A stretch of DNA of 64,000 nt from Lactiplantibacillus mudanjiangensis. GTDB taxonomy: Bacteria; Bacillota; Bacilli; Lactobacillales; Lactobacillaceae. Under the pieces are notes generated by a model that searched no databases, was not told the origin of the DNA, and worked only from the letters and a program-made list of their open reading frames with translations. Made by a program: the position numbers and the translations under genes. The stretch covers positions 372,001-436,000 of the forward strand of contig NZ_BJDY01000004.1 of the NCBI RefSeq assembly GCF_005405385.1, in the 5' to 3' direction. Below are positions 1 through 64,000 of this stretch, one piece after another; within the stretch, counting starts at the first letter, position 1, and each line of letters starts with the position of its first letter.

Positions 1-2913
1 TCACGTGTCGAAGAATCCTTAAAGGACATCTACGAACGGCTACGTCCTGGTGAACCTAAGACCGCTGATAGCTCACGGAGCTTATTAACGGCACGGTTCT
101 TTGATCCTAAACGTTATGACTTTGCCCCAGTTGGACGCTACAAAGTTAACAAGAAGTTAAGCATGAAGACCCGTTTAATGGATCAAACCTTAGCTGAAAC
201 GTTAGCTGACCCTGATACTGGTGAAGTTATCGCGCAAAAGGGTGACGTGATCGATAAGAACGTCATGGCTAAATTAGCGCCTTACTTGGAACGTGATGAC
301 TTCAAGACGGTGACATACACACCTTCTGATGAAGCTGTTGTCACGAACCCAATGGTCTTACAAGTGGTTAAAGTTTATTCCGTTAACGATCCTGAAAAGG
401 TTGTTAATGTGATTGGTAATGCCAACATTGATATTAAGTACAAGCATATCTTGCCTGCTGATATTATTGCTTCCATTAACTACTTCTTTGATTTACGCGA
501 AGGCCTTGGCTCAACTGATGATATTGATCACTTGGGTAACCGTCGGATTCGTTCTGTCGGTGAATTGTTGCAAAACCAATTCCGGATCGGGTTATCTCGG
601 ATGGAACGGGTAGTTCGTGAACGGATGTCAATTCAAGACGCCGCAACCGTAACGCCACAACAATTGATCAATATTCGGCCAGTTGTTGCCTCAATTAAAG
701 AATTCTTTGGGTCTTCACAATTGTCTCAATTCATGGATCAAACGAACCCATTGGGTGAATTAACCCATAAGCGGCGTTTATCAGCCTTAGGGCCTGGTGG
801 TTTGACTCGTGATCGGGCCGGTTATGAAGTTCGAGATGTGCACTATACCCACTACGGTCGGATGTGCCCAATCGAAACGCCTGAAGGTCCTAACATCGGT
901 TTGATTAACAGTTTGTCATCTTATGCCAAGGTTAACCGTTATGGTTTCATCGAAACGCCTTATCGTCGTGTCGATTGGACCACTCATAAGGTTACCAACA
1001 AGATTGACTATTTAGCAGCCGACGAAGAAGATCAATTTGTAATTGCCCAAGCCAACTCCCCATTAAACGATGACGGTTCATTCGTCGAAGATACTGTTTT
1101 AGCGCGGGATAAGGAAGAAAACTTGGAAACGTCCATCGAAAATGTCGATTACATGGACGTTTCACCAAAACAAGTTGTTGCCGTTGCCACGGCATGTATT
1201 CCTTTCTTGGAAAATGATGATTCTAACCGGGCCTTGATGGGTGCCAACATGCAACGTCAAGCGGTGCCGTTAGTTGATCCACATGCCCCATTAATTGGGA
1301 CTGGGATTGAATATAAAGCGGCCCATGACTCGGGGATTGCCTTAATTAACCGGCATGAAGGAACAGTTGAATACGTTGATGCACGAGAAATTCGTGTTCG
1401 TCGTGACGATGGTTCTTTAGATACCTACAAATTAATGAAATTCCGTCGTTCTAATGGTGGTAAGAACTACAACCAACGGCCAATCGTTAAAGTTGGCGAC
1501 CGGGTTGATAACGACGAAGTCTTAGCCGATGGTCCAGCAATGGAAGCTGGGGAATTAGCCTTAGGGCAAAACCCATTAGTTGCGTTCATGACTTGGAACG
1601 GTTATAACTTCGAAGATGCCATCATTATTAATGAACGTTTGGTTCGTGAAGATGTTTATACGTCAATTCATATTGAAGAATATGAATCAGAAGCACGTGA
1701 TACCAAACTTGGACCTGAAGAAATGACTCGTGAAATTCCTAACGTTGGGGAAGACGCTTTGAAGAACCTCGACGAAGATGGGATTATCCGCGTGGGTGCC
1801 GAAGTTAAGGATGGCGACATCTTAGTTGGTAAAGTAACGCCTAAAGGGGTTACCGAATTATCAGCCGAAGAACGTTTGCTCCATGCTATTTTCGGTGAAA
1901 AAGCGCGTGAAGTTCGTGATACGTCACTCCGTGTACCTCATGGTGGCGGCGGGATCATCCAAGATGTTAAGATCTTTACTCGTGAAAACGGGGATGAATT
2001 ATCACCAGGTGTTAACATGATGGTCCGCGTTTACATTGCGCAAAAGCGGAAGATCCAAGTTGGTGACAAGATGGCCGGACGGCATGGGAACAAAGGGACC
2101 GTTTCAATCGTGGTTCCTGAAGAAGATATGCCGTACATGCCAGATGGTACCCCAATCGATATCATGTTAAGCCCAATGGGTGTGCCTTCCCGTATGAACA
2201 TTGGACAAGTTTTGGAATTGCATTTAGGGATGGCTGCACGTAAGTTAGGCATCCACATGGCCACACCAGTCTTTGATGGGGCTCGTGATTCTGATATTTG
2301 GAAAGCTGTTCGTGAAGCTGGTATCGATGAAGACGGTAAGTCAATCGTCTACGATGGCCGGACCGGTGAACCATTTGACAAGCGTGTGGCCGTTGGGGTC
2401 ATGCATTATATGAAACTTAGTCACATGGTTGATGATAAGATCCATGCCCGTTCAATCGGACCTTACTCGTTAGTTACGCAACAACCACTTGGTGGGAAAG
2501 CGCAATTCGGGGGTCAGCGTTTCGGTGAAATGGAAGTTTGGGCCTTAGAAGCTTACGGTGCTGCTTACACTTTACAAGAAATTTTGACTTACAAGTCTGA
2601 TGACGTGGTTGGTCGGGTTAAGACCTATGAAGCCATCGTTAAGGGCGAACCAATTCCTAAGCCAGGCGTGCCAGAATCATTCCGCGTGTTGGTTAAGGAA
2701 CTTCAAGCACTTGGCCTTGATATGAAGGTCTTGGATGCCGAAGATCAAGAAATTGAATTGCGGGATATGGATGAAGACGATGACGATGTTGTCAACGTTG
2801 ATGCCTTGAGCAAATTCCAGCAAGAACAAGAACAAAAAGCCGCTGATAAGACAGCTAAAGCTGACAAACCAGCCGCCGATGCAACAACGAACGCTCACCA
2901 GGATAATCAATAA
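1..2913 (+). CDS. rpoB: DNA-directed RNA polymerase subunit beta (5' end outside window)
   Basis: Beta subunit of RNA polymerase, forming half of the active-centre cleft with beta'. The frame is open from base 1, so the protein continues upstream; 970 residues remain and about 230 are missing compared with the roughly 1,200 residues usual in lactobacilli. The rifampicin-pocket segment (about 706-800) reads [20 protein letters not shown] and then [10 protein letters not shown], which keeps the D, H and S positions of drug-sensitive enzymes. Motifs [13 protein letters not shown] and [10 protein letters not shown] follow. The C-terminus ends in an acidic run (DEDDDDVV) and a Gln/Ala/Lys-rich tail, usual in Lactobacillales. 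rpoC starts 17 bp downstream, so the two are co-transcribed. Confidence 0.98.
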
Positions 2914-2930
2914 AAAGGGAGGTCGGTCCT

Positions 2931-5900
2931 TTGATCGATGTCAACAAGTTTGAAAGCATGCAAATCGGTCTGGCATCCCCAGACAAGATTCGTAGCTGGT
3001 CATATGGCGAAGTTAAAAAGCCGGAAACCATTAACTACCGGACATTGAAACCTGAAAAAGACGGTCTGTTTGACGAACGGATTTTTGGTCCTACTAAGGA
3101 TTGGGAATGTGCTTGTGGTAAATACAAACGGATTCGTTATAAAGGGATTGTCTGTGACCGGTGTGGGGTCGAAGTGACTCGTAGTAAAGTACGTCGTGAA
3201 CGTATGGGTCATATCGAACTCGCTGCACCAGTAACTCACATCTGGTATTTCAAGGGGATTCCTAGTCGGATGGGCTTAGTCTTAGACATGAGCCCCCGCG
3301 CCCTTGAAGAAATCATTTACTTCGCTTCATATGTCGTTATCGAATCTGGTAACACGCCACTTGAAAAGAAGCAATTGCTTTCAGAACGTGAATACCGTGA
3401 AAAGAAAGCCCAATACGGCAATGAATTTGAAGCCGCTATGGGTGCTGAAGCCATCAAGCGTTTATTAAATAACGTGGATCTTGAAAAAGAAGCGCGTGAT
3501 TTGAAGGAAGCCTTGAAAGATGCTTCAGGTCAAAAACGGACCCGTGCCGTTCGGCGGTTAGATATCATCGAAGCCTTTGTGACTTCGGGGAATGAACCTG
3601 CTTGGATGGTCATGGATACGATTCCGGTAATTCCACCGGACTTACGGCCAATGGTTCAATTGGAAGGTGGGCGTTTTGCCACTTCTGACTTGAATGATTT
3701 GTACCGTCGGGTTATCAACCGTAACAACCGGTTGAAGCGTTTATTAGATTTAAACGCGCCTGGTATTATCGTCCAAAACGAAAAACGGATGCTTCAAGAA
3801 GCCGTTGATGCCTTGATCGATAACGGTCGGCGTGGCCGTCCAGTTGCCGGTCCTGGTAACCGACCATTGAAGTCGCTCTCTCACATGTTAAAAGGGAAGC
3901 AAGGGCGGTTCCGTCAAAACTTGCTTGGTAAGCGGGTTGACTATTCTGGTCGTTCAGTTATCGATGTTGGCCCATTCTTAAAGATGAACCAAATGGGATT
4001 ACCTCGCCAAATGGCGTTGGAACTTTTCAAGCCATTCATCATGAAAGAATTGGTTAAACGTGAATTAGCATCAAACATCAAGAATGCTAAGCGGAAGATC
4101 GAACATGCGGATGACGATGTTTGGGGTGTTTTAGAAGACGTCATTAAAGAACATCCAGTCCTATTGAACCGGGCCCCTACGCTGCACCGTTTAGGGATTC
4201 AAGCGTTCGAACCTGTCTTGGTTAGTGGTAAAGCCATGCGTTTACATCCATTAGCATGTGAAGCTTACAATGCCGATTTCGATGGGGATCAAATGGCCAT
4301 CCATTTACCTTTATCTGATGAAGCACAAGCTGAAGCACGTTTGCTGATGTTAGCTGCTCATCATATCTTGGCACCTAAGGATGGGAAACCAGTTGTGACA
4401 CCATCACAAGATATGGTTATCGGTAACTACTACTTGACGACTGAAGAAGTTGGTCGTGAAGGCGAAGGCATGATCTTTAAAGACTTGAATGAAGCACAAA
4501 AAGCTTATCAATCAGGTTATGTGCACATGCACAGCCGGGTTGGGATTCAAGTGTCATCAATGCCTGACAAGCCATTTACCGATGAACAACGTCAATTGGT
4601 CTTAGTAACGACGGTTGGGAAAGCTATTTTTAACAATATCTTACCTGGCAAGTTCGCTTACTTGAACGAACCAACTAACGACAACTTAATTAATGGGACA
4701 CCGGATAAGTACTTCTTGAAGCCTGGTGAAGATATTCATCAATTCTTAGATGCGCAAGATATTATCATGCCATTTAAGAAGGGCTTCTTGGCTGACATTA
4801 TCGCGGAAGTCTACAAACAATACCATGTGACGGCAACGTCACTCTTGCTTGACCGGATGAAGGACTTAGGTTACAACATTTCAACTAAGTCTGGTTTGAC
4901 GGTTGGGGTTGCCGATATTACTGATTTGAAAGAAAAACCAGCGATTATCGAAGACGCTCATAAGCAAGTTAACACGATTTCAAAACAATTCCGGCGTGGG
5001 TTAATTACCGACGACGAACGTTATGAACGTGTTATCGGTGTTTGGAACGATGCTAAAGACCAAATCCAACAAAAACTGATTGATAGTTTTAGCCCAGATA
5101 ACCCAATCTTCATGATGAGTGATTCTGGTGCGCGTGGTAACATCTCTAACTTTACACAGTTAGCTGGGATGCGTGGTTTGATGGCCGCTCCTAATGGGAA
5201 GATCATGGAATTGCCAATTCTTTCAAACTTCCGTGAAGGTTTGTCAGTCTTGGAAATGTTTATTTCAACCCATGGGGCTCGTAAAGGGATGACCGATACG
5301 GCCTTGAAGACCGCCAACTCTGGTTACTTGACTCGTCGACTTGTCGATGTTGCGCAAGATGTCATTGTGCGTGAAAAAGATTGTGGGACCGATCGTGGCT
5401 TACGGATTAGTGCCATCATGGAAGGTAACGAAGTTATCGAACCATTGTATGACCGTATCTTAGGCCGTTACACGATGAAGACCGTCTTCGATCCAGAAAC
5501 ACATGACGAAATTGTTGGTCGTAACGTTTTAATTGATGAAGAATACGCGGCTAAAATTGTTGACGCCGGTGTGACTGAAGTCACGATTCGTTCAGCATTC
5601 ACTTGCAACACGAAACATGGGGTTTGTGAACACTGTTATGGTCGTAACATGGCCACTGGTGACGAAGTTGAAGTCGGTGAAGCAGTCGGAACGGTTGCTG
5701 CACAATCAATCGGTGAACCTGGTACCCAATTAACCATGCGGACTTTCCATACTGGTGGGGTTGCCGGAGACGATATCACCCAAGGGTTGCCACGGGTTCA
5801 AGAAATTGTTGAATCACGTAATCCTAAAGGGCGTGCCGAAATCACGGAAGTTACTGGGGTTGTTCAATCGATTGAAGAAAATCCAGCCGAACGTTCAAAG

Positions 5901-6572
5901 GAAGTTACCATTAAGGGTGAAACCGATACTCGGACTTACACCTTACCATTGACGGCGCGGATGGCGGTTAGTGAAGGGGACTTCATTCATCGTGGTGCTG
6001 CGTTAAACGTTGGTTCAATTGATCCCAAAGAATTAATCCAAGTACGTGACGTCTTATCAACTGAAAACTACTTGCTCCGTGAAGTCCAACGGGTTTACCG
6101 GATGCAAGGGGTTGAAATTGGTGATAAGCACGTTGAAATCATGATTCGTCAAATGCTTCGTAAAGTTCGAATCATGGATCCAGGTGACACTGATGTCTTA
6201 CCTGGGACCTTGATGGATATTGCGGACTTTAAGGATGAAAACTACAAGACCTTGATTGCTGGTGGAATTCCAGCAACGTCACGGCCAGTTATTCTTGGGA
6301 TTACCAAGGCTGCCTTGGAAACAAACAGTTTCTTATCAGCAGCTTCCTTCCAAGAAACGACTCGGGTCTTAACTGATGCGGCTATCCGTGGTAAGAACGA
6401 TCCATTGATCGGGCTTAAGGAAAATGTCATCATTGGTAAGATCATTCCTGCTGGGACTGGGATGCCTGCATATCGGCATATCAAGCCTAAGGAAGTCGGC
6501 AACGTGGCTGATGGGGTTTACTCAATCAGCGATCTTGAAAAACAAATGCAAGAACAAGATGCGAGCAAGTAA
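2931..6572 (+). CDS. rpoC: DNA-directed RNA polymerase subunit beta'
   Basis: Catalytic beta' subunit of RNA polymerase, 1,213 residues, the normal Firmicutes length. The N-terminal zinc finger has Cys60, Cys62, Cys75 and Cys78. The Mg-binding catalytic loop NADFDGD lies at residues 447-453 (Asp449, 451, 453). The second zinc cluster is seen in DCGTDRG and in [13 protein letters not shown]. The start is TTG at 2931, chosen because AAAAGGGAGG lies 8-10 nt upstream and the protein begins [17 protein letters not shown] as in relatives. It is the last gene of the rpoBC unit and is followed by a terminator. Confidence 0.98.
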
Positions 6573-6585
6573 TTAATCGCAGCTT

Positions 6586-6621
6586 AAAGGGACGACCAGT
6601 CAACTGGCCGTCCCTTTTTTG
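6586..6621 (+). terminator. Rho-independent terminator of rpoBC
   Basis: Stem GGGACG-A-CCAGT / ACTGG-C-CGTCCC with a single A/C mismatch and a CA loop, followed by six T. It ends the rpoBC transcript just before the convergent peptidase gene. Confidence 0.9.
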
Positions 6622-6625
6622 TTGG

Positions 6626-7303
6626 TCAAATAAGCTGGCTACAGATCACAAAGGCCCACGTCATGAACGGGACGAAAGGAAGTCGCTGACGCGAACGATC
6701 TAACAACAAGATAACTAATGCACCGAATGCAGCCAAGGTGAGACTACTTAACACGATCGCGGGCGAGGCAAGACAGCTTAATAGTAACAGCACATCGACA
6801 TCACCTAACCCAAACTTAGTCGTCAGCCAGGCGAGCAAGTATAGTGCGATGATTAAACCGACAAGTAAGACCGTCGGCAAATTAAAACTTGGTGGTCGTT
6901 GCCAGCAACCGAGCAAGGCAGCTGGGACTAAAGTTAGCGGATAGACACTCCAGTCAAGATAGTCGGTTAAACTATTAAAGAGCAACGTACTATAACCAAG
7001 ACTCAAGACGAACATGTTAAAAGGGGGCTGCATGGTCATTGTGACAAATAAAAAGCCAGTTAAAAGTTCGATGCCGGTCGATCGCCAACCGATTGGTGTA
7101 TGGCAATCCCAACAGCGACCACACTGAATCAAGACACCAATGATCGGCATGAGTTGCCAAACGCGCAAGACATGTTGACAACTTGGGCAGTGAGAACGCG
7201 TTGTGTTCCAAATGGATTGCTTGGCGTGCAGACGTTCGGCCATACAGGTGATAAATGAGCCGATGATAGTCCCACTAAAAAAATAAAAACTGAGTTGAAG
7301 CAT
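6626..7303 (-). CDS. comC: Prepilin peptidase, A24 family (ComC-like)
   Basis: Integral-membrane aspartyl peptidase that cleaves, and in bifunctional members N-methylates, type IV prepilin-like proteins; in Gram-positive bacteria it processes the ComG pseudopilins of DNA uptake. At 225 residues it has the family length. Visible features: a hydrophobic N-terminus, paired cysteines Cys39/Cys42 and Cys61/Cys64 of the cytoplasmic zinc domain, several hydrophobic helices, and the catalytic FGLGDVDVLL motif near residue 167 (family pattern GxGD). ATG has AAAGGAC upstream. It stands alone on the opposite strand between rpoC and rpsL. The pseudopilin operon is not in this window, so the competence role is inferred from the family. 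Confidence 0.9.
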   Translation of the reverse strand: MLQLSFYFFSGTIIGSFITCMAERLHAKQSIWNTTRSHCPSCQHVLRVWQLMPIIGVLIQCGRCWDCHTPIGWRSTGIELLTGFLFVTMTMQPPFNMFVLSLGYSTLLFNSLTDYLDWSVYPLTLVPAALLGCWQRPPSFNLPTVLLVGLIIALYLLAWLTTKFGLGDVDVLLLLSCLASPAIVLSSLTLAAFGALVILLLDRSRQRLPFVPFMTWAFVICSQLI

Positions 7304-7360
7304 TGTGCTTACACGTCCTTTCTTATAAAATAGCTACGCCAAAAAAGTCGATTGCCATTG

Positions 7361-7389
7361 TTGACACAACTAGATCGACATGGTACTCT
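7361..7389 (+). promoter_or_regulatory. Promoter candidate for rpsL-rpsG
   Basis: TTGACA (7361-7366), 17-bp spacer, TACTCT (7384-7389). The -35 is perfect and the -10 keeps four of six positions. It would give a leader of about 160 nt before rpsL. Confidence 0.65.
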
Positions 7390-7559
7390 TGTAAAGGTGC
7401 TTTTTGCAGACAGATTCCTGTATAGGAATACAGACATGCTGACTGGTCGGCTAAGCGCATAATTACCATCATCTGGGCCAACTTTTTTTGCTTAAAAAAG
7501 AACCACCTGGATGTGTGGACTTAAAAACTCAAATATTTGGAAGGAGGACACTTTAGAAC

Positions 7560-7973
7560 ATGCCAACAATTAACCAATTGATCCGTAAGGGACGCAAATC
7601 TAAAGTATCAAAATCTAATTCCCCAGCTTTGAACTTCGGGTACAACAGTTACAAGAAGGTTCAAACTAACAATCCAGCCCCTCAAAAACGTGGGGTTGCA
7701 ACACGTGTCGGTACCATGACTCCTAAGAAGCCTAACTCGGCTTTACGGAAATACGCTCGTGTACGTTTATCTAACTTGATCGAAGTTACCGCTTATATTC
7801 CTGGTATCGGTCATAACCTCCAAGAACATAGTGTTGTCTTGATCCGTGGGGGCCGGGTAAAGGATTTACCTGGTGTTCGTTATCACGTTATCCGTGGTAC
7901 TTTAGATACTGCCGGTGTCGAAGATCGTCGCCAAGGCCGTTCTAAGTACGGTACTAAGAAACCTAAAAAATAA
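7560..7973 (+). CDS. rpsL: 30S ribosomal protein S12
   Basis: Decoding-centre protein of the small subunit, 137 residues. TPKKPNS (Lys56/Lys57) and GRVKDLPG (Lys101) are the two loops where streptomycin-resistance changes occur; both are wild type here. ATG with AAGGAGGA upstream. First gene of the rpsL-rpsG unit. Confidence 0.98.
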
Positions 7974-7986
7974 GGAGGTAAGTTAA

Positions 7987-8457
7987 ATGCCAAGAAAAGG
8001 ACAACCAGCAAAGCGCGAAGTTTTGCCAGACCCAATGTACGATTCTAAGTTAGTAACGCGTTTAATTAACCACTTAATGTTAGATGGTAAACGCGGTACG
8101 GCATCAACAATCTTGTATGATGCTTTTGACCAAATTAAAGAACAAACTGGTAACGAACCTTTAGAAGTCTTCGAAGAAGCTATGAAGAATGTTATGCCAG
8201 TACTTGAAGTTAAAGCTCGCCGTGTCGGTGGTTCTAACTATCAAGTGCCAATCGAAGTTCGCCCAGATCGTAAGACGACCTTAGGCCTTCGTTGGATTAC
8301 ACAATATGCACGTTTACGTGGTGAACACACCATGTCAGACCGGTTAGCACGCGAAATCATGGATGCTGCCAACAATACTGGTGCATCTGTTAAGAAACGT
8401 GAAGATACTCACCGTATGGCTGAAGCCAACCGTGCTTTTGCACATTATCGTTGGTAA
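7987..8457 (+). CDS. rpsG: 30S ribosomal protein S7
   Basis: Primary 16S rRNA 3'-domain assembly protein, 156 residues, full length. It begins [16 protein letters not shown] and ends in the usual [12 protein letters not shown]. It starts 13 bp after rpsL with AAGGAGG overlapping the rpsL stop, so it is co-transcribed. An attenuator-like hairpin follows before fusA. Confidence 0.98.
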
Positions 8458-8472
8458 TATTTTCAAGTTTCG

Positions 8473-8544
8473 GTTAAAGGTTACCTTTAACTAAACGTAA
8501 CAACAAGGTGGCTATTATATGTAAGCATATAGTAGTCATTTTTT
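8473..8544 (+). terminator. Two hairpins and T-run between rpsG and fusA (attenuator)
   Basis: A perfect hairpin GTTAAAGG-TTA-CCTTTAAC (8473-8491) precedes a 13-bp stem (8509-8521 / 8526-8538, TAAG loop, two G-U pairs) followed by TTTTTT. The second has the form of an intrinsic terminator, so it probably sets the rpsLG : fusA transcript ratio. Confidence 0.75.
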
Positions 8545-8596
8545 GAAAAAAGTTTTTATTGTTTCCATTTAAATTGAGAGGAGTAACACATTTCTT

Positions 8597-10690
8597 ATGG
8601 CTAACACACGAGAATTTTCACTCGATAAGACTCGTAACATTGGTATCATGGCCCACATCGATGCTGGTAAAACGACCACTACCGAACGTATCTTGTACTA
8701 TACTGGTAAAATCCACAAAATTGGTGAAACCCATGATGGTGCTTCACAAATGGACTGGATGGCCCAAGAACAAGAACGTGGGATTACCATTACTTCTGCT
8801 GCGACAACTGCTCAGTGGAAAAACCACCGCATTAACATCATCGATACCCCAGGACACGTTGACTTCACGGTTGAAGTTGAACGTTCACTTCGGGTTTTAG
8901 ATGGTGCCATTGCCGTATTGGATGCCCAATCTGGTGTTGAACCTCAAACTGAAACAGTTTGGCGTCAAGCATCAACTTACAACGTTCCTCGTATCGTCTT
9001 CGTTAACAAGATGGATAAGATCGGTGCTGACTTCAAGTACTCTGTAAGCACGATCAACGATCGTTTACAAGCTAACGCTCATGCGATCCAATTACCAATC
9101 GGTGCCGAAGACAATTTCGAAGGGGTCATTGACTTAATCGAAATGAAGGCTGACCTTTATGATGAAGATCAACTTGGTACTGAATGGGATACTGTTGACG
9201 TTCCTGATGAATACAAAGAAGAAGCTCAAGCTGCTCGTGATGATTTGATCGAAGCTTTGGCTGATATCGATGATAACATCATGGAAAAATACCTTGGCGG
9301 TGAAGAAATCACCAAGGATGAAATCAAGGCTGCTATCCGTAAAGGTACTTTGGCACTTGAATTCTTCCCAGTTCTTGCTGGTTCTGCCTTCAAGAACAAG
9401 GGTGTTCAAATGTTAATGGATGCGGTTGTGGACTACTTACCATCACCACTTGATGTTAAGCCTTATAAAGCCACTGATCCTGAAACTGATGAAGAAGTCG
9501 ACTTAATTGCCGGTGATGACAAGCCTTTCGCTGCCTTAGCATTTAAGGTTGCTACCGACCCATTCGTTGGTCGTTTGACTTTCATCCGGGTATACCAAGG
9601 GACTTTGGAATCTGGTTCATACGTCTTAAACGCCACTAAGGATAAACGTGAACGTGTTGGTCGTTTACTTCAAATGCATTCTAACCAACGGAAAGAAATC
9701 CCAGAAGTCTTCTCTGGTGATATCGCCGCTGCGATTGGTTTGAAGAACACCACGACTGGTGATTCATTGACTTCTGTTGACCATCCATATCATTTGGAAT
9801 CAATGGAATTCCCTGATCCCGTTATCCAAGTTGCCGTTGAACCTAAGACTAAAGCTGACCAAGACAAGATGAACGTTGCCTTACAAAAGCTTTCTGAAGA
9901 AGATCCTACTTTCAAGGCTGAAACTAACCCTGAAACTGGTGAAACTTTGATCGCTGGGATGGGTGAATTACATTTGGATATCATCGTTGACCGGATGCGT
10001 CGAGAATTCAACGTTGAAGCAACTGTTGGTGCCCCTCAAGTTTCTTATCGTGAATCATTCACGAAAGCAACTAAGGTCCAAGGTAAGTTCGTTCACCAAT
10101 CTGGTGGTAAAGGTCAATATGGGGATGTTTGGATTGAATTTACACCTAACGAAGAAGGTAAAGGCTTCGAATTCGAAGATGCCATCGTCGGTGGGGTTGT
10201 TCCTCGCGAATACATTCCTTCAGTTGAACAAGGTTTGAAGGAAGCTATGGCTAACGGTGTGTTAGCTGGCTATCCATTGGTTGACGTTAAGGCTAAACTC
10301 TATGATGGGTCTTACCATGATGTCGATTCTAGTGAAGCTGCCTTCAAGATTGCCGCTTCATTGGCTTTACGGAATGCGGTTAAATCTGCTGGTCCAGTTA
10401 TCTTGGAACCAATCATGAAAGTTGATATCGTAGCCCCAGAAGATTACTTAGGTGATGTTATGGGACATGTTACTGCTCGTCGTGGTAACATCGAAGGGAT
10501 GGAAGAACGTGGGAACGCTCAAGAAGTCCATGCATTCGTACCATTAGCTGAAATGTTTGGTTATGCCACTACTTTACGTTCTGCTACTCAAGGTCGTGGG
10601 ACTTTCACCATGACATTTGATCACTACGAAAAGGTACCAAAGGCTGTCCAAGAAGAAATTATCAAGAAAAATGGCGGCAACCCTGCCTAA
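8597..10690 (+). CDS. fusA: Elongation factor G
   Basis: GTPase that translocates tRNA-mRNA on the ribosome and, with RRF, splits terminated ribosomes. 697 residues, full length. Motifs: G1 AHIDAGKT (19-26), RGITI switch I, G3 DTPGH, G4 NKMD, then domains II-V ending in the usual Gly-rich loop ([13 protein letters not shown]) and a C-terminal FDHYEKVP segment. ATG with GAGAGGAG upstream. No tuf gene follows; a terminator and about 0.6 kb of leader separate it from rpsJ. Confidence 0.98.
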
Positions 10691-10711
10691 TTAACTTGAA
10701 TGAGTTGAAAG

Positions 10712-10742
10712 ACGTTGAGAATTATTCTCAACGTTTTTTTTG
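10712..10742 (+). terminator. Terminator after fusA
   Basis: Perfect 10-bp stem ACGTTGAGAA / TTCTCAACGT with a TTA loop, followed by nine T. Confidence 0.92.
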
Positions 10743-10816
10743 TCCATTTATTATAGAAGGAAATCGTTAAATTTAAGACACCGGTACCTTGTTTATCAAA
10801 AAGATTGAAGAAGTGC

Positions 10817-10845
10817 TTGCAAGCTGTGCCAAGTGCGTGTATAGT
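10817..10845 (+). promoter_or_regulatory. Promoter candidate P1 of S10 operon
   Basis: TTGCAA (10817-10822), 17-bp spacer, TATAGT (10840-10845). Confidence 0.5.
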
Positions 10846-11081
10846 TCTTACTATTGTCGTGTATGAAAAATTTCGTTGGTTTTTAAGCCAATTGGTAAAG
10901 GATTACCACAGTAGTTTAAAAATCGCGATCACGGCAATCAATTAAGGTCACAAAAATGAGTTATAAAAGTAATGGTGTGCAAACCCTACTATTTTTATCA
11001 AATTTATGTTACATTAGTTGATGCTGGTTCGAAAAAAGGTAACACGGTTTACACGATGGTTTGAAAAAAGTGTGGAAACAC

Positions 11082-11110
11082 TTGCTATTACAGAGCTTTT
11101 CAGTTATTAT
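11082..11110 (+). promoter_or_regulatory. Promoter candidate P2 of S10 operon
   Basis: TTGCTA (11082-11087), exactly 17 bp, TATTAT (11105-11110). The inferred start near 11117 places the 11133-11150 hairpin at the 5' end of the mRNA. Confidence 0.6.
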
Positions 11111-11281
11111 AGATTGTGCTTGGTATTTAGAAGGGGATAATTGTATCCCCCGGCATCAAGTAGTCGTAGTTAGCTTTGATGTGAAAGGTTGCGACACGCC
11201 CGGCCACATTGTCATGGGACGTGGCGGTAATTTTCACGGAGCTAGTCTTATTTTTCAAAATAGACGAAGGAGGTCACAACA

Positions 11282-11590
11282 ATGGCAAAGCAAAAAATCC
11301 GTATTCGCTTAAAGGCATACGAACACCGTATTCTTGATCAATCTGCTGACAAGATTGTTGAAACGGCAAAGAGAACTGGTGCTACTATTTCAGGTCCAAT
11401 TCCATTGCCTACTGAACGTACTGTGTACACGGTTCTCCGTTCACCACATAAGTTCAAGAAGTCACGCGAACAGTTCGAAATGCGGACTCACAAGCGTTTA
11501 ATTGATATCGTTAACCCAACGCCAAAGACAGTCGACTCATTAATGAAGTTAGACTTGCCTAGCGGTGTGGATATCGAAATCAAGTTATAA
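11282..11590 (+). CDS. rpsJ: 30S ribosomal protein S10
   Basis: Small-subunit head protein (NusE), also part of the Nus antitermination complex. 102 residues, starting [27 protein letters not shown] lies 8-9 nt before the ATG. First gene of the S10-spc-alpha string; rplC follows after 33 nt. Confidence 0.98.
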
Positions 11591-11623
11591 TACAAAATAT
11601 ATCAAATAATTGGAGGTGTACTC

Positions 11624-12253
11624 ATGACCACTAAAGGAATCTTAGGGAAAAAGGTAGGAATGACTCAAGTCTTCACTGAAGCTGGCGAATTAATCCCAGT
11701 TACAGTTATCGAAACTCAACCCAACGTTGTGTTGCAAGTTAAAACCATCGAAAACGACGGTTACGAAGCAATTCAATTAGGTGTTGACGATAAGCGTGAA
11801 GTCTTGACTAACAAACCTGCTCAAGGTCATGCAGCAAAAGCAAAAACGACTCCTAAGCGCTTCATTCGTGAAATTCGTAATGTTGAGCTTGGAGATTACA
11901 CAGTAGGTGACGAAGTCAAGGCTGATATCTTCGCAGCAGGCGAAGCAGTCGACGTTACGGGTATCACTAAAGGTCATGGTTACCAAGGTAACATCCACAA
12001 AGACGGTCAAAGTCGTGGACCAATGGCCCATGGGTCTCGTTACCATCGTCGTCCTGGTTCAATGGGTGCCATTATCAACCGTGTCTTCAAAGGTAAGAAA
12101 TTACCAGGCCGGATGGGTAATCACCAACGGACGATGCAAAACTTACAAGTTGTTCGTGCCGACGTTGAAAACAATGTCTTATTAATTAAAGGGAATGTCC
12201 CTGGCGCAAACAAATCGTTTGTTACCATCAAAACATCTGTAAAGAGTAAATAA
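11624..12253 (+). CDS. rplC: 50S ribosomal protein L3
   Basis: Early 23S assembly protein near the peptidyl-transferase centre, 209 residues. [16 protein letters not shown] at the N-terminus and the central RMAG-like loop ([15 protein letters not shown]) are typical. ATG after TTGGAGG; rplD follows after 18 nt. Confidence 0.98.
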
Positions 12254-12271
12254 GAAAGGAGGACATAATAC

Positions 12272-12895
12272 ATGACTAGCGTAGCATTATTCAAACAAGA
12301 CGGTACGCAAAATGGTGACGTTACTTTAAACGATGCTGTTTTTGCAGTTGAACCTAACGAAAATGTTGTCTTTGACGCAATCTTGATGCAACGAGCATCA
12401 TTACGTCAAGGCACACATGCAGTTAAGAACCGTAGTGCTCGTCGCGGTGGTGGTCGTAAACCATGGCGTCAAAAGGGTACTGGGCGTGCTCGTCAAGGTT
12501 CTATCCGTTCACCACAATGGCGTAAAGGTGGGATTGTCTTCGGACCAACTCCACGTTCTTACAGCTATCATTTACCAAAGAAAGTTATGCGTTTAGCTTT
12601 GAAGTCCGTCCTTTCACAAAAAGTATTGGACAATAGTTTAGTTGCTGTTGAAACTTTAGCTTTCGACGCACCAAAAACTAAGGAATTCGCTAACGTATTA
12701 AACAACCTCAATGTCGATACTAAGGCACTTGTCTTAGTTGAAGACGACAACGAAAAGGCTGCTTTGGCAGGTCGGAACTTACCAAATGTTAAGATCCTCA
12801 AAGCCAATGGTGTTAACGTCTTAGACGTCGCTAATAGTGACAAATTAGTCGTTACCCAAAAAGCCCTCGAACAAATAGGGGAGGCGCTCGCATAA
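12272..12895 (+). CDS. rplD: 50S ribosomal protein L4
   Basis: Exit-tunnel protein, 207 residues. The tunnel loop [19 protein letters not shown] is intact, without the changes linked to macrolide resistance. In gamma-proteobacteria L4 represses its own operon; nothing here shows that directly. Its stop overlaps the rplW start by one base (TAATG), implying translational coupling. Confidence 0.98.
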
Positions 12896-13188
12896 TGGAA
12901 GCACGCGATGTAATCTTACGCCCTGTAATTACTGAAGCATCAATGGCTGACTTGGATGACAAGCGCTATACTTTTGATGTCAATGTACAGGCTACCAAGA
13001 CACAAGTTAAAAAAGCAATCGAAGAAATCTTCGATGTTAAGGTCGTTAAAGTTAACATTATGAACGTTAAAGGGAAGTTAAAGCGCCAAGGTCGTTACGC
13101 TGGCTACACTAAGAAGCGTCGTAAGGCCATTGTTACCTTAACTCCTGATTCAAACGAAATTAAGTTGTTCAACGACGATCAACAATAA
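12895..13188 (+). CDS. rplW: 50S ribosomal protein L23
   Basis: Binds at the tunnel exit, where trigger factor and SRP dock. 97 residues, starting [17 protein letters not shown] and with the conserved [17 protein letters not shown] segment. It overlaps the end of rplD by one base; GGGGAGG lies inside the rplD 3' end. Confidence 0.98.
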
Positions 13189-13213
13189 AATCTTATTATA
13201 GGAGGTAACTCTA

Positions 13214-14053
13214 GTGGGTATTAAGAAGTATAAACCAACCACTAACGGCCGTCGTAATATGACTGCTTCTGATTTCTCTGAAATCACGAAGACGAAACCA
13301 GAAAAGTCATTATTAGACTCACAAAGTCACACTGCCGGTCGTAACAGTTATGGTCACATTACTGTTCGTCATCGTGGTGGCGGTCATAAACAACAATATC
13401 GTATCGTTGACTTCAAACGTATCAAGGATGAAGTTCCAGCTACGGTTAAAGCAATCGAATATGATCCAAATCGGACAGCTAACATCGCTTTATTAGTTTA
13501 CGCTGACGGTGTGAAATCATATATCTTAGCACCAAAAGGTTTGGAAGTTGGTATGCAAGTTCAATCAGGTGTCGAAGCCGATATCAAGGTTGGTAATGCA
13601 TTGCCATTAACTAACATTCCAGTTGGTACTGTGATTCACAATATTGAATTGAAGCCAGGTAAGGGTGGTCAATTAGCACGTTCTGCTGGGACCTCAGCTC
13701 AATTACTTGGTAAAGAAGGCAAGTACGCTATCGTACGTTTGTCATCTGGTGAAGTTCGTTTAGTTCTTTTAACTAGCCGTGCCACTGTTGGTACTGTTGG
13801 TAATGAACAACATGAATTAATCAATTCAGGTAAAGCCGGTCGTTCACGTTGGCAAGGCAAACGCCCAACTGTTCGTGGTTCTGTAATGAACCCTAACGAT
13901 CACCCTCATGGTGGTGGTGAAGGTAAGGCTCCAATCGGTCACCCATCACCAATGTCACCATGGGGTAAGAAAACCCTTGGGAAGAAGACTCGGAACAAGA
14001 AGGCTCGTTCAAACAAGCTTATCGTTCGTGGTCGTCGTCCAGGCAAGCATTAA
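13214..14053 (+). CDS. rplB: 50S ribosomal protein L2
   Basis: Primary 23S-binding protein needed for subunit joining and peptidyl-transferase activity, 279 residues. The conserved [13 protein letters not shown] loop carries the functional histidine. GTG start at 13214 after ATAGGAGGTAA; the protein begins [16 protein letters not shown] as in relatives. Confidence 0.98.
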
Positions 14054-14092
14054 TAGTTGTTATTACTGTAGTTATCGAGAGGAGGTCACACG

Positions 14093-14368
14093 ATGGGTCG
14101 TAGTTTAAAGAAGGGACCTTTCGCAGATGCGCATTTATTGAAAAAAATCGATGCACAATCTGATTCCGACAAGAAATCTGTCATCAAGACGTGGTCACGT
14201 CGTTCAACAATTTTCCCAAGTTTTATTGGGTATACAATCGCTGTTTATGATGGGCGCAAACATGTCCCCGTTTATGTCCAAGACGATATGGTAGGTCACA
14301 AGTTGGGCGAATTCGTTCCAACTCGTACTTTCCATGGTCATGGTTCAGACGATAAGACAACGAAATAA
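14093..14368 (+). CDS. rpsS: 30S ribosomal protein S19
   Basis: Small-subunit head protein, forming a pair with S13. 91 residues, [18 protein letters not shown] and [18 protein letters not shown] are diagnostic. ATG after GAGAGGAGGT. Confidence 0.98.
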
Positions 14369-14388
14369 TAGTTAGGAGGATATATAGA

Positions 14389-14736
14389 ATGGCTGAACAA
14401 GTAACATCTGCACAAGCAACTGCAAAAACTGTTCGTATCGCCGCTCGTAAGGTCCGCCTAGTTGTCGATCTTATCAGAGGCAAAAGCGTTGCCGAAGCAT
14501 TAGCAATCTTGAAGTTCACTCCACGGGGTGCTTCTCCAGTAGTTGAAAAAGTACTACTTTCTGCTGTTGCTAACGCTGAAAACAACTTTGACTTAGATCG
14601 TGAAGACTTGGTTGTAAGTGAAACCTTCGTCAATGAAGGACCAACCTTAAAACGGTTCCGTCCTCGTGCCAAGGGTTCTGCTTCACCAATCAACAAGCGG
14701 ACAAGCCACATTACGATTACAGTTACTGAAAAATAG
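14389..14736 (+). CDS. rplV: 50S ribosomal protein L22
   Basis: Binds all 23S domains; its beta-hairpin reaches the exit tunnel. 115 residues. The hairpin region [19 protein letters not shown] is intact, with no insertion or deletion of the kind linked to macrolide resistance. ATG after TTAGGAGG; rpsC follows after 12 nt. Confidence 0.98.
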
Positions 14737-14748
14737 GAGGGATAACGC

Positions 14749-15405
14749 GTGGGTCAAAAAGTAAATCCAACCGGATTACGTGTAGGGATCATTCGTGACT
14801 GGGAAGCAAAATGGTACGCTGAAAAAGATTTTGCTGCTTATTTAAACGAAGATTTACGTATCCGTAAATTTATCGAAAAACGACTTGCCGACGCTTCCGT
14901 CTCCACCGTTGAAATCGAACGCGCTGCAAATCGTGTTAACATTTCAATCCATACCGCTAAACCAGGGATGGTTATCGGTAAGGGTGGTTCCGAAGTAGAA
15001 GCACTTCGTAAAGAATTAAACGAATTAACTGGTAAGCGAGTACACATCAACATCATCGAAATCAAGAAACCTGATTTAGATGCTAAATTAGTTGGTGAAA
15101 GTATCGCACGTCAATTGGAAGGCCGTGTTGCTTTCCGTCGTGCTATGCGTGGTGCTATGCAACGTACTATGCGTTCTGGCGCCAAAGGTATCAAAACACA
15201 AGTTGCCGGCCGTTTAAACGGTGCCGACATGTCACGTGTTGAAGCTTATTCAGATGGTACGGTTCCATTGCATACCTTACGTGCGGACATTGATTACGCA
15301 TGGGTTGAAGCCACAACTACTTATGGCCAACTTGGGGTTAAGACATGGATCTACCGTGGCGAAATCTTGCCAGAAAAGAAATCTGCAGCTAAAGGAGGAA
15401 AATAA
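14749..15405 (+). CDS. rpsC: 30S ribosomal protein S3
   Basis: mRNA-entry protein with a KH domain, 218 residues. [18 protein letters not shown] and the KH loop [15 protein letters not shown] are visible. GTG start at 14749 after TAGGAGGG. Only 2 nt separate it from rplP. Confidence 0.98.
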
Positions 15406-15407
15406 AC

Positions 15408-15842
15408 ATGCTGGTACCTAAACGGGTAAAGTATCGTCGTGTTCATCGTGGTAAAATGCGCGGTGAAGCTAAAGGCGGTAAGACAGTTGCTTTTGGTGAA
15501 TTCGGTTTACAAACACTCGAATCACACTGGATTAGTAACCGACAGATTGAAGCTGCTCGTGTTGCTATGAACCGTTACATGAAGCGTGGCGGTAAAGTAT
15601 GGATTAAGATTTTCCCTCACAAGTCCTACACTGAAAAAGGTGTTGGTGTGCGGATGGGTAATGGGAAAGGTACTCCTGCAGGTTGGGTTGCCCCAGTAAA
15701 ACGTAACAAGGTTATGTTTGAAGTCGGTGGCGTTCCTGAAGAAGTTGCTCGCGAAGCATTGCGCTTAGCTGGCACGAAATTACCAGTAAAAACTAAGATT
15801 GTTAAGCGTGAGGAAGTAGGTGGCGAATCAGATGAAGGCTAA
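15408..15842 (+). CDS. rplP: 50S ribosomal protein L16
   Basis: Binds near the A-site tRNA elbow, 144 residues, starting [17 protein letters not shown]. The GMGKGKG-like loop is [24 protein letters not shown] sits in the rpsC 3' end. Its last codons overlap the rpmC start by 11 nt. Confidence 0.98.
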
Positions 15843-16026
15843 AGAAATTAAAGCATTGTCCACTACTGAAATGCTTGAAAAAGAAAAGTCTTACAAAGAC
15901 GAACTTTTCAACTTGCGTTTTCAATTGGCCACTGGTCAGCTTGAAAACACCGCTCGTTTAAAACAAGTTCGTAAGAATATCGCGCGTATTAAAACTGCGT
16001 TGCGTGAACAAGAATTAAACAAGTAG
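15832..16026 (+). CDS. rpmC: 50S ribosomal protein L29
   Basis: Two-helix protein near the tunnel exit. ATG at 15832 is chosen because it gives [18 protein letters not shown], the family N-terminus, and 64 residues. An in-frame GTG at 15820 would add four atypical residues and leaves too little space after GAGGAAG. The gene overlaps the rplP stop by 11 nt, implying translational coupling. Confidence 0.95.
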
Positions 16027-16048
16027 AGTATAAAGGAGGCAATCACGA

Positions 16049-16318
16049 ATGAGTGAAGATACTCGTAACAGCCGTAAGGTGATCCAAGGACGCGTTGTTT
16101 CAGATAAGATGGACAAAACCATCGTTGTTATCGTCGAAACTTACAAGAACCATCCAGTTTACGGCAAACGTGTTCGTTATTCAAAGAAGTTCAAGGCTCA
16201 TGATGAAAAGAATGAAGCTAAGACTGGCGATATCGTTAAGATCATGGAAACTCGTCCTCTTTCAGCTACCAAGCGTTTCCGCTTAATTGAAGTTGTTCAA
16301 AAAGCTGTTATTATCTAG
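16049..16318 (+). CDS. rpsQ: 30S ribosomal protein S17
   Basis: 16S 5'-domain assembly protein with an OB fold, 89 residues. [19 protein letters not shown] and the loop [13 protein letters not shown] are diagnostic. ATG after AAAGGAGG. Confidence 0.98.
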
Positions 16319-16360
16319 TTTATTAGCTGAATAAAATTACATGAAGGGAGGACACTTACT

Positions 16361-16729
16361 GTGATCCAACAAGAAAGTCGTTTAAAAGTTGCTGACAACT
16401 CCGGTGCCCGTGAAATCCTTACTATTAAGGTATTAGGTGGTTCTGGTCGTAAAACTGCTAACATTGGCGATATCATCGTTGCTACGGTTAAACAAGCAAC
16501 GCCCGGTGGTGTTGTCAAAGCTCATGATGTTGTGAAGGCTGTTATCGTTCGGACTAAGTCTGGCGTTCATCGTGCCGATGGTTCATACATCAAATTTGAC
16601 GAAAATGCTGCAGTTATTATCCGTGATGACAAGACACCTCAAGGTACTCGTATCTTTGGACCTGTCGCTCGTGAATTACGTGATAAAGACTTCATGCGTA
16701 TCGTTTCATTAGCTCCAGAAGTTCTGTAA
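16361..16729 (+). CDS. rplN: 50S ribosomal protein L14
   Basis: Forms an intersubunit bridge and is the binding site of the silencing factor RsfS. 122 residues, [22 protein letters not shown] start at 16361 after AGGGAGG, with 42 nt after rpsQ. Confidence 0.98.
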
Positions 16730-16762
16730 TCACACACCGTAAATAAGGAGGTGCGCAACCTA

Positions 16763-17074
16763 ATGTTGATTAAAACTGGTGATAAAGTTCGTGTAATCAG
16801 CGGTAAGGATCGTGGTCAAGAAGGTACTGTTAAAAAGGTAATCTCTGCCAAGAACCGTGTCGTTGTTGAAGGTGTTAACAAGATCAAAAAACACCAAAAA
16901 CCTACGAACGTTAACCCACAAGGTGGTATCGTGGACGTCGAAGCACCATTAGATGCTTCAAACGTTATGTTCCTTGACCCATCAACTAACGAACCTACTC
17001 GTTTAGGTGTTCGTCGTGAAGATGGCAAGCGTGTTCGCTACGCCAAGAAGTCTGGCAAAGACTTAGAAAACTAA
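16763..17074 (+). CDS. rplX: 50S ribosomal protein L24
   Basis: Assembly initiator with a KOW motif ([18 protein letters not shown]). ATG at 16763 is chosen because AAGGAGGTG lies 9-10 nt upstream; an in-frame GTG at 16751 lies inside that ribosome site and cannot be the start. This gives 103 residues. Confidence 0.95.
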
Positions 17075-17105
17075 TATCTCTGACTGAAAGGAGGAAGCAA
17101 GTTTC

Positions 17106-17648
17106 ATGGAAAACCGTTTAAAAGCTCAATATGAAAAAGAAATCGTTCCAGCTTTAGTGGACAAGTTTGACTACACTTCAGTTATGCAAGTACCTAAGTT
17201 GGCAAAAATCGTTTTGAACATGGGTGTTGGTGATGCAGTTACTAACGCTAAAAACTTAGACGAAGCTGTTGAAGAATTGACTTTGATCGCCGGCCAAAAA
17301 CCTTTGGTTACGCGCGCAAAGAAATCTATCGCCGGTTTCCGTCTTCGTGAAGGTATGGCAATTGGTGCCAAGGTTGACTTACGTGGTGAACGTATGTATG
17401 ACTTCTTGGACAAATTGATCAACGTTTCATTACCACGTGTTCGTGACTTCCATGGTGTAAGTACTCGTTCATTTGATGGTCGCGGTAACTACACATTGGG
17501 TGTCCGTGAACAATTGATCTTCCCAGAAATCAACTATGATAATGTTAACCGTGTACGCGGTTTGGACATTGTAATTGTAACAACTGCTGAAAGTGATGAA
17601 GAATCACGCGAGTTGTTAACTCAATTTGGCATGCCATTTGCTAAATAA
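17106..17648 (+). CDS. rplE: 50S ribosomal protein L5
   Basis: 5S rRNA-binding protein that contacts P-site tRNA, 180 residues. [37 protein letters not shown] and the C-terminal [13 protein letters not shown] segment are typical. ATG after AAAGGAGG. Confidence 0.98.
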
Positions 17649-17669
17649 TCCGAAGGGGGTTAATCGAAG

Positions 17670-17855
17670 TTGGCTAAAAAATCACTAATTGCTAAACAAA
17701 AACGTGGTGCGAAGTTTGCTGTTCAAAACTATACTCGTTGCGAACGTTGTGGTCGTCCACATTCAGTTTACCGTAAATTCCACTTGTGCCGTCTCTGCTT
17801 ACGCGACCTGGCCCACAAAGGTCAAATCCCTGGCATGAAAAAGGCCAGCTGGTAA
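17670..17855 (+). CDS. rpsZ: 30S ribosomal protein S14, zinc-binding type Z
   Basis: Short C+ form of S14, 61 residues, with a four-cysteine zinc site (Cys24, 27, 40, 43). TTG start at 17670 after GAAGGGGG; the next codons give [10 protein letters not shown] zinc-free long paralogue is common in lactobacilli elsewhere in the genome but is not in this window. Confidence 0.97.
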
Positions 17856-17888
17856 AAACGAACCCAAGTTAAAGGAGGTTAAACTTTC

Positions 17889-18284
17889 ATGATGACTGAT
17901 CCAATCGCAGATTTCTTGACTCGTATCCGTAACGCTAACATGGTACGTCACGACTCATTAGAAGTTCCTGCATCAAAAATCAAACGCAACATTGCCGAAA
18001 TTTTAAAGAATGAAGGTTTTGTTCGCGACGTTGAATACATTGATGATGACAAACAAGGCATCATCCGCGTCTTCTTGAAGTATGGTAAGAACAATGAACG
18101 CGTAATCAGTGGTTTGAAACGTATTTCAAAACCTGGTTTACGTTCATACGTTAAATCTGATGCTGTTCCTAAGGTATTAAACGGCTTAGGTATTGCTATC
18201 ATCTCAACTTCAGAAGGTGTCATTACTGATAAAGAAGCTCGCGCTAAGAAGCTTGGCGGCGAAGTTTTAGCTTACGTTTGGTAA
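17889..18284 (+). CDS. rpsH: 30S ribosomal protein S8
   Basis: Central-domain 16S binder, and translational repressor of the spc operon in E. coli. 131 residues, [18 protein letters not shown]. Two ATG codons lie in tandem (17889, 17892) after AAAGGAGG; the first is used here. Confidence 0.97.
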
Positions 18285-18313
18285 TAAATAATTAAGACGG
18301 GAGGTGCAAGTAA

Positions 18314-18850
18314 GTGAGTCGTATTGGTTATAAAGTAATTGAACTACCTACTGGGGTAGAAGTATCACAAGCTGGTGAAGACGTTACGGTTAAGGGTCCT
18401 AAAGGTACTTTAACGCGTAAGATTGCTAGTGATATCACGATGTCAGTTGAAGGCAACGAAGTTAAATTCACGCGCCCAACTGACGACTACAAGATGAAGG
18501 CATTACACGGTACTACCCGTGCTAATGTCAACAACATGGTTGAAGGGGTTACTAAAGGCTTTACTAAGAACCTTCAATTGGTCGGTGTTGGTTACCGTGC
18601 CCAATTGCAAGGTAAGAAATTAGTATTAAGCGTTGGTTACTCACATCCTGTTGAATTCGAAACGCCTGAAAACTTAACTGTTGAAGTTCCTGACAACACT
18701 CATATCAATATCTCTGGTATTGGTAAGCAAGCTGTTGGTGACTTTGCTGCTAACGTTCGTGCCGTTCGTTCACCTGAACCTTACAAGGGTAAAGGGATTC
18801 GTTACGTCGATGAATATGTTCGTCGTAAAGAAGGTAAAACTGGTAAATAA
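18314..18850 (+). CDS. rplF: 50S ribosomal protein L6
   Basis: Large-subunit protein near the sarcin-ricin loop, 178 residues, two similar domains. The C-terminal signature [20 protein letters not shown] is intact. GTG start at 18314 after GGGAGGTG. Confidence 0.98.
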
Positions 18851-18893
18851 TGCAGCTTAGTGCTGTCCATACTATATATTAGAGGTGACTATT

Positions 18894-19250
18894 GTGATTT
18901 CAAAACCAGATAAAAATAAGACACGTCAACGTCGTCACGCACGTGTCCGCGGTAAGATTTCTGGTACTGCTGAGCGCCCACGCTTAAATGTTTATCGTTC
19001 AAACAAAAACATCTACGCTCAAGTTATTGATGATGTAGAGGGTGTAACGCTCGCAAGTGCCTCAACATTAGATAGCGAAGTAACTGGCAACACCAAGAGT
19101 GAAAAAGCTGCTTCAGTTGGCGAACTTATTGCAAAGCGTGCTACTGAAAAGAAGATCGTTGACGTTGTCTTCGATCGTGGCGGTTACTTGTATCATGGTC
19201 GGGTTCAAGCTTTGGCTGAAGCCGCTCGTGAAAACGGACTTAAATTCTAA
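18894..19250 (+). CDS. rplR: 50S ribosomal protein L18
   Basis: 5S rRNA-binding protein. GTG at 18894 is chosen because it gives [20 protein letters not shown], the family N-terminus, with AGAGGTGAC 5-6 nt upstream. An in-frame GTG at 18885 lies inside that ribosome site. 118 residues. Confidence 0.93.
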
Positions 19251-19270
19251 CAAAGGAGGAATAATACCAC

Positions 19271-19771
19271 ATGACTTTCATTGATCCATCAAAATTAGAT
19301 CTTGACGATAACGTTGTTGCCATTAATCGGATTACTAAAGTTGTCAAAGGTGGTCGTCGTCTTCGTTTTGCCGCATTGGTAATCGTTGGGGACCACAAAG
19401 GACACGTTGGTTTCGGTACTGGTAAGGCTCAAGAAGTTCCAGAAGCAATTCGGAAAGCATCTGAAGCTGCTAAAAAGAACTTGATCACTGTACCAATGGT
19501 CGGTACAACCATTCCTCATGAAACTCTCGGTGTCTTCGGCGGTGGCCGCATTTTGCTTAAGCCAGCCGTTGAAGGTTCTGGTGTTGCCGCTGGTGGCGCC
19601 GTTCGTGCCGTCATGGAATTAGCTGGTATTGATGATGTTACCAGTAAGCGTCTTGGCTCAAACACGCCAGTTAACGTTGTTCGCGCAACGTTTGAAGGCT
19701 TGAAGAGCTTAAAGAAAGCTGAACAAATTGCTGCTTTACGTGGCGTTTCAGTTGAACATTTAGCTGACTAG
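19271..19771 (+). CDS. rpsE: 30S ribosomal protein S5
   Basis: Fidelity protein at the mRNA entry site, 166 residues. The spectinomycin-sensitive loop [13 protein letters not shown] is wild type. ATG after AAAGGAGG; rpmD follows after 13 nt. Confidence 0.98.
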
Positions 19772-19784
19772 GAGGACAAACAAC

Positions 19785-19967
19785 ATGGCTCAATTAAAGA
19801 TCACTTTAGTGCGCAGTGCGGCTCATCGTCTTCCTAAGCAACGTAAAATCGTTAAGGAATTAGGTTTAGGCCGAGTTAACAGCTCAGTTGTTAAACCTGA
19901 TGACGCTGCAACTCGCGGTCAAATCTTCCACATCGCTCATTTGATCGATGTAGAAATCATTAAGTAA
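19785..19967 (+). CDS. rpmD: 50S ribosomal protein L30
   Basis: 60-residue protein with the family pattern [18 protein letters not shown] and [17 protein letters not shown] after TAGGAGGA overlapping the rpsE stop region. Confidence 0.97.
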
Positions 19968-19998
19968 TTAAAATATTTAAAGAGGAGGTGCCTACTAG

Positions 19999-20430
19999 AT
20001 GAAGTTACATGAATTAACACCAAGTGAAGGTTCACGTTTTTCACGCCGTCGGATCGGTCGTGGTGACTCAAGTGGCCAAGGTAAAACTTCTGGTCGTGGT
20101 CAAAAAGGCCAAAAGGCGCGTAGTAAGGTTCGTGTAGGATTCGAAGGTGGCCAAATGCCATTGTATCGTCGGATTCCTAAACGTGGATTTACCAACATCA
20201 ACCGTAAAGAATATGCGGTTGTTAACCTTGATGGCTTAAACCGCTTTGATGATGGTGCTGAAGTAACACCAGAATCATTGAAGGCTGCCGGCTTGGTTAA
20301 GAAAAGCGCTGCTGTTAAGATTCTTGGCAACGGCGAACTCACTAAAAAGTTAACGGTCAAGGCAAGCAAGTTCTCCGAATCTGCTGTTAAGGCAATCGAA
20401 GCTGCTGGCGGTAAAACTGAGGTGATCTAA
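19999..20430 (+). CDS. rplO: 50S ribosomal protein L15
   Basis: Late 23S assembly protein, 143 residues, with the Gly-rich N-terminal tail ([20 protein letters not shown]). ATG after AGAGGAGGTG. The secY start lies one base after its stop. Confidence 0.98.
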
Positions 20431-20431
20431 C

Positions 20432-21727
20432 TTGCTGACTACCATGAAGGACGCTCTGAAAGTTAAGGATATTCGGAATAAAATTCTGTTCACGTTGGGC
20501 GTTTTGATTGTATTTCGTCTTGGCTCTTATATCACAGTTCCAGGAGTTAATGCAAAGGCGCTTCAATCCGTTGCATCATCTGGACTTATAAGTATGTTGA
20601 ATACATTCAGTGGTGGCGGGTTAACAAATTATTCCATCCTTGCTATGGGGGTATCCCCTTACATTACTGCACAAATCATTGTTCAATTGTTACAAATGGA
20701 CATTGTTCCAAAATTTGTAGAATGGGGTAAACAAGGTGAAGTTGGGCGACGCAAACTTAACCAAGCAACGCGTTACTTAACTATCGTCTTAGCCTTTGTT
20801 CAGTCAATTGGGATTACTGCTGGTTTCAACTCCTTAAGTTCACTTAAATTGGTGAACAATCCAAGTGTGGCGACTTATTTAACTATCGGGATTATTTTAA
20901 CCGGTGGGGCAATGTTTACGACTTGGTTAGGGGATATGATCACTGATCGTGGGATGGGTAATGGTGTTTCCATCATTATCTTTGCCGGGATCATTGCTCG
21001 GACACCAACTTCTCTTTATCAAATTTATCAAGAACAATTTGTCAATGTAGCGAAGAGTCAATGGTGGCAAAGTGCACTGTTTTGTCTTGGATTGTTAGTC
21101 TTGGTCATCTTAATTGTCATGTTTGTGACATGGGTTGAACAAGCTAATGACCGGGTACCAATTCAGTATACGCGCCGTGCAGCTGGTGCACCTGACAGTA
21201 GTTACCTACCACTTAAGGTGAATGTTGCCGGGGTTATTCCCGTAATCTTCGCGAGTTCTTTCATCGCAACGCCGCAAACGATTTTACTTGGTTTCCAGTC
21301 CAGTCATGGTGGTGAAACTTGGTACACAGTTATGAGCAGTATCTTCAATATGCAATCAACGCCCGGGGCGATCTTATATACCGTCCTGATCGTACTTTTT
21401 ACTTTCTTCTATGCCTTTGTTCAGGTCAATCCTGAGAAGTTATCCAAGAATTTACAAAAGCAAGGTAGCTATATTCCTGGTGTTTGGCCAGGTAAAGATA
21501 CGCAAGACTGGGTTTCTAAATTGTTAATGCGATTAAGTACAGTTGGTTCCCTTTACCTTGGATTAATTTCCTTGATTCCATTGTTAGCTTCAGATATCTG
21601 GGGCTTGGATGAATCAATTGGTTTAGGTGGGACTAGTTTACTAATCGTTGTTGGGGTTGCCCTTGAAACAATTCGTCAAATTAAAGGGTTAATGATGAAG
21701 CGTGACTACGTCGGCTTTATTCGTTAA
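20432..21727 (+). CDS. secY: Protein translocase subunit SecY
   Basis: Channel subunit of the Sec translocon with ten membrane helices, 431 residues. VKDIRNKILFTLGVLIVFRLG begins the first helix; the plug and cytoplasmic loops (VPIQYTRRAAG) are typical. TTG at 20432 is chosen because GAGGTGATC ends about 4-5 nt upstream and only one base separates it from rplO, so it is translationally coupled. An in-frame ATG at 20444 is a less likely start. Confidence 0.95.
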   Translation: MLTTMKDALKVKDIRNKILFTLGVLIVFRLGSYITVPGVNAKALQSVASSGLISMLNTFSGGGLTNYSILAMGVSPYITAQIIVQLLQMDIVPKFVEWGKQGEVGRRKLNQATRYLTIVLAFVQSIGITAGFNSLSSLKLVNNPSVATYLTIGIILTGGAMFTTWLGDMITDRGMGNGVSIIIFAGIIARTPTSLYQIYQEQFVNVAKSQWWQSALFCLGLLVLVILIVMFVTWVEQANDRVPIQYTRRAAGAPDSSYLPLKVNVAGVIPVIFASSFIATPQTILLGFQSSHGGETWYTVMSSIFNMQSTPGAILYTVLIVLFTFFYAFVQVNPEKLSKNLQKQGSYIPGVWPGKDTQDWVSKLLMRLSTVGSLYLGLISLIPLLASDIWGLDESIGLGGTSLLIVVGVALETIRQIKGLMMKRDYVGFIR

Positions 21728-21784
21728 TCAAGCGAGTGTGTTGGGGAGACTCAGCACATTTGTGCATTATAGGAGGAAAAAACT

Positions 21785-22444
21785 ATGGGAACAATGAACC
21801 TTATTTTAATGGGTTTGCCAGGTGCCGGTAAGGGTACTCAAGCACAGAAAATCCTTGAAGACTTTGATATTCCTCATATCTCAACGGGTGATATCTTCCG
21901 GGCAGCAATTAAGAATGAAACCAAAATGGGTATTGAAGCTAAAAAGTATATCGACCAAGGTAACTTGGTTCCAGACGAAGTCACTAATGGCATCGTTAAG
22001 GAACGGTTAGCTGAAAGCGATACGGCTAAAGGCTTCTTACTTGATGGTTATCCACGTAATATTGATCAAGCCCATGCGCTTCAACAAATCGGTCAAGATT
22101 TGAATAAGCCATTGGATGGTGTCATTAACATTCACGTTGAACCAAGTGTGTTAGTTGAACGGCTTTCGGGCCGGTTCATCTGCCGGACTTGTGGGGCAAC
22201 GTATCACAAGTTATATAATCAACCTAAAGTTGAAGGAACTTGTGATGTTTGTGGCGGCCATGATTTCTATCAACGGGATGATGACAAGCCAGCGACGGTT
22301 AAGAATCGTTTGGATGTCAACGTTAAGTTGAACACACCATTAATTGATTTTTACGATCAAGCTAACTTGTTACACAATGTCGACGGTGACCGCGACATTG
22401 ATGATGTTTATCAAGATATCAAATCGATTCTTGACAACCTTTAA
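21785..22444 (+). CDS. adk: Adenylate kinase
   Basis: Catalyses AMP + ATP = 2 ADP. P-loop GLPGAGKGT at residues 10-18. The LID domain has a zinc site formed by Cys133, Cys136, Cys153 and Cys156, as in many Gram-positive enzymes. ATG at 21785 fits TAGGAGG with 8-nt spacing; an ATG at 21794 would give the more usual [10 protein letters not shown] start but with poorer spacing. 219 residues. It follows secY as in most Firmicutes. Confidence 0.97.
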
Positions 22445-22624
22445 AGAATTTGTCCCGCTAACAGTGGCGTCAGTTGCTTTTCAAATGGCGTTGTGATAAA
22501 CTTATTCAGGTTTAGCCATTGAATAATTTAAGATTAAATTAATCGTATTTTAAACAATGACTGGTTCGAAAAGCGGACCAAAGTCGTGGCAGCACGAAAC
22601 CAGATAATAAGGAGGGACAACTAC
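22445..22624 (+). promoter_or_regulatory. adk-infA gap with a possible leader hairpin
   Basis: 180 nt, unusually long for this operon. CTGGTT (about 22561) and AACCAG (about 22598) can pair and enclose a segment ending just before the infA ribosome site. I see no strong promoter consensus. A leader that governs initiation-factor synthesis is possible but not shown. Confidence 0.35.
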
Positions 22625-22843
22625 TTGGCAAAGGAAGACGTCATCGAAATTTCAGGGACCATTAAAGAAACGTTACCCAACGCAATGTTTAAGGTCGAAC
22701 TTGAAAACGGCGCTGAAATCTTAGCTCACGTTTCTGGTAAGATCCGGATGCATTACATTCGTATTTTACCGGGTGACAAGGTTACAGTCGAAATGTCACC
22801 TTATGATTTAACTAAGGGTCGAATTACTTATCGTTTTAAGTAG
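22625..22843 (+). CDS. infA: Translation initiation factor IF-1
   Basis: OB-fold factor binding the ribosomal A site during initiation. TTG at 22625 is chosen: ATAAGGAGGG lies upstream and the product ([20 protein letters not shown]) is exactly 72 residues, the family length. A longer in-frame GTG start at 22586 would add 13 unrelated residues. Confidence 0.96.
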
Positions 22844-22878
22844 GACGGCGCTTTGTACCTTATAGGAGGTAAATATTC

Positions 22879-22998
22879 ATGAAAGTAAGACCATCTGTAA
22901 AGCCTATGTGCGAACACTGCAAAGTTATTCGTCGTAAAGGCCGCGTGATGATTATCTGCTCTGCTAATCCAAAGCATAAGCAACGCCAAGGTAAATAA
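22879..22998 (+). CDS. rpmJ: 50S ribosomal protein L36
   Basis: 39-residue zinc-ribbon protein, [20 protein letters not shown], with Cys11, Cys14, Cys27 and His33 forming the zinc site (C+ form). ATG after ATAGGAGGT. It lies between infA and rpsM as expected. Confidence 0.97.
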
Positions 22999-23026
22999 TT
23001 AAAACTCAGTCGGAGGTGAAAAATTA

Positions 23027-23392
23027 ATGGCTCGTATTGAAGGAATTGACTTACCACGTGACAAGCGTATTGTCATCGGTTTGACTTACATTTTCGGTAT
23101 CGGTAATACTTCTGCAAAGAAGATTCTTGCTGAAGCCGGTGTCTCAGAAGACGTACGTGTACGCGACTTAACTCCTGAACAAGAAGATAAGATCCGTGCA
23201 GTCGTTGACGGTTACAAAACTGAAGGTGACTTACGTCGTGAAGTTAGCTTGAACATCAAGTTACTTCAAGAAATTGGTTCATACCGTGGGATGCGTCATC
23301 GTCGTGGTTTACCAGTTCGTGGTCAACACACGAAGAACAACGCCCGTACTCGTAAGGGTAAAAAAGTCAGCATTGCTGGACGTAAAAAATAA
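23027..23392 (+). CDS. rpsM: 30S ribosomal protein S13
   Basis: Head protein contacting P-site tRNA, 121 residues. [20 protein letters not shown] and the C-terminal basic tail [16 protein letters not shown] are typical. ATG after CGGAGGTG. Confidence 0.98.
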
Positions 23393-23416
23393 TTATAAGG
23401 GAGGTTTACGAATTTT

Positions 23417-23806
23417 ATGGCAACTAGAAAGACAACCCGTCGTCGTCGGGTAAAAAAGAACATTGAATCCGGTGTAGCTCACATCCATTCAACGTTCAAC
23501 AACACACTTGTGATGATCACTGACATGCAAGGTAACGCTATTGCTTGGTCATCAGCTGGTTCATTAGGTTTCAAGGGTAGTCGTAAGTCAACTCCTTTTG
23601 CTGCTCAAATGGCTGCAGAAGCTGCTGCTAAGGCATCAATGGAACATGGCATGAAGACTGTTGAAGTCGCTGTTAAAGGTCCTGGTTCAGGTCGTGAAGC
23701 TGCAATCCGTGCTTTACAAGCTACTGGTTTGGAAGTTAGTGCAATTCGTGACGTAACGCCAGTTCCTCATAATGGTTCTCGTCCTCCAAAGCGCCGTCGT
23801 GTTTAA
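23417..23806 (+). CDS. rpsK: 30S ribosomal protein S11
   Basis: Platform protein near the Shine-Dalgarno helix, 129 residues, with [15 protein letters not shown] and the C-terminal [15 protein letters not shown] after AGGGAGG. Confidence 0.98.
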
Positions 23807-23892
23807 TCTGTGACGTTCATTTTGAGGGCAAACTTCATTTTGTACGCACAACTACTAAACACCACGCGTTTTGAAAGGGGTAAAAGATAAGA

Positions 23893-24837
23893 ATGATTGA
23901 ATTTGAAAAACCTAACATTCATAAAATTGATGAAAACGACAACTATGGTAAGTTTGTTGTAGAACCACTTGAACGTGGTTATGGTACAACTTTAGGGAAT
24001 TCACTTCGTCGGATTCTTCTTTCTTCTTTACCTGGCGCTGCTGTTACCAGTATCCAAATTGATGGCGTGCTTCATGAATTTTCAACGATTGAAGGCGTAA
24101 CAGAAGATGTTACGGCGATTATCTTGAACGTTAAGAAGATCGCGCTTAAATTGGAATCAGACGAATCTAAGACATTAGAAATTGATGTTAAGGGTCCTGC
24201 AAACGTTACTGCCGGTGATATCATTGGTGATGCTGACGTTGAAGTCTTGAATCCGGATTTAGCAATTTGTACTGTAGCTGATGGTGCACACTTCCATATG
24301 CGTATGACTGCTAATACTGGTCGTGGTTATGTATCCGCTGAGGATAACAAACATCGTGAAGATGATATGCCAATTGGCGTTTTAGCTGTTGATTCATTGT
24401 ATTCTCCAATCGAACGCGTCAACTACCAAGTTGAAAGTACTCGTGTTGGTCAACGTGATGACTTCGACAAACTAACCTTAGACGTTTGGACAAATGGTTC
24501 AATCACTCCAAGTGAAGCCATTAGTTTATCAGCCAAAATCCTGACTGATCACCTTTCAATCTTTGTAAATCTCACTGATGAAGCTAAAAACACTGACGTG
24601 ATGGTTGAAAAAGAAGAAACGCATAAGGAAAAAATGTTAGAAATGACGATTGAAGAGTTAGATCTCTCTGTTCGTTCATACAATTGTTTGAAACGTGCTG
24701 GTATCAACACGGTTCAAGAATTAACTAACAAAACTGAAGCTGATATGATGAAGGTTCGTAACCTTGGACGCAAGTCACTCGAAGAAGTTAAAGCAAAATT
24801 AGCTGATCTCGGGTTATCATTACGCAAAGAAGACTAA
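23893..24837 (+). CDS. rpoA: DNA-directed RNA polymerase subunit alpha
   Basis: Assembly platform of RNA polymerase, 314 residues. N-terminal dimerisation domain ([23 protein letters not shown]), linker, then a C-terminal domain ([34 protein letters not shown]) that binds UP elements and activators. ATG after GAAAGGGG. The 86-nt gap to rpsK is long for this operon. Confidence 0.98.
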
Positions 24838-24858
24838 TACAAGGGAGGATATCCGTTC

Positions 24859-25242
24859 ATGAGTTACCGTAAATTACAACGTACAAGTTCACAACGTCGT
24901 GCCTTACTTCGTGATTTGACTAGTTCATTGATCGTTAACGGCCGGATCGAAACGACTGAAGCCCGCGCTAAGGAAGTTCGTTCAACCGCTGATAAGATGA
25001 TCTCATTGGCTAAGAAGGGCGATTTACACGCTCGTCGTCAAGCCGCTGCATTTATGCGCGACATTGTTGCCGATGTCAAAGAAGATGGCGACAACGTAAC
25101 TGTACAAACTGCTTTGCAAAAGTTGTTTAGTGACTTAGCTCCTAAATATGCTGACCGCAATGGTGGTTATACACGAATTTACAAGACTATGCCTCGCCGT
25201 GGTGACGGTGCACAAATGGTTGTCTTGGAACTCGTTGACTAA
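24859..25242 (+). CDS. rplQ: 50S ribosomal protein L17
   Basis: Large-subunit protein, 127 residues, [20 protein letters not shown]. Last gene of the ribosomal string, 21 nt after rpoA, followed by a folded 3' region and two terminators. Confidence 0.98.
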
Positions 25243-25257
25243 TTAAAGTTTTTACGG

Positions 25258-25381
25258 ATCACTAAGATTGCTGGTTGACGGACGTTACGATGGTGGTTAC
25301 TGCAACAGGTAACTAAGTCTAGTTCGGAAGTTATTTATGGTTAACATAGATGGCGTATCGTAGTCTTTAGTGATTTTTTTT
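25258..25381 (+). ncRNA. Folded 3' region of the rplQ transcript ending in a terminator
   Basis: Three nested helices: ATCACTAA (25258-25265) with TTAGTGAT (25367-25374), TACGAT (25286-25291) with ATCGTA (25357-25362), and hairpin GTTAC (25296-25300) with GTAAC (25309-25313). The outer helix is directly followed by eight T. It acts as a terminator with a large internal domain, or yields a processed 3' RNA. Not recognised as a known family. Confidence 0.45.
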
Positions 25382-25404
25382 ATGACTTGATTTTGGTTAA
25401 CCAA

Positions 25405-25451
25405 AAAGGTCTTAGATTACAGCTGATTGGCTGTGATCTAAGACCTTTTTT
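25405..25451 (+). terminator. Strong terminator after the ribosomal operon
   Basis: Long stem AAAGGTCTTAGAT-T-ACAGC / GCTGT-G-ATCTAAGACCTTT with a TGATTG loop. A-rich on the left and T-rich on the right, so it can work on both strands, also against leftward transcription from dmkB. Confidence 0.9.
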
Positions 25452-25462
25452 AGTTGGTTTAA
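25449..25462. repeat. 14-bp direct repeat, left copy
   Basis: TTTAGTTGGTTTAA; an identical copy is at 26009-26022. The two flank the structured repeat element and could be a target duplication, though the left copy overlaps the terminator T-run and the right copy overlaps the dmkB stop. Confidence 0.6.
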
Positions 25463-25553
25463 CTTAAAGGTTGAAAGCTGAATTTTAGACTTAACCATTG
25501 ATAGGACAGTCATTTAACGGTCAAAAATAGTGAAACTTGCCGCCTACCGTTCG

Positions 25554-25715
25554 CCCAATCCGGGCCGGAACGCTGTGGATGGACAATCCAAGCCAAAGTT
25601 CGGTCTTGGATTTCGTTTTGAACCGCAAAGGTCGGCGTTTCAAAAGCGCCAGTTTCTAAGCAAAAACCGCTAAGAAACACCCACGGCTGGGTCCAGATTA
25701 AACTCACTCTCGGCT
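25554..25715 (+). ncRNA. Module 1 of copy A: closing stems and three hairpins
   Basis: Two stacked closing helices enclose three hairpins. P3 is AATCCAAG/CTTGGATT with loop CCAAAGTTCGGT; copy B has CGGTTCAG/CTGAACCG with a near-identical loop. P5 is GTTTCT/AGAAAC here and GTCTCT/AGAGAC in copy B, each followed by the same A-A mismatch. The conserved segment CTCACTCTCGGCTA follows P1. These paired changes point to selection on RNA or single-strand structure. The strand is set by the T-G pair in P2, which is only a weak indicator. Confidence 0.6.
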
Positions 25716-25729
25716 AGAATTGTGACCAA

Positions 25730-25750
25730 ATCATTGTTTTAAACAATGAT
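25730..25750. repeat. Perfect palindrome between the two modules
   Basis: ATCATTGTTT-T-AAACAATGAT, ten paired bases around one central base. Absent from copy B. Confidence 0.7.
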
Positions 25751-25762
25751 CGTCGCTTAACC

Positions 25763-25936
25763 GCTGTCTGTCAATGATGGCGCCAGCCGTGAAAACGTCG
25801 TTGTCCGGGTGTTTTTGTCGGACTTACGACGCGGACGTCTTGAAAGACTAGTGGTGTTTGCTAGGCTTTCAAGCGAGATTGAAGCCCGCCTTTTGGCTTG
25901 AAATCAGTCCCCACAGCTGGCAGAATCACTGACAGC
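25763..25936 (+). ncRNA. Module 2 of copy A: second three-hairpin fold
   Basis: Outer helices GCTGTC/GACAGC (25763-25768/25931-25936) and GCCAGCCGTG/CACAGCTGGC (25782-25791/25912-25921, one mismatch) enclose three hairpins: CGTCGT/ACGACG with inner GTCCG/CGGAC (25796-25831), CTTGAAAG/CTTTCAAG (25839-25873), and 25877-25905. The architecture matches module 1 although the sequence differs. Missing from copy B. Confidence 0.5.
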
Positions 25937-26018
25937 CGGAGGTGACTAATTTAAGGATACTCAAGTCAGTTCTAGTAAGGTCCTACTAACGATGAGTAAG
26001 TTTCAACCTTTAGTTGGT

Positions 26019-27008
26019 TTAATTTTGACGATGTAATAGTTGTTCAGTTAATTGTATCAGCGCTTGCTGGGCCGGTTGTTTTGGTAGATGCTGTAGCCCT
26101 TTTAATGCCGTGTCTGTATAGTCACTAGCCAGCTTTTGAGCCTGTTGAACGCCACCAGCTTTAAGGACTAAGGATTGGACTTCAACGCGCTCGGCGGCCG
26201 TTATTTGGCCTTGTTTGCGCAACAATGGTAAGAGCTGTTGGCGATAGTCGGTTTGTAAGGCAAAAATCAACGGTGACGTGTAAACCCCTTCAGCGACATC
26301 TTCTAAGATCGGCTTACCGAGATTGGTCGCTTCAGCTTGATAGTCTAGGATATCATCTAGAATTTGGAAAGCCATCCCAATCGCCATGCCAATTTTACGC
26401 GCTTTATTTGCGAAGCGTTCATTTTGACCGGATTCGTAAGCCCCTAAGAAACAACTTAATGCGAAGAGTTCGGCCGTTTTACCTTGAATCTGTTCTTGAT
26501 ACTGGGCTAACGTCATATCCAAATGATAGTGGCGATCTTTTTGGTGAATTTCGCCGACCAAGATTTTTTCCATGTTACTAGCATTTAATTGAATACTCCG
26601 AAAACTACTCGAGTAATGGGCTAAAATCTTGAAGACCACAACGAACAGATAGTCACCGGCATAAACAGCGACGTCTTTGCCAAATTGTTCTTGAATACTG
26701 GCTTGATGCCGGCGTAACTTAGCGTCATCTAAAATATCGTCGTGAATAAGTGTTGCAGTATGCAATGTTTCAAGTGACGCGGCCAAGGCGATCATCCGTT
26801 GGCGGTCAGTGTCTTTAAATTGTGAAAATAACAAACAGTAAGCCGGTCGCAGCAATTTACCACCACTATGGATCATCGCTAAAATGGCGGCGGTGATCGC
26901 TGGATCGGAAAGATTAATATTGTCATCCATTAATTGCATGACTTGAGTGAGCTCAGGCTGCAAGTCTGGATAGGCTTGCCATAATGTATGTAACTTTGTG
27001 GCTTGCAT
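26019..27008 (-). CDS. dmkB: Long-chain polyprenyl diphosphate synthase (DmkB)
   Basis: Trans-isoprenyl diphosphate synthase making the isoprenoid side chain of demethylmenaquinone, the membrane electron carrier used by Ndh2. 329 residues. GGKLLRP (residues 50-55), first Asp-rich motif DDILD (90-94) and second DDILD (217-221) are intact; Ala85, five residues before the first Asp, is the small residue found in long-chain enzymes. Last gene of the leftward eetA-eetB-dmkB unit, 5 nt after eetB. The product could also serve other quinone synthesis; the side-chain length is not predictable here. Confidence 0.9.
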   Translation of the reverse strand: MQATKLHTLWQAYPDLQPELTQVMQLMDDNINLSDPAITAAILAMIHSGGKLLRPAYCLLFSQFKDTDRQRMIALAASLETLHTATLIHDDILDDAKLRRHQASIQEQFGKDVAVYAGDYLFVVVFKILAHYSSSFRSIQLNASNMEKILVGEIHQKDRHYHLDMTLAQYQEQIQGKTAELFALSCFLGAYESGQNERFANKARKIGMAIGMAFQILDDILDYQAEATNLGKPILEDVAEGVYTSPLIFALQTDYRQQLLPLLRKQGQITAAERVEVQSLVLKAGGVQQAQKLASDYTDTALKGLQHLPKQPAQQALIQLTEQLLHRQN

Positions 27009-27013
27009 GCAAA

Positions 27014-27583
27014 CTACTCCTTTTTTTGACTAGGGTGCTGTTCGTGATTGAATCGCAAATAGTTCAGAATTGTGACGTGAGTGAACAAATAGTTGGCCGC
27101 AATGCCCAGCGCGATCCCGGCAGCAATCCCGATAATCGACAGAATCGGTAAATAGAGCATTACTGTCCATGTCTGGGCAATTAAACTGGCCATTAATAGC
27201 TGACCAACATTATGCATGACCCCGCCAGTGGCCGAAATACCGATAATACTGACGCGCTTAGGTCCGAGTTGTTTTACCAATAGCATGGCGAACAAACTGA
27301 GAAAAGCGCCGCCAAAACTATATAAGAATGTCGATAAGGTCCCGCCAATTAGCGCGGTCAAAATGAGGCGCAACCAGGTTAAGGTGATCACATCGCGCAA
27401 AGGGAGGGTGAAGATCGCCACAATCGTAATGAGGTTGGCCAACCCGAGTTTGGCACCGGGAGCGAAGGCAAATGGGAAAGGAATTAAACGTTCTAAAATC
27501 CCAATGATGACCCCTTGAGCCACTAATAGTGAAATATAAATATTGCGGTGGATACGGTTAGATAGTGCATATGATTTATTCAA
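27014..27583 (-). CDS. eetB: Gx transporter family membrane protein EetB
   Basis: Small integral-membrane protein of 189 residues with about five hydrophobic helices and ECF S-component-like character (Gx_transp family, also called heptaprenyl diphosphate synthase component I). In the Listeria and L. plantarum FLEET loci the homologue is EetB; its exact function is not settled. N-terminal GVIIGILERLIPFPFAFAPGAK and GGTLSTFLYSFGGAF are typical. Five nt separate it from eetA and from dmkB, so all three are co-translated. Confidence 0.88.
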   Translation of the reverse strand: MNKSYALSNRIHRNIYISLLVAQGVIIGILERLIPFPFAFAPGAKLGLANLITIVAIFTLPLRDVITLTWLRLILTALIGGTLSTFLYSFGGAFLSLFAMLLVKQLGPKRVSIIGISATGGVMHNVGQLLMASLIAQTWTVMLYLPILSIIGIAAGIALGIAANYLFTHVTILNYLRFNHEQHPSQKKE

Positions 27584-27588
27584 GTGAC

Positions 27589-28080
27589 TTACTCCGTAAC
27601 CAGTCCATTGCCGCCAGATTTTACGTGACCGGTACTGGACTTAATTTCAATTAAGAGTTTGTGAGGTAAACAGACAATCGTTTGGCCGGGCTTACGGATC
27701 CAGCCACGGCGGACACAGACTTGATCTGAACAGTTCGCTTTTGTGATGGCGACTTGTTTAGGCTTAAACGTTATTTGATTATAATGACCGGATTTTTCAC
27801 GGTACGTATAATGAATCGTTCGTTTCAGGCTAGTGAGATTGACTTTTTTGACGACCGTTCCATCATGAGAAACGACTGCAGTTAAGCTATGGGTCGCTTT
27901 CTTTTTCGTCTGTTTCGCGACCTGAGCCTCACGAGCGGCCTGTTGGCGTTGCTGCATTGAAAAGACGATTAGGGGCGTAAACGACAGCACAATTAGTGCC
28001 ACGACAATGACGTAATCGAATGGTCGAATCATGCCGCCATAGCGTTTTAATGTACGGTGAATGGCTTTTAAACGGTGCAT
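27589..28080 (-). CDS. eetA: NusG domain II-containing protein EetA
   Basis: Membrane-anchored extracytoplasmic protein of 163 residues: a basic N-terminus, one membrane helix (about residues 20-42), and a NusG domain II with the family signature NCSDQVCVRRG and GQTIVCLPHKL. Homologue of EetA of FLEET loci; role unknown but needed for electron transfer in relatives. The start at 28080 (MHRLKAIHRTLK) is chosen because AAAGGAGG lies 7 nt upstream; an in-frame ATG 39 bases earlier falls across the ndh2 terminator. A terminator hairpin separates it from ndh2. Confidence 0.88.
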   Translation of the reverse strand: MHRLKAIHRTLKRYGGMIRPFDYVIVVALIVLSFTPLIVFSMQQRQQAAREAQVAKQTKKKATHSLTAVVSHDGTVVKKVNLTSLKRTIHYTYREKSGHYNQITFKPKQVAITKANCSDQVCVRRGWIRKPGQTIVCLPHKLLIEIKSSTGHVKSGGNGLVTE

Positions 28081-28104
28081 CGTTTGGCCTCCTTTTCTGT
28101 TGAA

Positions 28105-28142
28105 TAAAAAATGGTTCAAGGTAAAAGCTACCCTTGAACCAT
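28105..28142 (-). terminator. Terminator between ndh2 and eetA (leftward)
   Basis: On the minus strand ATGGTTCAAGG / CCTTGAACCAT, perfect 11 bp with a 10-nt loop, then six T. It sits 3' of ndh2 and just before eetA, so eetAB-dmkB gets read-through or has its own start. Confidence 0.85.
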
Positions 28143-28172
28143 CGGGAAACTATTCAATTAATTATAACGCAT

Positions 28173-30083
28173 CTAGCGGGTTTTGACAGCATCGTAATGG
28201 GAGCTGACATTGCCGTACCACCAGTGTCCGAGGTGCTTTTGCATCCACGGTACAACCCAGTAGTCTAACCCAAAGGTCCGACCAGAACCGTTCATCAAGG
28301 CTAAGGCGACAAATGGCATCCAAATGTTGACCCAGTAGAACATCCCAGATAAGCAGAAGACCACGACTAAGCCGATGGTAACCGCATTAGCAAACCAAGT
28401 GAAGAGACCAAAGAAAATACATAGTGCAATGATCACTTCAACACAAGTCATGAATTTCTGGAAGAAGAGGGCCATTTGCATATTAGGGACAAAGACCTTC
28501 GTAATCGATTCAAACCAATGTGGTGACTTTTCAAAGACCATCAATGGGTCCTTACCGTACATGTACGATAAACTGAAAACGCCTTTAGTCGCTTTGGTGG
28601 CAGTTGAGGCAGCTTCACTGGCACCACTCGTTGCGGCTGCCTTGGTTGCTTGGCTAGCGCCACTCGTTGCGGCTACTTGAATCCAACTAAATGGTAATCG
28701 TAATTTATCCGTAAACCAAGATTCGGAACCTTGAACCTTCGTCCAACAGTCCCATAGCCACATAGCGCCGTAGAAGAACCGTAGTGGCACACTCCATAAG
28801 ACATTCCCCATCCGAGACGTCCAACCGCGGAACACATTTCGACGGTTCCGTGTCCGGAAGAATTCGTGCATGAAGTACTGGAATAAATAATAGCCTGAGA
28901 AAATTTGAACATAGTACATCCAGTTGATCGCATGCTTCAATAAGACCGCGATAAAGCCAGAAACATTCCAGTTATCTAAGACTTGCGCAACCGCATATTT
29001 TGACCCAATTGAGTCTACGGAAGCTTGGTAAGCACCATGGAATGGTTTAAGTTCCACGTTACTGTTATCAATATTCTTGATAATCCCTTTAACGGCAGTA
29101 GCGGCTGTTTCTTCAGCCCCTTGCACGATTTGAGGGACGGGACGTGGTTGATCAGGTTCTTGATAGCTCGTTGAATCCCCAGCTAAGAAGATGTTATCTT
29201 GATCTTTAGCTTGCATGAATTCGTTAGCAACCAAACGGCCACCACGTGGGTTCGTTTCCATGTCAAAGTTCTTAACGACACTGTTGGCACGAACCCCAGC
29301 AGTCCAGATTAACGTGTAAGTTGGGATCGGTTCCTTATCTTTCAAAGTAACGTGATCTTCAAAGACTTCGGTAATCATGGAGTTGGTCATAATGTCCACG
29401 CCATGTTTGGTCATGTATTTTTCAGCTTTACCGGCTTGCGTCCGATTGAGCATATTGATGATCGTTGGCGCTGCTTCGACTAATTGTAAGGTGATTTCAC
29501 TTGGATCAAGCTTGTTATCGCGTGCCAAAACATCACGATATTCGATCAATTCACCAACTAATTCGGAACCAGTAAACCCAGAACCACAGACGGTTAAGGT
29601 TAACATCGCTTTTCGTTTAGCTGGGTCTAATTCAACGGCCCCACGACGAATAACGGCAGCTAAGTGTGAACGTAAGGCCATTGCTTGTTCGAAGGACCAA
29701 AGTTCAAAGCCGTGTTCTTTAACCCCAGGGGTCCCAAAGTCATTGGATTCCCCACCGAGACTAATTAACAATTGATCATATTGATAACGACCGTGTTCCG
29801 TAATGACGGCTTGTTGATCTTTATCAATGTTGGTAACGGTGTCCGTCACTAAACGAACATTCTTGCGTCGCGCGAATAACCGTTGTAAATCGTATTGGAT
29901 ATGTTCCGGTTCCACCCGTTCGGTGGCAACTTCATGTAATTCCGTCATATACGTGAAGTATGAGTGCCGGTCAATCAGTGTGATTTCAACGTCAGGATTT
30001 TTCTTGAAATGCTTGGCTAATTTCTTAGTGGCATAGACCCCAGCAAAACCCGCGCCGACAACGACAATATTTTTCTTTGTCAT
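28173..30083 (-). CDS. ndh2: Type II NADH:quinone dehydrogenase with membrane extension (Ndh2)
   Basis: Flavoprotein passing electrons from NADH to demethylmenaquinone; in FLEET loci it feeds extracellular electron transfer. 636 residues, against about 400 for simple NDH-2. FAD motif GAGFAG (Gly10, 12, 15), second dinucleotide fold at CGSGFTGSEL (near 168-177), then a C-terminal part with several hydrophobic helices resembling DoxX-like proteins. Between them lies an Ala/Ser/Thr linker with two ATSGAS units (about 28610-28680). It is divergent from pplA. ATG with AAGGGAGTTG upstream. Confidence 0.9.
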   Translation of the reverse strand: MTKKNIVVVGAGFAGVYATKKLAKHFKKNPDVEITLIDRHSYFTYMTELHEVATERVEPEHIQYDLQRLFARRKNVRLVTDTVTNIDKDQQAVITEHGRYQYDQLLISLGGESNDFGTPGVKEHGFELWSFEQAMALRSHLAAVIRRGAVELDPAKRKAMLTLTVCGSGFTGSELVGELIEYRDVLARDNKLDPSEITLQLVEAAPTIINMLNRTQAGKAEKYMTKHGVDIMTNSMITEVFEDHVTLKDKEPIPTYTLIWTAGVRANSVVKNFDMETNPRGGRLVANEFMQAKDQDNIFLAGDSTSYQEPDQPRPVPQIVQGAEETAATAVKGIIKNIDNSNVELKPFHGAYQASVDSIGSKYAVAQVLDNWNVSGFIAVLLKHAINWMYYVQIFSGYYLFQYFMHEFFRTRNRRNVFRGWTSRMGNVLWSVPLRFFYGAMWLWDCWTKVQGSESWFTDKLRLPFSWIQVAATSGASQATKAAATSGASEAASTATKATKGVFSLSYMYGKDPLMVFEKSPHWFESITKVFVPNMQMALFFQKFMTCVEVIIALCIFFGLFTWFANAVTIGLVVVFCLSGMFYWVNIWMPFVALALMNGSGRTFGLDYWVVPWMQKHLGHWWYGNVSSHYDAVKTR

Positions 30084-30134
30084 TGCGTAACAACTCCCTT
30101 GAATAATAGTAAAAAAATAATAATTCCACAGATA

Positions 30135-30163
30135 ATTATATAAGTTATGGAAGCGTTTGTCTA
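30135..30163 (-). promoter_or_regulatory. ndh2 promoter
   Basis: Read on the minus strand: TAGACA (30158-30163), 17 bp, TATAAT (30135-30140). Nearly consensus. Confidence 0.75.
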
Positions 30164-30297
30164 TGAATTATTGACTAGAATGCATAATAAATCACATTAT
30201 ATCCACACCGGATTTGTTTGGTTAAGTATCAATGCAGTGAAGCGTCACCATTTGCGTTACTTACGGGCTTGAATACGATTATTTTTGTAAAATGTCA

Positions 30298-30326
30298 TTG
30301 ACTAAACTGATAATAAACGTTAAGAT
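30298..30326 (+). promoter_or_regulatory. pplA promoter
   Basis: TTGACT (30298-30303), 17 bp, TAAGAT (30321-30326). With the ndh2 promoter it divides the 284-bp divergent region; no clear operator was seen in the middle. Confidence 0.7.
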
Positions 30327-30367
30327 TAATGTGAATTTTCATACAAAAAGGTTAGGAGTGGGATATT

Positions 30368-31291
30368 ATGAAGTTTAAGTCAGTTATTACAAGTGCATCA
30401 GTTGTTGCTATTTCAGCATTAGCATTAGCAGGGTGTGGGAGCAGCTCATCAAGTTCAAGCTCTAGTTCATCAAAGAAGAGTTCTTCTTCAAGCTCATCAT
30501 CAACTACTAAGGTTGCGAAGTTAACCGCTGGGAGTAAAATGAAAGCGGGTACTTACAAACTTGCCGAAGAAAACTATTCACATGGTTACAAGACGGAATT
30601 CAGTATTACCGTTAACAAGAAAGGTAAGATCACGAAGTCCGATTACAACCAAGTGAACAAGAAGGGCAAGTCAAAAGTTGACGATGCTTCTTATAACAAA
30701 CAAATGAAGAAAGTTGCTGGCACTAACCCTAAGACTTATCAACCTAAGTTGAACAAGGCCTTAGAAGGCGCAGCTGCAACTGGGAATGTTTCAACGATTG
30801 ACGTCGTTTCTGGGGCAACCGAATCATCAAAGACATTCCAAAACTATGCACAACAATTGATCCAAGCTGCTCAAGCTGGAAACACCGCAACGATCAAGAT
30901 CAATAACGGTGCTAAGATGAAAGATGGTACTTACAAGTTAGCTGAAAAGAACTACTCACACGGCTACCGCGATACCTTCTCAATTACGGTTAAGAACAAC
31001 AAGATCACGAAGTCTGAATTTGACCAAGTTAACAAGAAGGGCAAATCAAAGACGGCTGATGCTGCTTACAACAAGCAAATGAAGAAAGTTTCAAAGACTA
31101 ACCCTAAGACTTATCAACCAGCTTTAAACAAGTCATTGGTTAAATCAAGTGACCCAACTAAGGTTGATGTTGTGACTGGGGCAACGGAATCTTCAAACAC
31201 CTTCGTTTTGTATGCTGAACAATTACAAAACGCTGCTCAAAAGGGCGATACGAAGACGATCTCTGTTGACAACATGGTCTTTTCTGAATAG
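30368..31291 (+). CDS. pplA: Flavinylated extracellular lipoprotein PplA
   Basis: Surface lipoprotein that carries covalent FMN and passes electrons to outside acceptors. 307 residues. Signal peptide with lipobox LALAGC (Cys23), then a Ser-rich linker. Two tandem, very similar FMN-binding domains follow, each starting GTYKLAE-NYSHGY and ending in a flavinylation motif: DVVSGAT (acceptor Thr151) and DVVTGAT (acceptor Thr273). FmnB, 150 bp downstream, is the likely FMN transferase. The high identity of the two halves indicates an internal duplication. Confidence 0.92.
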   Translation: MKFKSVITSASVVAISALALAGCGSSSSSSSSSSSKKSSSSSSSSTTKVAKLTAGSKMKAGTYKLAEENYSHGYKTEFSITVNKKGKITKSDYNQVNKKGKSKVDDASYNKQMKKVAGTNPKTYQPKLNKALEGAAATGNVSTIDVVSGATESSKTFQNYAQQLIQAAQAGNTATIKINNGAKMKDGTYKLAEKNYSHGYRDTFSITVKNNKITKSEFDQVNKKGKSKTADAAYNKQMKKVSKTNPKTYQPALNKSLVKSSDPTKVDVVTGATESSNTFVLYAEQLQNAAQKGDTKTISVDNMVFSE

Positions 31292-31318
31292 CACTTATTT
31301 GAGTTAACACATTTTTGG

Positions 31319-31349
31319 AGACCTGAGACAATCTGTCTCAGGTCTTTTT
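31319..31349 (+). terminator. Terminator after pplA
   Basis: Perfect 12-bp stem AGACCTGAGACA / TGTCTCAGGTCT, ATC loop, five T. Confidence 0.92.
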
Positions 31350-31404
31350 CATTTTGTCGGTCGGTCAGCTTACCGGGAAAATGGCATACAGCTAGGCTAA
31401 ATTT

Positions 31405-31413
31405 TGGTATAAT
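31405..31413 (+). promoter_or_regulatory. fmnB extended -10 promoter
   Basis: TTGGTATAAT: consensus TATAAT (31408-31413) with an upstream TG. The -35 (CATACA, 31385-31390) is weak, as usual for extended -10 promoters. Confidence 0.65.
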
Positions 31414-31444
31414 GACGATTGAAATTAATTAAGGGGTCCGGAAC

Positions 31445-32557
31445 ATGAAACTGAGAAAATGGGTACAGTTAGGGTTAGTGGTCGTATTATTAGCACCGTT
31501 AGCGGCCTGTGGGAGTCAAAGTAGTAAAAAGGCGGCTAGTAGTAGTCGGCCTAAGCCAACGAAGGTTGTTCAAACACCAACAGAAGATACACAGTTTATG
31601 ATGGGAACCGTTGTGACGTTACGTGTTTACAATAAAAGTAAAGATGCGGTAGTAGCGGGTGCCTTTAAACTGTTAAAACATGAAGCTAAACTAGTGACGG
31701 TTAATCAAAAAGGGTCAGAAATCGATAAAGTTAATGCGGCGGCTGGCAAACATCCAGTTGTGGTGAGCAAGTCAATCTACCCAATGCTCAAAGCCGCGTA
31801 CTACTATAGTCAAAACTCTGATGAATCATTTGATATGGCGATTGGGTCGATTACGCAACTTTGGCGGATCGGTTTTTCTGATGCGCGGGTGCCTAGCAAA
31901 TCAGAGATTGCCACTAATGTAAAATTGGTTGATTATACAAAAGTTAAACTTAATGATAAAAAACACTCTGTTTATCTTGAAAAGAAAGGCATGAAACTTG
32001 ATTTAGGTGGGATTGCCAAAGGATATATGACTGATCAAGTGCGAACTTACTTCTTAAATCATGGGGTTTCGACGGCGATTATTGATCTTGGTGGTAATAT
32101 CTTTGTGATGGGGAATAGCCCTAAAGGTACGAAGTCTGGTAATTGGACGGTTGGGATTCAAGATCCAAAACGGTCACGAGGAACGGCAATTGGCTCACTT
32201 CCAGCTAAAAATAAATCAATTGTGACTTCCGGTATTTATGAACGATATTTGAAGAAGAACGGCAAGATTTACAGTCATTTGATGGATCCCAAAACTGGGG
32301 CACCTTATCAAAACAACTTAATGGGTGTGTCAATTATTTCGAAGACGTCTACTGATGGTGATGGATTGTCCACCGCAACCTTTGATAAGGGGTTGAAGGC
32401 TGGGATGAAGTATATTAATGGTAAAGCTAACAAAGGTATTGGCGCAATCTTTGTCACCAAAGATAAAAAAGTTTACGTTTCAAACAACTTAAAAAAGCAA
32501 TTTACATTATTTGGAGATACCGGTTATAAGTACGGTTCTGTCAGTGATTTGAAGTAG
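31445..32557 (+). CDS. fmnB: FAD:protein FMN transferase (ApbE family, FmnB)
   Basis: Extracytoplasmic Mg-dependent enzyme that splits FAD and attaches FMN to a Thr of target proteins, here most likely PplA. 370 residues: lipoprotein signal with lipobox LAAC (Cys22), then the ApbE fold with FMMGT near the start, DLGGIAKGYMTD, GGNIFVMGN and HLMDPKTGAPYQN. It lies directly before the ECF module that could export its FAD substrate. ATG after AAGGGG. Confidence 0.92.
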   Translation: MKLRKWVQLGLVVVLLAPLAACGSQSSKKAASSSRPKPTKVVQTPTEDTQFMMGTVVTLRVYNKSKDAVVAGAFKLLKHEAKLVTVNQKGSEIDKVNAAAGKHPVVVSKSIYPMLKAAYYYSQNSDESFDMAIGSITQLWRIGFSDARVPSKSEIATNVKLVDYTKVKLNDKKHSVYLEKKGMKLDLGGIAKGYMTDQVRTYFLNHGVSTAIIDLGGNIFVMGNSPKGTKSGNWTVGIQDPKRSRGTAIGSLPAKNKSIVTSGIYERYLKKNGKIYSHLMDPKTGAPYQNNLMGVSIISKTSTDGDGLSTATFDKGLKAGMKYINGKANKGIGAIFVTKDKKVYVSNNLKKQFTLFGDTGYKYGSVSDLK

Positions 32558-32564
32558 GCGGATA

Positions 32565-32573
32565 TGGTATGAT
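32565..32573 (+). promoter_or_regulatory. Possible ecfA1 promoter
   Basis: Extended -10 TGG-TATGAT (TATGAT 32568-32573) just after the fmnB stop. No good -35. Confidence 0.45.
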
Positions 32574-32606
32574 GTAACCCATAGTGACAAGAAATGAGGG
32601 ACGATC

Positions 32607-33449
32607 GTGAGTCAGATTATTAACGTTGAACATTTAAATTACCGCTATCCGCAACAGGACACGGACGCGCTGACGCTGACCGATGTGTCATTTTCAGTTG
32701 CGGCCGGTGAATGGGTCGCGATTGTCGGTCATAATGGTTCTGGCAAATCAACGTTAGCAAAAAATTTAAATGGGTTATTGGCCCCCGTTTCTGGTCAAAT
32801 TACGATTGACGGACAGGTGTTATCTGAAGACACGGTCTGGGATATCCGCCGTAAAATTGGGATGGTCTTTCAAAATCCAGACAACCAATTTGTCGGGGCA
32901 ACCGTAGCCGATGATGTGGCCTTTAGTCTAGAAAATCAAGGGATTCCTCGCGAAACGATGTTAAAACGTGTCGATGAAGCCTTAGCTCAAGTGGATATGA
33001 GTGCTTTTAAAACACGGGAACCAGCACGTTTATCTGGTGGTCAAAAACAACGGGTCGCGTTAGCTGGGATGATTGCAGCCCGGCCCAAAATTTTGATTTT
33101 AGATGAGGCGACATCGATGCTTGATCCGGAAGGTCGAGCCGAAGTCTTAGCAACGATTCGGCAGATGAAAGCTGATTCAGATTTAACCGTCTTATCGATT
33201 ACCCATGATATCGATGAAGCGGCTAGTGCGAATCGCGTACTAGTGGTTAATGACGGTCAACTCGTTGAAGAGGGTACGCCGGCTGAGATTTTTGAGCATG
33301 GGCCGGCCTTGATTAAAATGGGCTTGGATATGCCGTATCCAGAACGGTTGAAGGCGGCCTTAAAACGGCAAGGTGTTACCGTACCGACCACTTATTTAAC
33401 GGAGAAAGGGATGGCAGACTGGTTATGGCAATTGATTTCAAACAAGTAG
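32607..33449 (+). CDS. ecfA1: Energy-coupling factor transporter ATPase EcfA1
   Basis: ATPase of the shared ECF module that powers several vitamin S-components. 280 residues. Walker [10 protein letters not shown] (41-49), Q-loop VFQNPDNQF, signature LSGGQKQR, Walker [13 protein letters not shown], then the H-loop. GTG at 32607 after ATGAGGGA. It overlaps ecfA2 by 25 bp. Confidence 0.95.
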
Positions 33450-34288
33450 GCTTTACTTACCAACCAGGAACGCCGTTCGCGACGCAAGCCTTAACGGATA
33501 TTAATGTGACGATTCCTGATGGCTCGTATACGGCGTTAATTGGCCATACCGGGAGTGGAAAGTCGACACTGTTACAACATCTAAATGCCTTATTAAAACC
33601 GACCACTGGGACGGTGACGATTGGTGATCGGGTGATTACGCCCGAAACCAGTAACAAAGACTTGAAGGCGTTACGCCAACATGTCGGTATCGTCTTTCAA
33701 TTTCCTGAAAGCCAACTTTTCGAGGAAACGGTCGCTAAAGATATTGCGTTTGGACCGCAAAACTTCGGGGCTAGTGAAGCTGATGCGTTGAAAACGGCCG
33801 CAGATATGTTAGCGTTAGTGGGACTAGATGCTGAGTTACTCGATCGTTCACCGTTTGACTTATCTGGTGGACAAATGCGGCGAGTGGCGATTGCTGGGGT
33901 CCTTGCAATGGCACCACAAGTGTTAGTCTTAGATGAACCCACGGCTGGCCTTGATCCACAAGGACGCTTAGAAATGATGGAGATGTTTGCTAAATTGCGT
34001 CATGAACGTGAGCTGACAGTGGTGTTGGTCACCCATCAAATGGATGATGTGGCCAATTATGCCGATCATGTGATTGTGATGGATCAGGGGAAAATTGCCA
34101 AGACGGGGACCCCGCAAGAAATTTTCCAGGATCCACAATGGTTGGCCGAGCATCATTTGGGGCTACCGAAGACGACCGCCTTTGCGCAACAATTGATGGC
34201 TAAAGGCATTCAGTTTGACCAGTTACCATTAACTGAAGATCAACTGGCCCAAGCGTTGGCACACCAATTAGGAGGTGCCACGCAATGA
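33425..34288 (+). CDS. ecfA2: Energy-coupling factor transporter ATPase EcfA2
   Basis: Second ATPase of the ECF heterodimer, 287 residues. Walker [10 protein letters not shown] (40-48), [30 protein letters not shown]. Starts inside ecfA1; its stop overlaps the ecfT start (ATGA), so translation is coupled. Confidence 0.95.
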
Positions 34289-35091
34289 TGAATAAATTGA
34301 TCTTTGGGCGGTATATTCCAGGTGATTCAGTCATTCATCGCATGGATCCGCGCGCTAAATTATTGTTGAGTTTTTACTTTATTGGCATTATTTTTATTGC
34401 GAATAATTGGGCTACGTATGTGCTTTTATTTGCGTTTACGTTACTGGCAATCAAACTTTCAGGGGTGAAGTGGTCATTCTTTATCAATGGGGTTAAACCG
34501 TTGATTTGGCTGATTCTATTCACCGTTATTTTACAAGTCTTATTCAGTGCTAGTGGGGGAACGGTGTACTTTAAGTGGGGAATTATTACCATTAGCCAAC
34601 TCGGGCTGGTTAATGGGGTCTATATTTTCTGCCGGTTTGTGTTGATTATCTTTATGTCGACACTCCTTACCTTAACAACGCCGCCCTTGGAACTATCTGA
34701 TGCGATTGAATATATCTTAATGCCGTTAAAAGTGGTGCACTTTCCAGTGTACGAAGTGGCCTTAATGTTGTCGATTGCGTTACGATTTGTCCCAACATTG
34801 ATGGATGAAACTGAAAAGATCATGAATGCACAACGGGCTCGGGGTGTCGACTTTGGTGAAGGCAATATTTTTCAACAAATGCGGGCCATTGTGCCATTAT
34901 TAATCCCACTCTTTGTGAGCTCCTTTAATCGTGCTGAAGATTTGGCGACAGCGATGGAAGCTCGTGGTTATCAAGGCGGCGAAGGTCGCAGTAAGTATCG
35001 CATCTTGAAGTGGCAAGCGCGTGATACGTGGGCGACTTTGGCGTTTGCTGTTTTGACAGTGGCGCTAGTCGGATTACGGCTTTACGTTTAA
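34285..35091 (+). CDS. ecfT: Energy-coupling factor transporter transmembrane protein EcfT
   Basis: Membrane scaffold linking the ATPases to exchangeable S-components. 268 residues with several N-terminal helices, then coupling helices carrying two Ala-Arg-Gly motifs (AQRARGVDF and MEARGYQGG). GGAGGTG lies 7 nt before ATG. In FLEET bacteria this module is thought to supply flavin for FmnB. Confidence 0.95.
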
Positions 35092-35102
35092 TTAGTATTT
35101 AC

Positions 35103-35138
35103 GGTGTGGTGTGCTTTTGAGGGCACCACCCGTTTTTT
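35103..35138 (+). terminator. Hairpin with T-run between ecfT and truA
   Basis: GTGGT(GT)GC / GCACCAC imperfect stem followed by CCGTTTTTT. Partial terminator; truA has its own ribosome site 15 nt on. Confidence 0.6.
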
Positions 35139-35153
35139 ATCAGGAGGATTAGT

Positions 35154-35942
35154 GTGACAACCAGATATAAAATAACATTGACGTATGATGGCACCAACTT
35201 TGCGGGTTTTCAACGGCAACCACATCAACGAACGGTGGAATCGGTTTTAACCAAAGCGGTTAATAAGATGGCGAAAGACCCAGCCGAACCAATCGTGATT
35301 TATGGGGCCGGCCGCACCGATGCTGGCGTCCATGCTTTCGGCCAGGTGGTCCATTTTGATTTGCCTTATGCAATTAGTGCAGAAGGGGTCCGTCGAGGCT
35401 TGAACAGCTTGTTGCCAGTTGATGCCTTAGTTAAAACCGTCGAGATTGTCCCAGACACCTTTCATGCGCGTTATGATACGGTTGGAAAGCGGTACTGGTA
35501 TCGTGCGTATTCCGATGAGTTTGTCGCACCGTTTAAACGCAATTTTACGGGCCATTTTAAGTTTGCGGCGGATATTAATCGAATTCAACAAGCCATTCCT
35601 GATTTAGTTGGGAAACACGATTTTTCCACGTTTGTGGCTTCTGGTTCGCAGGCCCATGATCATGTCCGTGAAATTTATTCGGCCAAGGCGTGGGCGTTAC
35701 CCGATGAACAAGAAATTCAATTTGAATTTTGTGGAAGTGGGTTCTTGTACAATCAAGTGCGGATCATGGTGGCGGTGTTGATGGAAATTGGTCAAGGCCG
35801 TCGAGCAGTGGATTGTATCCCGCAGCTATTAGCGGCTAAAAATCGCGACCTCGCACGGGGCACGGCCCCAGCGGCTGGACTCTATATGAAAAAAGTGTAT
35901 TATGAGGCTAAAGATTTACAAGCCGATCTAATTAAGGATTGA
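35154..35942 (+). CDS. truA: tRNA pseudouridine(38-40) synthase
   Basis: Converts uridines 38-40 of the anticodon arm to pseudouridine. 262 residues. Catalytic Asp56 in GAGRTDAGVHA; FCGSGFLYNQVRIM near the C-terminus is typical. GTG start at 35154 after AGGAGG. Position after ecfT is conserved in Firmicutes. Confidence 0.96.
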   Translation: MTTRYKITLTYDGTNFAGFQRQPHQRTVESVLTKAVNKMAKDPAEPIVIYGAGRTDAGVHAFGQVVHFDLPYAISAEGVRRGLNSLLPVDALVKTVEIVPDTFHARYDTVGKRYWYRAYSDEFVAPFKRNFTGHFKFAADINRIQQAIPDLVGKHDFSTFVASGSQAHDHVREIYSAKAWALPDEQEIQFEFCGSGFLYNQVRIMVAVLMEIGQGRRAVDCIPQLLAAKNRDLARGTAPAAGLYMKKVYYEAKDLQADLIKD

Positions 35943-35967
35943 CTTCTAGCACTAAGTTAGGTAAACT
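35939..35967 (+). promoter_or_regulatory. rplM-rpsI promoter
   Basis: TTGACT (35939-35944) overlapping the truA stop, 17 bp, TAAACT (35962-35967). Confidence 0.65.
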
Positions 35968-36040
35968 AATCGTTGGTATTGTTTGCCCCACGATAAGCCC
36001 CGGAATCTTATTGAGTGTCAAGCAAAACAGAAAATGGAGG
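35968..36040 (+). promoter_or_regulatory. Possible L13 leader RNA
   Basis: ATCGTTGG / CCACGAT stem (about 35968-35993) and ATAAG / CTTAT stem (about 35993-36013) enclosing CCCCGG, then GAGTGTCAAGC before the rplM ribosome site. Position and size fit the L13 leader of low-GC Gram-positive bacteria, an autoregulatory element, but I could not align it to the family. Confidence 0.45.
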
Positions 36041-36048
36041 AACACAAC

Positions 36049-36492
36049 GTGCGTACAACATATATGGCTAAACCAGGTGAAATTGATCGTAAATGGTATG
36101 TAGTTGATGCTACCGATATCCCTTTGGGTCGGTTATCAACTGTCGTTGCATCAATCTTACGTGGTAAGAACAAACCAGTATTCACACCAAATGTCGATAC
36201 TGGTGACAACGTAATCGTGATTAATGCAAGTAAGGTCGCTTTAACTGGTAAGAAAGCAGAACGGAAGATTTACTATCACCATACTGCTTATGCTGGTGGT
36301 TTAAAGGAACGGACTGCCGGTGACTTCTTAGCTAAAGAACCAGAAAAATTAATTGAAACTTCAGTTAAGGGTATGCTTCCTCACAACTCTTTGGGTCACA
36401 AAATGGGCTTGAAGTTGCATGTTTATGCTGGTGCAGAACATACGCAACAAGCACAAAAACCTGAAGTTTTGGATATTACGAACTTAATCTAA
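36049..36492 (+). CDS. rplM: 50S ribosomal protein L13
   Basis: Early 23S assembly protein. GTG at 36049 is chosen: TGGAGGAAC lies upstream and the product starts [20 protein letters not shown], the family N-terminus, 147 residues. A longer in-frame ATG at 35983 would run through the leader structure. rpsI follows after 13 nt. Confidence 0.96.
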
Positions 36493-36505
36493 GGAGGAAA
36501 CAACA

Positions 36506-36898
36506 TTGGCTCAAGTACAATATCGCGGCACAGGCCGTCGTAAAGATTCAGTAGCCCGCGTACGTTTAGTACCAGGTTCTGGTAAAATTGTTATGAATGA
36601 TAAGAGTGTAGAAGACTACATTCCATTTGCAGATATTCGTAAAGAATTATTGCAACCATTCGAAGTAACGGAAACAACTGAACAATATGATGTTTTAGTT
36701 AACGTCAATGGTGGTGGGTTCCACGGCCAAGCCGGTGCTACCCGTCATGGTATCGCTCGGGCATTGCTCGAAGTTGATCCAGATTTCCGCGGTCCTTTGA
36801 AGCGCGCTGGTCTTTTGACTCGTGACGCTCGTATGAAGGAACGTAAGAAGCCAGGTCTTAAGAAAGCTCGTAAGGCTGGTCAATTCTCAAAGCGTTAA
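36506..36898 (+). CDS. rpsI: 30S ribosomal protein S9
   Basis: Head protein whose C-terminal tail touches P-site tRNA. 130 residues, [20 protein letters not shown] and the C-terminal [15 protein letters not shown] start at 36506 after AAGGAGG. Confidence 0.97.
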
Positions 36899-36940
36899 AA
36901 TTATTCGAAAAACGTTGTTATACCAACATTTTCAGAACGA

Positions 36941-36980
36941 AAAAGCACTCGTCCATTTGGGCGGGTGCTTTTATTTTTTT
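36941..36980 (+). terminator. Terminator after rpsI
   Basis: AAAAGCACTCGTCC / GGCGGGTGCTTTT with ATTTG loop, then TTATTTTTTT. A/T flanks could also serve leftward. Confidence 0.88.
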
Positions 36981-37211
36981 ATTCAAAAATCAGTTAGTCA
37001 CTCGCTTTGTTAGTTAACTATCCCCATTTGAAATCACAAGTTAGGTTCGAATAGGACAATTGAATCTTAAGGTTGCAACCGATTGTAACGTTATGTTCGT
37101 TAGTCTTCGTTAAAACCGGTCGTTTTTGCAAGCCTGACCTGCTACACTAATCGTTAAATTTAAATTAGAAAACTAATTATAAATTAATTTATTTGATGGG
37201 AAGTGGACTGA
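36981..37211 (+). other. Gap before the membrane-protein gene
   Basis: About 230 nt without a gene. AT-rich; TACACT near 37142 could be a -10, but no good -35 is spaced from it. No clear hairpin or operator. Confidence 0.4.
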
Positions 37212-38447
37212 ATGCAAGCAATTATCGCACTCGCAGTTGTGATGGGACTAATGGTCGTTGGTGAATGGGTGTCAACGCGTAGTAAAGCCTATATTCCATC
37301 GGTATTTGTGACGGGGGTCTTGTTTCTGATCGGTTTTTGGACGGTTATTCCTAAAAATATTGTGCCTGATGCATCCTTCACCAAGCCGTTTGTCGCAATT
37401 ACGCAAGCCGTTTTACTCATCCATATGGGCACGTTGATGGATCTCAAATTGTTACTTAAACAATGGCGGGCTGTTTTGATCGCGTTATCTGGTGTGGTAG
37501 GAACGGTTATCCTGGCAATGGGCGTTGGCAGCTTACTTTTTAGTTGGCAAACGGTTGTTGCCAGTGTACCACCGTTAACGGGTGGATTAGTGGCCGCATT
37601 TCTGATGACCGCTGGGCTAAAGGCCCAACATATTACGTTATTAGCGGCTTTTCCGGTGGCGATGTTTGTCATGCATAGCATGATTGGCTATCCACTAACT
37701 GCCGTAATGCTTAAACGTGACAGTCGGCGGTTATTAAGCCAGTTTCATGCCCCTAATATACCAGCAGCTGTTACAGAAAATGCGGCTAAGTCGTCAGCGC
37801 AGGCAACCAATAAAACGACTGCGGTAGTCTCGTCAAATACCCCGACCAGCAAACCACACCCTTGGCGATTGAAAGTCAATGTACCAGCGGCTTACGAGAC
37901 TTCAGCATTTATGTTATTTAAAGTAGCCATTGTCACGGTTCTAGCGGAAGGGACTGCGGCTTTAATGCACAATGTGATCAATCCGTATATCATTTGTTTA
38001 ATCTATGGTGTTATCGCGCATCAATTGGGACTTTTAGAAGATGCTGTGTTGGAAAAAGCTGGGGTATTTCATTGGTTGATGTACGGCTTATTGGCATATA
38101 TCTTTTCGAATTTGAATATTGTGAAAATGAACATGCTCGTTGGCATTGTGGTGCCGATTTTTACGTTGATTTTGCTGGGCATTTTGGGCATGTTTATTGC
38201 GTCATCGCTATTGGCTAAACCTTTAGGCTTTAGTCGTGAAATGGCATTTGCCAGTGCGTTAACGGCGTTGTTTGGTTTTCCAGCGGATTATATTGTCACC
38301 CATGAAGTGACGAACATGATGGGTAAAACTGAGGCCGAAAAACAATATTTGCTGGATCACTTATTACCAAAGATGTTGGTGGGTGGTTTTGCCACGGTAT
38401 CGGTAGCTTCGGTAATTATTGCGTCAATTTTCTTGAAACTTTTGTAG
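37212..38447 (+). CDS. Integral membrane protein, possible carboxylate or amino-acid derivative permease
   Basis: 411 residues, ten or so hydrophobic helices in two halves separated by a hydrophilic Ala/Thr/Ser-rich loop (about residues 178-220). The pattern GTLMDLKLL after helix 3 and the paired halves recall sodium/glutamate-type carriers, but no signature is clear enough to name a family. It starts an apparent two-gene unit with the M20 amidohydrolase 12 nt downstream, similar in logic to transporter-hydrolase pairs that import and split N-acyl amino acids; that role is inferred. ATG after GGGAAGTGG. Confidence 0.6.
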   Translation: MQAIIALAVVMGLMVVGEWVSTRSKAYIPSVFVTGVLFLIGFWTVIPKNIVPDASFTKPFVAITQAVLLIHMGTLMDLKLLLKQWRAVLIALSGVVGTVILAMGVGSLLFSWQTVVASVPPLTGGLVAAFLMTAGLKAQHITLLAAFPVAMFVMHSMIGYPLTAVMLKRDSRRLLSQFHAPNIPAAVTENAAKSSAQATNKTTAVVSSNTPTSKPHPWRLKVNVPAAYETSAFMLFKVAIVTVLAEGTAALMHNVINPYIICLIYGVIAHQLGLLEDAVLEKAGVFHWLMYGLLAYIFSNLNIVKMNMLVGIVVPIFTLILLGILGMFIASSLLAKPLGFSREMAFASALTALFGFPADYIVTHEVTNMMGKTEAEKQYLLDHLLPKMLVGGFATVSVASVIIASIFLKLL

Positions 38448-38459
38448 GGGGGATTAGCA

Positions 38460-39656
38460 ATGAACGACCAGGAGTTAACGACTTGGATGACGGCGATTCG
38501 TCATCGGTTACACCAACAACCAGAACTCGCTTTACACGAAATTCACACCACAGCCTTAATCAAACAAACCTTAACGCAACTAGGTATTCGTATCTTGCCC
38601 TATTCAGGAGAAACTGGGGTGGTCGCAGAAATTGGCCACGGTGAACCAACCATTGCGTTACGTGCCGATATCGATGCGTTACCCTTGCAAGAAAAATCAG
38701 GGCTAGCTTATGCTTCTAAAGTTAATGGCCGAATGCACGCGTGCGGTCATGATTTTCATACAGCGGCGCTACTCGGTGGAGCCCGATTGTTGAAGGCCCA
38801 TGAGGCTGACTTAACGGGGACCGTGCGCTTGATTTTTCAACCCGGTGAAGAGGGCCATGTTGGTGCCAAGCTGATGATTAAAAATGGTGTTTTGCAGGGA
38901 GTGCAGGCGATTGCTGGGTTTCATAACATGCCTCAAATCCCAATTGGGACCTTAGCGATTAAATCTGGTGCGCTGATGGCTAGTAACGATAACTTTATCG
39001 TGACTATTCATGGAGCTGGAGCGCACGCGGCGATGCCTGATCGGAGTCAAGATGTCATTGTCACCCTGGGACAGCTTATCACGAGCTTGCAAACGATTCG
39101 AAGCCGTAATATAGCGCCAGATGCTGCGTTAGTTTTAACGATTGCCGACGTGCAAGCGGGTCACACCTTTAACGTCATTCCAGATACTGCCGAATTTAAA
39201 GGCACGATTCGAACATTTAGTGCGACTAATCGGAAATTGGCCATGGAACGGTTTTATGATCTAGTCCAAGCGACGGTTAAAGGATTTGAACAGACCGTTA
39301 CGATTGATTGGGATCAAGGGCCGAGCTGTGTCACGAATGAGCCGATCTTGACGGCCTTGATTGCTAAAGCTGCCGCCGAGACATTAACGATTGTGCCGGC
39401 TTTGCCATGCAATGCAGACGATGACTTTGCTTTGTATCAAGAACGTATTCCCGGTTTTTATGGTTTTCTAGGGTCTGGTGGAACGGGGGTATTACATCAA
39501 TCAACGTATTCATGTGACGATGCTGGACTCATTTATGGGGCTAAGTTTCACCTGTTAGCGGCCAAAACGATGTTGCAGGCGGTGACTCAAGGCCAATTGG
39601 CAAAATTTAAACCATCAGTCGAATCCGCAGTGGTTAACAGTTTACAGTCACTTTAA
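38460..39656 (+). CDS. M20 family metallo-amidohydrolase
   Basis: Cytosolic dinuclear-metal hydrolase of the M20D group (N-acyl amino-acid, hippurate or amino-benzoyl-glutamate hydrolases). 398 residues. Metal ligands lie in MHACGHDFHTA and in QPGEEGHVGAK; the lid-domain His is in GAGAHAAMPDRS. Substrate cannot be set from sequence. ATG after AGGGGGG; coupled to the membrane protein upstream. Confidence 0.85.
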   Translation: MNDQELTTWMTAIRHRLHQQPELALHEIHTTALIKQTLTQLGIRILPYSGETGVVAEIGHGEPTIALRADIDALPLQEKSGLAYASKVNGRMHACGHDFHTAALLGGARLLKAHEADLTGTVRLIFQPGEEGHVGAKLMIKNGVLQGVQAIAGFHNMPQIPIGTLAIKSGALMASNDNFIVTIHGAGAHAAMPDRSQDVIVTLGQLITSLQTIRSRNIAPDAALVLTIADVQAGHTFNVIPDTAEFKGTIRTFSATNRKLAMERFYDLVQATVKGFEQTVTIDWDQGPSCVTNEPILTALIAKAAAETLTIVPALPCNADDDFALYQERIPGFYGFLGSGGTGVLHQSTYSCDDAGLIYGAKFHLLAAKTMLQAVTQGQLAKFKPSVESAVVNSLQSL

Positions 39657-39688
39657 GCTAGATTGATAGAATAATTTTAAAAAATGAT

Positions 39689-39718
39689 TTGACAATTCTA
39701 TCAAACGTGAGGTATAGT
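39689..39718 (+). promoter_or_regulatory. Promoter of the tkt-aro operon
   Basis: TTGACA (39689-39694), 18 bp, TATAGT (39713-39718). The inferred start near 39725 gives a leader of about 320 nt before tkt. Confidence 0.8.
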
Positions 39719-39760
39719 CTTAGACATCAACAAATATTAAATTTTAAGGAGATTATCATT

Positions 39761-39820
39761 ATGCGTGGATTAAGAAATGGTCAAAAATCAAATCGATTTT
39801 ATTATTACTGGTTTCAGTAG
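39761..39820 (+). CDS. Aromatic leader peptide (Phe-Tyr-Tyr-Tyr-Trp-Phe)
   Basis: 19-codon reading frame, MRGLRNGQKSNRFYYYWFQ, with its own ribosome site (AAGGAGA, 8-9 nt before ATG). Six consecutive aromatic codons (39797-39814) lie just before the stop. It precedes a series of alternative hairpins and a strong terminator, then tkt-aroE-aroA-aroB, the pathway that makes Phe, Tyr and Trp precursors. This is the classic form of a leader peptide whose translation senses charged tRNA. Too short for homology support, so the call rests on codon content and context. Confidence 0.85.
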   Translation: MRGLRNGQKSNRFYYYWFQ

Positions 39821-40024
39821 TAGTGTCAGCCATTCGATGCGGGCACTACGCTCGCATCGAATGTGACCAGTAATTATCTTCGTATGATGAAAAATCTACG
39901 GGAAGTCACATAGATGTTGTCATTTAACAACTGTGTGGCTTTTCAATCAACTCGGGTCGAGGCTTTTTTGCCATCGCTCAGTTGGCAACGAAACGCTCAC
40001 AGTTTAGACTGTGGGCGTTTTTTT
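39804..40024 (+). promoter_or_regulatory. Ribosome-mediated attenuator upstream of tkt
   Basis: Competing pairings in order: region 1 ATTACTGGT (39804-39812, inside the Tyr-Trp codons) with ACCAGTAAT (39866-39874); within it a perfect 11-bp hairpin CATTCGATGCG/CGCATCGAATG (39831-39863). TGTGAC (39862-39867) with GTCACA (39905-39910). GTCACA arm with TGTGTGGCT in a hairpin (39904-39940). AACTGTG (39929-39935) with CACAGTT (39998-40004), which would break the terminator 39993-40024. Stalling at the aromatic codons would shift the chain toward read-through. Confidence 0.75.
39993..40024 (+). terminator. Attenuator terminator before tkt
   Basis: ACGCTCACAGT / ACTGTGGGCGT, 11 bp with one T-G pair, TTAG loop, seven T, ending 22 nt before the tkt ATG. 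Confidence 0.9.
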
Positions 40025-40046
40025 GATAGAGAAAGGGATTGATAAC

Positions 40047-42068
40047 ATGAAATTAACCAACTTTGATGAAACCGATCAATTAGCAGTAACTAATTTACGG
40101 GTATTGAGTGCGGAAATGATTGAACAAGCCAAATCCGGTCATCCGGGATTGCCACTCGGGGCGGCACCGATGTTATGGGTGTTGTGGAGTCGTCACTTAC
40201 GGCTTGATCCCCAAACACCCAAATGGTTGAATCGCGACCGATTTGTCTTATCAGCGGGTCATGGTTCTGCCTTGTTATACAGCCTGTTACATGTCAGTGG
40301 CTTTGATGTCACGATGGATGATTTGAAACATTTCCGACAGTTCGGCAGTCGGACGCCGGGGCATCCTGAATATGGTGTGGTTGATGGCGTTGAAGCTACG
40401 ACCGGTCCTTTAGGCCAAGGGTTAGGTATGGCGGTTGGCATGGCTTTAGCCGAAACGCATTTAAGCGCGCAATTCGAAACGGAGCCAGCGTTGATTGATC
40501 ACTACACTTACAGTTTAGTTGGCGATGGTGATTTGATGGAAGGCGTCTCACATGAGGCCGCTAGCTTTGCGGGGCAACATCAACTTGGTAAATTAATTGT
40601 CTTGTATGATGACAATTCGATTTCACTAGATGGTCCCACCAGTCGATCGTTTAAAACTGATGTCACGCAACGGTTTGAAAGTTACGGTTGGGATACTCAA
40701 GTGGTGACGGATGGTAACGATCTAGCCGCTATCGATGCCGCGATTAATCGGGCCAAGCAAACGGCGCAACCTTCTTTGATTGCCGTGAAAACCGTGATTG
40801 GATTTGGCGCACCGGGTGCTGGCACTAACGCGGTACACGGCAGTCCCTTAGGCGAAGCTGGTTTAGCAGCGTTACGCCAAAACTTAAATTGGACGGCCAA
40901 GCCATTTACGGTCGTACCAGCAGTGGCTAAACGAGCCCAAACGATGATTATGGCTCGTGGGCATCAAGCCGCTGAGCAGTGGCAACAACGCGTTGATCAA
41001 TTACCATTGCCGATGCTACGGCAATTAAAACAACAATTAACGACGACGTTACCTTTAGATTTAGCGGCGCAATTACCCAGTTACGATGAAGGGGCCGAAG
41101 CATCACGGATGACCAGTCATACGATGATTCAAACGTTAGCCGCTCATTTACCAGAACTTGTCGGTGGCTCAGCGGACCTGGCGAGTTCTAATAAGACGAC
41201 GATTGAAACGGATGACTTGATGACGCCGGCTCATCCAGCTGAACGAAACTTAGCGTTTGGTGTTCGTGAATTCGGCGAAGGGGCGATCTTAAATGGCATG
41301 GCGTTACATGGTGGCTTACGTGTCTTTGGTAGTACTTTCCTCGTCTTCTCGGATTACTTGCGTGGGGCGATTCGATTGGCAGCGCTGCAGCATTTACCAG
41401 TGACCTACGTCTTCACACATGACTCAATTGCGGTCGGTGAAGATGGTCCGACCCATCAACCGATTGAACAATTGATGAGTTTGCGACTCATTCCGAATGT
41501 CACAGTTTTACGACTGAGTGATCCGAATGAAACGGTCGCGGCTTGGTGGCAAGCAGTCAATGCCACCGATCATCCAACCGTCTTAATTTTGACACGTCAA
41601 AACTTAGCGGTACTGCCAAATAGCAAACGGTTAGCGATGACTGGCGTGGCTCGTGGCGGGTACGTCTTGTCCCCACAAAAAGGGCTTGAACCAACGGGAA
41701 TCTTAATTGCCAGTGGTTCCGAAGTCGGGTTAGCGATTAAAGCGCAAGCAAAATTAGCGCGGTTAGGTCAAGACGTTAGCGTGGTGTCGATGCCATCGAT
41801 GGACTTATTCCAACAACAATCGGCTCAATACCAAGCCAGCGTCTTACCACCACAAGTTCGTCGGCGTGTGGCTGTTGAAATGGGTGCCACGTTAGGTTGG
41901 GAACGGTTCGTCGGTTTAGACGGCACGGTGGTCGGACTCGATCACTTTGGTGCCAGCGGTCCCGCCGAAGCCGTTTTACCAGCATTAGGCTTTGCTGTTG
42001 ATGCGGTAGTTCAAGCATACCAACAAACCCATGTCGAACGTGCTGGGCAACGATTAGCCGTTATTTAG
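40047..42068 (+). CDS. tkt: Transketolase
   Basis: Thiamine-diphosphate enzyme moving two-carbon units between sugar phosphates; it yields erythrose 4-phosphate, a substrate of the DAHP synthase encoded two genes on. 673 residues. [22 protein letters not shown], the ThDP motif GDGDLMEG...N and [15 protein letters not shown] are intact. ATG at 40047 is chosen because AGAAAGGG lies upstream; an in-frame ATG at 40011 lies inside the terminator. First gene of the aro operon, aroE follows after 16 nt. Confidence 0.95.
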
Positions 42069-42084
42069 AGAGGAAGACGAGTCA

Positions 42085-42951
42085 ATGATTAATGGAAAAA
42101 CAGCACTATTTGGGTTTATGGCCCATCCGGCCAAACATAGCCGGTCACCTAAAATGCATAATTTGAGTTTTGATTACTGGCATATTAATGCCCGCTACTT
42201 GGCGTTCGATGTAGCGCCAACGGATTTGACGGGCGCGGTTGCTGGGATTCGTAGTATGGGAATTTCTGGGGTTAACTTATCGATGCCTTTTAAGGAAACA
42301 GTGGTGCCAATGCTTGATGGGATGACCACACGTGCCAAACGGATCAAAGCTGTGAATACGATTAAGAATGATCATGGCAAATTGATCGGTGATAGTACTG
42401 ATGGTGCTGGATTATACCAGGATTTACAACACCAAGGTTATGATCTACATGGGAAAAACGTGGTGATTTTAGGGGCCGGTGGCGCTGGCAAAGCGATCAT
42501 TGCGGCTGCGTTGGATTATGATGTCGCTAGTGTCACGGTTTTCAAGCGGGCCAACGCGACTTATGCCCAAGTTGACCAGTGGTTAAACGACTTGGCTAGT
42601 CAAACGGACATCACGATGCAATTACGGCCATATGATGATTTAAAAGCGATGCAACAGGCTGTTCAAGCTAGTGATTTGATTATCAATGCGACTAATGTCG
42701 GGATGACCACGGCTGGACTCCCATTGCCACCACAAGTGATGGCTACCTTAACACCAAGTCAAACCGTCTACGATGTGATTTATCAACCACTAGAGACTGA
42801 GTTTTTACGCCAAGCCAAAGCACTTGGATGTGCCACCCATAATGGGTTGGGCATGTTGATTTGGCAAGGGGCTTTAGCTTTTAAATTTTGGACCGGCAAA
42901 GAGATGCCGATTGCTGCTGTAACTGAATCGATTATGTCGACCGCCAACTAA
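42085..42951 (+). CDS. aroE: Shikimate dehydrogenase
   Basis: NADPH-dependent reduction of 3-dehydroshikimate to shikimate. 288 residues. Substrate motif HSRSPKMHN near the N-terminus, catalytic Lys in NLSMPFKE, nucleotide loop GAGGAGKA. Aromatic pathway step four. A quinate/shikimate paralogue (YdiB type) cannot be excluded, but position in the aro operon favours AroE. Confidence 0.92.
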   Translation: MINGKTALFGFMAHPAKHSRSPKMHNLSFDYWHINARYLAFDVAPTDLTGAVAGIRSMGISGVNLSMPFKETVVPMLDGMTTRAKRIKAVNTIKNDHGKLIGDSTDGAGLYQDLQHQGYDLHGKNVVILGAGGAGKAIIAAALDYDVASVTVFKRANATYAQVDQWLNDLASQTDITMQLRPYDDLKAMQQAVQASDLIINATNVGMTTAGLPLPPQVMATLTPSQTVYDVIYQPLETEFLRQAKALGCATHNGLGMLIWQGALAFKFWTGKEMPIAAVTESIMSTAN

Positions 42952-42967
42952 CGAGGAGTAGATAAAA

Positions 42968-43963
42968 ATGATTATTATTTTAAAAGAAACCACTGCCAGT
43001 GCCATGCAAGCCAGACTTGTTGCCCAATTCGGGGCTAAAACCGAAATTTTCACTCATGATAACCGGATTGCCTTACAAGGTGTCAACCCTGATGAGTTGC
43101 CAGCTGATGTGTTAGCTGCTGCCGATGAAGTCATTACCGATGTTCCCGCGGCCGTACAAAGTAGCCGGTTACTACATCCGGAAGATACGATTATTAAAAC
43201 GCCGCATAGTGTCATCGGTGGGGCAGACTTAGTAATGATGGCCGGACCTTGTTCCGTTGAAAGTGCCGAACATGTGATGGCCATGGCCAAAGTTGCTAAG
43301 CAAGGTGGCGCAACGGTCGTTCGTGGTGGGGCCTTCAAACCACGGACCTCACCATACTCGTTCCAAGGGCTTGGTGAAACCGGTCTTCAATACTTACGAG
43401 CTGCCGCTGATGCCAATGGCTTAGACATGATTACCGAAGTCATGGACGATGAACACGTTGAAATGGTCGCCAAGTATACCGATATTTTCCAAATTGGTGC
43501 GCGGAACATGCAAAACTTCTCGTTGTTAAAAGCTGTTGGCCAGACGAATATTCCAGTCGCTTTAAAGCGTGGGATGTCGGCAACAATCGATGATGTGTTA
43601 AATGCGGCTGAATACATCGCTGCTGGTGGTAATCATCAAATCATGCTCCTCGAACGTGGGATTCGGACCTTCGACAATAAGTACACGCGCAACACGTTTG
43701 ACTTAGGTGCCGTGCCAGTTCTGCAACAATTAACACACTACCCAGTTATTGTGGATCCTAGTCATGCGGTTGGTGAATGGGATCTCGTGACCCCAATGGC
43801 GATGGCCGGCGTCGCTGCTAGTGCCAGCGGAATGATTGTGGAAATTCATGACGATCCAACTCATGCGCTATCAGACGGGCCGCAAGCTTTGAAACCGAAG
43901 ACTTACTTGAAGATGGCAAAGCAAGCGTTCCAATTACATGATTTGATGCAAACCTGGGATTAG
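42968..43963 (+). CDS. aroA: 3-deoxy-7-phosphoheptulonate (DAHP) synthase, type I-beta
   Basis: Condenses phosphoenolpyruvate and erythrose 4-phosphate, the first step of the shikimate pathway. 331 residues: an N-terminal ferredoxin-like regulatory domain (about 1-80) as in Thermotoga-type enzymes, where it mediates Tyr/Phe feedback, then the barrel with AGPCSVESAEH, RGGAFKPRTSPYSFQG and DPSHAVG. Called aroA in Gram-positive nomenclature (aroF/aroG elsewhere). ATG after GAGGAG. The stop touches the aroB leader codons, so translation is coupled. Confidence 0.94.
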   Translation: MIIILKETTASAMQARLVAQFGAKTEIFTHDNRIALQGVNPDELPADVLAAADEVITDVPAAVQSSRLLHPEDTIIKTPHSVIGGADLVMMAGPCSVESAEHVMAMAKVAKQGGATVVRGGAFKPRTSPYSFQGLGETGLQYLRAAADANGLDMITEVMDDEHVEMVAKYTDIFQIGARNMQNFSLLKAVGQTNIPVALKRGMSATIDDVLNAAEYIAAGGNHQIMLLERGIRTFDNKYTRNTFDLGAVPVLQQLTHYPVIVDPSHAVGEWDLVTPMAMAGVAASASGMIVEIHDDPTHALSDGPQALKPKTYLKMAKQAFQLHDLMQTWD

Positions 43964-43972
43964 GTGATGCCA

Positions 43973-45049
43973 ATGACAATTATTCCAGTCAAAACGGCGA
44001 CACAAGCTTATGACGTTCGCTTAGTCGATCACGGCTTAGATCAAATTGCTGAACATATTGCATCGGTTTGGACACCATGCCGTGTCGCATTAATTACGGA
44101 TACAACCGTTGGGCCGTTGTATGCGGCTAAAGTAGTGACACAATTAACCAATGCCGGGTATTGTGTGAACGTCCTAACGGTGCCAGCTGGTGAAGCCAGT
44201 AAGAGTTGGACCCAAGTGGAACGATTGATTACGGCCATGAGTACGATGCATTTAACTCGGAGCGATGGGGTGATCGCACTAGGCGGGGGCGTGGTTGGCG
44301 ATTTAGCCGGTTTCGTTGCGTCGATCTACTTACGCGGATTAAGTTTGATTCAAGTGCCAACCTCATTATTGGCACAAGTTGATAGTTCGGTCGGTGGTAA
44401 AACGGCGATTGATCTGCCAACCGGTAAAAACTTAGTGGGCAGTTTTTATCAACCGGCGTTGGTCTTGATTGATCCGCAAACCTTAACGACACTACCAGCG
44501 CGTAGTTTGGCCGAGGGGTATGGGGAAATTGTGAAATGTGCGGCTTTAGTTGGTGGGGCGTTTTGGGCGTTAGTGACGCAGATTAACCAGTTGGCGGATT
44601 TAATTCCGAATGCCGCGGCATTGATTACTGCCAGCGTGCAATTTAAAGCGCAAGTGGTGATGGCGGATGAAAAAGAGGGTGGCCAACGGCAGTTGTTGAA
44701 CTTTGGCCATACCATTGGTCATGCGGTGGAATTGCTTGGTCAAGGTCGTTGGATGCATGGTGAAGCAGTCGCGATTGGCTTAGTTCAGGTTAGCCGGTTG
44801 TTTGAAGCGCACCAACTTACGCCAGCAGGCACCGCTGATCAATTAGCGGCACGGCTCCAAGCAGTGGGGTTACCAACATCATTACCAGATTTGCCGGTCA
44901 CGCAATTGTTAGCGGCGATGCAACATGATAAAAAGGTTCATGGCAATCAACTGACGTGGGTCTATTTAACGGCGATCGGGAGGCCAGAATTACGAGCAGT
45001 ACCGGTCTTACAATTGAAGGATTGGTTAGCGCCAATGATAAAGGATTAA
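43973..45049 (+). CDS. aroB: 3-dehydroquinate synthase
   Basis: Converts DAHP to 3-dehydroquinate using NAD and a divalent metal. ATG at 43973 is chosen because TAGGTGATG, overlapping the upstream stop, is then correctly spaced; in-frame GTG 43964 and ATG 43967 are alternatives. 358 residues. GGGVVGDLAGFVAS (NAD loop), VGGKTAIDLPTGKNLVG and the metal ligands in NFGHTIGHAVE are present. Last gene before a strong bidirectional terminator; aroC, aroK and aroA/EPSP genes are not here. Confidence 0.94.
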   Translation: MTIIPVKTATQAYDVRLVDHGLDQIAEHIASVWTPCRVALITDTTVGPLYAAKVVTQLTNAGYCVNVLTVPAGEASKSWTQVERLITAMSTMHLTRSDGVIALGGGVVGDLAGFVASIYLRGLSLIQVPTSLLAQVDSSVGGKTAIDLPTGKNLVGSFYQPALVLIDPQTLTTLPARSLAEGYGEIVKCAALVGGAFWALVTQINQLADLIPNAAALITASVQFKAQVVMADEKEGGQRQLLNFGHTIGHAVELLGQGRWMHGEAVAIGLVQVSRLFEAHQLTPAGTADQLAARLQAVGLPTSLPDLPVTQLLAAMQHDKKVHGNQLTWVYLTAIGRPELRAVPVLQLKDWLAPMIKD

Positions 45050-45086
45050 AAAAGCGTCACGCAGGGCAAGCTGCGTGACGTTTTTT
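45050..45086. terminator. Bidirectional terminator after aroB
   Basis: CGTCACGCAG / CTGCGTGACG, perfect 10 bp with a GGCAAG loop, preceded by a run of A and followed by six T, so it serves both aroB and the convergent gene. Confidence 0.94.
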
Positions 45087-45094
45087 GCGACCAG

Positions 45095-45535
45095 TTACTG
45101 GTCAATATAATGGCTTAAAATCGTTAATAATTGGTCAAAATCTGGTGGATAAGCGCCGGTTCCACGGCGATGAATGTAATTTGTTGCATGGAGGACTTGA
45201 TGATCCAGTCGATCTTGAGTGGTCCGCCAATCATCATTGGATAAAATGATTTCCCAATAATCGTGATTAGGTTTGTCGGTATCGAGCCGATCATAAACCC
45301 CTTGCCATGGTTGAATAATCGCCATTAGGTCCGCGACCAATAGTGGAATCATGGTTTTCTCGATTTTAAAATGACGGTGCCAATATTTTGGCGAAAAAAA
45401 GTGTTTCAGGGTGGGCCAATGCCGTTGGCTGACGACAAAGCGATGCGGTCCGCACTCGCATCGAAGTTGAAAATAACCATCCCGATTGCGCAACTTAAAG
45501 TACAGAGTTGCCACTGCTGTCGGTTGAGTTGACAT
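45095..45535 (-). CDS. Protein of unknown function
   Basis: 146 residues, not recognised. Rich in Trp, His and Tyr; no signal peptide or membrane helix. It has a compact N-terminal region with CECG near residue 26 and a C-terminal half of predicted helices. ATG with AATAGGAG upstream. Monocistronic, convergent with aroB. A perfect palindrome lies 33-53 bp upstream of its start and may be its operator. Function not assigned. Confidence 0.7.
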   Translation of the reverse strand: MSTQPTAVATLYFKLRNRDGYFQLRCECGPHRFVVSQRHWPTLKHFFSPKYWHRHFKIEKTMIPLLVADLMAIIQPWQGVYDRLDTDKPNHDYWEIILSNDDWRTTQDRLDHQVLHATNYIHRRGTGAYPPDFDQLLTILSHYIDQ

Positions 45536-45566
45536 GCCTTTTTCTCCTATTAAAATATATCCCCCA

Positions 45567-45588
45567 TTTAGTACTTCCCGGTACTAAA
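45567..45588. promoter_or_regulatory. Operator-like palindrome
   Basis: TTTAGTAC-TTCCCG-GTACTAAA: perfect 8-bp half sites with a 6-bp spacer, upstream of the unknown leftward gene; a TATATT -10 candidate on the minus strand is at 45554-45559. No regulator gene is adjacent. Confidence 0.6.
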
Positions 45589-45704
45589 AAATACCCCATT
45601 GGTGCATACCGCTATTATGACTGAAACCGATAGTTAATACAAGTGTATTAATTAAAAAAAGATTGGTCACAAACTGCGGTCCGAAGCTTTTTATAACGAT
45701 TTAC

Positions 45705-46019
45705 TTAATCAGCATTACTTTCGAAAGTCATTTCACTCATTGACAGTTCCAGGTCATCTAAAACATCGTTGGTGGTTAAAAATTGTTCCCAGGCAGCAAC
45801 TGATTGATCACGAGTATGTGGTGTAATTTTTTGATGGAGATTATCAATCACGCCGTCGAGTAATTTTTCTGCCTGACGATTAATTTCAGCATCGTTATAA
45901 CGCCGTGCTGGCAAGCGTTCTTGGTTCTGTTGGTTTAAAAAATCAGTCGCCTTCGTCATAAAAATGGTGACCACTTGTGAGTTATCAGCCAAGAAGGCTT
46001 TTAAAGTTGCATTATCCAA
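45705..46019 (-). CDS. Small protein of unknown function
   Basis: 104 residues, acidic C-terminus (LDDLELSMSEMTFESNAD), mostly helical, no membrane segment. TTG start at 46019 is chosen because AGGAGG lies 8 nt upstream; the product begins MDNATLKAFLADNS. A TGTTATAGT extended -10 is at about 46049 on the minus strand. Not recognised; its own promoter suggests a monocistronic gene. Confidence 0.7.
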   Translation of the reverse strand: MDNATLKAFLADNSQVVTIFMTKATDFLNQQNQERLPARRYNDAEINRQAEKLLDGVIDNLHQKITPHTRDQSVAAWEQFLTTNDVLDDLELSMSEMTFESNAD

Positions 46020-46176
46020 GTCAATTTCCTCCTAAATGATTCTTTTCTACTATAACATAGGTAGGGACGAGTACTGATGATTAAAGATCGTGGGTTATCG
46101 GCAATGTGAATAAATAAACAACTTAATAAAATAAAATTTTTTAGTTGATTATCAGGAACAAGTCAATAGTAGCTGA

Positions 46177-46190
46177 TGTGAACGCTGTCA
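46177..46190. promoter_or_regulatory. Candidate catabolite-responsive element (cre)
   Basis: TGTGAACGCTGTCA fits the CcpA consensus TGWNANCGNTNWCA at every fixed position. It lies about 40 bp upstream of the fum promoter -35, and also upstream of the divergent unknown gene. Confidence 0.55.
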
Positions 46191-46229
46191 AGATAACCTC
46201 ATAAGCAAAACTTATTGGTAAATAGAGAT

Positions 46230-46259
46230 TTGACTATACTATTTTGTGAAGTTTAGAAT
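46230..46259 (+). promoter_or_regulatory. fum promoter candidate
   Basis: TTGACT (46230-46235), 18 bp, TAGAAT (46254-46259). It gives about 60 nt of leader before fum. Confidence 0.6.
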
Positions 46260-46325
46260 TTGGTTGTTGATTAGTTGTTACCCATTTCACATTAAGTTAA
46301 ATTTTAAAATACGGAGGGTTTCATC

Positions 46326-47711
46326 ATGGAAAATTATCGAGTAGAATCAGACACTTTAGGCGACGTTCAAATTCCAGCTACCGCTTTATGGGGGGCACAA
46401 ACCGAACGGAGTCGCAATAACTTCCCAACCGGCGCAAAAATGCCACTGGAATTAATCAAAGCGTTACTACAAATTAAGAAGGCTGCCGCAATTGCGAACA
46501 AAGAATTAGATGCAATTGCTCCAGAAAAGGCCGATTTAATTGTGACTGCGATTGATCAATTGTTGAGTTTGGATGATGAAGACCTTCGCAAAGACTTTCC
46601 ATTAGTGATCTATCAAACTGGTTCTGGAACCCAAACGAATATGAACGTTAATGAAGTTGTCGCACATATGGCAGCTAAAATAAACCCAGACCTTGAAATC
46701 TTACCTAATGATGATGTGAATCACGGGCAAAGTTCCAATGATATCTTCCCAACGGCGATGAATATCACAGCCGCAGTAGCGGTGGACAATTTGGAAGCTG
46801 CTGCAGCGCATTTATTAGTCGAATTAAAAGAAAAACAAGCCAAATATTGGCGCGTGGTTAAAATCGGCCGGACCCATTTACAAGATGCCACGCCGATGAC
46901 CTTTGGCCAAGAAGTGAGTGGCTGGGCTAGCATGATTGAACATGACTTAAACTTCTTAAAACAATTAAACCCAACGTTAAGCGAACTCGCCATGGGTGGG
47001 ACCGCCGTTGGGACTGGCTTGAATGCTGCTCCACATTTTGCCGACATTATTGCCGAAAAGATGAGTGACCTATATGGGGTTAAATTCACCGCGGATTCTA
47101 ACAAGTTCTATGGTTTAGCAGCGCACTCAGGTTTAAATGTCGTTCACGGTGCCATTAAGACATTGGCAAGTGATTTAATGAAAATTGCTAACGATGTCCG
47201 GTTCTTAGCTAGTGGTCCTCGGGCCGGATATGGTGAATTAAACATTCCAGCTAACGAACCAGGCTCATCAATTATGCCTGGGAAAGTTAATCCAACACAG
47301 GCTGAAGCAGTTACCATGGCGGCTGTTCGGGTGATGGGTAACGATGTTGTTGTTGGCATGGCTTCAAGTCAAGGTAATTTTGAAATGAACGTTTACAAGC
47401 CAGTTTTAATTAGTGCTTTCCTTGAATCCGCTGAACTATTGGCCGGGACGATGACCGGGTTTGCGGATAAGATGATTCATGGTTTATCCGTAAATGCTGA
47501 TCGGATGGCTGAACTCGTTGATCGTTCCTTGATGACGGTCACGGCGTTGTCACCACATATTGGTTACCATGAAAGTGCCACGATTGCACAACAAGCCGAA
47601 AAAGATGGCACGACCTTAAAAGTAGCGGCCATTAAATCTGGCTTAGTGACTGAGGAACAATTCGATGAATGGATGGTTCCAATTGATATGACAAACATTG
47701 ATGAAAAATAA
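46326..47711 (+). CDS. fumC: Fumarate hydratase, class II
   Basis: Interconverts malate and fumarate without an iron-sulfur cluster. 461 residues. The superfamily signature GSSIMPGKVNPTQAEA and the active-site segments SGSGTQTNMNVNEV-like (TGSGTQTNMNVNE) and HGQSSNDIFPTAMN are intact. With the fumarate reductase downstream it forms the reductive branch malate to fumarate to succinate. ATG after ACGGAGGG. Confidence 0.95.
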   Translation: MENYRVESDTLGDVQIPATALWGAQTERSRNNFPTGAKMPLELIKALLQIKKAAAIANKELDAIAPEKADLIVTAIDQLLSLDDEDLRKDFPLVIYQTGSGTQTNMNVNEVVAHMAAKINPDLEILPNDDVNHGQSSNDIFPTAMNITAAVAVDNLEAAAAHLLVELKEKQAKYWRVVKIGRTHLQDATPMTFGQEVSGWASMIEHDLNFLKQLNPTLSELAMGGTAVGTGLNAAPHFADIIAEKMSDLYGVKFTADSNKFYGLAAHSGLNVVHGAIKTLASDLMKIANDVRFLASGPRAGYGELNIPANEPGSSIMPGKVNPTQAEAVTMAAVRVMGNDVVVGMASSQGNFEMNVYKPVLISAFLESAELLAGTMTGFADKMIHGLSVNADRMAELVDRSLMTVTALSPHIGYHESATIAQQAEKDGTTLKVAAIKSGLVTEEQFDEWMVPIDMTNIDEK

Positions 47712-47721
47712 GTAACCTTAG

Positions 47722-47755
47722 ACCTTCCGGCATTTTTATGGCGGAAGGTTGTTTG
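47722..47755 (+). terminator. Weak terminator-like hairpin between fum and frd
   Basis: ACCTTCCG / CGGAAGGT, 8 bp with a 12-nt loop, then TTGTTT. Likely only partial, since the genes act in one pathway. Confidence 0.55.
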
Positions 47756-47776
47756 AAAAGTGGAGGGAATCAAAAA

Positions 47777-49165
47777 ATGGCTGAAAAATTTGTCGCAACT
47801 GGCTTAGCAACCTTACAAGATAACTATGACTTGATCGTCATCGGTTCTGGTGGTGCCGGCTTAACGGCTGCCATCCAAGCGCATGAATTGGGCTTGAAAC
47901 CGGTAATCTTAGAAAAAATGTCAAAAATTGGTGGGAACACCACGCGGGCCTCATCTGGGATGAATGCGGCTGAAACCGATGTTCAATTAAATCACCATAT
48001 TGTGGATAGTTTTGAAGAATTCTATGCCGATACCTTTAAGGGTGGCGGCCAACAAAATAATCAAGAATTATTGAAATATTTCACGGAACACAGTGCACTG
48101 GCAATTGATTGGTTGGCTGATCATCAGATTGTCTTAGATGAATTGACGATTACAGGCGGGATGAGTACCATGCGGACCCATCGGCCAAGCTCAATGGCCC
48201 CAATTGGTGGTTTCTTAGTGAGTGAATTACTCAAACAAGTGGCAACCGAAAATATTCCATTGTATACCGATGTTAAAGTTAATGAATTGGTGTTGAATGA
48301 TGCGCATCAAATTAATGGTGTTAAAGTGACAACCGCTAATGGTGATCGTGAGCTCACGGCTAAAGCAGTTGTCTTAGCAACCGGTGGCTTTGGCGCTAAC
48401 CAAGCCTTATTAACCAAGTATCGTGCTGATTTAAAAGGGTATAACACCACTAACCAACCTGGCGCAACGGGTGATGGGATTGAACTAGCCCAAGCCATTG
48501 GTGCAAAGTTAGTGGACATGGACCAAGTTCAAGTTCACCCAACGGTGCAACAGGATACTGATCACGCCTACTTGATTGGCGAAGCCGTTCGTGGCGAAGG
48601 TGCTATTCTCGTTAATCAAAGCGGTGCCCGTTTTGTGAATGAATTAGATACACGCAAAAATGTGACGGCGGCCATTGATGAGTTAGGCGGCACTGGTGCT
48701 TGGTTGATCTTTGATCGCGAGATTCGTGATCGGGTTAAGGCCGTTGAATTTTATGATTCAATTGGACTTGTTAAAACTGCGGATACCGTTGCCGATTTGG
48801 CGACAACGACGAAACTTGATGCGGCAACTTTAACCAGTACAGTTGCGAACTGGAATCAAGCGGTTGCTGATCAAAATGATGCTGAATTTGGGCGGTCAAC
48901 GGGGATGGATCGTGATATTCAACATGGCCCATTCTATTCGATTCATATTGCACCCGCTGTTCATTACACCATGGGCGGGGTCGCGATTAATCACCTAACC
49001 CAAGTTTTAACAGCTCAAGATCAAGTGATTAATGGCTTGTTCGCAGCAGGCGAAGTTGTCGGCGGGTTGCATGGTAATAACCGAATTGGTGGGAATTCCA
49101 TTGCAGAAACGGTGATCTTTGGTCGTCAAGCCGGTCAACAAGTCTTTAAGTATTTGCAACAATAA
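47777..49165 (+). CDS. frdA: Fumarate reductase flavoprotein subunit (single-domain, soluble)
   Basis: FAD enzyme of the fumarate reductase / flavocytochrome c superfamily, reducing fumarate to succinate. ATG at 47777 is chosen because TGGAGGG lies upstream; an in-frame ATG at 47738 lies within the preceding hairpin. 462 residues: FAD motif GSGGAGLTAAIQA, active-site segments THRPSSMAPIGG, RGEGAILVN and GGNSIAETVIFGR. No signal peptide, heme motif or FMN-binding domain, so it is cytosolic and the electron donor is not encoded here. A related urocanate or other flavin reductase is possible; fum context favours fumarate. Confidence 0.88.
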   Translation: MAEKFVATGLATLQDNYDLIVIGSGGAGLTAAIQAHELGLKPVILEKMSKIGGNTTRASSGMNAAETDVQLNHHIVDSFEEFYADTFKGGGQQNNQELLKYFTEHSALAIDWLADHQIVLDELTITGGMSTMRTHRPSSMAPIGGFLVSELLKQVATENIPLYTDVKVNELVLNDAHQINGVKVTTANGDRELTAKAVVLATGGFGANQALLTKYRADLKGYNTTNQPGATGDGIELAQAIGAKLVDMDQVQVHPTVQQDTDHAYLIGEAVRGEGAILVNQSGARFVNELDTRKNVTAAIDELGGTGAWLIFDREIRDRVKAVEFYDSIGLVKTADTVADLATTTKLDAATLTSTVANWNQAVADQNDAEFGRSTGMDRDIQHGPFYSIHIAPAVHYTMGGVAINHLTQVLTAQDQVINGLFAAGEVVGGLHGNNRIGGNSIAETVIFGRQAGQQVFKYLQQ

Positions 49166-49191
49166 TCACGTCAAAAAAGGAAGCGGAATTT

Positions 49192-50610
49192 GTGTCTCTT
49201 GAAAAAGTAAACTATAAAAAATTTATTGCCCCACTAGTAGTGGGCATCTTACTGTGGGTCTTATCGCCAGTACGACCGGTTGGCCTTTCGATTGGCGCCT
49301 GGCATATGTTTGCCATTTTTGTGGCAACAATTATTGGTTGTATTACGCAGCCGCTCCCCATTGGTGGGGTGGCGATTCTAGGTTTTACCATCGCAGTGCT
49401 CACGCATGAAATCCCGATTGATACAGCTATTGCTGGTTTTGGGAATAGTAGTATCTGGTTAATCGTGATGGCCTTCTTTATTTCCCGTGGATTCATTAAA
49501 ACGGGACTTGGCCGGCGAATCGCGTTGGAATTTGTGGGATTATTTGGTAAACGAACTTTAGGCTTAGCGTACTCATTAATTGGGGTAGATTTGATTTTAG
49601 CACCGGCGACGCCTAGTAATACGGCGCGGGCTGGTGGGATCATGTATCCTATTATTAATTCTTTGTCAGAAGCGTTTGGCTCATCACCAAAACAAGGAAC
49701 GCAACGTAAAATTGGCTCATTCTTGATGTTTGCCGAATTCCATGGGGATATGATTACGGCGGCGATGTTCTTGACGGCGATGGCTGGTAATCCACTAGCT
49801 CAATCGTTAGCGAAGAGTATGGGTGTGCACATTACGTGGATGAATTGGTTTATCGCTGGGGTTGTTCCCGGGATTATTTCATTGATTTTGGTGCCATTTA
49901 TTATTTATAAAATGTTCCCACCAGAAATCAAGGAAACGCCCAATGCCAAGCAATGGTCTGAAAGTCAGTTAAAAGAAATGGGTGCCTTGTCTTTACCTGA
50001 AAAATTCATGGCTGGCATCTTTGTCATTGCATTATTACTTTGGGTCACGGGGAGTTTAACGGGAATCGATGCCACATTAACGGCTTTCATTGCGTTATCG
50101 TTATTGCTTCTTTGTGGCGTACTTTCTTGGTCAGATGTGACTCACGAAACAGGTGCTTGGAATACGTTAACTTGGTTCTCAGTCCTCGTTATGATGGCAA
50201 CGCAACTCAATACGCAAGGGTTTATTCCTTGGTTGAGTAAGCAAATTGCCGGCGCGATGAGTGGGTTGAACTGGATTATCGTCTTAATCGTGTTGATTTT
50301 AGCCTACTTCTATAGCCATTATTTATTTGCCAGTGCAACGGCTCATGTGAGTGCGATGTATAGTGCGTTACTAGGGGTGGCCATCTCGGCACATGTACCA
50401 GCAATGTTAGCGGCCTTAATGCTTGGCTTCTTTAGTAACTTGTTCAGTTCAACGACTCACTACAGTAATGGGCCAGCCCCAATTTTGTTTGGTTCTGGTT
50501 ATGTCAGTCAAAATGACTGGTGGCGGATGAATGCGATTTTAGCCTTTGTCTACTTTATTGTGTGGATTGGGATTGGCTCGCTTTGGATGAAACTCATCGG
50601 AATGTGGTAA
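49192..50610 (+). CDS. Dicarboxylate/anion transporter, DASS (CitT-like) family
   Basis: 472 residues with about 12 membrane helices. Family features: the long helix hairpin with LAPATPSNTARAGG (SNT motif) and the second repeat containing LFSSTTHYSNGPAP. Likely exchanges or imports malate, fumarate, succinate, citrate or 2-oxoglutarate; specificity not decided from sequence. GTG start at 49192 after AAAAAAGGAAGCGG, 26 bp after frdA, so part of the same unit. Confidence 0.88.
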   Translation: MSLEKVNYKKFIAPLVVGILLWVLSPVRPVGLSIGAWHMFAIFVATIIGCITQPLPIGGVAILGFTIAVLTHEIPIDTAIAGFGNSSIWLIVMAFFISRGFIKTGLGRRIALEFVGLFGKRTLGLAYSLIGVDLILAPATPSNTARAGGIMYPIINSLSEAFGSSPKQGTQRKIGSFLMFAEFHGDMITAAMFLTAMAGNPLAQSLAKSMGVHITWMNWFIAGVVPGIISLILVPFIIYKMFPPEIKETPNAKQWSESQLKEMGALSLPEKFMAGIFVIALLLWVTGSLTGIDATLTAFIALSLLLLCGVLSWSDVTHETGAWNTLTWFSVLVMMATQLNTQGFIPWLSKQIAGAMSGLNWIIVLIVLILAYFYSHYLFASATAHVSAMYSALLGVAISAHVPAMLAALMLGFFSNLFSSTTHYSNGPAPILFGSGYVSQNDWWRMNAILAFVYFIVWIGIGSLWMKLIGMW

Positions 50611-50643
50611 AATACCGGTAACATGAAGAAATGAGTGATCGGC

Positions 50644-51534
50644 ATGAATACACGTGATTTGGCCTATTTTCGGGCGTTGGTTGAAAAGAAAAACTATACC
50701 GTCGTGGCACAGCAGTTTAGTGTCTCACAACCGGCAGTAACGCAAGCCATTCATCGGTTGGAAAAAGAATTTGATGTGAAGTTGGTTTTACAAGATCGCA
50801 GTCATCAACGAACCGAGATTACTCGGGCCGGACAACTGTTGTATAAAAATGCACAAGCCATTCAAGCTAATATTTCATTGGCGCATCGTGAAATTGACAG
50901 TGCTAAGCAACCAGCCATTCGATTTGGCTTGCCACCAATTATTGGGACGATGTATTTCCCCAATATTGCCGGTGAGTTATTGAATCAAGGGTTCTTGAAA
51001 CAATTGGCGATTACTGAAACTGGCTCCGGCGAGCTATTGACGAAGCTTCAGGCGGGGGACATTGATATTGCACTCCTGGGCTCATATGCGCCGTTAGACT
51101 TACCAACAATTCAGGCATTTCCATTAGGCGAGCGGCCTTTTAGCGTGATTGTGAGCCCCAAGCATCGGTTAGCCCAACAACCAACTGTTGCTTTTAAAGA
51201 CTTGACACATGAAAAATTCATCGGTTTAACCGGTAAATTTGTCCATCCAGGCGCATTCAATGCCTATTGTCGTTTTGCTGGTGTCCAACCGGAGATTATC
51301 TATAATACGCCAGATATTGCCTGGGCTAAAGGGTTAGTCAAAGCCAACTTGGGGATTAGCCTATTAGTACGCGATATTGTTAATTCTGACGATGGGGTGG
51401 TTTGTTTAAGCATTAGTGATCCGGTGCCAACGAGCTTTCATGTCTCGGTAGCGATTAGAACCGGTTATGTGGTCACTGAACGTGAACAACAATTTATTGA
51501 TGAATTACTAACCATGCCGATTCAACCAAATTAA
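50644..51534 (+). CDS. LysR-family transcriptional regulator
   Basis: 296 residues: N-terminal winged helix-turn-helix (MNTRDLAYFRALVEKKNYT, then VSQPAVTQAIHRLEKEF) and a two-lobed effector-binding domain. ATG at 50644 is chosen by similarity of its start to the neighbouring LysR protein (MNTKDLAYF); an in-frame GTG at 50635 is the alternative. 33 nt after the transporter, so probably the last gene of the fum-frd-transporter unit and likely its regulator. It resembles mleR, suggesting duplication. Confidence 0.88.
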   Translation: MNTRDLAYFRALVEKKNYTVVAQQFSVSQPAVTQAIHRLEKEFDVKLVLQDRSHQRTEITRAGQLLYKNAQAIQANISLAHREIDSAKQPAIRFGLPPIIGTMYFPNIAGELLNQGFLKQLAITETGSGELLTKLQAGDIDIALLGSYAPLDLPTIQAFPLGERPFSVIVSPKHRLAQQPTVAFKDLTHEKFIGLTGKFVHPGAFNAYCRFAGVQPEIIYNTPDIAWAKGLVKANLGISLLVRDIVNSDDGVVCLSISDPVPTSFHVSVAIRTGYVVTEREQQFIDELLTMPIQPN

Positions 51535-51538
51535 ATGC

Positions 51539-51587
51539 AAAAGGATCTACGATGACGTTAAAAATGTCATCGTAGATCCTTTTTTTG
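51539..51587. terminator. Bidirectional terminator between the convergent LysR genes
   Basis: AAAAGGATCTACGATGAC / GTCATCGTAGATCCTTTT, perfect stem of about 18 bp, TTTTTTT on the right and AAAA on the left. Confidence 0.95.
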
Positions 51588-51603
51588 GTGAACGAAATTA
51601 CCA

Positions 51604-52485
51604 TTATCCTTTCAACGTGGCATGCATAATGGTTAATAACTGAAGCTGTGCCGGTGTCAAAATGTGGGACGTTCGATAGACGATGCTGGTGATAAACTCG
51701 GGCTGTTCTTCGTCCATCAATTCTAAGCGGACAACATTGTCTTGATGGTCCACAATATCGGTTAGATAAGTAATACCGACATTTTGTGCTACGAGCTTCA
51801 TGATGATATGCGTGTCGTTAGACCGAAAGACAACGTCGGGGCGGAAGTGGTTCCGGCGCGTCAGTTTATTAAATGCTTGGTTATGAACGAAACTATTTTC
51901 AAATAGGACAAAATCATCGTGTCGTAGTTCGTTAAAAAAGACGCGTTTGCGATCCGCTAACGGATGATTTTTGCTAACGAAAATATAAAAGGGATGTCGG
52001 TCGAATTCGTCGGCCATCAAATTAGCGTAGGATAAAGGTTCGATTGAGCCTAACAGCGCCATATCCATATTTCCGGCTAATAAGCCTTTGCGGAGGTCCA
52101 CCGAACCACCTTCAACCGTAATAATGTTACGTAATAATCGTTTAGCCTTTAATTTAGCGGCGATTTTGGGAAAGTAATAGTTTTCGATAATTGGCGGTAA
52201 ACCAAGTGAGATTTGATTCTGCACCAAATTTTGAATTTCTTGGTGAGCCATCGATAAGTCGCGTAAAATACGAATCGCATGTTCCGCCAATTGTTGACCA
52301 CTTGGGGTAATCGTCAAACTATGATGCACCCGGTCACGAATCACTAGTTGGGCACCGAATTCAGCTTCTAGTCGTTGGATAGCAGTGGTGATGGTTGGTT
52401 GTCGAACCTCGAAAATTTCAGCAACTTTTGAAAAGTTTTTTTGAATTGTTAATTCTTGAAAATAGGCTAAGTCTTTTGTATTCAT
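51604..52485 (-). CDS. mleR: LysR-family regulator of the malolactic genes
   Basis: 293 residues with the LysR helix-turn-helix (DLAYFQELTIQKNFSKVAEI, RQPTITTAIQRLEAEF) and effector domain. Start at 52485 (MNTKDLAYF) is chosen because TCAGGAG lies upstream; a longer frame would add 21 unusual residues. Divergent from mleS, whose intergenic region has LysR-type inverted repeats, matching MleR of other lactic bacteria that activates mleSP with malate. Confidence 0.9.
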   Translation of the reverse strand: MNTKDLAYFQELTIQKNFSKVAEIFEVRQPTITTAIQRLEAEFGAQLVIRDRVHHSLTITPSGQQLAEHAIRILRDLSMAHQEIQNLVQNQISLGLPPIIENYYFPKIAAKLKAKRLLRNIITVEGGSVDLRKGLLAGNMDMALLGSIEPLSYANLMADEFDRHPFYIFVSKNHPLADRKRVFFNELRHDDFVLFENSFVHNQAFNKLTRRNHFRPDVVFRSNDTHIIMKLVAQNVGITYLTDIVDHQDNVVRLELMDEEQPEFITSIVYRTSHILTPAQLQLLTIMHATLKG

Positions 52486-52518
52486 TTTTTCTCCTGATAT
52501 ATCAACGTTTATAGTGGT

Positions 52519-52548
52519 ATTATAAAATATTTTGATAACAACATTCAA
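52519..52548 (-). promoter_or_regulatory. mleR promoter
   Basis: On the minus strand TTGAAT (52543-52548), 18 bp, TATAAT (52519-52524). Confidence 0.7.
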
Positions 52549-52553
52549 GTTTG

Positions 52554-52580
52554 ACTATAATATTTTCAGCGATTTATAGT
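52554..52580. promoter_or_regulatory. MleR operator candidate
   Basis: Inverted repeat ACTATAA-N13-TTATAGT. A second, shorter repeat TTTATA-N7-TATAAA is at 52508-52526, overlapping the mleR -10. The first is centred about 78 bp before the inferred mleS start, the usual place for LysR activation, and adjoins the mleR -35. Confidence 0.6.
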
Positions 52581-52609
52581 GTTACTTGTAAATTAATAAG
52601 CGCAGATTG

Positions 52610-52638
52610 TTGACCGAGTGAATCAGATTCGTTAATCT
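52610..52638 (+). promoter_or_regulatory. mleS promoter
   Basis: TTGACC (52610-52615), 17 bp, TAATCT (52633-52638). A palindrome TCAGATT-CGTT-AATCTGA (52623-52640) overlaps the -10 and could be a further operator. Confidence 0.65.
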
Positions 52639-52698
52639 GACAACCGTAGATTATTACTTGGTTAAGTCAACTGCCGAATTAAATGGAGGAATTAACAA

Positions 52699-54327
52699 AT
52701 GACTCAAACAGCAGATCAAATTTTAAATAACCCATTCTTGAATAAAGGGACCGCGTTCACTAATGAAGAACGCCATGAACTCGGTTTAACCGGGACGTTA
52801 CCTAGTCAAGTTCAAACAATCGACGAACAAACAACTCAAGCTTATGCCCAATTCCAAAGCAAGGCAACGCGCTTAGAAAAACGAATTTTCTTGATGAACT
52901 TGTTCAATGAAAACCGGACGTTGTTCTACCATTTGATGGATGAACATGTCGTTGAATTCATGCCAATCGTGTACGATCCAGTGGTTGCTGATTCAATCGA
53001 ACAATATAACGAATTATTCTTAGATCCACAAAATGCAGCGTTTGTTTCAGTTGACGCACCAGAAGATATTGAAGCTACGTTGAAAAACGCCGCTGAAGGT
53101 CGTGACATTCGTTTAGTAGTTGTTACCGATGCTGAAGGTATCTTAGGTATGGGTGACTGGGGTGTCAACGGGGTTGATATCGCCGTTGGTAAATTAATGG
53201 TTTACACCGCTGCTGCTGGGATTGATCCGTCACAAGTGTTACCTGTCAGCATTGATGCTGGGACCAATAACCAAAAATTATTAGATGATCCATTGTACCT
53301 TGGTAACCGTCACAAGCGGGTTGCCGGTGAACAATATTACGAAGTTATCGACAAGTTTGTGGCTGCTGAACAAAAATTATTCCCAGAATCATTACTTCAT
53401 TGGGAAGACTTTGGTCGTTCAAATGCCCAAGTGATCTTAGACAAGTACAAGGATAAGATTGCGACCTTTAACGATGATATCCAAGGAACTGGGATGGTCG
53501 TTTTAGCTGGGATCTTAGGTGCCTTAAACATCTCTAAAGAAAGTATCAAAGACCAAAAGATCTTATCATTTGGTGCTGGTACTGCTGGGATGGGGATTGC
53601 CAACCAAATCATGGATGAATTGATGCAAGCTGGATTAACTGAAGAAGAAGCTAAGCAACACTTCTACGCCGTTGATAAGCAAGGCTTGTTATTCGATGAT
53701 ACTGAAGACTTAACACCAGCGCAAAAGGCATTCACTCGCAAACGTAGTGAATTCAGCAACGCTGATGAATTAACAAACTTAGAAGCTGTGGTTAAAGCGG
53801 TTCATCCAACAGTGATGATCGGGACATCGACCCAACCAGGGACCTTTACAGAAAGCATCATTAAGGAAATGGCCGCACATACAGATCGCCCAATCATTTT
53901 CCCATTATCAAACCCAACGAAGTTAGCGGAAGCTAAGGCTGAAGATTTGATCAAATGGACCGATGGCCGTGCGTTAGTTGCGACTGGGATTCCAGCCGAT
54001 GATGTGGAATACAAAGGTGTTACTTACCAGATCGGTCAAGGGAACAACGCCTTAATGTACCCTGGGTTAGGTTTTGGCTTGATTGCTTCAACTGCCAAGG
54101 TCTTAAACAGTGAAACGTTATCAGCTGCTTGCCATGCTTTAGGTGGCATTGTGGATACGAGCAAGCCAGGGGCTGCGGTATTACCACCAGTTTCAAAAAT
54201 TACGGAATTTTCACAAACGTTAGCAACGGTCGTTGCACAAAGTGTGCTTGACCAAAAGCTTAACAAGGAACCCATTGCCAGTGCTGAAAAAGCAGTTGCT
54301 GACATGAAGTGGGTACCAGAATACTAA
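52699..54327 (+). CDS. mleS: Malolactic enzyme
   Basis: NAD- and Mn-dependent decarboxylation of L-malate to L-lactate and CO2, used in lactic bacteria for acid tolerance and energy. 542 residues, same length and layout as Lactococcus Mle[15 protein letters not shown] at the N-terminus, [22 protein letters not shown] and NAD loop [10 protein letters not shown]. Malic enzyme (pyruvate product) is the related alternative; the overall match to MleS and the adjoining MleP and MleR favour malolactic. ATG after TGGAGGA. Confidence 0.92.
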
Positions 54328-54433
54328 ACGATCTATTAGTGGTCGCATAAGAGAAAAGTGCTTGCGGGTCGGTCGGCATAACTGACCTGGCAACATAAGA
54401 GAGAAAAAAATTGTAAGAGGTGGACACGAACTC

Positions 54434-55405
54434 ATGACTGTTTTATGGAATTCGATTCAAAGCGTCTTAGTGGTCGTTTTGATCATGATTTTAGGGTATG
54501 TATTACGGCGAGCTGGTTGGTTTGATGATAAATTTGGTGGGACAATTTCGAAGTTTATTAAGAATATCGCCTTGCCAGCATCAATCTTTGTTTCAGTGTT
54601 AAGTCGCTTAACACGTGGACAGTTAGCTTCATTTTCTGGGTATTTAGCTTATGCGTTTTTAGCCGTTATTATTGGCTATATTATTGCATTTGCGTTGGTG
54701 AAAATCATGCGCATCAAACCAGGGCGTAAAGGGATCTTTATTAATGCCATGGTCAATGCCAATACGATTTTTATTGGGTTACCATTAAATATCGCGTTGT
54801 TTGGTGACAAGAGTATGACCTACTTCTTGGTTTATTATATCGTTAACACGGTTTCAACTTGGGCCTTTGGGGTCTTCCTGATCTCTAACGATGATCCAAC
54901 GAAGCCAAAAGAAAAGACGCATAATAAGATTGATTGGAAGAAAGTGATTCCAATGCCATTGGTTGGTTTCTTAGTTGCCTTGGTCTTCTTATTACTCAAT
55001 ATTCCAATTTTGAAGGTTTCATTCGTGAACTCAACGTTGACCTATGTAGGTAACTTGGTCACGCCATTATCCTTGATCTATATCGGGATTGTGTTGGCTG
55101 ATGCTGGGTTGAAGAGTATTCGATTTGATCGCGATACGATTGTGGCCTTACTTGGTCGCTTCATCTTGTCCCCAATCGTCATGATTGCCGTGATTATGGT
55201 TGCCGGTAACTTAGGTGCCAGCTTCCCAACGATGGCTTCACAAACGTTAATTGTGCAATCTGCGACACCAATGCTTGCGGTCTTGCCTATTTTGGCTAAC
55301 GAAGCCCATGGTGATGTGGAATACGCCACTAATGTGGTGACAACCAGTACCGTCTTGTTCATCGTGGTTGTGCCAATCTTAATGTCCTTGATCCAATTTA
55401 TCTAG
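54434..55405 (+). CDS. mleP: Malate permease, AEC family
   Basis: 323 residues, about ten membrane helices, auxin-efflux-carrier family. Imports malate (or exchanges it with lactate) for MleS. ATG after AAGAGGTGG. The 106-nt gap after mleS has two copies of CATAAGAGA and a short GGTC/GACC hairpin without a T-run, so read-through is likely. Confidence 0.9.
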   Translation: MTVLWNSIQSVLVVVLIMILGYVLRRAGWFDDKFGGTISKFIKNIALPASIFVSVLSRLTRGQLASFSGYLAYAFLAVIIGYIIAFALVKIMRIKPGRKGIFINAMVNANTIFIGLPLNIALFGDKSMTYFLVYYIVNTVSTWAFGVFLISNDDPTKPKEKTHNKIDWKKVIPMPLVGFLVALVFLLLNIPILKVSFVNSTLTYVGNLVTPLSLIYIGIVLADAGLKSIRFDRDTIVALLGRFILSPIVMIAVIMVAGNLGASFPTMASQTLIVQSATPMLAVLPILANEAHGDVEYATNVVTTSTVLFIVVVPILMSLIQFI

Positions 55406-55422
55406 GAAATTAAAATGAAATT

Positions 55423-55460
55423 AAAAAGATGTTGACCTAAATGGGTTAACATCTTTTTTT
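55423..55460 (+). terminator. Terminator after mleP
   Basis: AAAGATGTT-G-ACC / GGT-T-AACATCTTT stem, TAAATG loop, then seven T. Confidence 0.9.
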
Positions 55461-55572
55461 ATGGACTGATAACTTAGCTGATTTTAATCTTTGGTTGAAA
55501 TAGCTAAAATGAATGAAACCGCTTATTATCAACCTTTTACGACCAATAAATGAAAATAATATCGGTATTTGC

Positions 55573-55601
55573 TTGACACTTTAGGTGAAAATCAATAAAA
55601 T
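55573..55601 (+). promoter_or_regulatory. Promoter of the amino-acid permease gene
   Basis: TTGACA (55573-55578), 17 bp, TAAAAT (55596-55601). Confidence 0.8.
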
Positions 55602-55647
55602 TAACAACGTTATATTAATAAGAATTCAATTAGGAGGCAGCGACTTT

Positions 55648-57072
55648 ATGAAAGAATCACGACGGTTATTGGTGAAAAAGCCCGTCAACCTAGCGAACTT
55701 TAATCAGGGTGGACTTGCCAAGACCCTCAATGCCTTCAGTTTAACGATGATGGGTGTCGGCGCAATTGTTGGATCTGGGATTTTTATTATGCCCGGGATT
55801 ATTGCGGCTAAATATGCCGGACCGGCGGCGATGCTATCCTTTGTCATTGCCGCGGTGGTTTGTTCATTGGCGGCCTTGTGTTACGCCGAATTTTCATCAA
55901 CAATTCCATTAGCCGGAAGTGCCTATACGTATGTCTATACGGTGTTTGGCGAATTTTTAGCCTGGATTTTAGGATGGGCGTTAATTTCAGAATATTTATT
56001 TTCAGTTTCATCGGTGGCAGTTAGTTGGTCGGCCTATTTCCAAAATCTGTTAAGTGGATTTGGCATTAAATTACCGGCATTTTTATCGGCCGCAGCTGGA
56101 ACAGCCGGCTCACCACATGCTGGGTTTAATCTGATTGCATTTATCGTTGTTTTAGCAATCTCGTTATTATTAGTTGGCGGTTTGCAAGAATCTACCCGAG
56201 TGAACTCCATTATGGTCGTGGTGAAAATCTTAGTGATTGCCTTATTTATTGGGGTTGCGATCTTCTTTATCAGACCAGCTAATTTCCATCCGTTTATGCC
56301 TCATGGCGTGTCGGGTCTGTTCAAAGGGGCCTCCTTAGCCTTCTATGCATATATTGGTTTTGATGCCGTTTCAACGGCTTCTGAAGAAGTTAAAAATCCG
56401 AAACATGATATGCCGATTGGGATTATTGGGTCATTGATTGTGGCGTCAGTACTCTACATTGCCATGTCGATTGTGTTGGTCGGGGTTGTTCACTATACTA
56501 AGTTAAACGTTGGTGATCCGGTTGCATATGCGTTAGGGGTTATTCATCAAAATTGGGCCGCTGGGATTGTCTCATTAGGAGCCGTTGTCGGAATGACCAC
56601 CGTGTTAATCGTCATGTTATATGGTGGAACCCGGTTACTCTTTGCGATTAGTCGAGATGGGTTACTACCTAAGACTTTCCAAAGTTTGAATCCACGAACG
56701 AAAGTCCCCGTTAAAAGTACGTGGATTTTCGGCGTCATTGCCAGTGTCTTTGCGGCAGTGATTCCGTTGGATAAAATTGCGGAATTGGTCAATATTGGGA
56801 CACTGTTTGCTTTTGCAATGGTTTCAATTGGTGTGATTTTCTTACGTAAACATGAAACGCTACAACAAATTGATAGTTCATTTAAAGTGCCATTCTATCC
56901 AGTTTTACCAATCGTGTCCTTTTTAGCTTGCTTGTATCTCATGATTAACTTGCAAGGCTTTACTTGGGCGATGTTTGCGATTTGGGTGACGATCGGAATT
57001 ATTATTTACTTCATCTATGGGTATCACCATTCCCGTGTTCGTGAAGATTTAGCAGCTAAAGAAAGAAAATAA
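55648..57072 (+). CDS. APC-family amino-acid permease
   Basis: 474 residues, 12 or more membrane helices, cationic-amino-acid-transporter (YfnA-like) branch. The helix-1 motif GAIVGSGIFIMPG binds the substrate carboxylate; helix 6 has FYAYIGFDAVSTASEEVKNP. ATG at 55648 is chosen because TTAGGAGG lies upstream; an in-frame ATG at 55585 lies inside the promoter. Substrate unknown. Monocistronic. Confidence 0.88.
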   Translation: MKESRRLLVKKPVNLANFNQGGLAKTLNAFSLTMMGVGAIVGSGIFIMPGIIAAKYAGPAAMLSFVIAAVVCSLAALCYAEFSSTIPLAGSAYTYVYTVFGEFLAWILGWALISEYLFSVSSVAVSWSAYFQNLLSGFGIKLPAFLSAAAGTAGSPHAGFNLIAFIVVLAISLLLVGGLQESTRVNSIMVVVKILVIALFIGVAIFFIRPANFHPFMPHGVSGLFKGASLAFYAYIGFDAVSTASEEVKNPKHDMPIGIIGSLIVASVLYIAMSIVLVGVVHYTKLNVGDPVAYALGVIHQNWAAGIVSLGAVVGMTTVLIVMLYGGTRLLFAISRDGLLPKTFQSLNPRTKVPVKSTWIFGVIASVFAAVIPLDKIAELVNIGTLFAFAMVSIGVIFLRKHETLQQIDSSFKVPFYPVLPIVSFLACLYLMINLQGFTWAMFAIWVTIGIIIYFIYGYHHSRVREDLAAKERK

Positions 57073-57077
57073 TTTTT

Positions 57078-57110
57078 TAACGTCTTGACGGTTGTTGAGG
57101 CGTTTTTTTG
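57078..57110 (+). terminator. Terminator after the permease gene
   Basis: AACGTCT / GGCGTT imperfect stem with a T-G pair and loop GACGGTTGTTG, then seven T. Confidence 0.75.
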
Positions 57111-57111
57111 C

Positions 57112-57188
57112 TAAAATAGGGAGTATTAATTGTGTGCGGTTTGTTGCGGTGTAAAATCACTGCCAGTCGCCGAGGGGGAGTCTGTCTG
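57112..57188 (+). promoter_or_regulatory. Promoter -10 and short leader of the ECF S-component gene
   Basis: TAAAAT (57112-57117) with no good -35, then a leader of about 65 nt with hairpin GCGGTG-TAAAAT-CACTGC (about 57145-57162) and GAGGGGGAG. S-component genes are often riboswitch-controlled, but I recognise no THF, preQ1, thiamine, FMN or cobalamin motif. Confidence 0.45.
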
Positions 57189-57779
57189 ATGCAGCGCAAG
57201 TCCAATGCTTATCAACTCAGTGTACTGGCCGTTTTGACTGCCATTGTACTGTTACAAAATTTAGTGCCATTTTTAGGATATATTCCGTTACCTGGTTTGA
57301 GTATTACCACGATTCATGTGACTGTGATTATTGCGGCCGTTATTTTAGGTCCCCGCGATGGGGCGATCATTGGTGGGGTTTGGGGATTGGTTGACTGGAT
57401 TCGCGCGTTTGTGGCGCCAACGAGTCCGTTAGCGCCGATTGTCTTTACCAATCCATTAGTTTCCGTTTTACCACGAGTGCTAGTGGGATTAGTTGCTGGC
57501 TTGATCTTTTTGCATTGGGCTAAACGTCCACATCCAACAGTCGGGATGGTACTAGCTGGGGTTGTGGGTTCTTTGGTGAACACGATCTTAGTATTGGGAT
57601 TAATCGGGGTGTTATATAGTCATGCCGCGGCTGGCTTCTATCAGATTAATTTGGCTAAATTAATGCCATATTTATTAACAATTGTTGGGACTAATGGGAT
57701 TCCTGAGGCGATTTTAGCCGGCATCTTAACACCAATCATTGCGACACCGTTGTTACGGTTTAAACGTCGTCATCCTTAA
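57189..57779 (+). CDS. ECF transporter S-component (vitamin substrate unknown)
   Basis: Substrate-binding membrane subunit for the shared EcfA1A2T module at 32.6-35.1 kb. 196 residues, six helices. IPLPGLSITTIHVTVIIAAV and GPRDGAIIGGVWGLVDW are S-component features; the pattern recalls PanT (pantothenate), but that is only an impression. ATG at 57189 is chosen because GAGGGGGAG is correctly spaced; a GTG start at 57132 would add 19 residues rich in Cys and Arg that do not look native. Confidence 0.82.
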   Translation: MQRKSNAYQLSVLAVLTAIVLLQNLVPFLGYIPLPGLSITTIHVTVIIAAVILGPRDGAIIGGVWGLVDWIRAFVAPTSPLAPIVFTNPLVSVLPRVLVGLVAGLIFLHWAKRPHPTVGMVLAGVVGSLVNTILVLGLIGVLYSHAAAGFYQINLAKLMPYLLTIVGTNGIPEAILAGILTPIIATPLLRFKRRHP

Positions 57780-57800
57780 TGATCGATTGTGCTTGCTGGC

Positions 57801-58060
57801 CGTTCGCCCACATTGAGCCGGAACGCTGTGGGTGGACCGGTTCAGCCAAAAAGCGGTCTGAACCGTCGTTTTGAATCACCAAAACCGTGTTTCAAAAGCG
57901 CCAGTCTCTAAGCGATAAATCGCTAAGAGACTCCCACGGCTTGGCTCAATGTGGGCTCACTCTCGGCTATATTAGTGATCTGGCGTAGGTGATTAATTTA
58001 GCATGAACTCAAGCCAGTACTGGTACGGTTTCTGTCGCTATAACTATTTTTCAATCTTTA
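57801..58060. repeat. Structured repeat element, copy B
   Basis: Second copy of the element at 25465-26012, lacking module 2. P1 CCCACATTGAGCC/GGCTCAATGTGGG (57807-57819/57943-57955, perfect 13 bp), P2 GCTGTGGG/CCCACGGC (57825-57832/57933-57940), P3 57838-57845/57858-57865, P4 57867-57875/57891-57900, P5 57904-57915/57920-57931. CTCACTCTCGGCTA follows, then the shared tail (GGTGATTAATTTAG and a degenerate right end TTTTCAATCTTTA). No gene inside. Confidence 0.75.
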
Positions 58061-58079
58061 ATAACGAGTAAATAAACAT

Positions 58080-58122
58080 AAAATCGCGCCGCCATCCATG
58101 CTAGATGACGACGCGATTTTTA
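58080..58122. terminator. Bidirectional terminator
   Basis: AAAATCGCG...CCATC / GATG...CGCGATTTTT stem. It ends the leftward small gene and any transcript from the repeat. Confidence 0.8.
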
Positions 58123-58296
58123 CTTGGTTTCAGTGACTTTTTTTTGACTGATAATCACTTTATTATGATATTTATCGACAATTTCTGGATCAGTACTGGT
58201 GAACTCAATTAAATACGAGTTCGTGTAGGCCTTCGCAATGGTGCCGGTAAATGTTTGTTCTTCAAGTTTAAATGTGACGGTACTTCCAATGTCCAT
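58120..58296 (-). CDS. Small DUF2187-like protein
   Basis: 58 residues: MDIGSTVTFKLEEQTFTGTI, then a beta-rich middle and the C-terminal YHNKVIISQKKV. The pattern (a small beta-barrel with a closing H-N/K-K-V-I strand) resembles the DUF2187 / YkvS family of Firmicutes, function unknown. ATG with AGAAGAGG upstream and a strong promoter support a real gene. Divergent from cydA. Confidence 0.8.
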   Translation of the reverse strand: MDIGSTVTFKLEEQTFTGTIAKAYTNSYLIEFTSTDPEIVDKYHNKVIISQKKVTETK

Positions 58297-58326
58297 TTGG
58301 CGGCCTCTTCTCTAAGTAATGTTGCT

Positions 58327-58354
58327 AATATAGCACGGATTGGCAGAATGTCAA
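58327..58354 (-). promoter_or_regulatory. Promoter of the DUF2187-like gene
   Basis: On the minus strand TTGACA (58349-58354), 16 bp, TATATT (58327-58332). Confidence 0.75.
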
Positions 58355-58435
58355 CTAACAAACGGCAGTTGCCGGTTAATTGTGGGTCTAACGGTTAGCT
58401 GCTTTGACTATTTTGAGAATAAAAGTTGAGATTGA

Positions 58436-58464
58436 TTGAATTTTCACTTATCACTTGATATGAT
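58436..58464 (+). promoter_or_regulatory. cydA promoter
   Basis: TTGAAT (58436-58441), 17 bp, TATGAT (58459-58464). I looked for Rex (TTGTGA-N-TCACAA) and cre sites nearby and found none convincing. Confidence 0.7.
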
Positions 58465-58534
58465 AAACATGAAACTAAATGGTTCCGCTTACTTAAACGA
58501 ACCAAAGCACTTATTTTGATAAGGGGGGGTTACT

Positions 58535-59974
58535 ATGAATTTCGGCTTGAGTATTTTATCTTTAGCCCGTTTTCAATTTGCAATGACGACGGTCTTTCAT
58601 TTCTTCTTTGTGCCATTATCAATTGGACTGGCTTTGATTGTTGCAATTATGGAAACCATTTATGTGGTTAAAAAGGATCAATTATATAAGCACATGGCCC
58701 AATTCTGGGGTCGGATTTTCTTACTTAGTTTTGCAGTTGGGGTTGTGACTGGGATTATTCAAGAATTCCAATTCGGGATGAACTGGTCGGACTATTCACG
58801 ATTTATGGGTGACATTTTCGGGGCACCATTAGCGATTGAAGCGTTGGTGGCTTTCTTTATGGAGTCCACGTTTATTGGCTTGTGGATGTTTGGCTGGGAT
58901 CGGTTCAGTGCCGGTATCCACTGTGTGTTTATTTGGTTAACCTCGATTGGGACCATGATTTCAGCAATGTGGATCTTGGCGGCCAACAGTTTCATGCAAA
59001 ATCCAGTTGGGTTCATGATCAATGCGAAAACTGGTCGCGCCCAAATGACTAGTTTTGGCGCTGTTGTTAAGAACCCACAGCTATGGTATGAATTACCGCA
59101 CGTGTTGTTTGGGGCCTTTGTTACTGGGGCTTTTGTCGTTGCTGGGATGTCAGCCTTTGCGTTGTTGAAAAAACGGAATATTGATTTCTTCCGTAAGTCG
59201 GTCAAAGTTAGCTTGATTGTAGGCTTAGTGGCAACCATTGGCGTTGTTGGCATGGGTGACTTACAAACGCGCTACATTATTAAAGAACAACCGATGAAGT
59301 TTGCGGCAACTGAAGGATTGTATGAGGATTCTGGTTCGCCAGCCGCTTGGTCAATCATTGAAAGTCAGAATACCAAGAAGCACAAGTCTAACTGGTCGAT
59401 TGATGTCCCATACGTACTGGATATTTTAAGTTATCACAAATTATCCGGGAATGTAAAAGGCCAAAACACCTTAAATAAAGAATTGCATGCCAAGTATGAC
59501 AAGAAGTTTGGTAAGGATATGAATTATTATGTGCCAGCTAAAACGCTATTCTGGAGCTTCCGGGTCATGGCAATTTCAGGTGGGCTGTTTGCTTTAATTG
59601 CGATTATCGGGCTGTTCTTTAATCGAGCAGGTACCGATTTGATTATGCGGCAACGGTGGTTCTTATGGGTCCTCGCGATCTGTACCTTCTTACCGTTTGC
59701 GGCTAATACCGCCGGCTGGTTTATTACTGAATTAGGGCGCTATCCTTGGGTTGTCTACGGCTTATTGACTATCGCGGATGCGGTTTCGCCAAATGTCAGT
59801 GTGGCGTCATTATTAACGTCTAATATTGTTTACTTCTGCTTATTCAGTGGCTTAGGTATCGTGATGATTGTCTTGTCACGGCGGGCATTACGTCAAGGAC
59901 CAGATGACTTATTAAAAGCTGCCGATGATGCACCATATGACCCATATGGTAAGGGGGCCTTCAGTCATGAGTAA
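58535..59974 (+). CDS. cydA: Cytochrome bd ubiquinol/menaquinol oxidase subunit I
   Basis: Heme-bearing subunit that oxidises quinol and reduces O2 to water. 479 residues, about nine helices. His22 in TTVFHFFFVPLSIG matches the heme b595 ligand; the quinol-side motif ELGRYPWVVYG is present. The short Q-loop form typical of Firmicutes. Lactobacilli need added heme, and in many cases quinone, for activity. ATG after AGGGGGGG. Overlaps cydB by 8 bp. Confidence 0.95.
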   Translation: MNFGLSILSLARFQFAMTTVFHFFFVPLSIGLALIVAIMETIYVVKKDQLYKHMAQFWGRIFLLSFAVGVVTGIIQEFQFGMNWSDYSRFMGDIFGAPLAIEALVAFFMESTFIGLWMFGWDRFSAGIHCVFIWLTSIGTMISAMWILAANSFMQNPVGFMINAKTGRAQMTSFGAVVKNPQLWYELPHVLFGAFVTGAFVVAGMSAFALLKKRNIDFFRKSVKVSLIVGLVATIGVVGMGDLQTRYIIKEQPMKFAATEGLYEDSGSPAAWSIIESQNTKKHKSNWSIDVPYVLDILSYHKLSGNVKGQNTLNKELHAKYDKKFGKDMNYYVPAKTLFWSFRVMAISGGLFALIAIIGLFFNRAGTDLIMRQRWFLWVLAICTFLPFAANTAGWFITELGRYPWVVYGLLTIADAVSPNVSVASLLTSNIVYFCLFSGLGIVMIVLSRRALRQGPDDLLKAADDAPYDPYGKGAFSHE

Positions 59975-60962
59975 CTTACAATTTTTGTGGTTTATCTTAG
60001 TTGGCGTTTTGTTTAGCGGTTTCTTCTTCTTGGAAGGGTTTGACTTTGGGGTCGGCATGGCGATTAAAAGCCTTGCTCAAACGTCGCATGAACGTGACGT
60101 GGTCATTGATACCATTGGCCCACACTGGGATGCTAATGAAGTTTGGCTAATCACAGCTGGTGGGGCCATGTTTGCCTCATTTCCGATGTGGTATGCGTCA
60201 CTATTCTCAGGATTCTACCTCATCTTATTGTTGATTTTAGTCGCCTTGATTATGCGCGGGGTTTCCTTCGAATTTCGGAGCCGGATGTTAACTGAATCTG
60301 GCCGGAATTTCTGGGAATGGGCCGCAACATTAGGCAGTTTCTTCGCGGCTTTTCTCTTTGGTATGATGTTTACGGCCCTTGTTAAAGGGATGCCCATCAA
60401 TGCCCATGGCGACATGTCAGCGCACTTTACAGACTATGTGAACTTATTTTCATTAGTTGGTGGGGTCGCAGTGACGTTACTTTGTTACTTACATGGCTTG
60501 AACTTTATTCGTCTAAAGACGACTGGTCCATTGCGTGAACGGGCTTTGAAATGGGCACGACCACTTTATTGGTTGTTGTTTGCCGGTGAAGTATTGTTTG
60601 CTGTTTTACTCTACTTCAACACCGATTTCTTTACCAAAAAGCCAGTCTCATCATTAATTCTGGTGGCTGTTTTAGTTATCTTGACGATTCTAGCAACCTG
60701 GGGTGTTTACAGCAATCACGAATGGTTGTCGTTTATTAGTAGCGGCTTGTCATTAATTGATGTCGTGGTCTTACTCTTTAACGGGTTGTTCCCACGGGTC
60801 ATGGTGGCCAATAATGCCGCTAACAGCATTTTAATCAAAGATGCTTCTAATTCACCATATACGCTGCATTTGATGACCGTCATTTCACTAACGGTCTTAC
60901 CAATTATGTTGGTTTACTTTATTTGGAGTTATTGGGTCTTTTACAAACGACTTGCAAGTTAA
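59967..60962 (+). CDS. cydB: Cytochrome bd oxidase subunit II
   Basis: Partner membrane subunit, 331 residues. GVLFSGFFFLEGFDFGVGM and GPHWDANEVWLITAGGAMFA are diagnostic. ATG at 59967 is chosen because AAGGGGG lies upstream and the product starts MSNLQFLWF; an upstream in-frame ATG would lie deep in cydA. The start overlaps the cydA stop (ATGAGTAA), so translation is coupled. Confidence 0.95.
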   Translation: MSNLQFLWFILVGVLFSGFFFLEGFDFGVGMAIKSLAQTSHERDVVIDTIGPHWDANEVWLITAGGAMFASFPMWYASLFSGFYLILLLILVALIMRGVSFEFRSRMLTESGRNFWEWAATLGSFFAAFLFGMMFTALVKGMPINAHGDMSAHFTDYVNLFSLVGGVAVTLLCYLHGLNFIRLKTTGPLRERALKWARPLYWLLFAGEVLFAVLLYFNTDFFTKKPVSSLILVAVLVILTILATWGVYSNHEWLSFISSGLSLIDVVVLLFNGLFPRVMVANNAANSILIKDASNSPYTLHLMTVISLTVLPIMLVYFIWSYWVFYKRLAS

Positions 60963-61012
60963 AGCAAATCGCGGTAACTGGTGGTACACTTTAGTTAGAT
61001 AGCACGAGCAGG

Positions 61013-61047
61013 GTCGTGACTTAGCCGAGTGCAAGTCACGACTTTTT
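61013..61047 (+). terminator. Attenuator hairpin between cydB and cydD
   Basis: GTCGTGACTT / AAGTCACGAC, perfect 10 bp with a 10-nt loop, then five T. It likely lowers cydDC expression relative to cydAB. Confidence 0.8.
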
Positions 61048-61068
61048 GAGTTAAAAGGGGGGCACAGT

Positions 61069-62802
61069 ATGTTTGATCCAGCACTATTTAAATTGCCCGG
61101 AATGCGCCGCCTAGCCGTGATTTTAGCGATTTTGGCGGTCATTGAAGGAATTTGTATCATTATTCAGGCCCAATTTATGTCGGTGGCGATTGTCGGGCTA
61201 TGGCATTTGCACGCATTAGGGACCGTTTTACAACCAATGCTGATCTTTGCGTTAGCCTGGACATTTCGGCAGTTGATTGTCGTTTTGAAAAATCGGTTAA
61301 TGTACCCGGTGGTGGAAACGACCACGGGAGACTTGCGGCGTCAAGTTTTGCATAAATTATATGATTTAGGGCCTAGCTACGTTGCGCAAACTGGGACTGG
61401 TAATGTCGTAACTACCGCCTTGGAAGGTTTGGATAAAGTGCAAACCTACTTGATGCTAGTGGTCATTAAGGTCATTGATATGATGGTAATTCCGTGGGTC
61501 GTTTTAATTTATATCGCTTGGCTTCGTTGGCGTGAAGCGTTATTCTTATTAGCTATTTTTCCATTAATTATTTTATTTATGATTATTTTAGGTTACGCGG
61601 CTCAAGCCAAAGCAGATCGGCAATATGAAGGGTATCAACGCTTGTCGAATCACTTTGTAGATACGTTGCGGGGATTGCCAACCTTGAAACAGTTAGGGCT
61701 CAGTCATCGTTATGCGGATAATGTCTATCAGGTCAGTGAAGGTTATCGGCAACAAACACTGGCAGTAATTAAGATTGCCATGCTGTCGACGTTTGCGTTG
61801 GATTTCTTTACGACCCTCTCGATTGCGGTCGTAGCGGTATTTTTAGGCTTTGGCTTGATCAATGGCACGATTACGTTATTGCCAGCCTTGGTGATTTTGG
61901 TGTTGTCACCGGATTACTTCTTGCCATTGCGGACCTTTGCCAATGATTATCATGCGACTTTAAATGGGAAGAATGCTTTTGCGGCGGTCCAGAAAATGTT
62001 GGCGTTGCCCGTAACGACGGATCGTGATCAATTGGGGACGCACCCCTTACATTGGCAAGCTGACAGTACGTTAAGTTTGCAGCAAGTCGCTTTTAGTTAT
62101 CCTGATGCGGCCCAACCAGCGTTACCTGAGATTGAGTTAACGGCGCATGGTTATCAACGAATTGGGATTATCGGGGCATCTGGTTCAGGAAAGTCGACAT
62201 TGATTAACCTATTAGGCGGCTTTTTAACGCCAACGCCAAACCAAGGGACAATTACTGTTAATGGCCAGCAAGTGACACACCTGAATCAAACAGCTTGGCA
62301 GCAAAGTTTCTTCTATATTCCACAGAGTCCTTATTTATTCCATGCAACGTTAGCGGAAAATATTGCCTTTTATCAGCCGAATGCTAGTCTGAGTGCGATT
62401 GGGCAAGCGGCGGCAAAAGCTGGCTTAAGTGACTGGATTAAAACGTTGCCAGATGGATTATCAACATCGATTGGTGAAGGTGCGCGTGGCGTCAGTGGTG
62501 GGCAAGCCCAACGAATCGCACTTGCCCGGGCCTTACTGGATGACTCGCGGCGGATCTTATTGTTTGATGAACCCACGGCCCATTTGGATATTGAAACGGA
62601 AGCCGACTTGAAACAAACGATGTTGCCGGTTTTTGAAGATCATTTGGTTTTCTTTGCCACTCACCGTTTACATTGGTTGAATCAGATGGATTATGTCTTA
62701 GTGATGGATCATGGTCAGATTGTGGCACAAGGCACGCCGACTGAATTGGCCGCCCAACCGGGACCTTATCAACAATTGCGGACAGAAATGGGTGGTGAGT
62801 AA
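61069..62802 (+). CDS. cydD: Thiol reductant ABC exporter subunit CydD
   Basis: Half of the heterodimeric ABC exporter (glutathione/cysteine, heme-linked) needed for cytochrome bd assembly. 577 residues: six-helix exporter domain (LRRQVLHKLYDLGPSYVAQT, FALDFFTTLSIAVVAVFLGF, both CydD-like), then the ATPase with Walker A GASGSGKST, signature VSGGQAQR and Walker B LLFDEPTAHLD. Many Gram-positive annotations call the first of the pair cydC; I follow E. coli orthology. ATG after AAGGGGGG. Confidence 0.93.
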   Translation: MFDPALFKLPGMRRLAVILAILAVIEGICIIIQAQFMSVAIVGLWHLHALGTVLQPMLIFALAWTFRQLIVVLKNRLMYPVVETTTGDLRRQVLHKLYDLGPSYVAQTGTGNVVTTALEGLDKVQTYLMLVVIKVIDMMVIPWVVLIYIAWLRWREALFLLAIFPLIILFMIILGYAAQAKADRQYEGYQRLSNHFVDTLRGLPTLKQLGLSHRYADNVYQVSEGYRQQTLAVIKIAMLSTFALDFFTTLSIAVVAVFLGFGLINGTITLLPALVILVLSPDYFLPLRTFANDYHATLNGKNAFAAVQKMLALPVTTDRDQLGTHPLHWQADSTLSLQQVAFSYPDAAQPALPEIELTAHGYQRIGIIGASGSGKSTLINLLGGFLTPTPNQGTITVNGQQVTHLNQTAWQQSFFYIPQSPYLFHATLAENIAFYQPNASLSAIGQAAAKAGLSDWIKTLPDGLSTSIGEGARGVSGGQAQRIALARALLDDSRRILLFDEPTAHLDIETEADLKQTMLPVFEDHLVFFATHRLHWLNQMDYVLVMDHGQIVAQGTPTELAAQPGPYQQLRTEMGGE

Positions 62803-62805
62803 AGC

Positions 62806-64000
62806 ATGCGGAATTTTTTTGCGACATTTAAACATGATACTTGGGTGATGCCGTATTTGCGAAAATATCGTAAGTTGTTAGCCTTGACGCTATTTTTAGG
62901 CTTAATGACTTTTTTCTGTGGATCGGCGCTGATGTTTAATTCAGGTTATTTAATTAGTAAGGCCGCTCGTCATCCATACAATATTTTGATGATTTATGTG
63001 CCAATTGTGTTAACCCGCGCATTTGGGATTGGCCGGCCAGCATTTCGCTATGCTGAACGGATTACCAGTCATAACTGGGTGTTACGGATTGTGTCAGATT
63101 TTCGCCGCAAACTCTATCAGGCGGTAGAAAAACAAGCCGTGGCGATTCGACAAAATTTTCAAACAGGTGATGTGCTGAGTTTGTTAGCCGATGATATCGA
63201 TCATATTGAAAATTTATATTTACGAACAGTTTTTCCAACAGTGATTGCATTAGGGATGTATGTCTTAATTGTGATCGCACTTGGCTATTTTAGTTGGTGG
63301 TTTGGCTTATTGATGCTGTTACTCCTGGGACTCATTGTGATTGTCATGCCAATGGTTTCCGTGTTGGTCAATGGTGCTCGGGCAACCCAGAGTCGTGAGA
63401 TCCAGCAGACTTTTTATACCCAATTAACCGATGCCGTGATGGGATTAGGTGACTGGTTGATTTCAGGTCGTCGACAAGCTTTTGATGATCAACAGGATGC
63501 GCCGATTCAACAAATTGCGACAATTCGGCGGGCCGATCATCGCTTCCAATGGTGGCGTGATTTTACGATTCAAGTTTTGTTTGGTGTGATTTGTTTGGCG
63601 TTAATGGTCTGGAGTAGTTTTTATTGGACCAGTGATAAAGCTAGTGCTAACTGGATAGCGGCGTTTGTATTATCGGTTTTTCCGTTAGTTGATGCGTTTC
63701 AATCAGTTAGTCAGGGTGTTAGTGAATGGCCAAGCTACCAGCGCTCTATTGAGCGGGTGAATGCGTTAGACACGACGCCAGTGGACGATCATGATCAAAC
63801 TGAATTGACGGAACCGTTCCAAGTGTTACGCGTTGGTGCAATTGATTTTAGTTATCCAGCAGGGCAACGACAAATTTTTAATCAATTGAATTTGACACTA
63901 AAAGCTGGTGAAAAGGTCGCCTTGCTAGGACCATCAGGAACCGGGAAGAGTACGTTGCTTAAGTTGATTTTGGGCGATCTCAAGCCAGATGCCGGAACCG
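62806..64000 (+). CDS. cydC: Thiol reductant ABC exporter subunit CydC (3' end outside window)
   Basis: Second half of the CydDC exporter. 398 codons are visible: exporter domain with [16 protein letters not shown] (CydC-like), then an ATPase that begins near 63835 and reaches Walker [10 protein letters not shown] near 63930. Signature and Walker B lie outside the window. ATG 3 nt after the cydD stop, GGTGGTGAG upstream, so coupled. Named cydD in some Gram-positive genomes. Confidence 0.92.

Follow-up and report, generated by a model that had tools for sequence, protein, structure and literature searches.

The tkt-aroE-DAHPS-aroB operon of Lactiplantibacillus mudanjiangensis is preceded by a leader that, judged from its sequence and from folding models, is very likely a ribosome-mediated transcription attenuator sensing charged tRNA-Phe, tRNA-Tyr and tRNA-Trp. 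The leader lies in the window, the stretch of 64,000 nucleotides analysed here; it is real, and the observation is larger than was first reported in the initial annotation, made from the same DNA. The parts of the device, their conservation, the alternative pairings and their covariation and, for most relatives tested, the freeing of segment 2 once a ribosome stalls come directly from our computations. In the proposed mechanism, charging of all three tRNAs would let the ribosome complete the 19-codon peptide and depart; with the ribosome gone, segment 1 would pair with 2, 3 with 4, and 5 with 6 to form the terminator, keeping the operon off. If any one of the three tRNAs is scarce, the ribosome would wait in the FYYYWF run and mask segment 1, upon which segment 2 would capture 3, freeing 4 to capture 5; no terminator would form and the operon would be transcribed. 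The predicted logic sets 1:2/3:4/5:6, meaning stop, against 2:3/4:5, meaning read on.

All parts of the element lie on the forward (+) strand. The promoter (39689-39718), TTGACA and TATAGT separated by 18 nt, matches the consensus at 11 of 12 positions. The ribosome binding site AAGGAG (39746-39751) has an ATG 9 nt downstream, which opens the leader peptide gene MRGLRNGQKSNRFYYYWFQ (39761-39820), 19 codons ending in FYYYWFQ; promoter, ribosome site and aromatic frame are thus present as the initial annotation had claimed. The sensing codons Phe-Tyr-Tyr-Tyr-Trp-Phe occupy 39797-39814, as seen in the sequence and in the aligned leaders, and segment 1 (39801-39812) lies within the Tyr/Trp codons. 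Segment 1 is complementary to 39866-39877 over 12 nt (92%); the pairing noted earlier, 39804-39812 with 39866-39874, exists and is really longer than described. Segments 1 and 2 are separated by a strong hairpin (39831-39863; 14-nt arms, 93% complementary, with two-sided changes in relatives) that the initial annotation did not describe; the stretch 39829-39866 that holds it has a fold energy of -24.1 kcal/mol. Segment 2 (39861-39877) can take either segment 1 or segment 3 as its partner, and the TGTGAC/GTCACA match proposed for 2:3 was found as 39861-39867 with 39905-39911 (7 nt, 100%). Segment 3 (39904-39916), placed on pairing evidence, and segment 4 (39926-39940) form the expected 3:4 pairing at about 39904-39940, with TTTT directly after the hairpin. 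Segment 5 (39990-40004), the 5' arm of the terminator, has segment 4 or segment 6 as its partner, the latter (40008-40024) comprising the 3' arm and U run; the terminator-stem 4:5 pairing of the first description was recovered as 39929-39942 with 39991-40004 (14 nt, 79%), and 39989-40024 folds at -20.1 kcal/mol. The window's leader RNA as a whole has a fold energy of -122.5 kcal/mol (z -12.75), a value reached by none of 200 shuffles.

Behind the leader, on the same strand, lie genes for transketolase (tkt, 40047-42068; NCBIfam TIGR00232, 835.9 bits), shikimate dehydrogenase (aroE, 42085-42951; TIGR00507), DAHP synthase (42968-43963; TIGR01361) and 3-dehydroquinate synthase (aroB, 43964-45049; TIGR01357), all above the family cut-offs. 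Conservation upstream of tkt-aro, which the initial annotation had proposed as a check, is extensive: in 80 named related loci, collected via DAHP synthase, a scan for a short frame with a ribosome site and at least four aromatics in seven residues found a leader at 73. One of these loci, L059, has two, giving 74 leaders, or 75 with that of the window. The scan by construction takes only open frames, and it found none at seven loci (L031, L063, L033, L069, L077, L078 and L079). Little upstream DNA was available to scan at L031 and L063, L033 is the second DAHP synthase copy of Secundilactobacillus collinoides, and L079 is probably a scan miss, a covariance model having later found a leader (L122) on a contig of equal length.

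The first recognised gene after the 74 leaders is tkt (28), DAHP synthase (24), aroE (17) or, in Companilactobacillus, aroC (5), which indicates that the leader stays with the cluster head while the head gene changes; its start lies 178-278 nt (median 221) from the leader stop. The 75 leaders comprise 14-24 codons, lengths being approximate for L072, which begins at a non-start codon with its true frame starting further upstream, and for the L059a leader, which begins at TTG; their last aromatic residue stands 0-3 codons before the stop. The 80 loci hold 3805 further short frames preceded by a ribosome site; at least four aromatics in seven occur in 57 of these and at least five in only 3, compared with 75 and 46 of the 75 leaders, of which only the comparison at five or more is fair because the leaders were themselves chosen by the 4-in-7 rule. 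A hairpin before a T run was found downstream of all 75 leaders, one of them weak (L068) and two located upstream of segment 2; with the search confined to the region past segment 4, a terminator was found in 74 of 75, L068 included. A run of codons for the pathway's products in a short frame and an intrinsic terminator before the first gene, both characteristic of attenuators, are therefore in place, the frame and ribosome site being seen and their translation predicted. In Agrilactobacillus yilanensis (L059), the two leaders, at 2404-2454 and 3572-3622, lie in one cluster (aroE, tkt), and the aroE copy seems to be a four-segment version with only the 3:4 terminator.

The attenuator logic of the initial annotation draws support from partner swaps, from covariation of the codons with segment 2 and from folding with a stalled ribosome, and less of it in the window itself. 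Pair counts were made on alignment A1, whose 64 rows (63 distinct) omit 11 of the 75 leaders as too divergent, as does the 2:3 stall test. In the 1:2 helix, 95.2% of cells are standard pairs and 7 of 10 positions show two-sided changes, while sliding the partner by 1-3 columns leaves 15-59% pairs. Column pair 30:121 is CG in 41 rows and UA in 19, and column pair 33:118 is UA in 48, CG in 14 and UG in one; columns 30 and 33 each fall on the third position of a Tyr codon. Where TAT TAC TGG in the leader becomes TAC TAT TGG, segment 2 shifts from CCAGTAA to CCAATAG, which, on the aligned sequences, is a compensated synonymous change within the sensing codons. Both partners have also changed in divergent genera, codon run CCTGGTATGC standing with segment 2 GCATACCAGG in Lacticaseibacillus and codon run CTACTTTATC with segment 2 GATAAAGTAG in Companilactobacillus. 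The helices are mutually exclusive and the first of them contains the sensing codons, the hallmark of attenuators of the trp and his type.

Alignment-free duplex energies point the same way. Over 75 loci the 1:2 duplex averages -17.3 kcal/mol with its own partner, -12.9 with a between-genus swap and -11.2 when shuffled; the own partner beats the mean swap in 65 and at least equals every swap in 17. The 4:5 duplex, for which L059a was omitted (as also from the segment 5 stall test) with its second terminator not found, averages -14.4, -10.6 and -7.9 kcal/mol, respectively, over 74 loci; here the own partner beats the mean swap in 57 and at least equals every swap in 16, and in 17 it is no better than the mean swap, the window included (-11.0 versus -12.0). 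For 2:3, 80.7% of pairs are standard, with two-sided changes at 5 of 8 positions (64 leaders), with a weaker shuffle control, in which 17 of 500 shuffles attain the count of two-sided pairs and 0 of 500 the covariation score. For 3:4 the corresponding values are 88.7% and 8 of 10 positions (64 leaders). Removal of 15 near-duplicates from the 64 rows gave alignment A2 (49 rows), and alignment A3 was fitted to its own model, so that its pair counts are biased towards structure.

Switching was followed in 64 loci, on transcripts that stop beyond segment 3. Free RNA is expected to hold 0.08 pairs of 2:3 and RNA with a ribosome at codon 4 1.06, and the figure reaches 4.10, 4.68 and 1.63 with the ribosome stalled at the first, middle and last aromatic codon, respectively; a middle-codon stall gains more than one 2:3 pair in 50 of the 64 loci and loses in none. 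The window gives 0.0 pairs free, 1.5 with a first-codon stall and 0.1 with a middle-codon stall, and forcing 2:3 in it costs 17.8-19.5 kcal/mol in free RNA versus 0-3.2 kcal/mol under stall. Its 3:4 hairpin (-16.8) is more stable than 2:3 (-12.1), so the capture of segment 3 by segment 2 would have to be kinetic; in other attenuators the choice between folds is likewise kinetic. Taken alone, the window stretch 39797-39879 has its codons in a local hairpin over the stop codon rather than with segment 2. Under stall, the equilibrium uptake of segment 5 by upstream RNA rises in 34 of 74 loci, falls in 5 and stays within 0.1 in 35, and in the window it is practically flat (0.06 to 0.03). Equilibrium folding was rejected as proof of the last antiterminator step, being mixed overall and negative for the window, and this step, the capture of segment 5, is the main gap in the case for the mechanism. 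We infer that uncharged tRNA stalls the ribosome, that segments 2 and 4 capture 3 and 5, respectively, in a kinetic manner, and that read-through rises. A T run belonging to the 3:4 hairpin itself, seen in many relatives, suggests, at the level of sequence, two terminators in series.

Covariance models of the leader region (R1), of a broader definition (R2) and from the stop codon onward (R3) trace the element through the order Lactobacillales. R1 matched 121 of 397 Lactobacillaceae genomes in 23 of 40 genera (E 0.01), 9 of 295 genomes of the order (E 0.001) and 4 of 398 of the class, one of these lying outside the order with two copies; the weak-scoring R1 loci are leaders ahead of other genes. 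R2 reached 166 of 295 order genomes and 53 of 74 genera (E 0.01), and in a sample of 299 phylum genomes it matched only 3, the host among them and all within the order. R3 matched 192 of the 295 order genomes (E 0.001). At 114 loci hand-picked from the match lists (L124 excluded), the next gene encodes a TrpX-like binding protein (59), AroE (25), an aminotransferase (13), Tkt (6), an MFS transporter (4), DAHP synthase (3), AroC (1) or a PTS membrane protein (1), the remaining two loci being re-coded Ile leaders. Trp codons are absent from the leaders of all 59 TrpX-like and all 25 aroE targets, so a readout of all three amino acids is not a general trait. Nineteen R3 loci that were read have aroE (10) or TrpX-like genes (9) downstream, L281 and L282 having been read already. 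An unexpected target, at L147, is a gene for a PTS EIIC-like membrane protein, which has a Phe/Tyr leader ahead of it.

The codon run is not confined to aromatic residues. The two Ile leaders of the 114-locus set precede genes later named ilvE and ilvA, and two Ile loci are among the 47 of the R3 training set. A further set comes from 12 genomes, each selected for having at least three R3 matches, and holds 48 of their 49 matches, so that its mix is not a frequency; several of its loci had already been read, and automatic leader calling gave none at L330 and an incorrect frame at L298. Ile or Leu/Ile/Val runs (NIISIIIR, NLLISVIR) occur at 11 of these 48 loci (L292, L293, L294, L300, L301, L303, L306, L307, L311, L312 and L317), including both Ile loci of the 114 set. 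By best tblastn score, the targets of the eleven are ilvE (2), ilvA (3), a branched-chain binding protein (4) and ilvB (2), with Ile runs ahead of ilvA, ilvE and the binding protein and Leu/Ile/Val runs ahead of ilvB. Genes for TrpX-type binding proteins form two groups, the L331 protein being nearest to 12 of them and the L128 protein to 18: Trp codons (e.g., IWQSWHR) are present in 11 of 12 leaders of the former, the twelfth not being called, and in 0 of 18 of the latter. With the TrpX NCBIfam cut-off at 390 bits, L331 (444.5) and L326 (463.5) pass and L128 (321.9) fails. As far as their sequences tell, the two groups fit transporters of Trp and of Phe/Tyr, respectively, each with codons for its own substrate in the leader. 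Trp leaders with WQSW-like runs, ahead of genes nearest the TrpX equivalog, were found at L321, L323-L333 and L335, and in the host genome too. NCBIfam matches were above cut-off for ilvE, ilvA (two), ilvB and an aminotransferase, and below it for the branched-chain binding protein of L300 and the prephenate dehydratase of L322; L334 has no family.

The codon run prefers its own downstream segment over the mean of other classes in 27 of 30 loci (-17.1 versus -11.9 kcal/mol), the three exceptions (L323, L332 and L333) all being of the Trp class. We consider it rather likely that these leaders form a modular attenuator family of the Lactobacillales, in which a shared RNA chassis (stop codon, hairpin, segments 2-6) carries an exchangeable codon run (Phe/Tyr/Trp, Phe/Tyr, Trp, Ile or Leu/Ile/Val) and a segment 2 that covaries with it. 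If so, one chassis would serve many amino acid genes, as the T-box does, while reading several codons at once, and three amino acids could be monitored by one switch, beyond the reach of a T-box with its single specifier.

Amino acid genes in these bacteria are usually governed by T-boxes, and the host genome uses both these and the leaders. It has four leaders, that of the window included. FYFWYF stands ahead of an aminotransferase gene, and YYFGFYYF ahead of a gene for an MFS transporter fused to chorismate mutase (L181 1737-3128; host C1, after position 5387; Pfam MFS_1 + CM_2, frame open to the locus end); chorismate mutase is an enzyme of the Phe/Tyr branch, and the leader of the fused transporter is without a Trp codon. 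SSWQSR, found by pattern, precedes a binding-protein gene whose product shares 87% identity with the L331 protein. T-box searches of this genome gave 37 matches, 11 above the Rfam cut-off and none at the element; of the genes behind 30 of the 37, four were scanned. A T-box match above cut-off precedes tyrS and pheS, and one below cut-off precedes trpS and a trpE-like gene whose TrpE match is itself below cut-off. With T-box matches at these four genes and a leader at the aro operon, the two systems share the work: single-amino-acid genes use T-boxes or single-type leaders and the shared pathway uses one three-amino-acid leader, a correlation, not proof. The initial annotation had called the leader unusual since lactic bacteria prefer T-boxes; T-boxes are indeed used here, but the element is one member of an order-wide family.

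Other explanations of the element were weighed against attenuation by a stalled ribosome. TnaC exemplifies systems in which the nascent peptide itself arrests translation, and here nascent NRFYYYWF, with a free aromatic amino acid as ligand, could halt the ribosome and the same RNA chain could read the halt. The position of the last aromatic residue close to the stop in 75 of 75 leaders would suit such a sensor, as would the common Asn-Arg ahead of the run (49 N and 46 R in 64 aligned leaders). However, residues are swapped (Tyr for Phe or Ser, entire runs for Ile or Trp) with the RNA pairing kept in most loci tested, and the 1:2 duplex extends into the Asn-Arg codons (AATC/GATT) in many loci, so the RNA can explain the Asn-Arg conservation; we hold an arrest peptide to be unlikely. 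Direct sensing of tRNA or a metabolite, by a T-box or riboswitch, is scarcely credible: conserved structure is strong and T-boxes are plentiful in the host genome, but at gathering score Rfam gave no match in the window from 36000 to 52000, T-box (RF00230) included, the codons lie within the conserved structure, and codon identity tracks the target gene. The trpB motif, found before amino acid ABC transporters and named a riboswitch candidate in a 2024 survey (PMC11109978, available in part), speaks for this kind of reading. Sub-threshold Rfam matches on the window element were two eukaryotic snoRNAs, taken as chance.

The name of the Rfam family RF02863, Enterococcus sRNA 2410, raises the possibility of a stand-alone small RNA acting in trans, in which the frame would be incidental. 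The family matches 10 relatives of the element among 56 loci scanned (L198, L185, L194, L116, L205, L192, L188, L204, L142 and L322), and the available part of PMC5593968 describes a 195-nt E. faecium RNA with two transcripts. The Rfam match begins inside the leader frame in L142, L198 and L205, the three checked, and if RF02863 follows the mapped RNA, its 5' end misfits a whole leader transcript. Yet for a family described as an sRNA, the elements that it matches stand immediately upstream of aroE, DAHP synthase, prephenate dehydratase or TrpX-like genes and extend to the terminator region, and a terminated leader would resemble an sRNA; an independent trans-acting role thus seems very unlikely. 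RF02863 had no match at gathering threshold on the window element and none on the three host-genome copies among the 56 scanned loci, and in an Rfam scan of 18 loci from the re-coding stage only L322 matched at the element. The family is probably the terminated leader, and the two E. faecium transcripts described in PMC5593968 would fit two stop points.

Attenuation by a ribosome stalled at aromatic codons, the reading we favour, places the element beside known systems. The enterobacterial his operon attenuator has segments A-F, in which A:B, C:D and E:F oppose B:C and D:E. The window element resembles it in having a leader peptide, three hairpins and the same six-segment logic, but belongs to another phylum, carries Phe/Tyr/Trp codons and has a large hairpin between segments 1 and 2; in many Lactobacillales relatives the 3:4 hairpin moreover bears its own U run, and the likeness is one of layout. 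In the E. coli trp and pheA leaders, the peptide is rich in the operon's product and a stalled ribosome brings about read-through; these read one amino acid each with four segments, whereas the window peptide reads three for a shared pathway. Within the Firmicutes, the S. aureus ilv-leu operon has a leucine-rich leader-peptide attenuator backed by mutant and reporter data; by its description, it shares leader-peptide attenuation with our element and differs in being a single operon (PMC5794164, partial text). The trpB motif SRC-39-1 is likewise a Firmicute 5' leader with a terminator before amino acid ABC transporters; by description, it differs in having two hairpins, in occurring in Fusobacteria too and in being called a riboswitch candidate, and the accessible text shows that its authors did not exclude an attenuator (PMC11109978). 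The motif uORFC-13-1 at Acholeplasma aroF resembles the element as a small frame with at least one Phe codon ahead of a DAHP synthase terminator, and differs in its 24 examples, its other lineage and one more stem beside the terminator (PMC8632094, partial text).

The available part of PMC2965389 states that leader peptide systems were then unknown outside Proteobacteria and Actinobacteria, ermC aside, and gives a leader peptide system for hisS in bacilli. A trpX T-box is recorded in S. suis and S. pneumoniae and none in S. pyogenes (PMC9382623, partial text). No T-box for the L. plantarum aro operon is named in the accessible part of PMC2494555, and a term search of PMC7724050 gave no match. 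A published account of this leader family was not found in searches of open PMC papers; the class of mechanism is old, and what is apparently new is the family with its six-segment chassis, order-wide spread and re-coding. Pieces of it are on record, RF02863 under the heading of an sRNA and perhaps the trpB motif of PMC11109978.

A codon-swappable leader family beside T-boxes points to a division of labour within one genome. The family offers an explanation for the orphan sRNA family RF02863 and perhaps explains trpX genes without a T-box, and the re-codings found in nature (Ile, Trp, Phe/Tyr) amount to experiments on attenuator evolution that are already in place. The leader of L124 (3704-3796) has lost its central hairpin and the segment 2 core, and the script found no gene right behind it; it is possibly a decayed, uninducible copy. 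In many of L208-L286, a GTTTGTA motif is repeated just past the leader stop, and the middle arm (TGCAAAC/TACAAAC) has two possible partners, the copy after the stop and a second one ahead of segment 2, and may form a pause hairpin that is rearranged by the ribosome.
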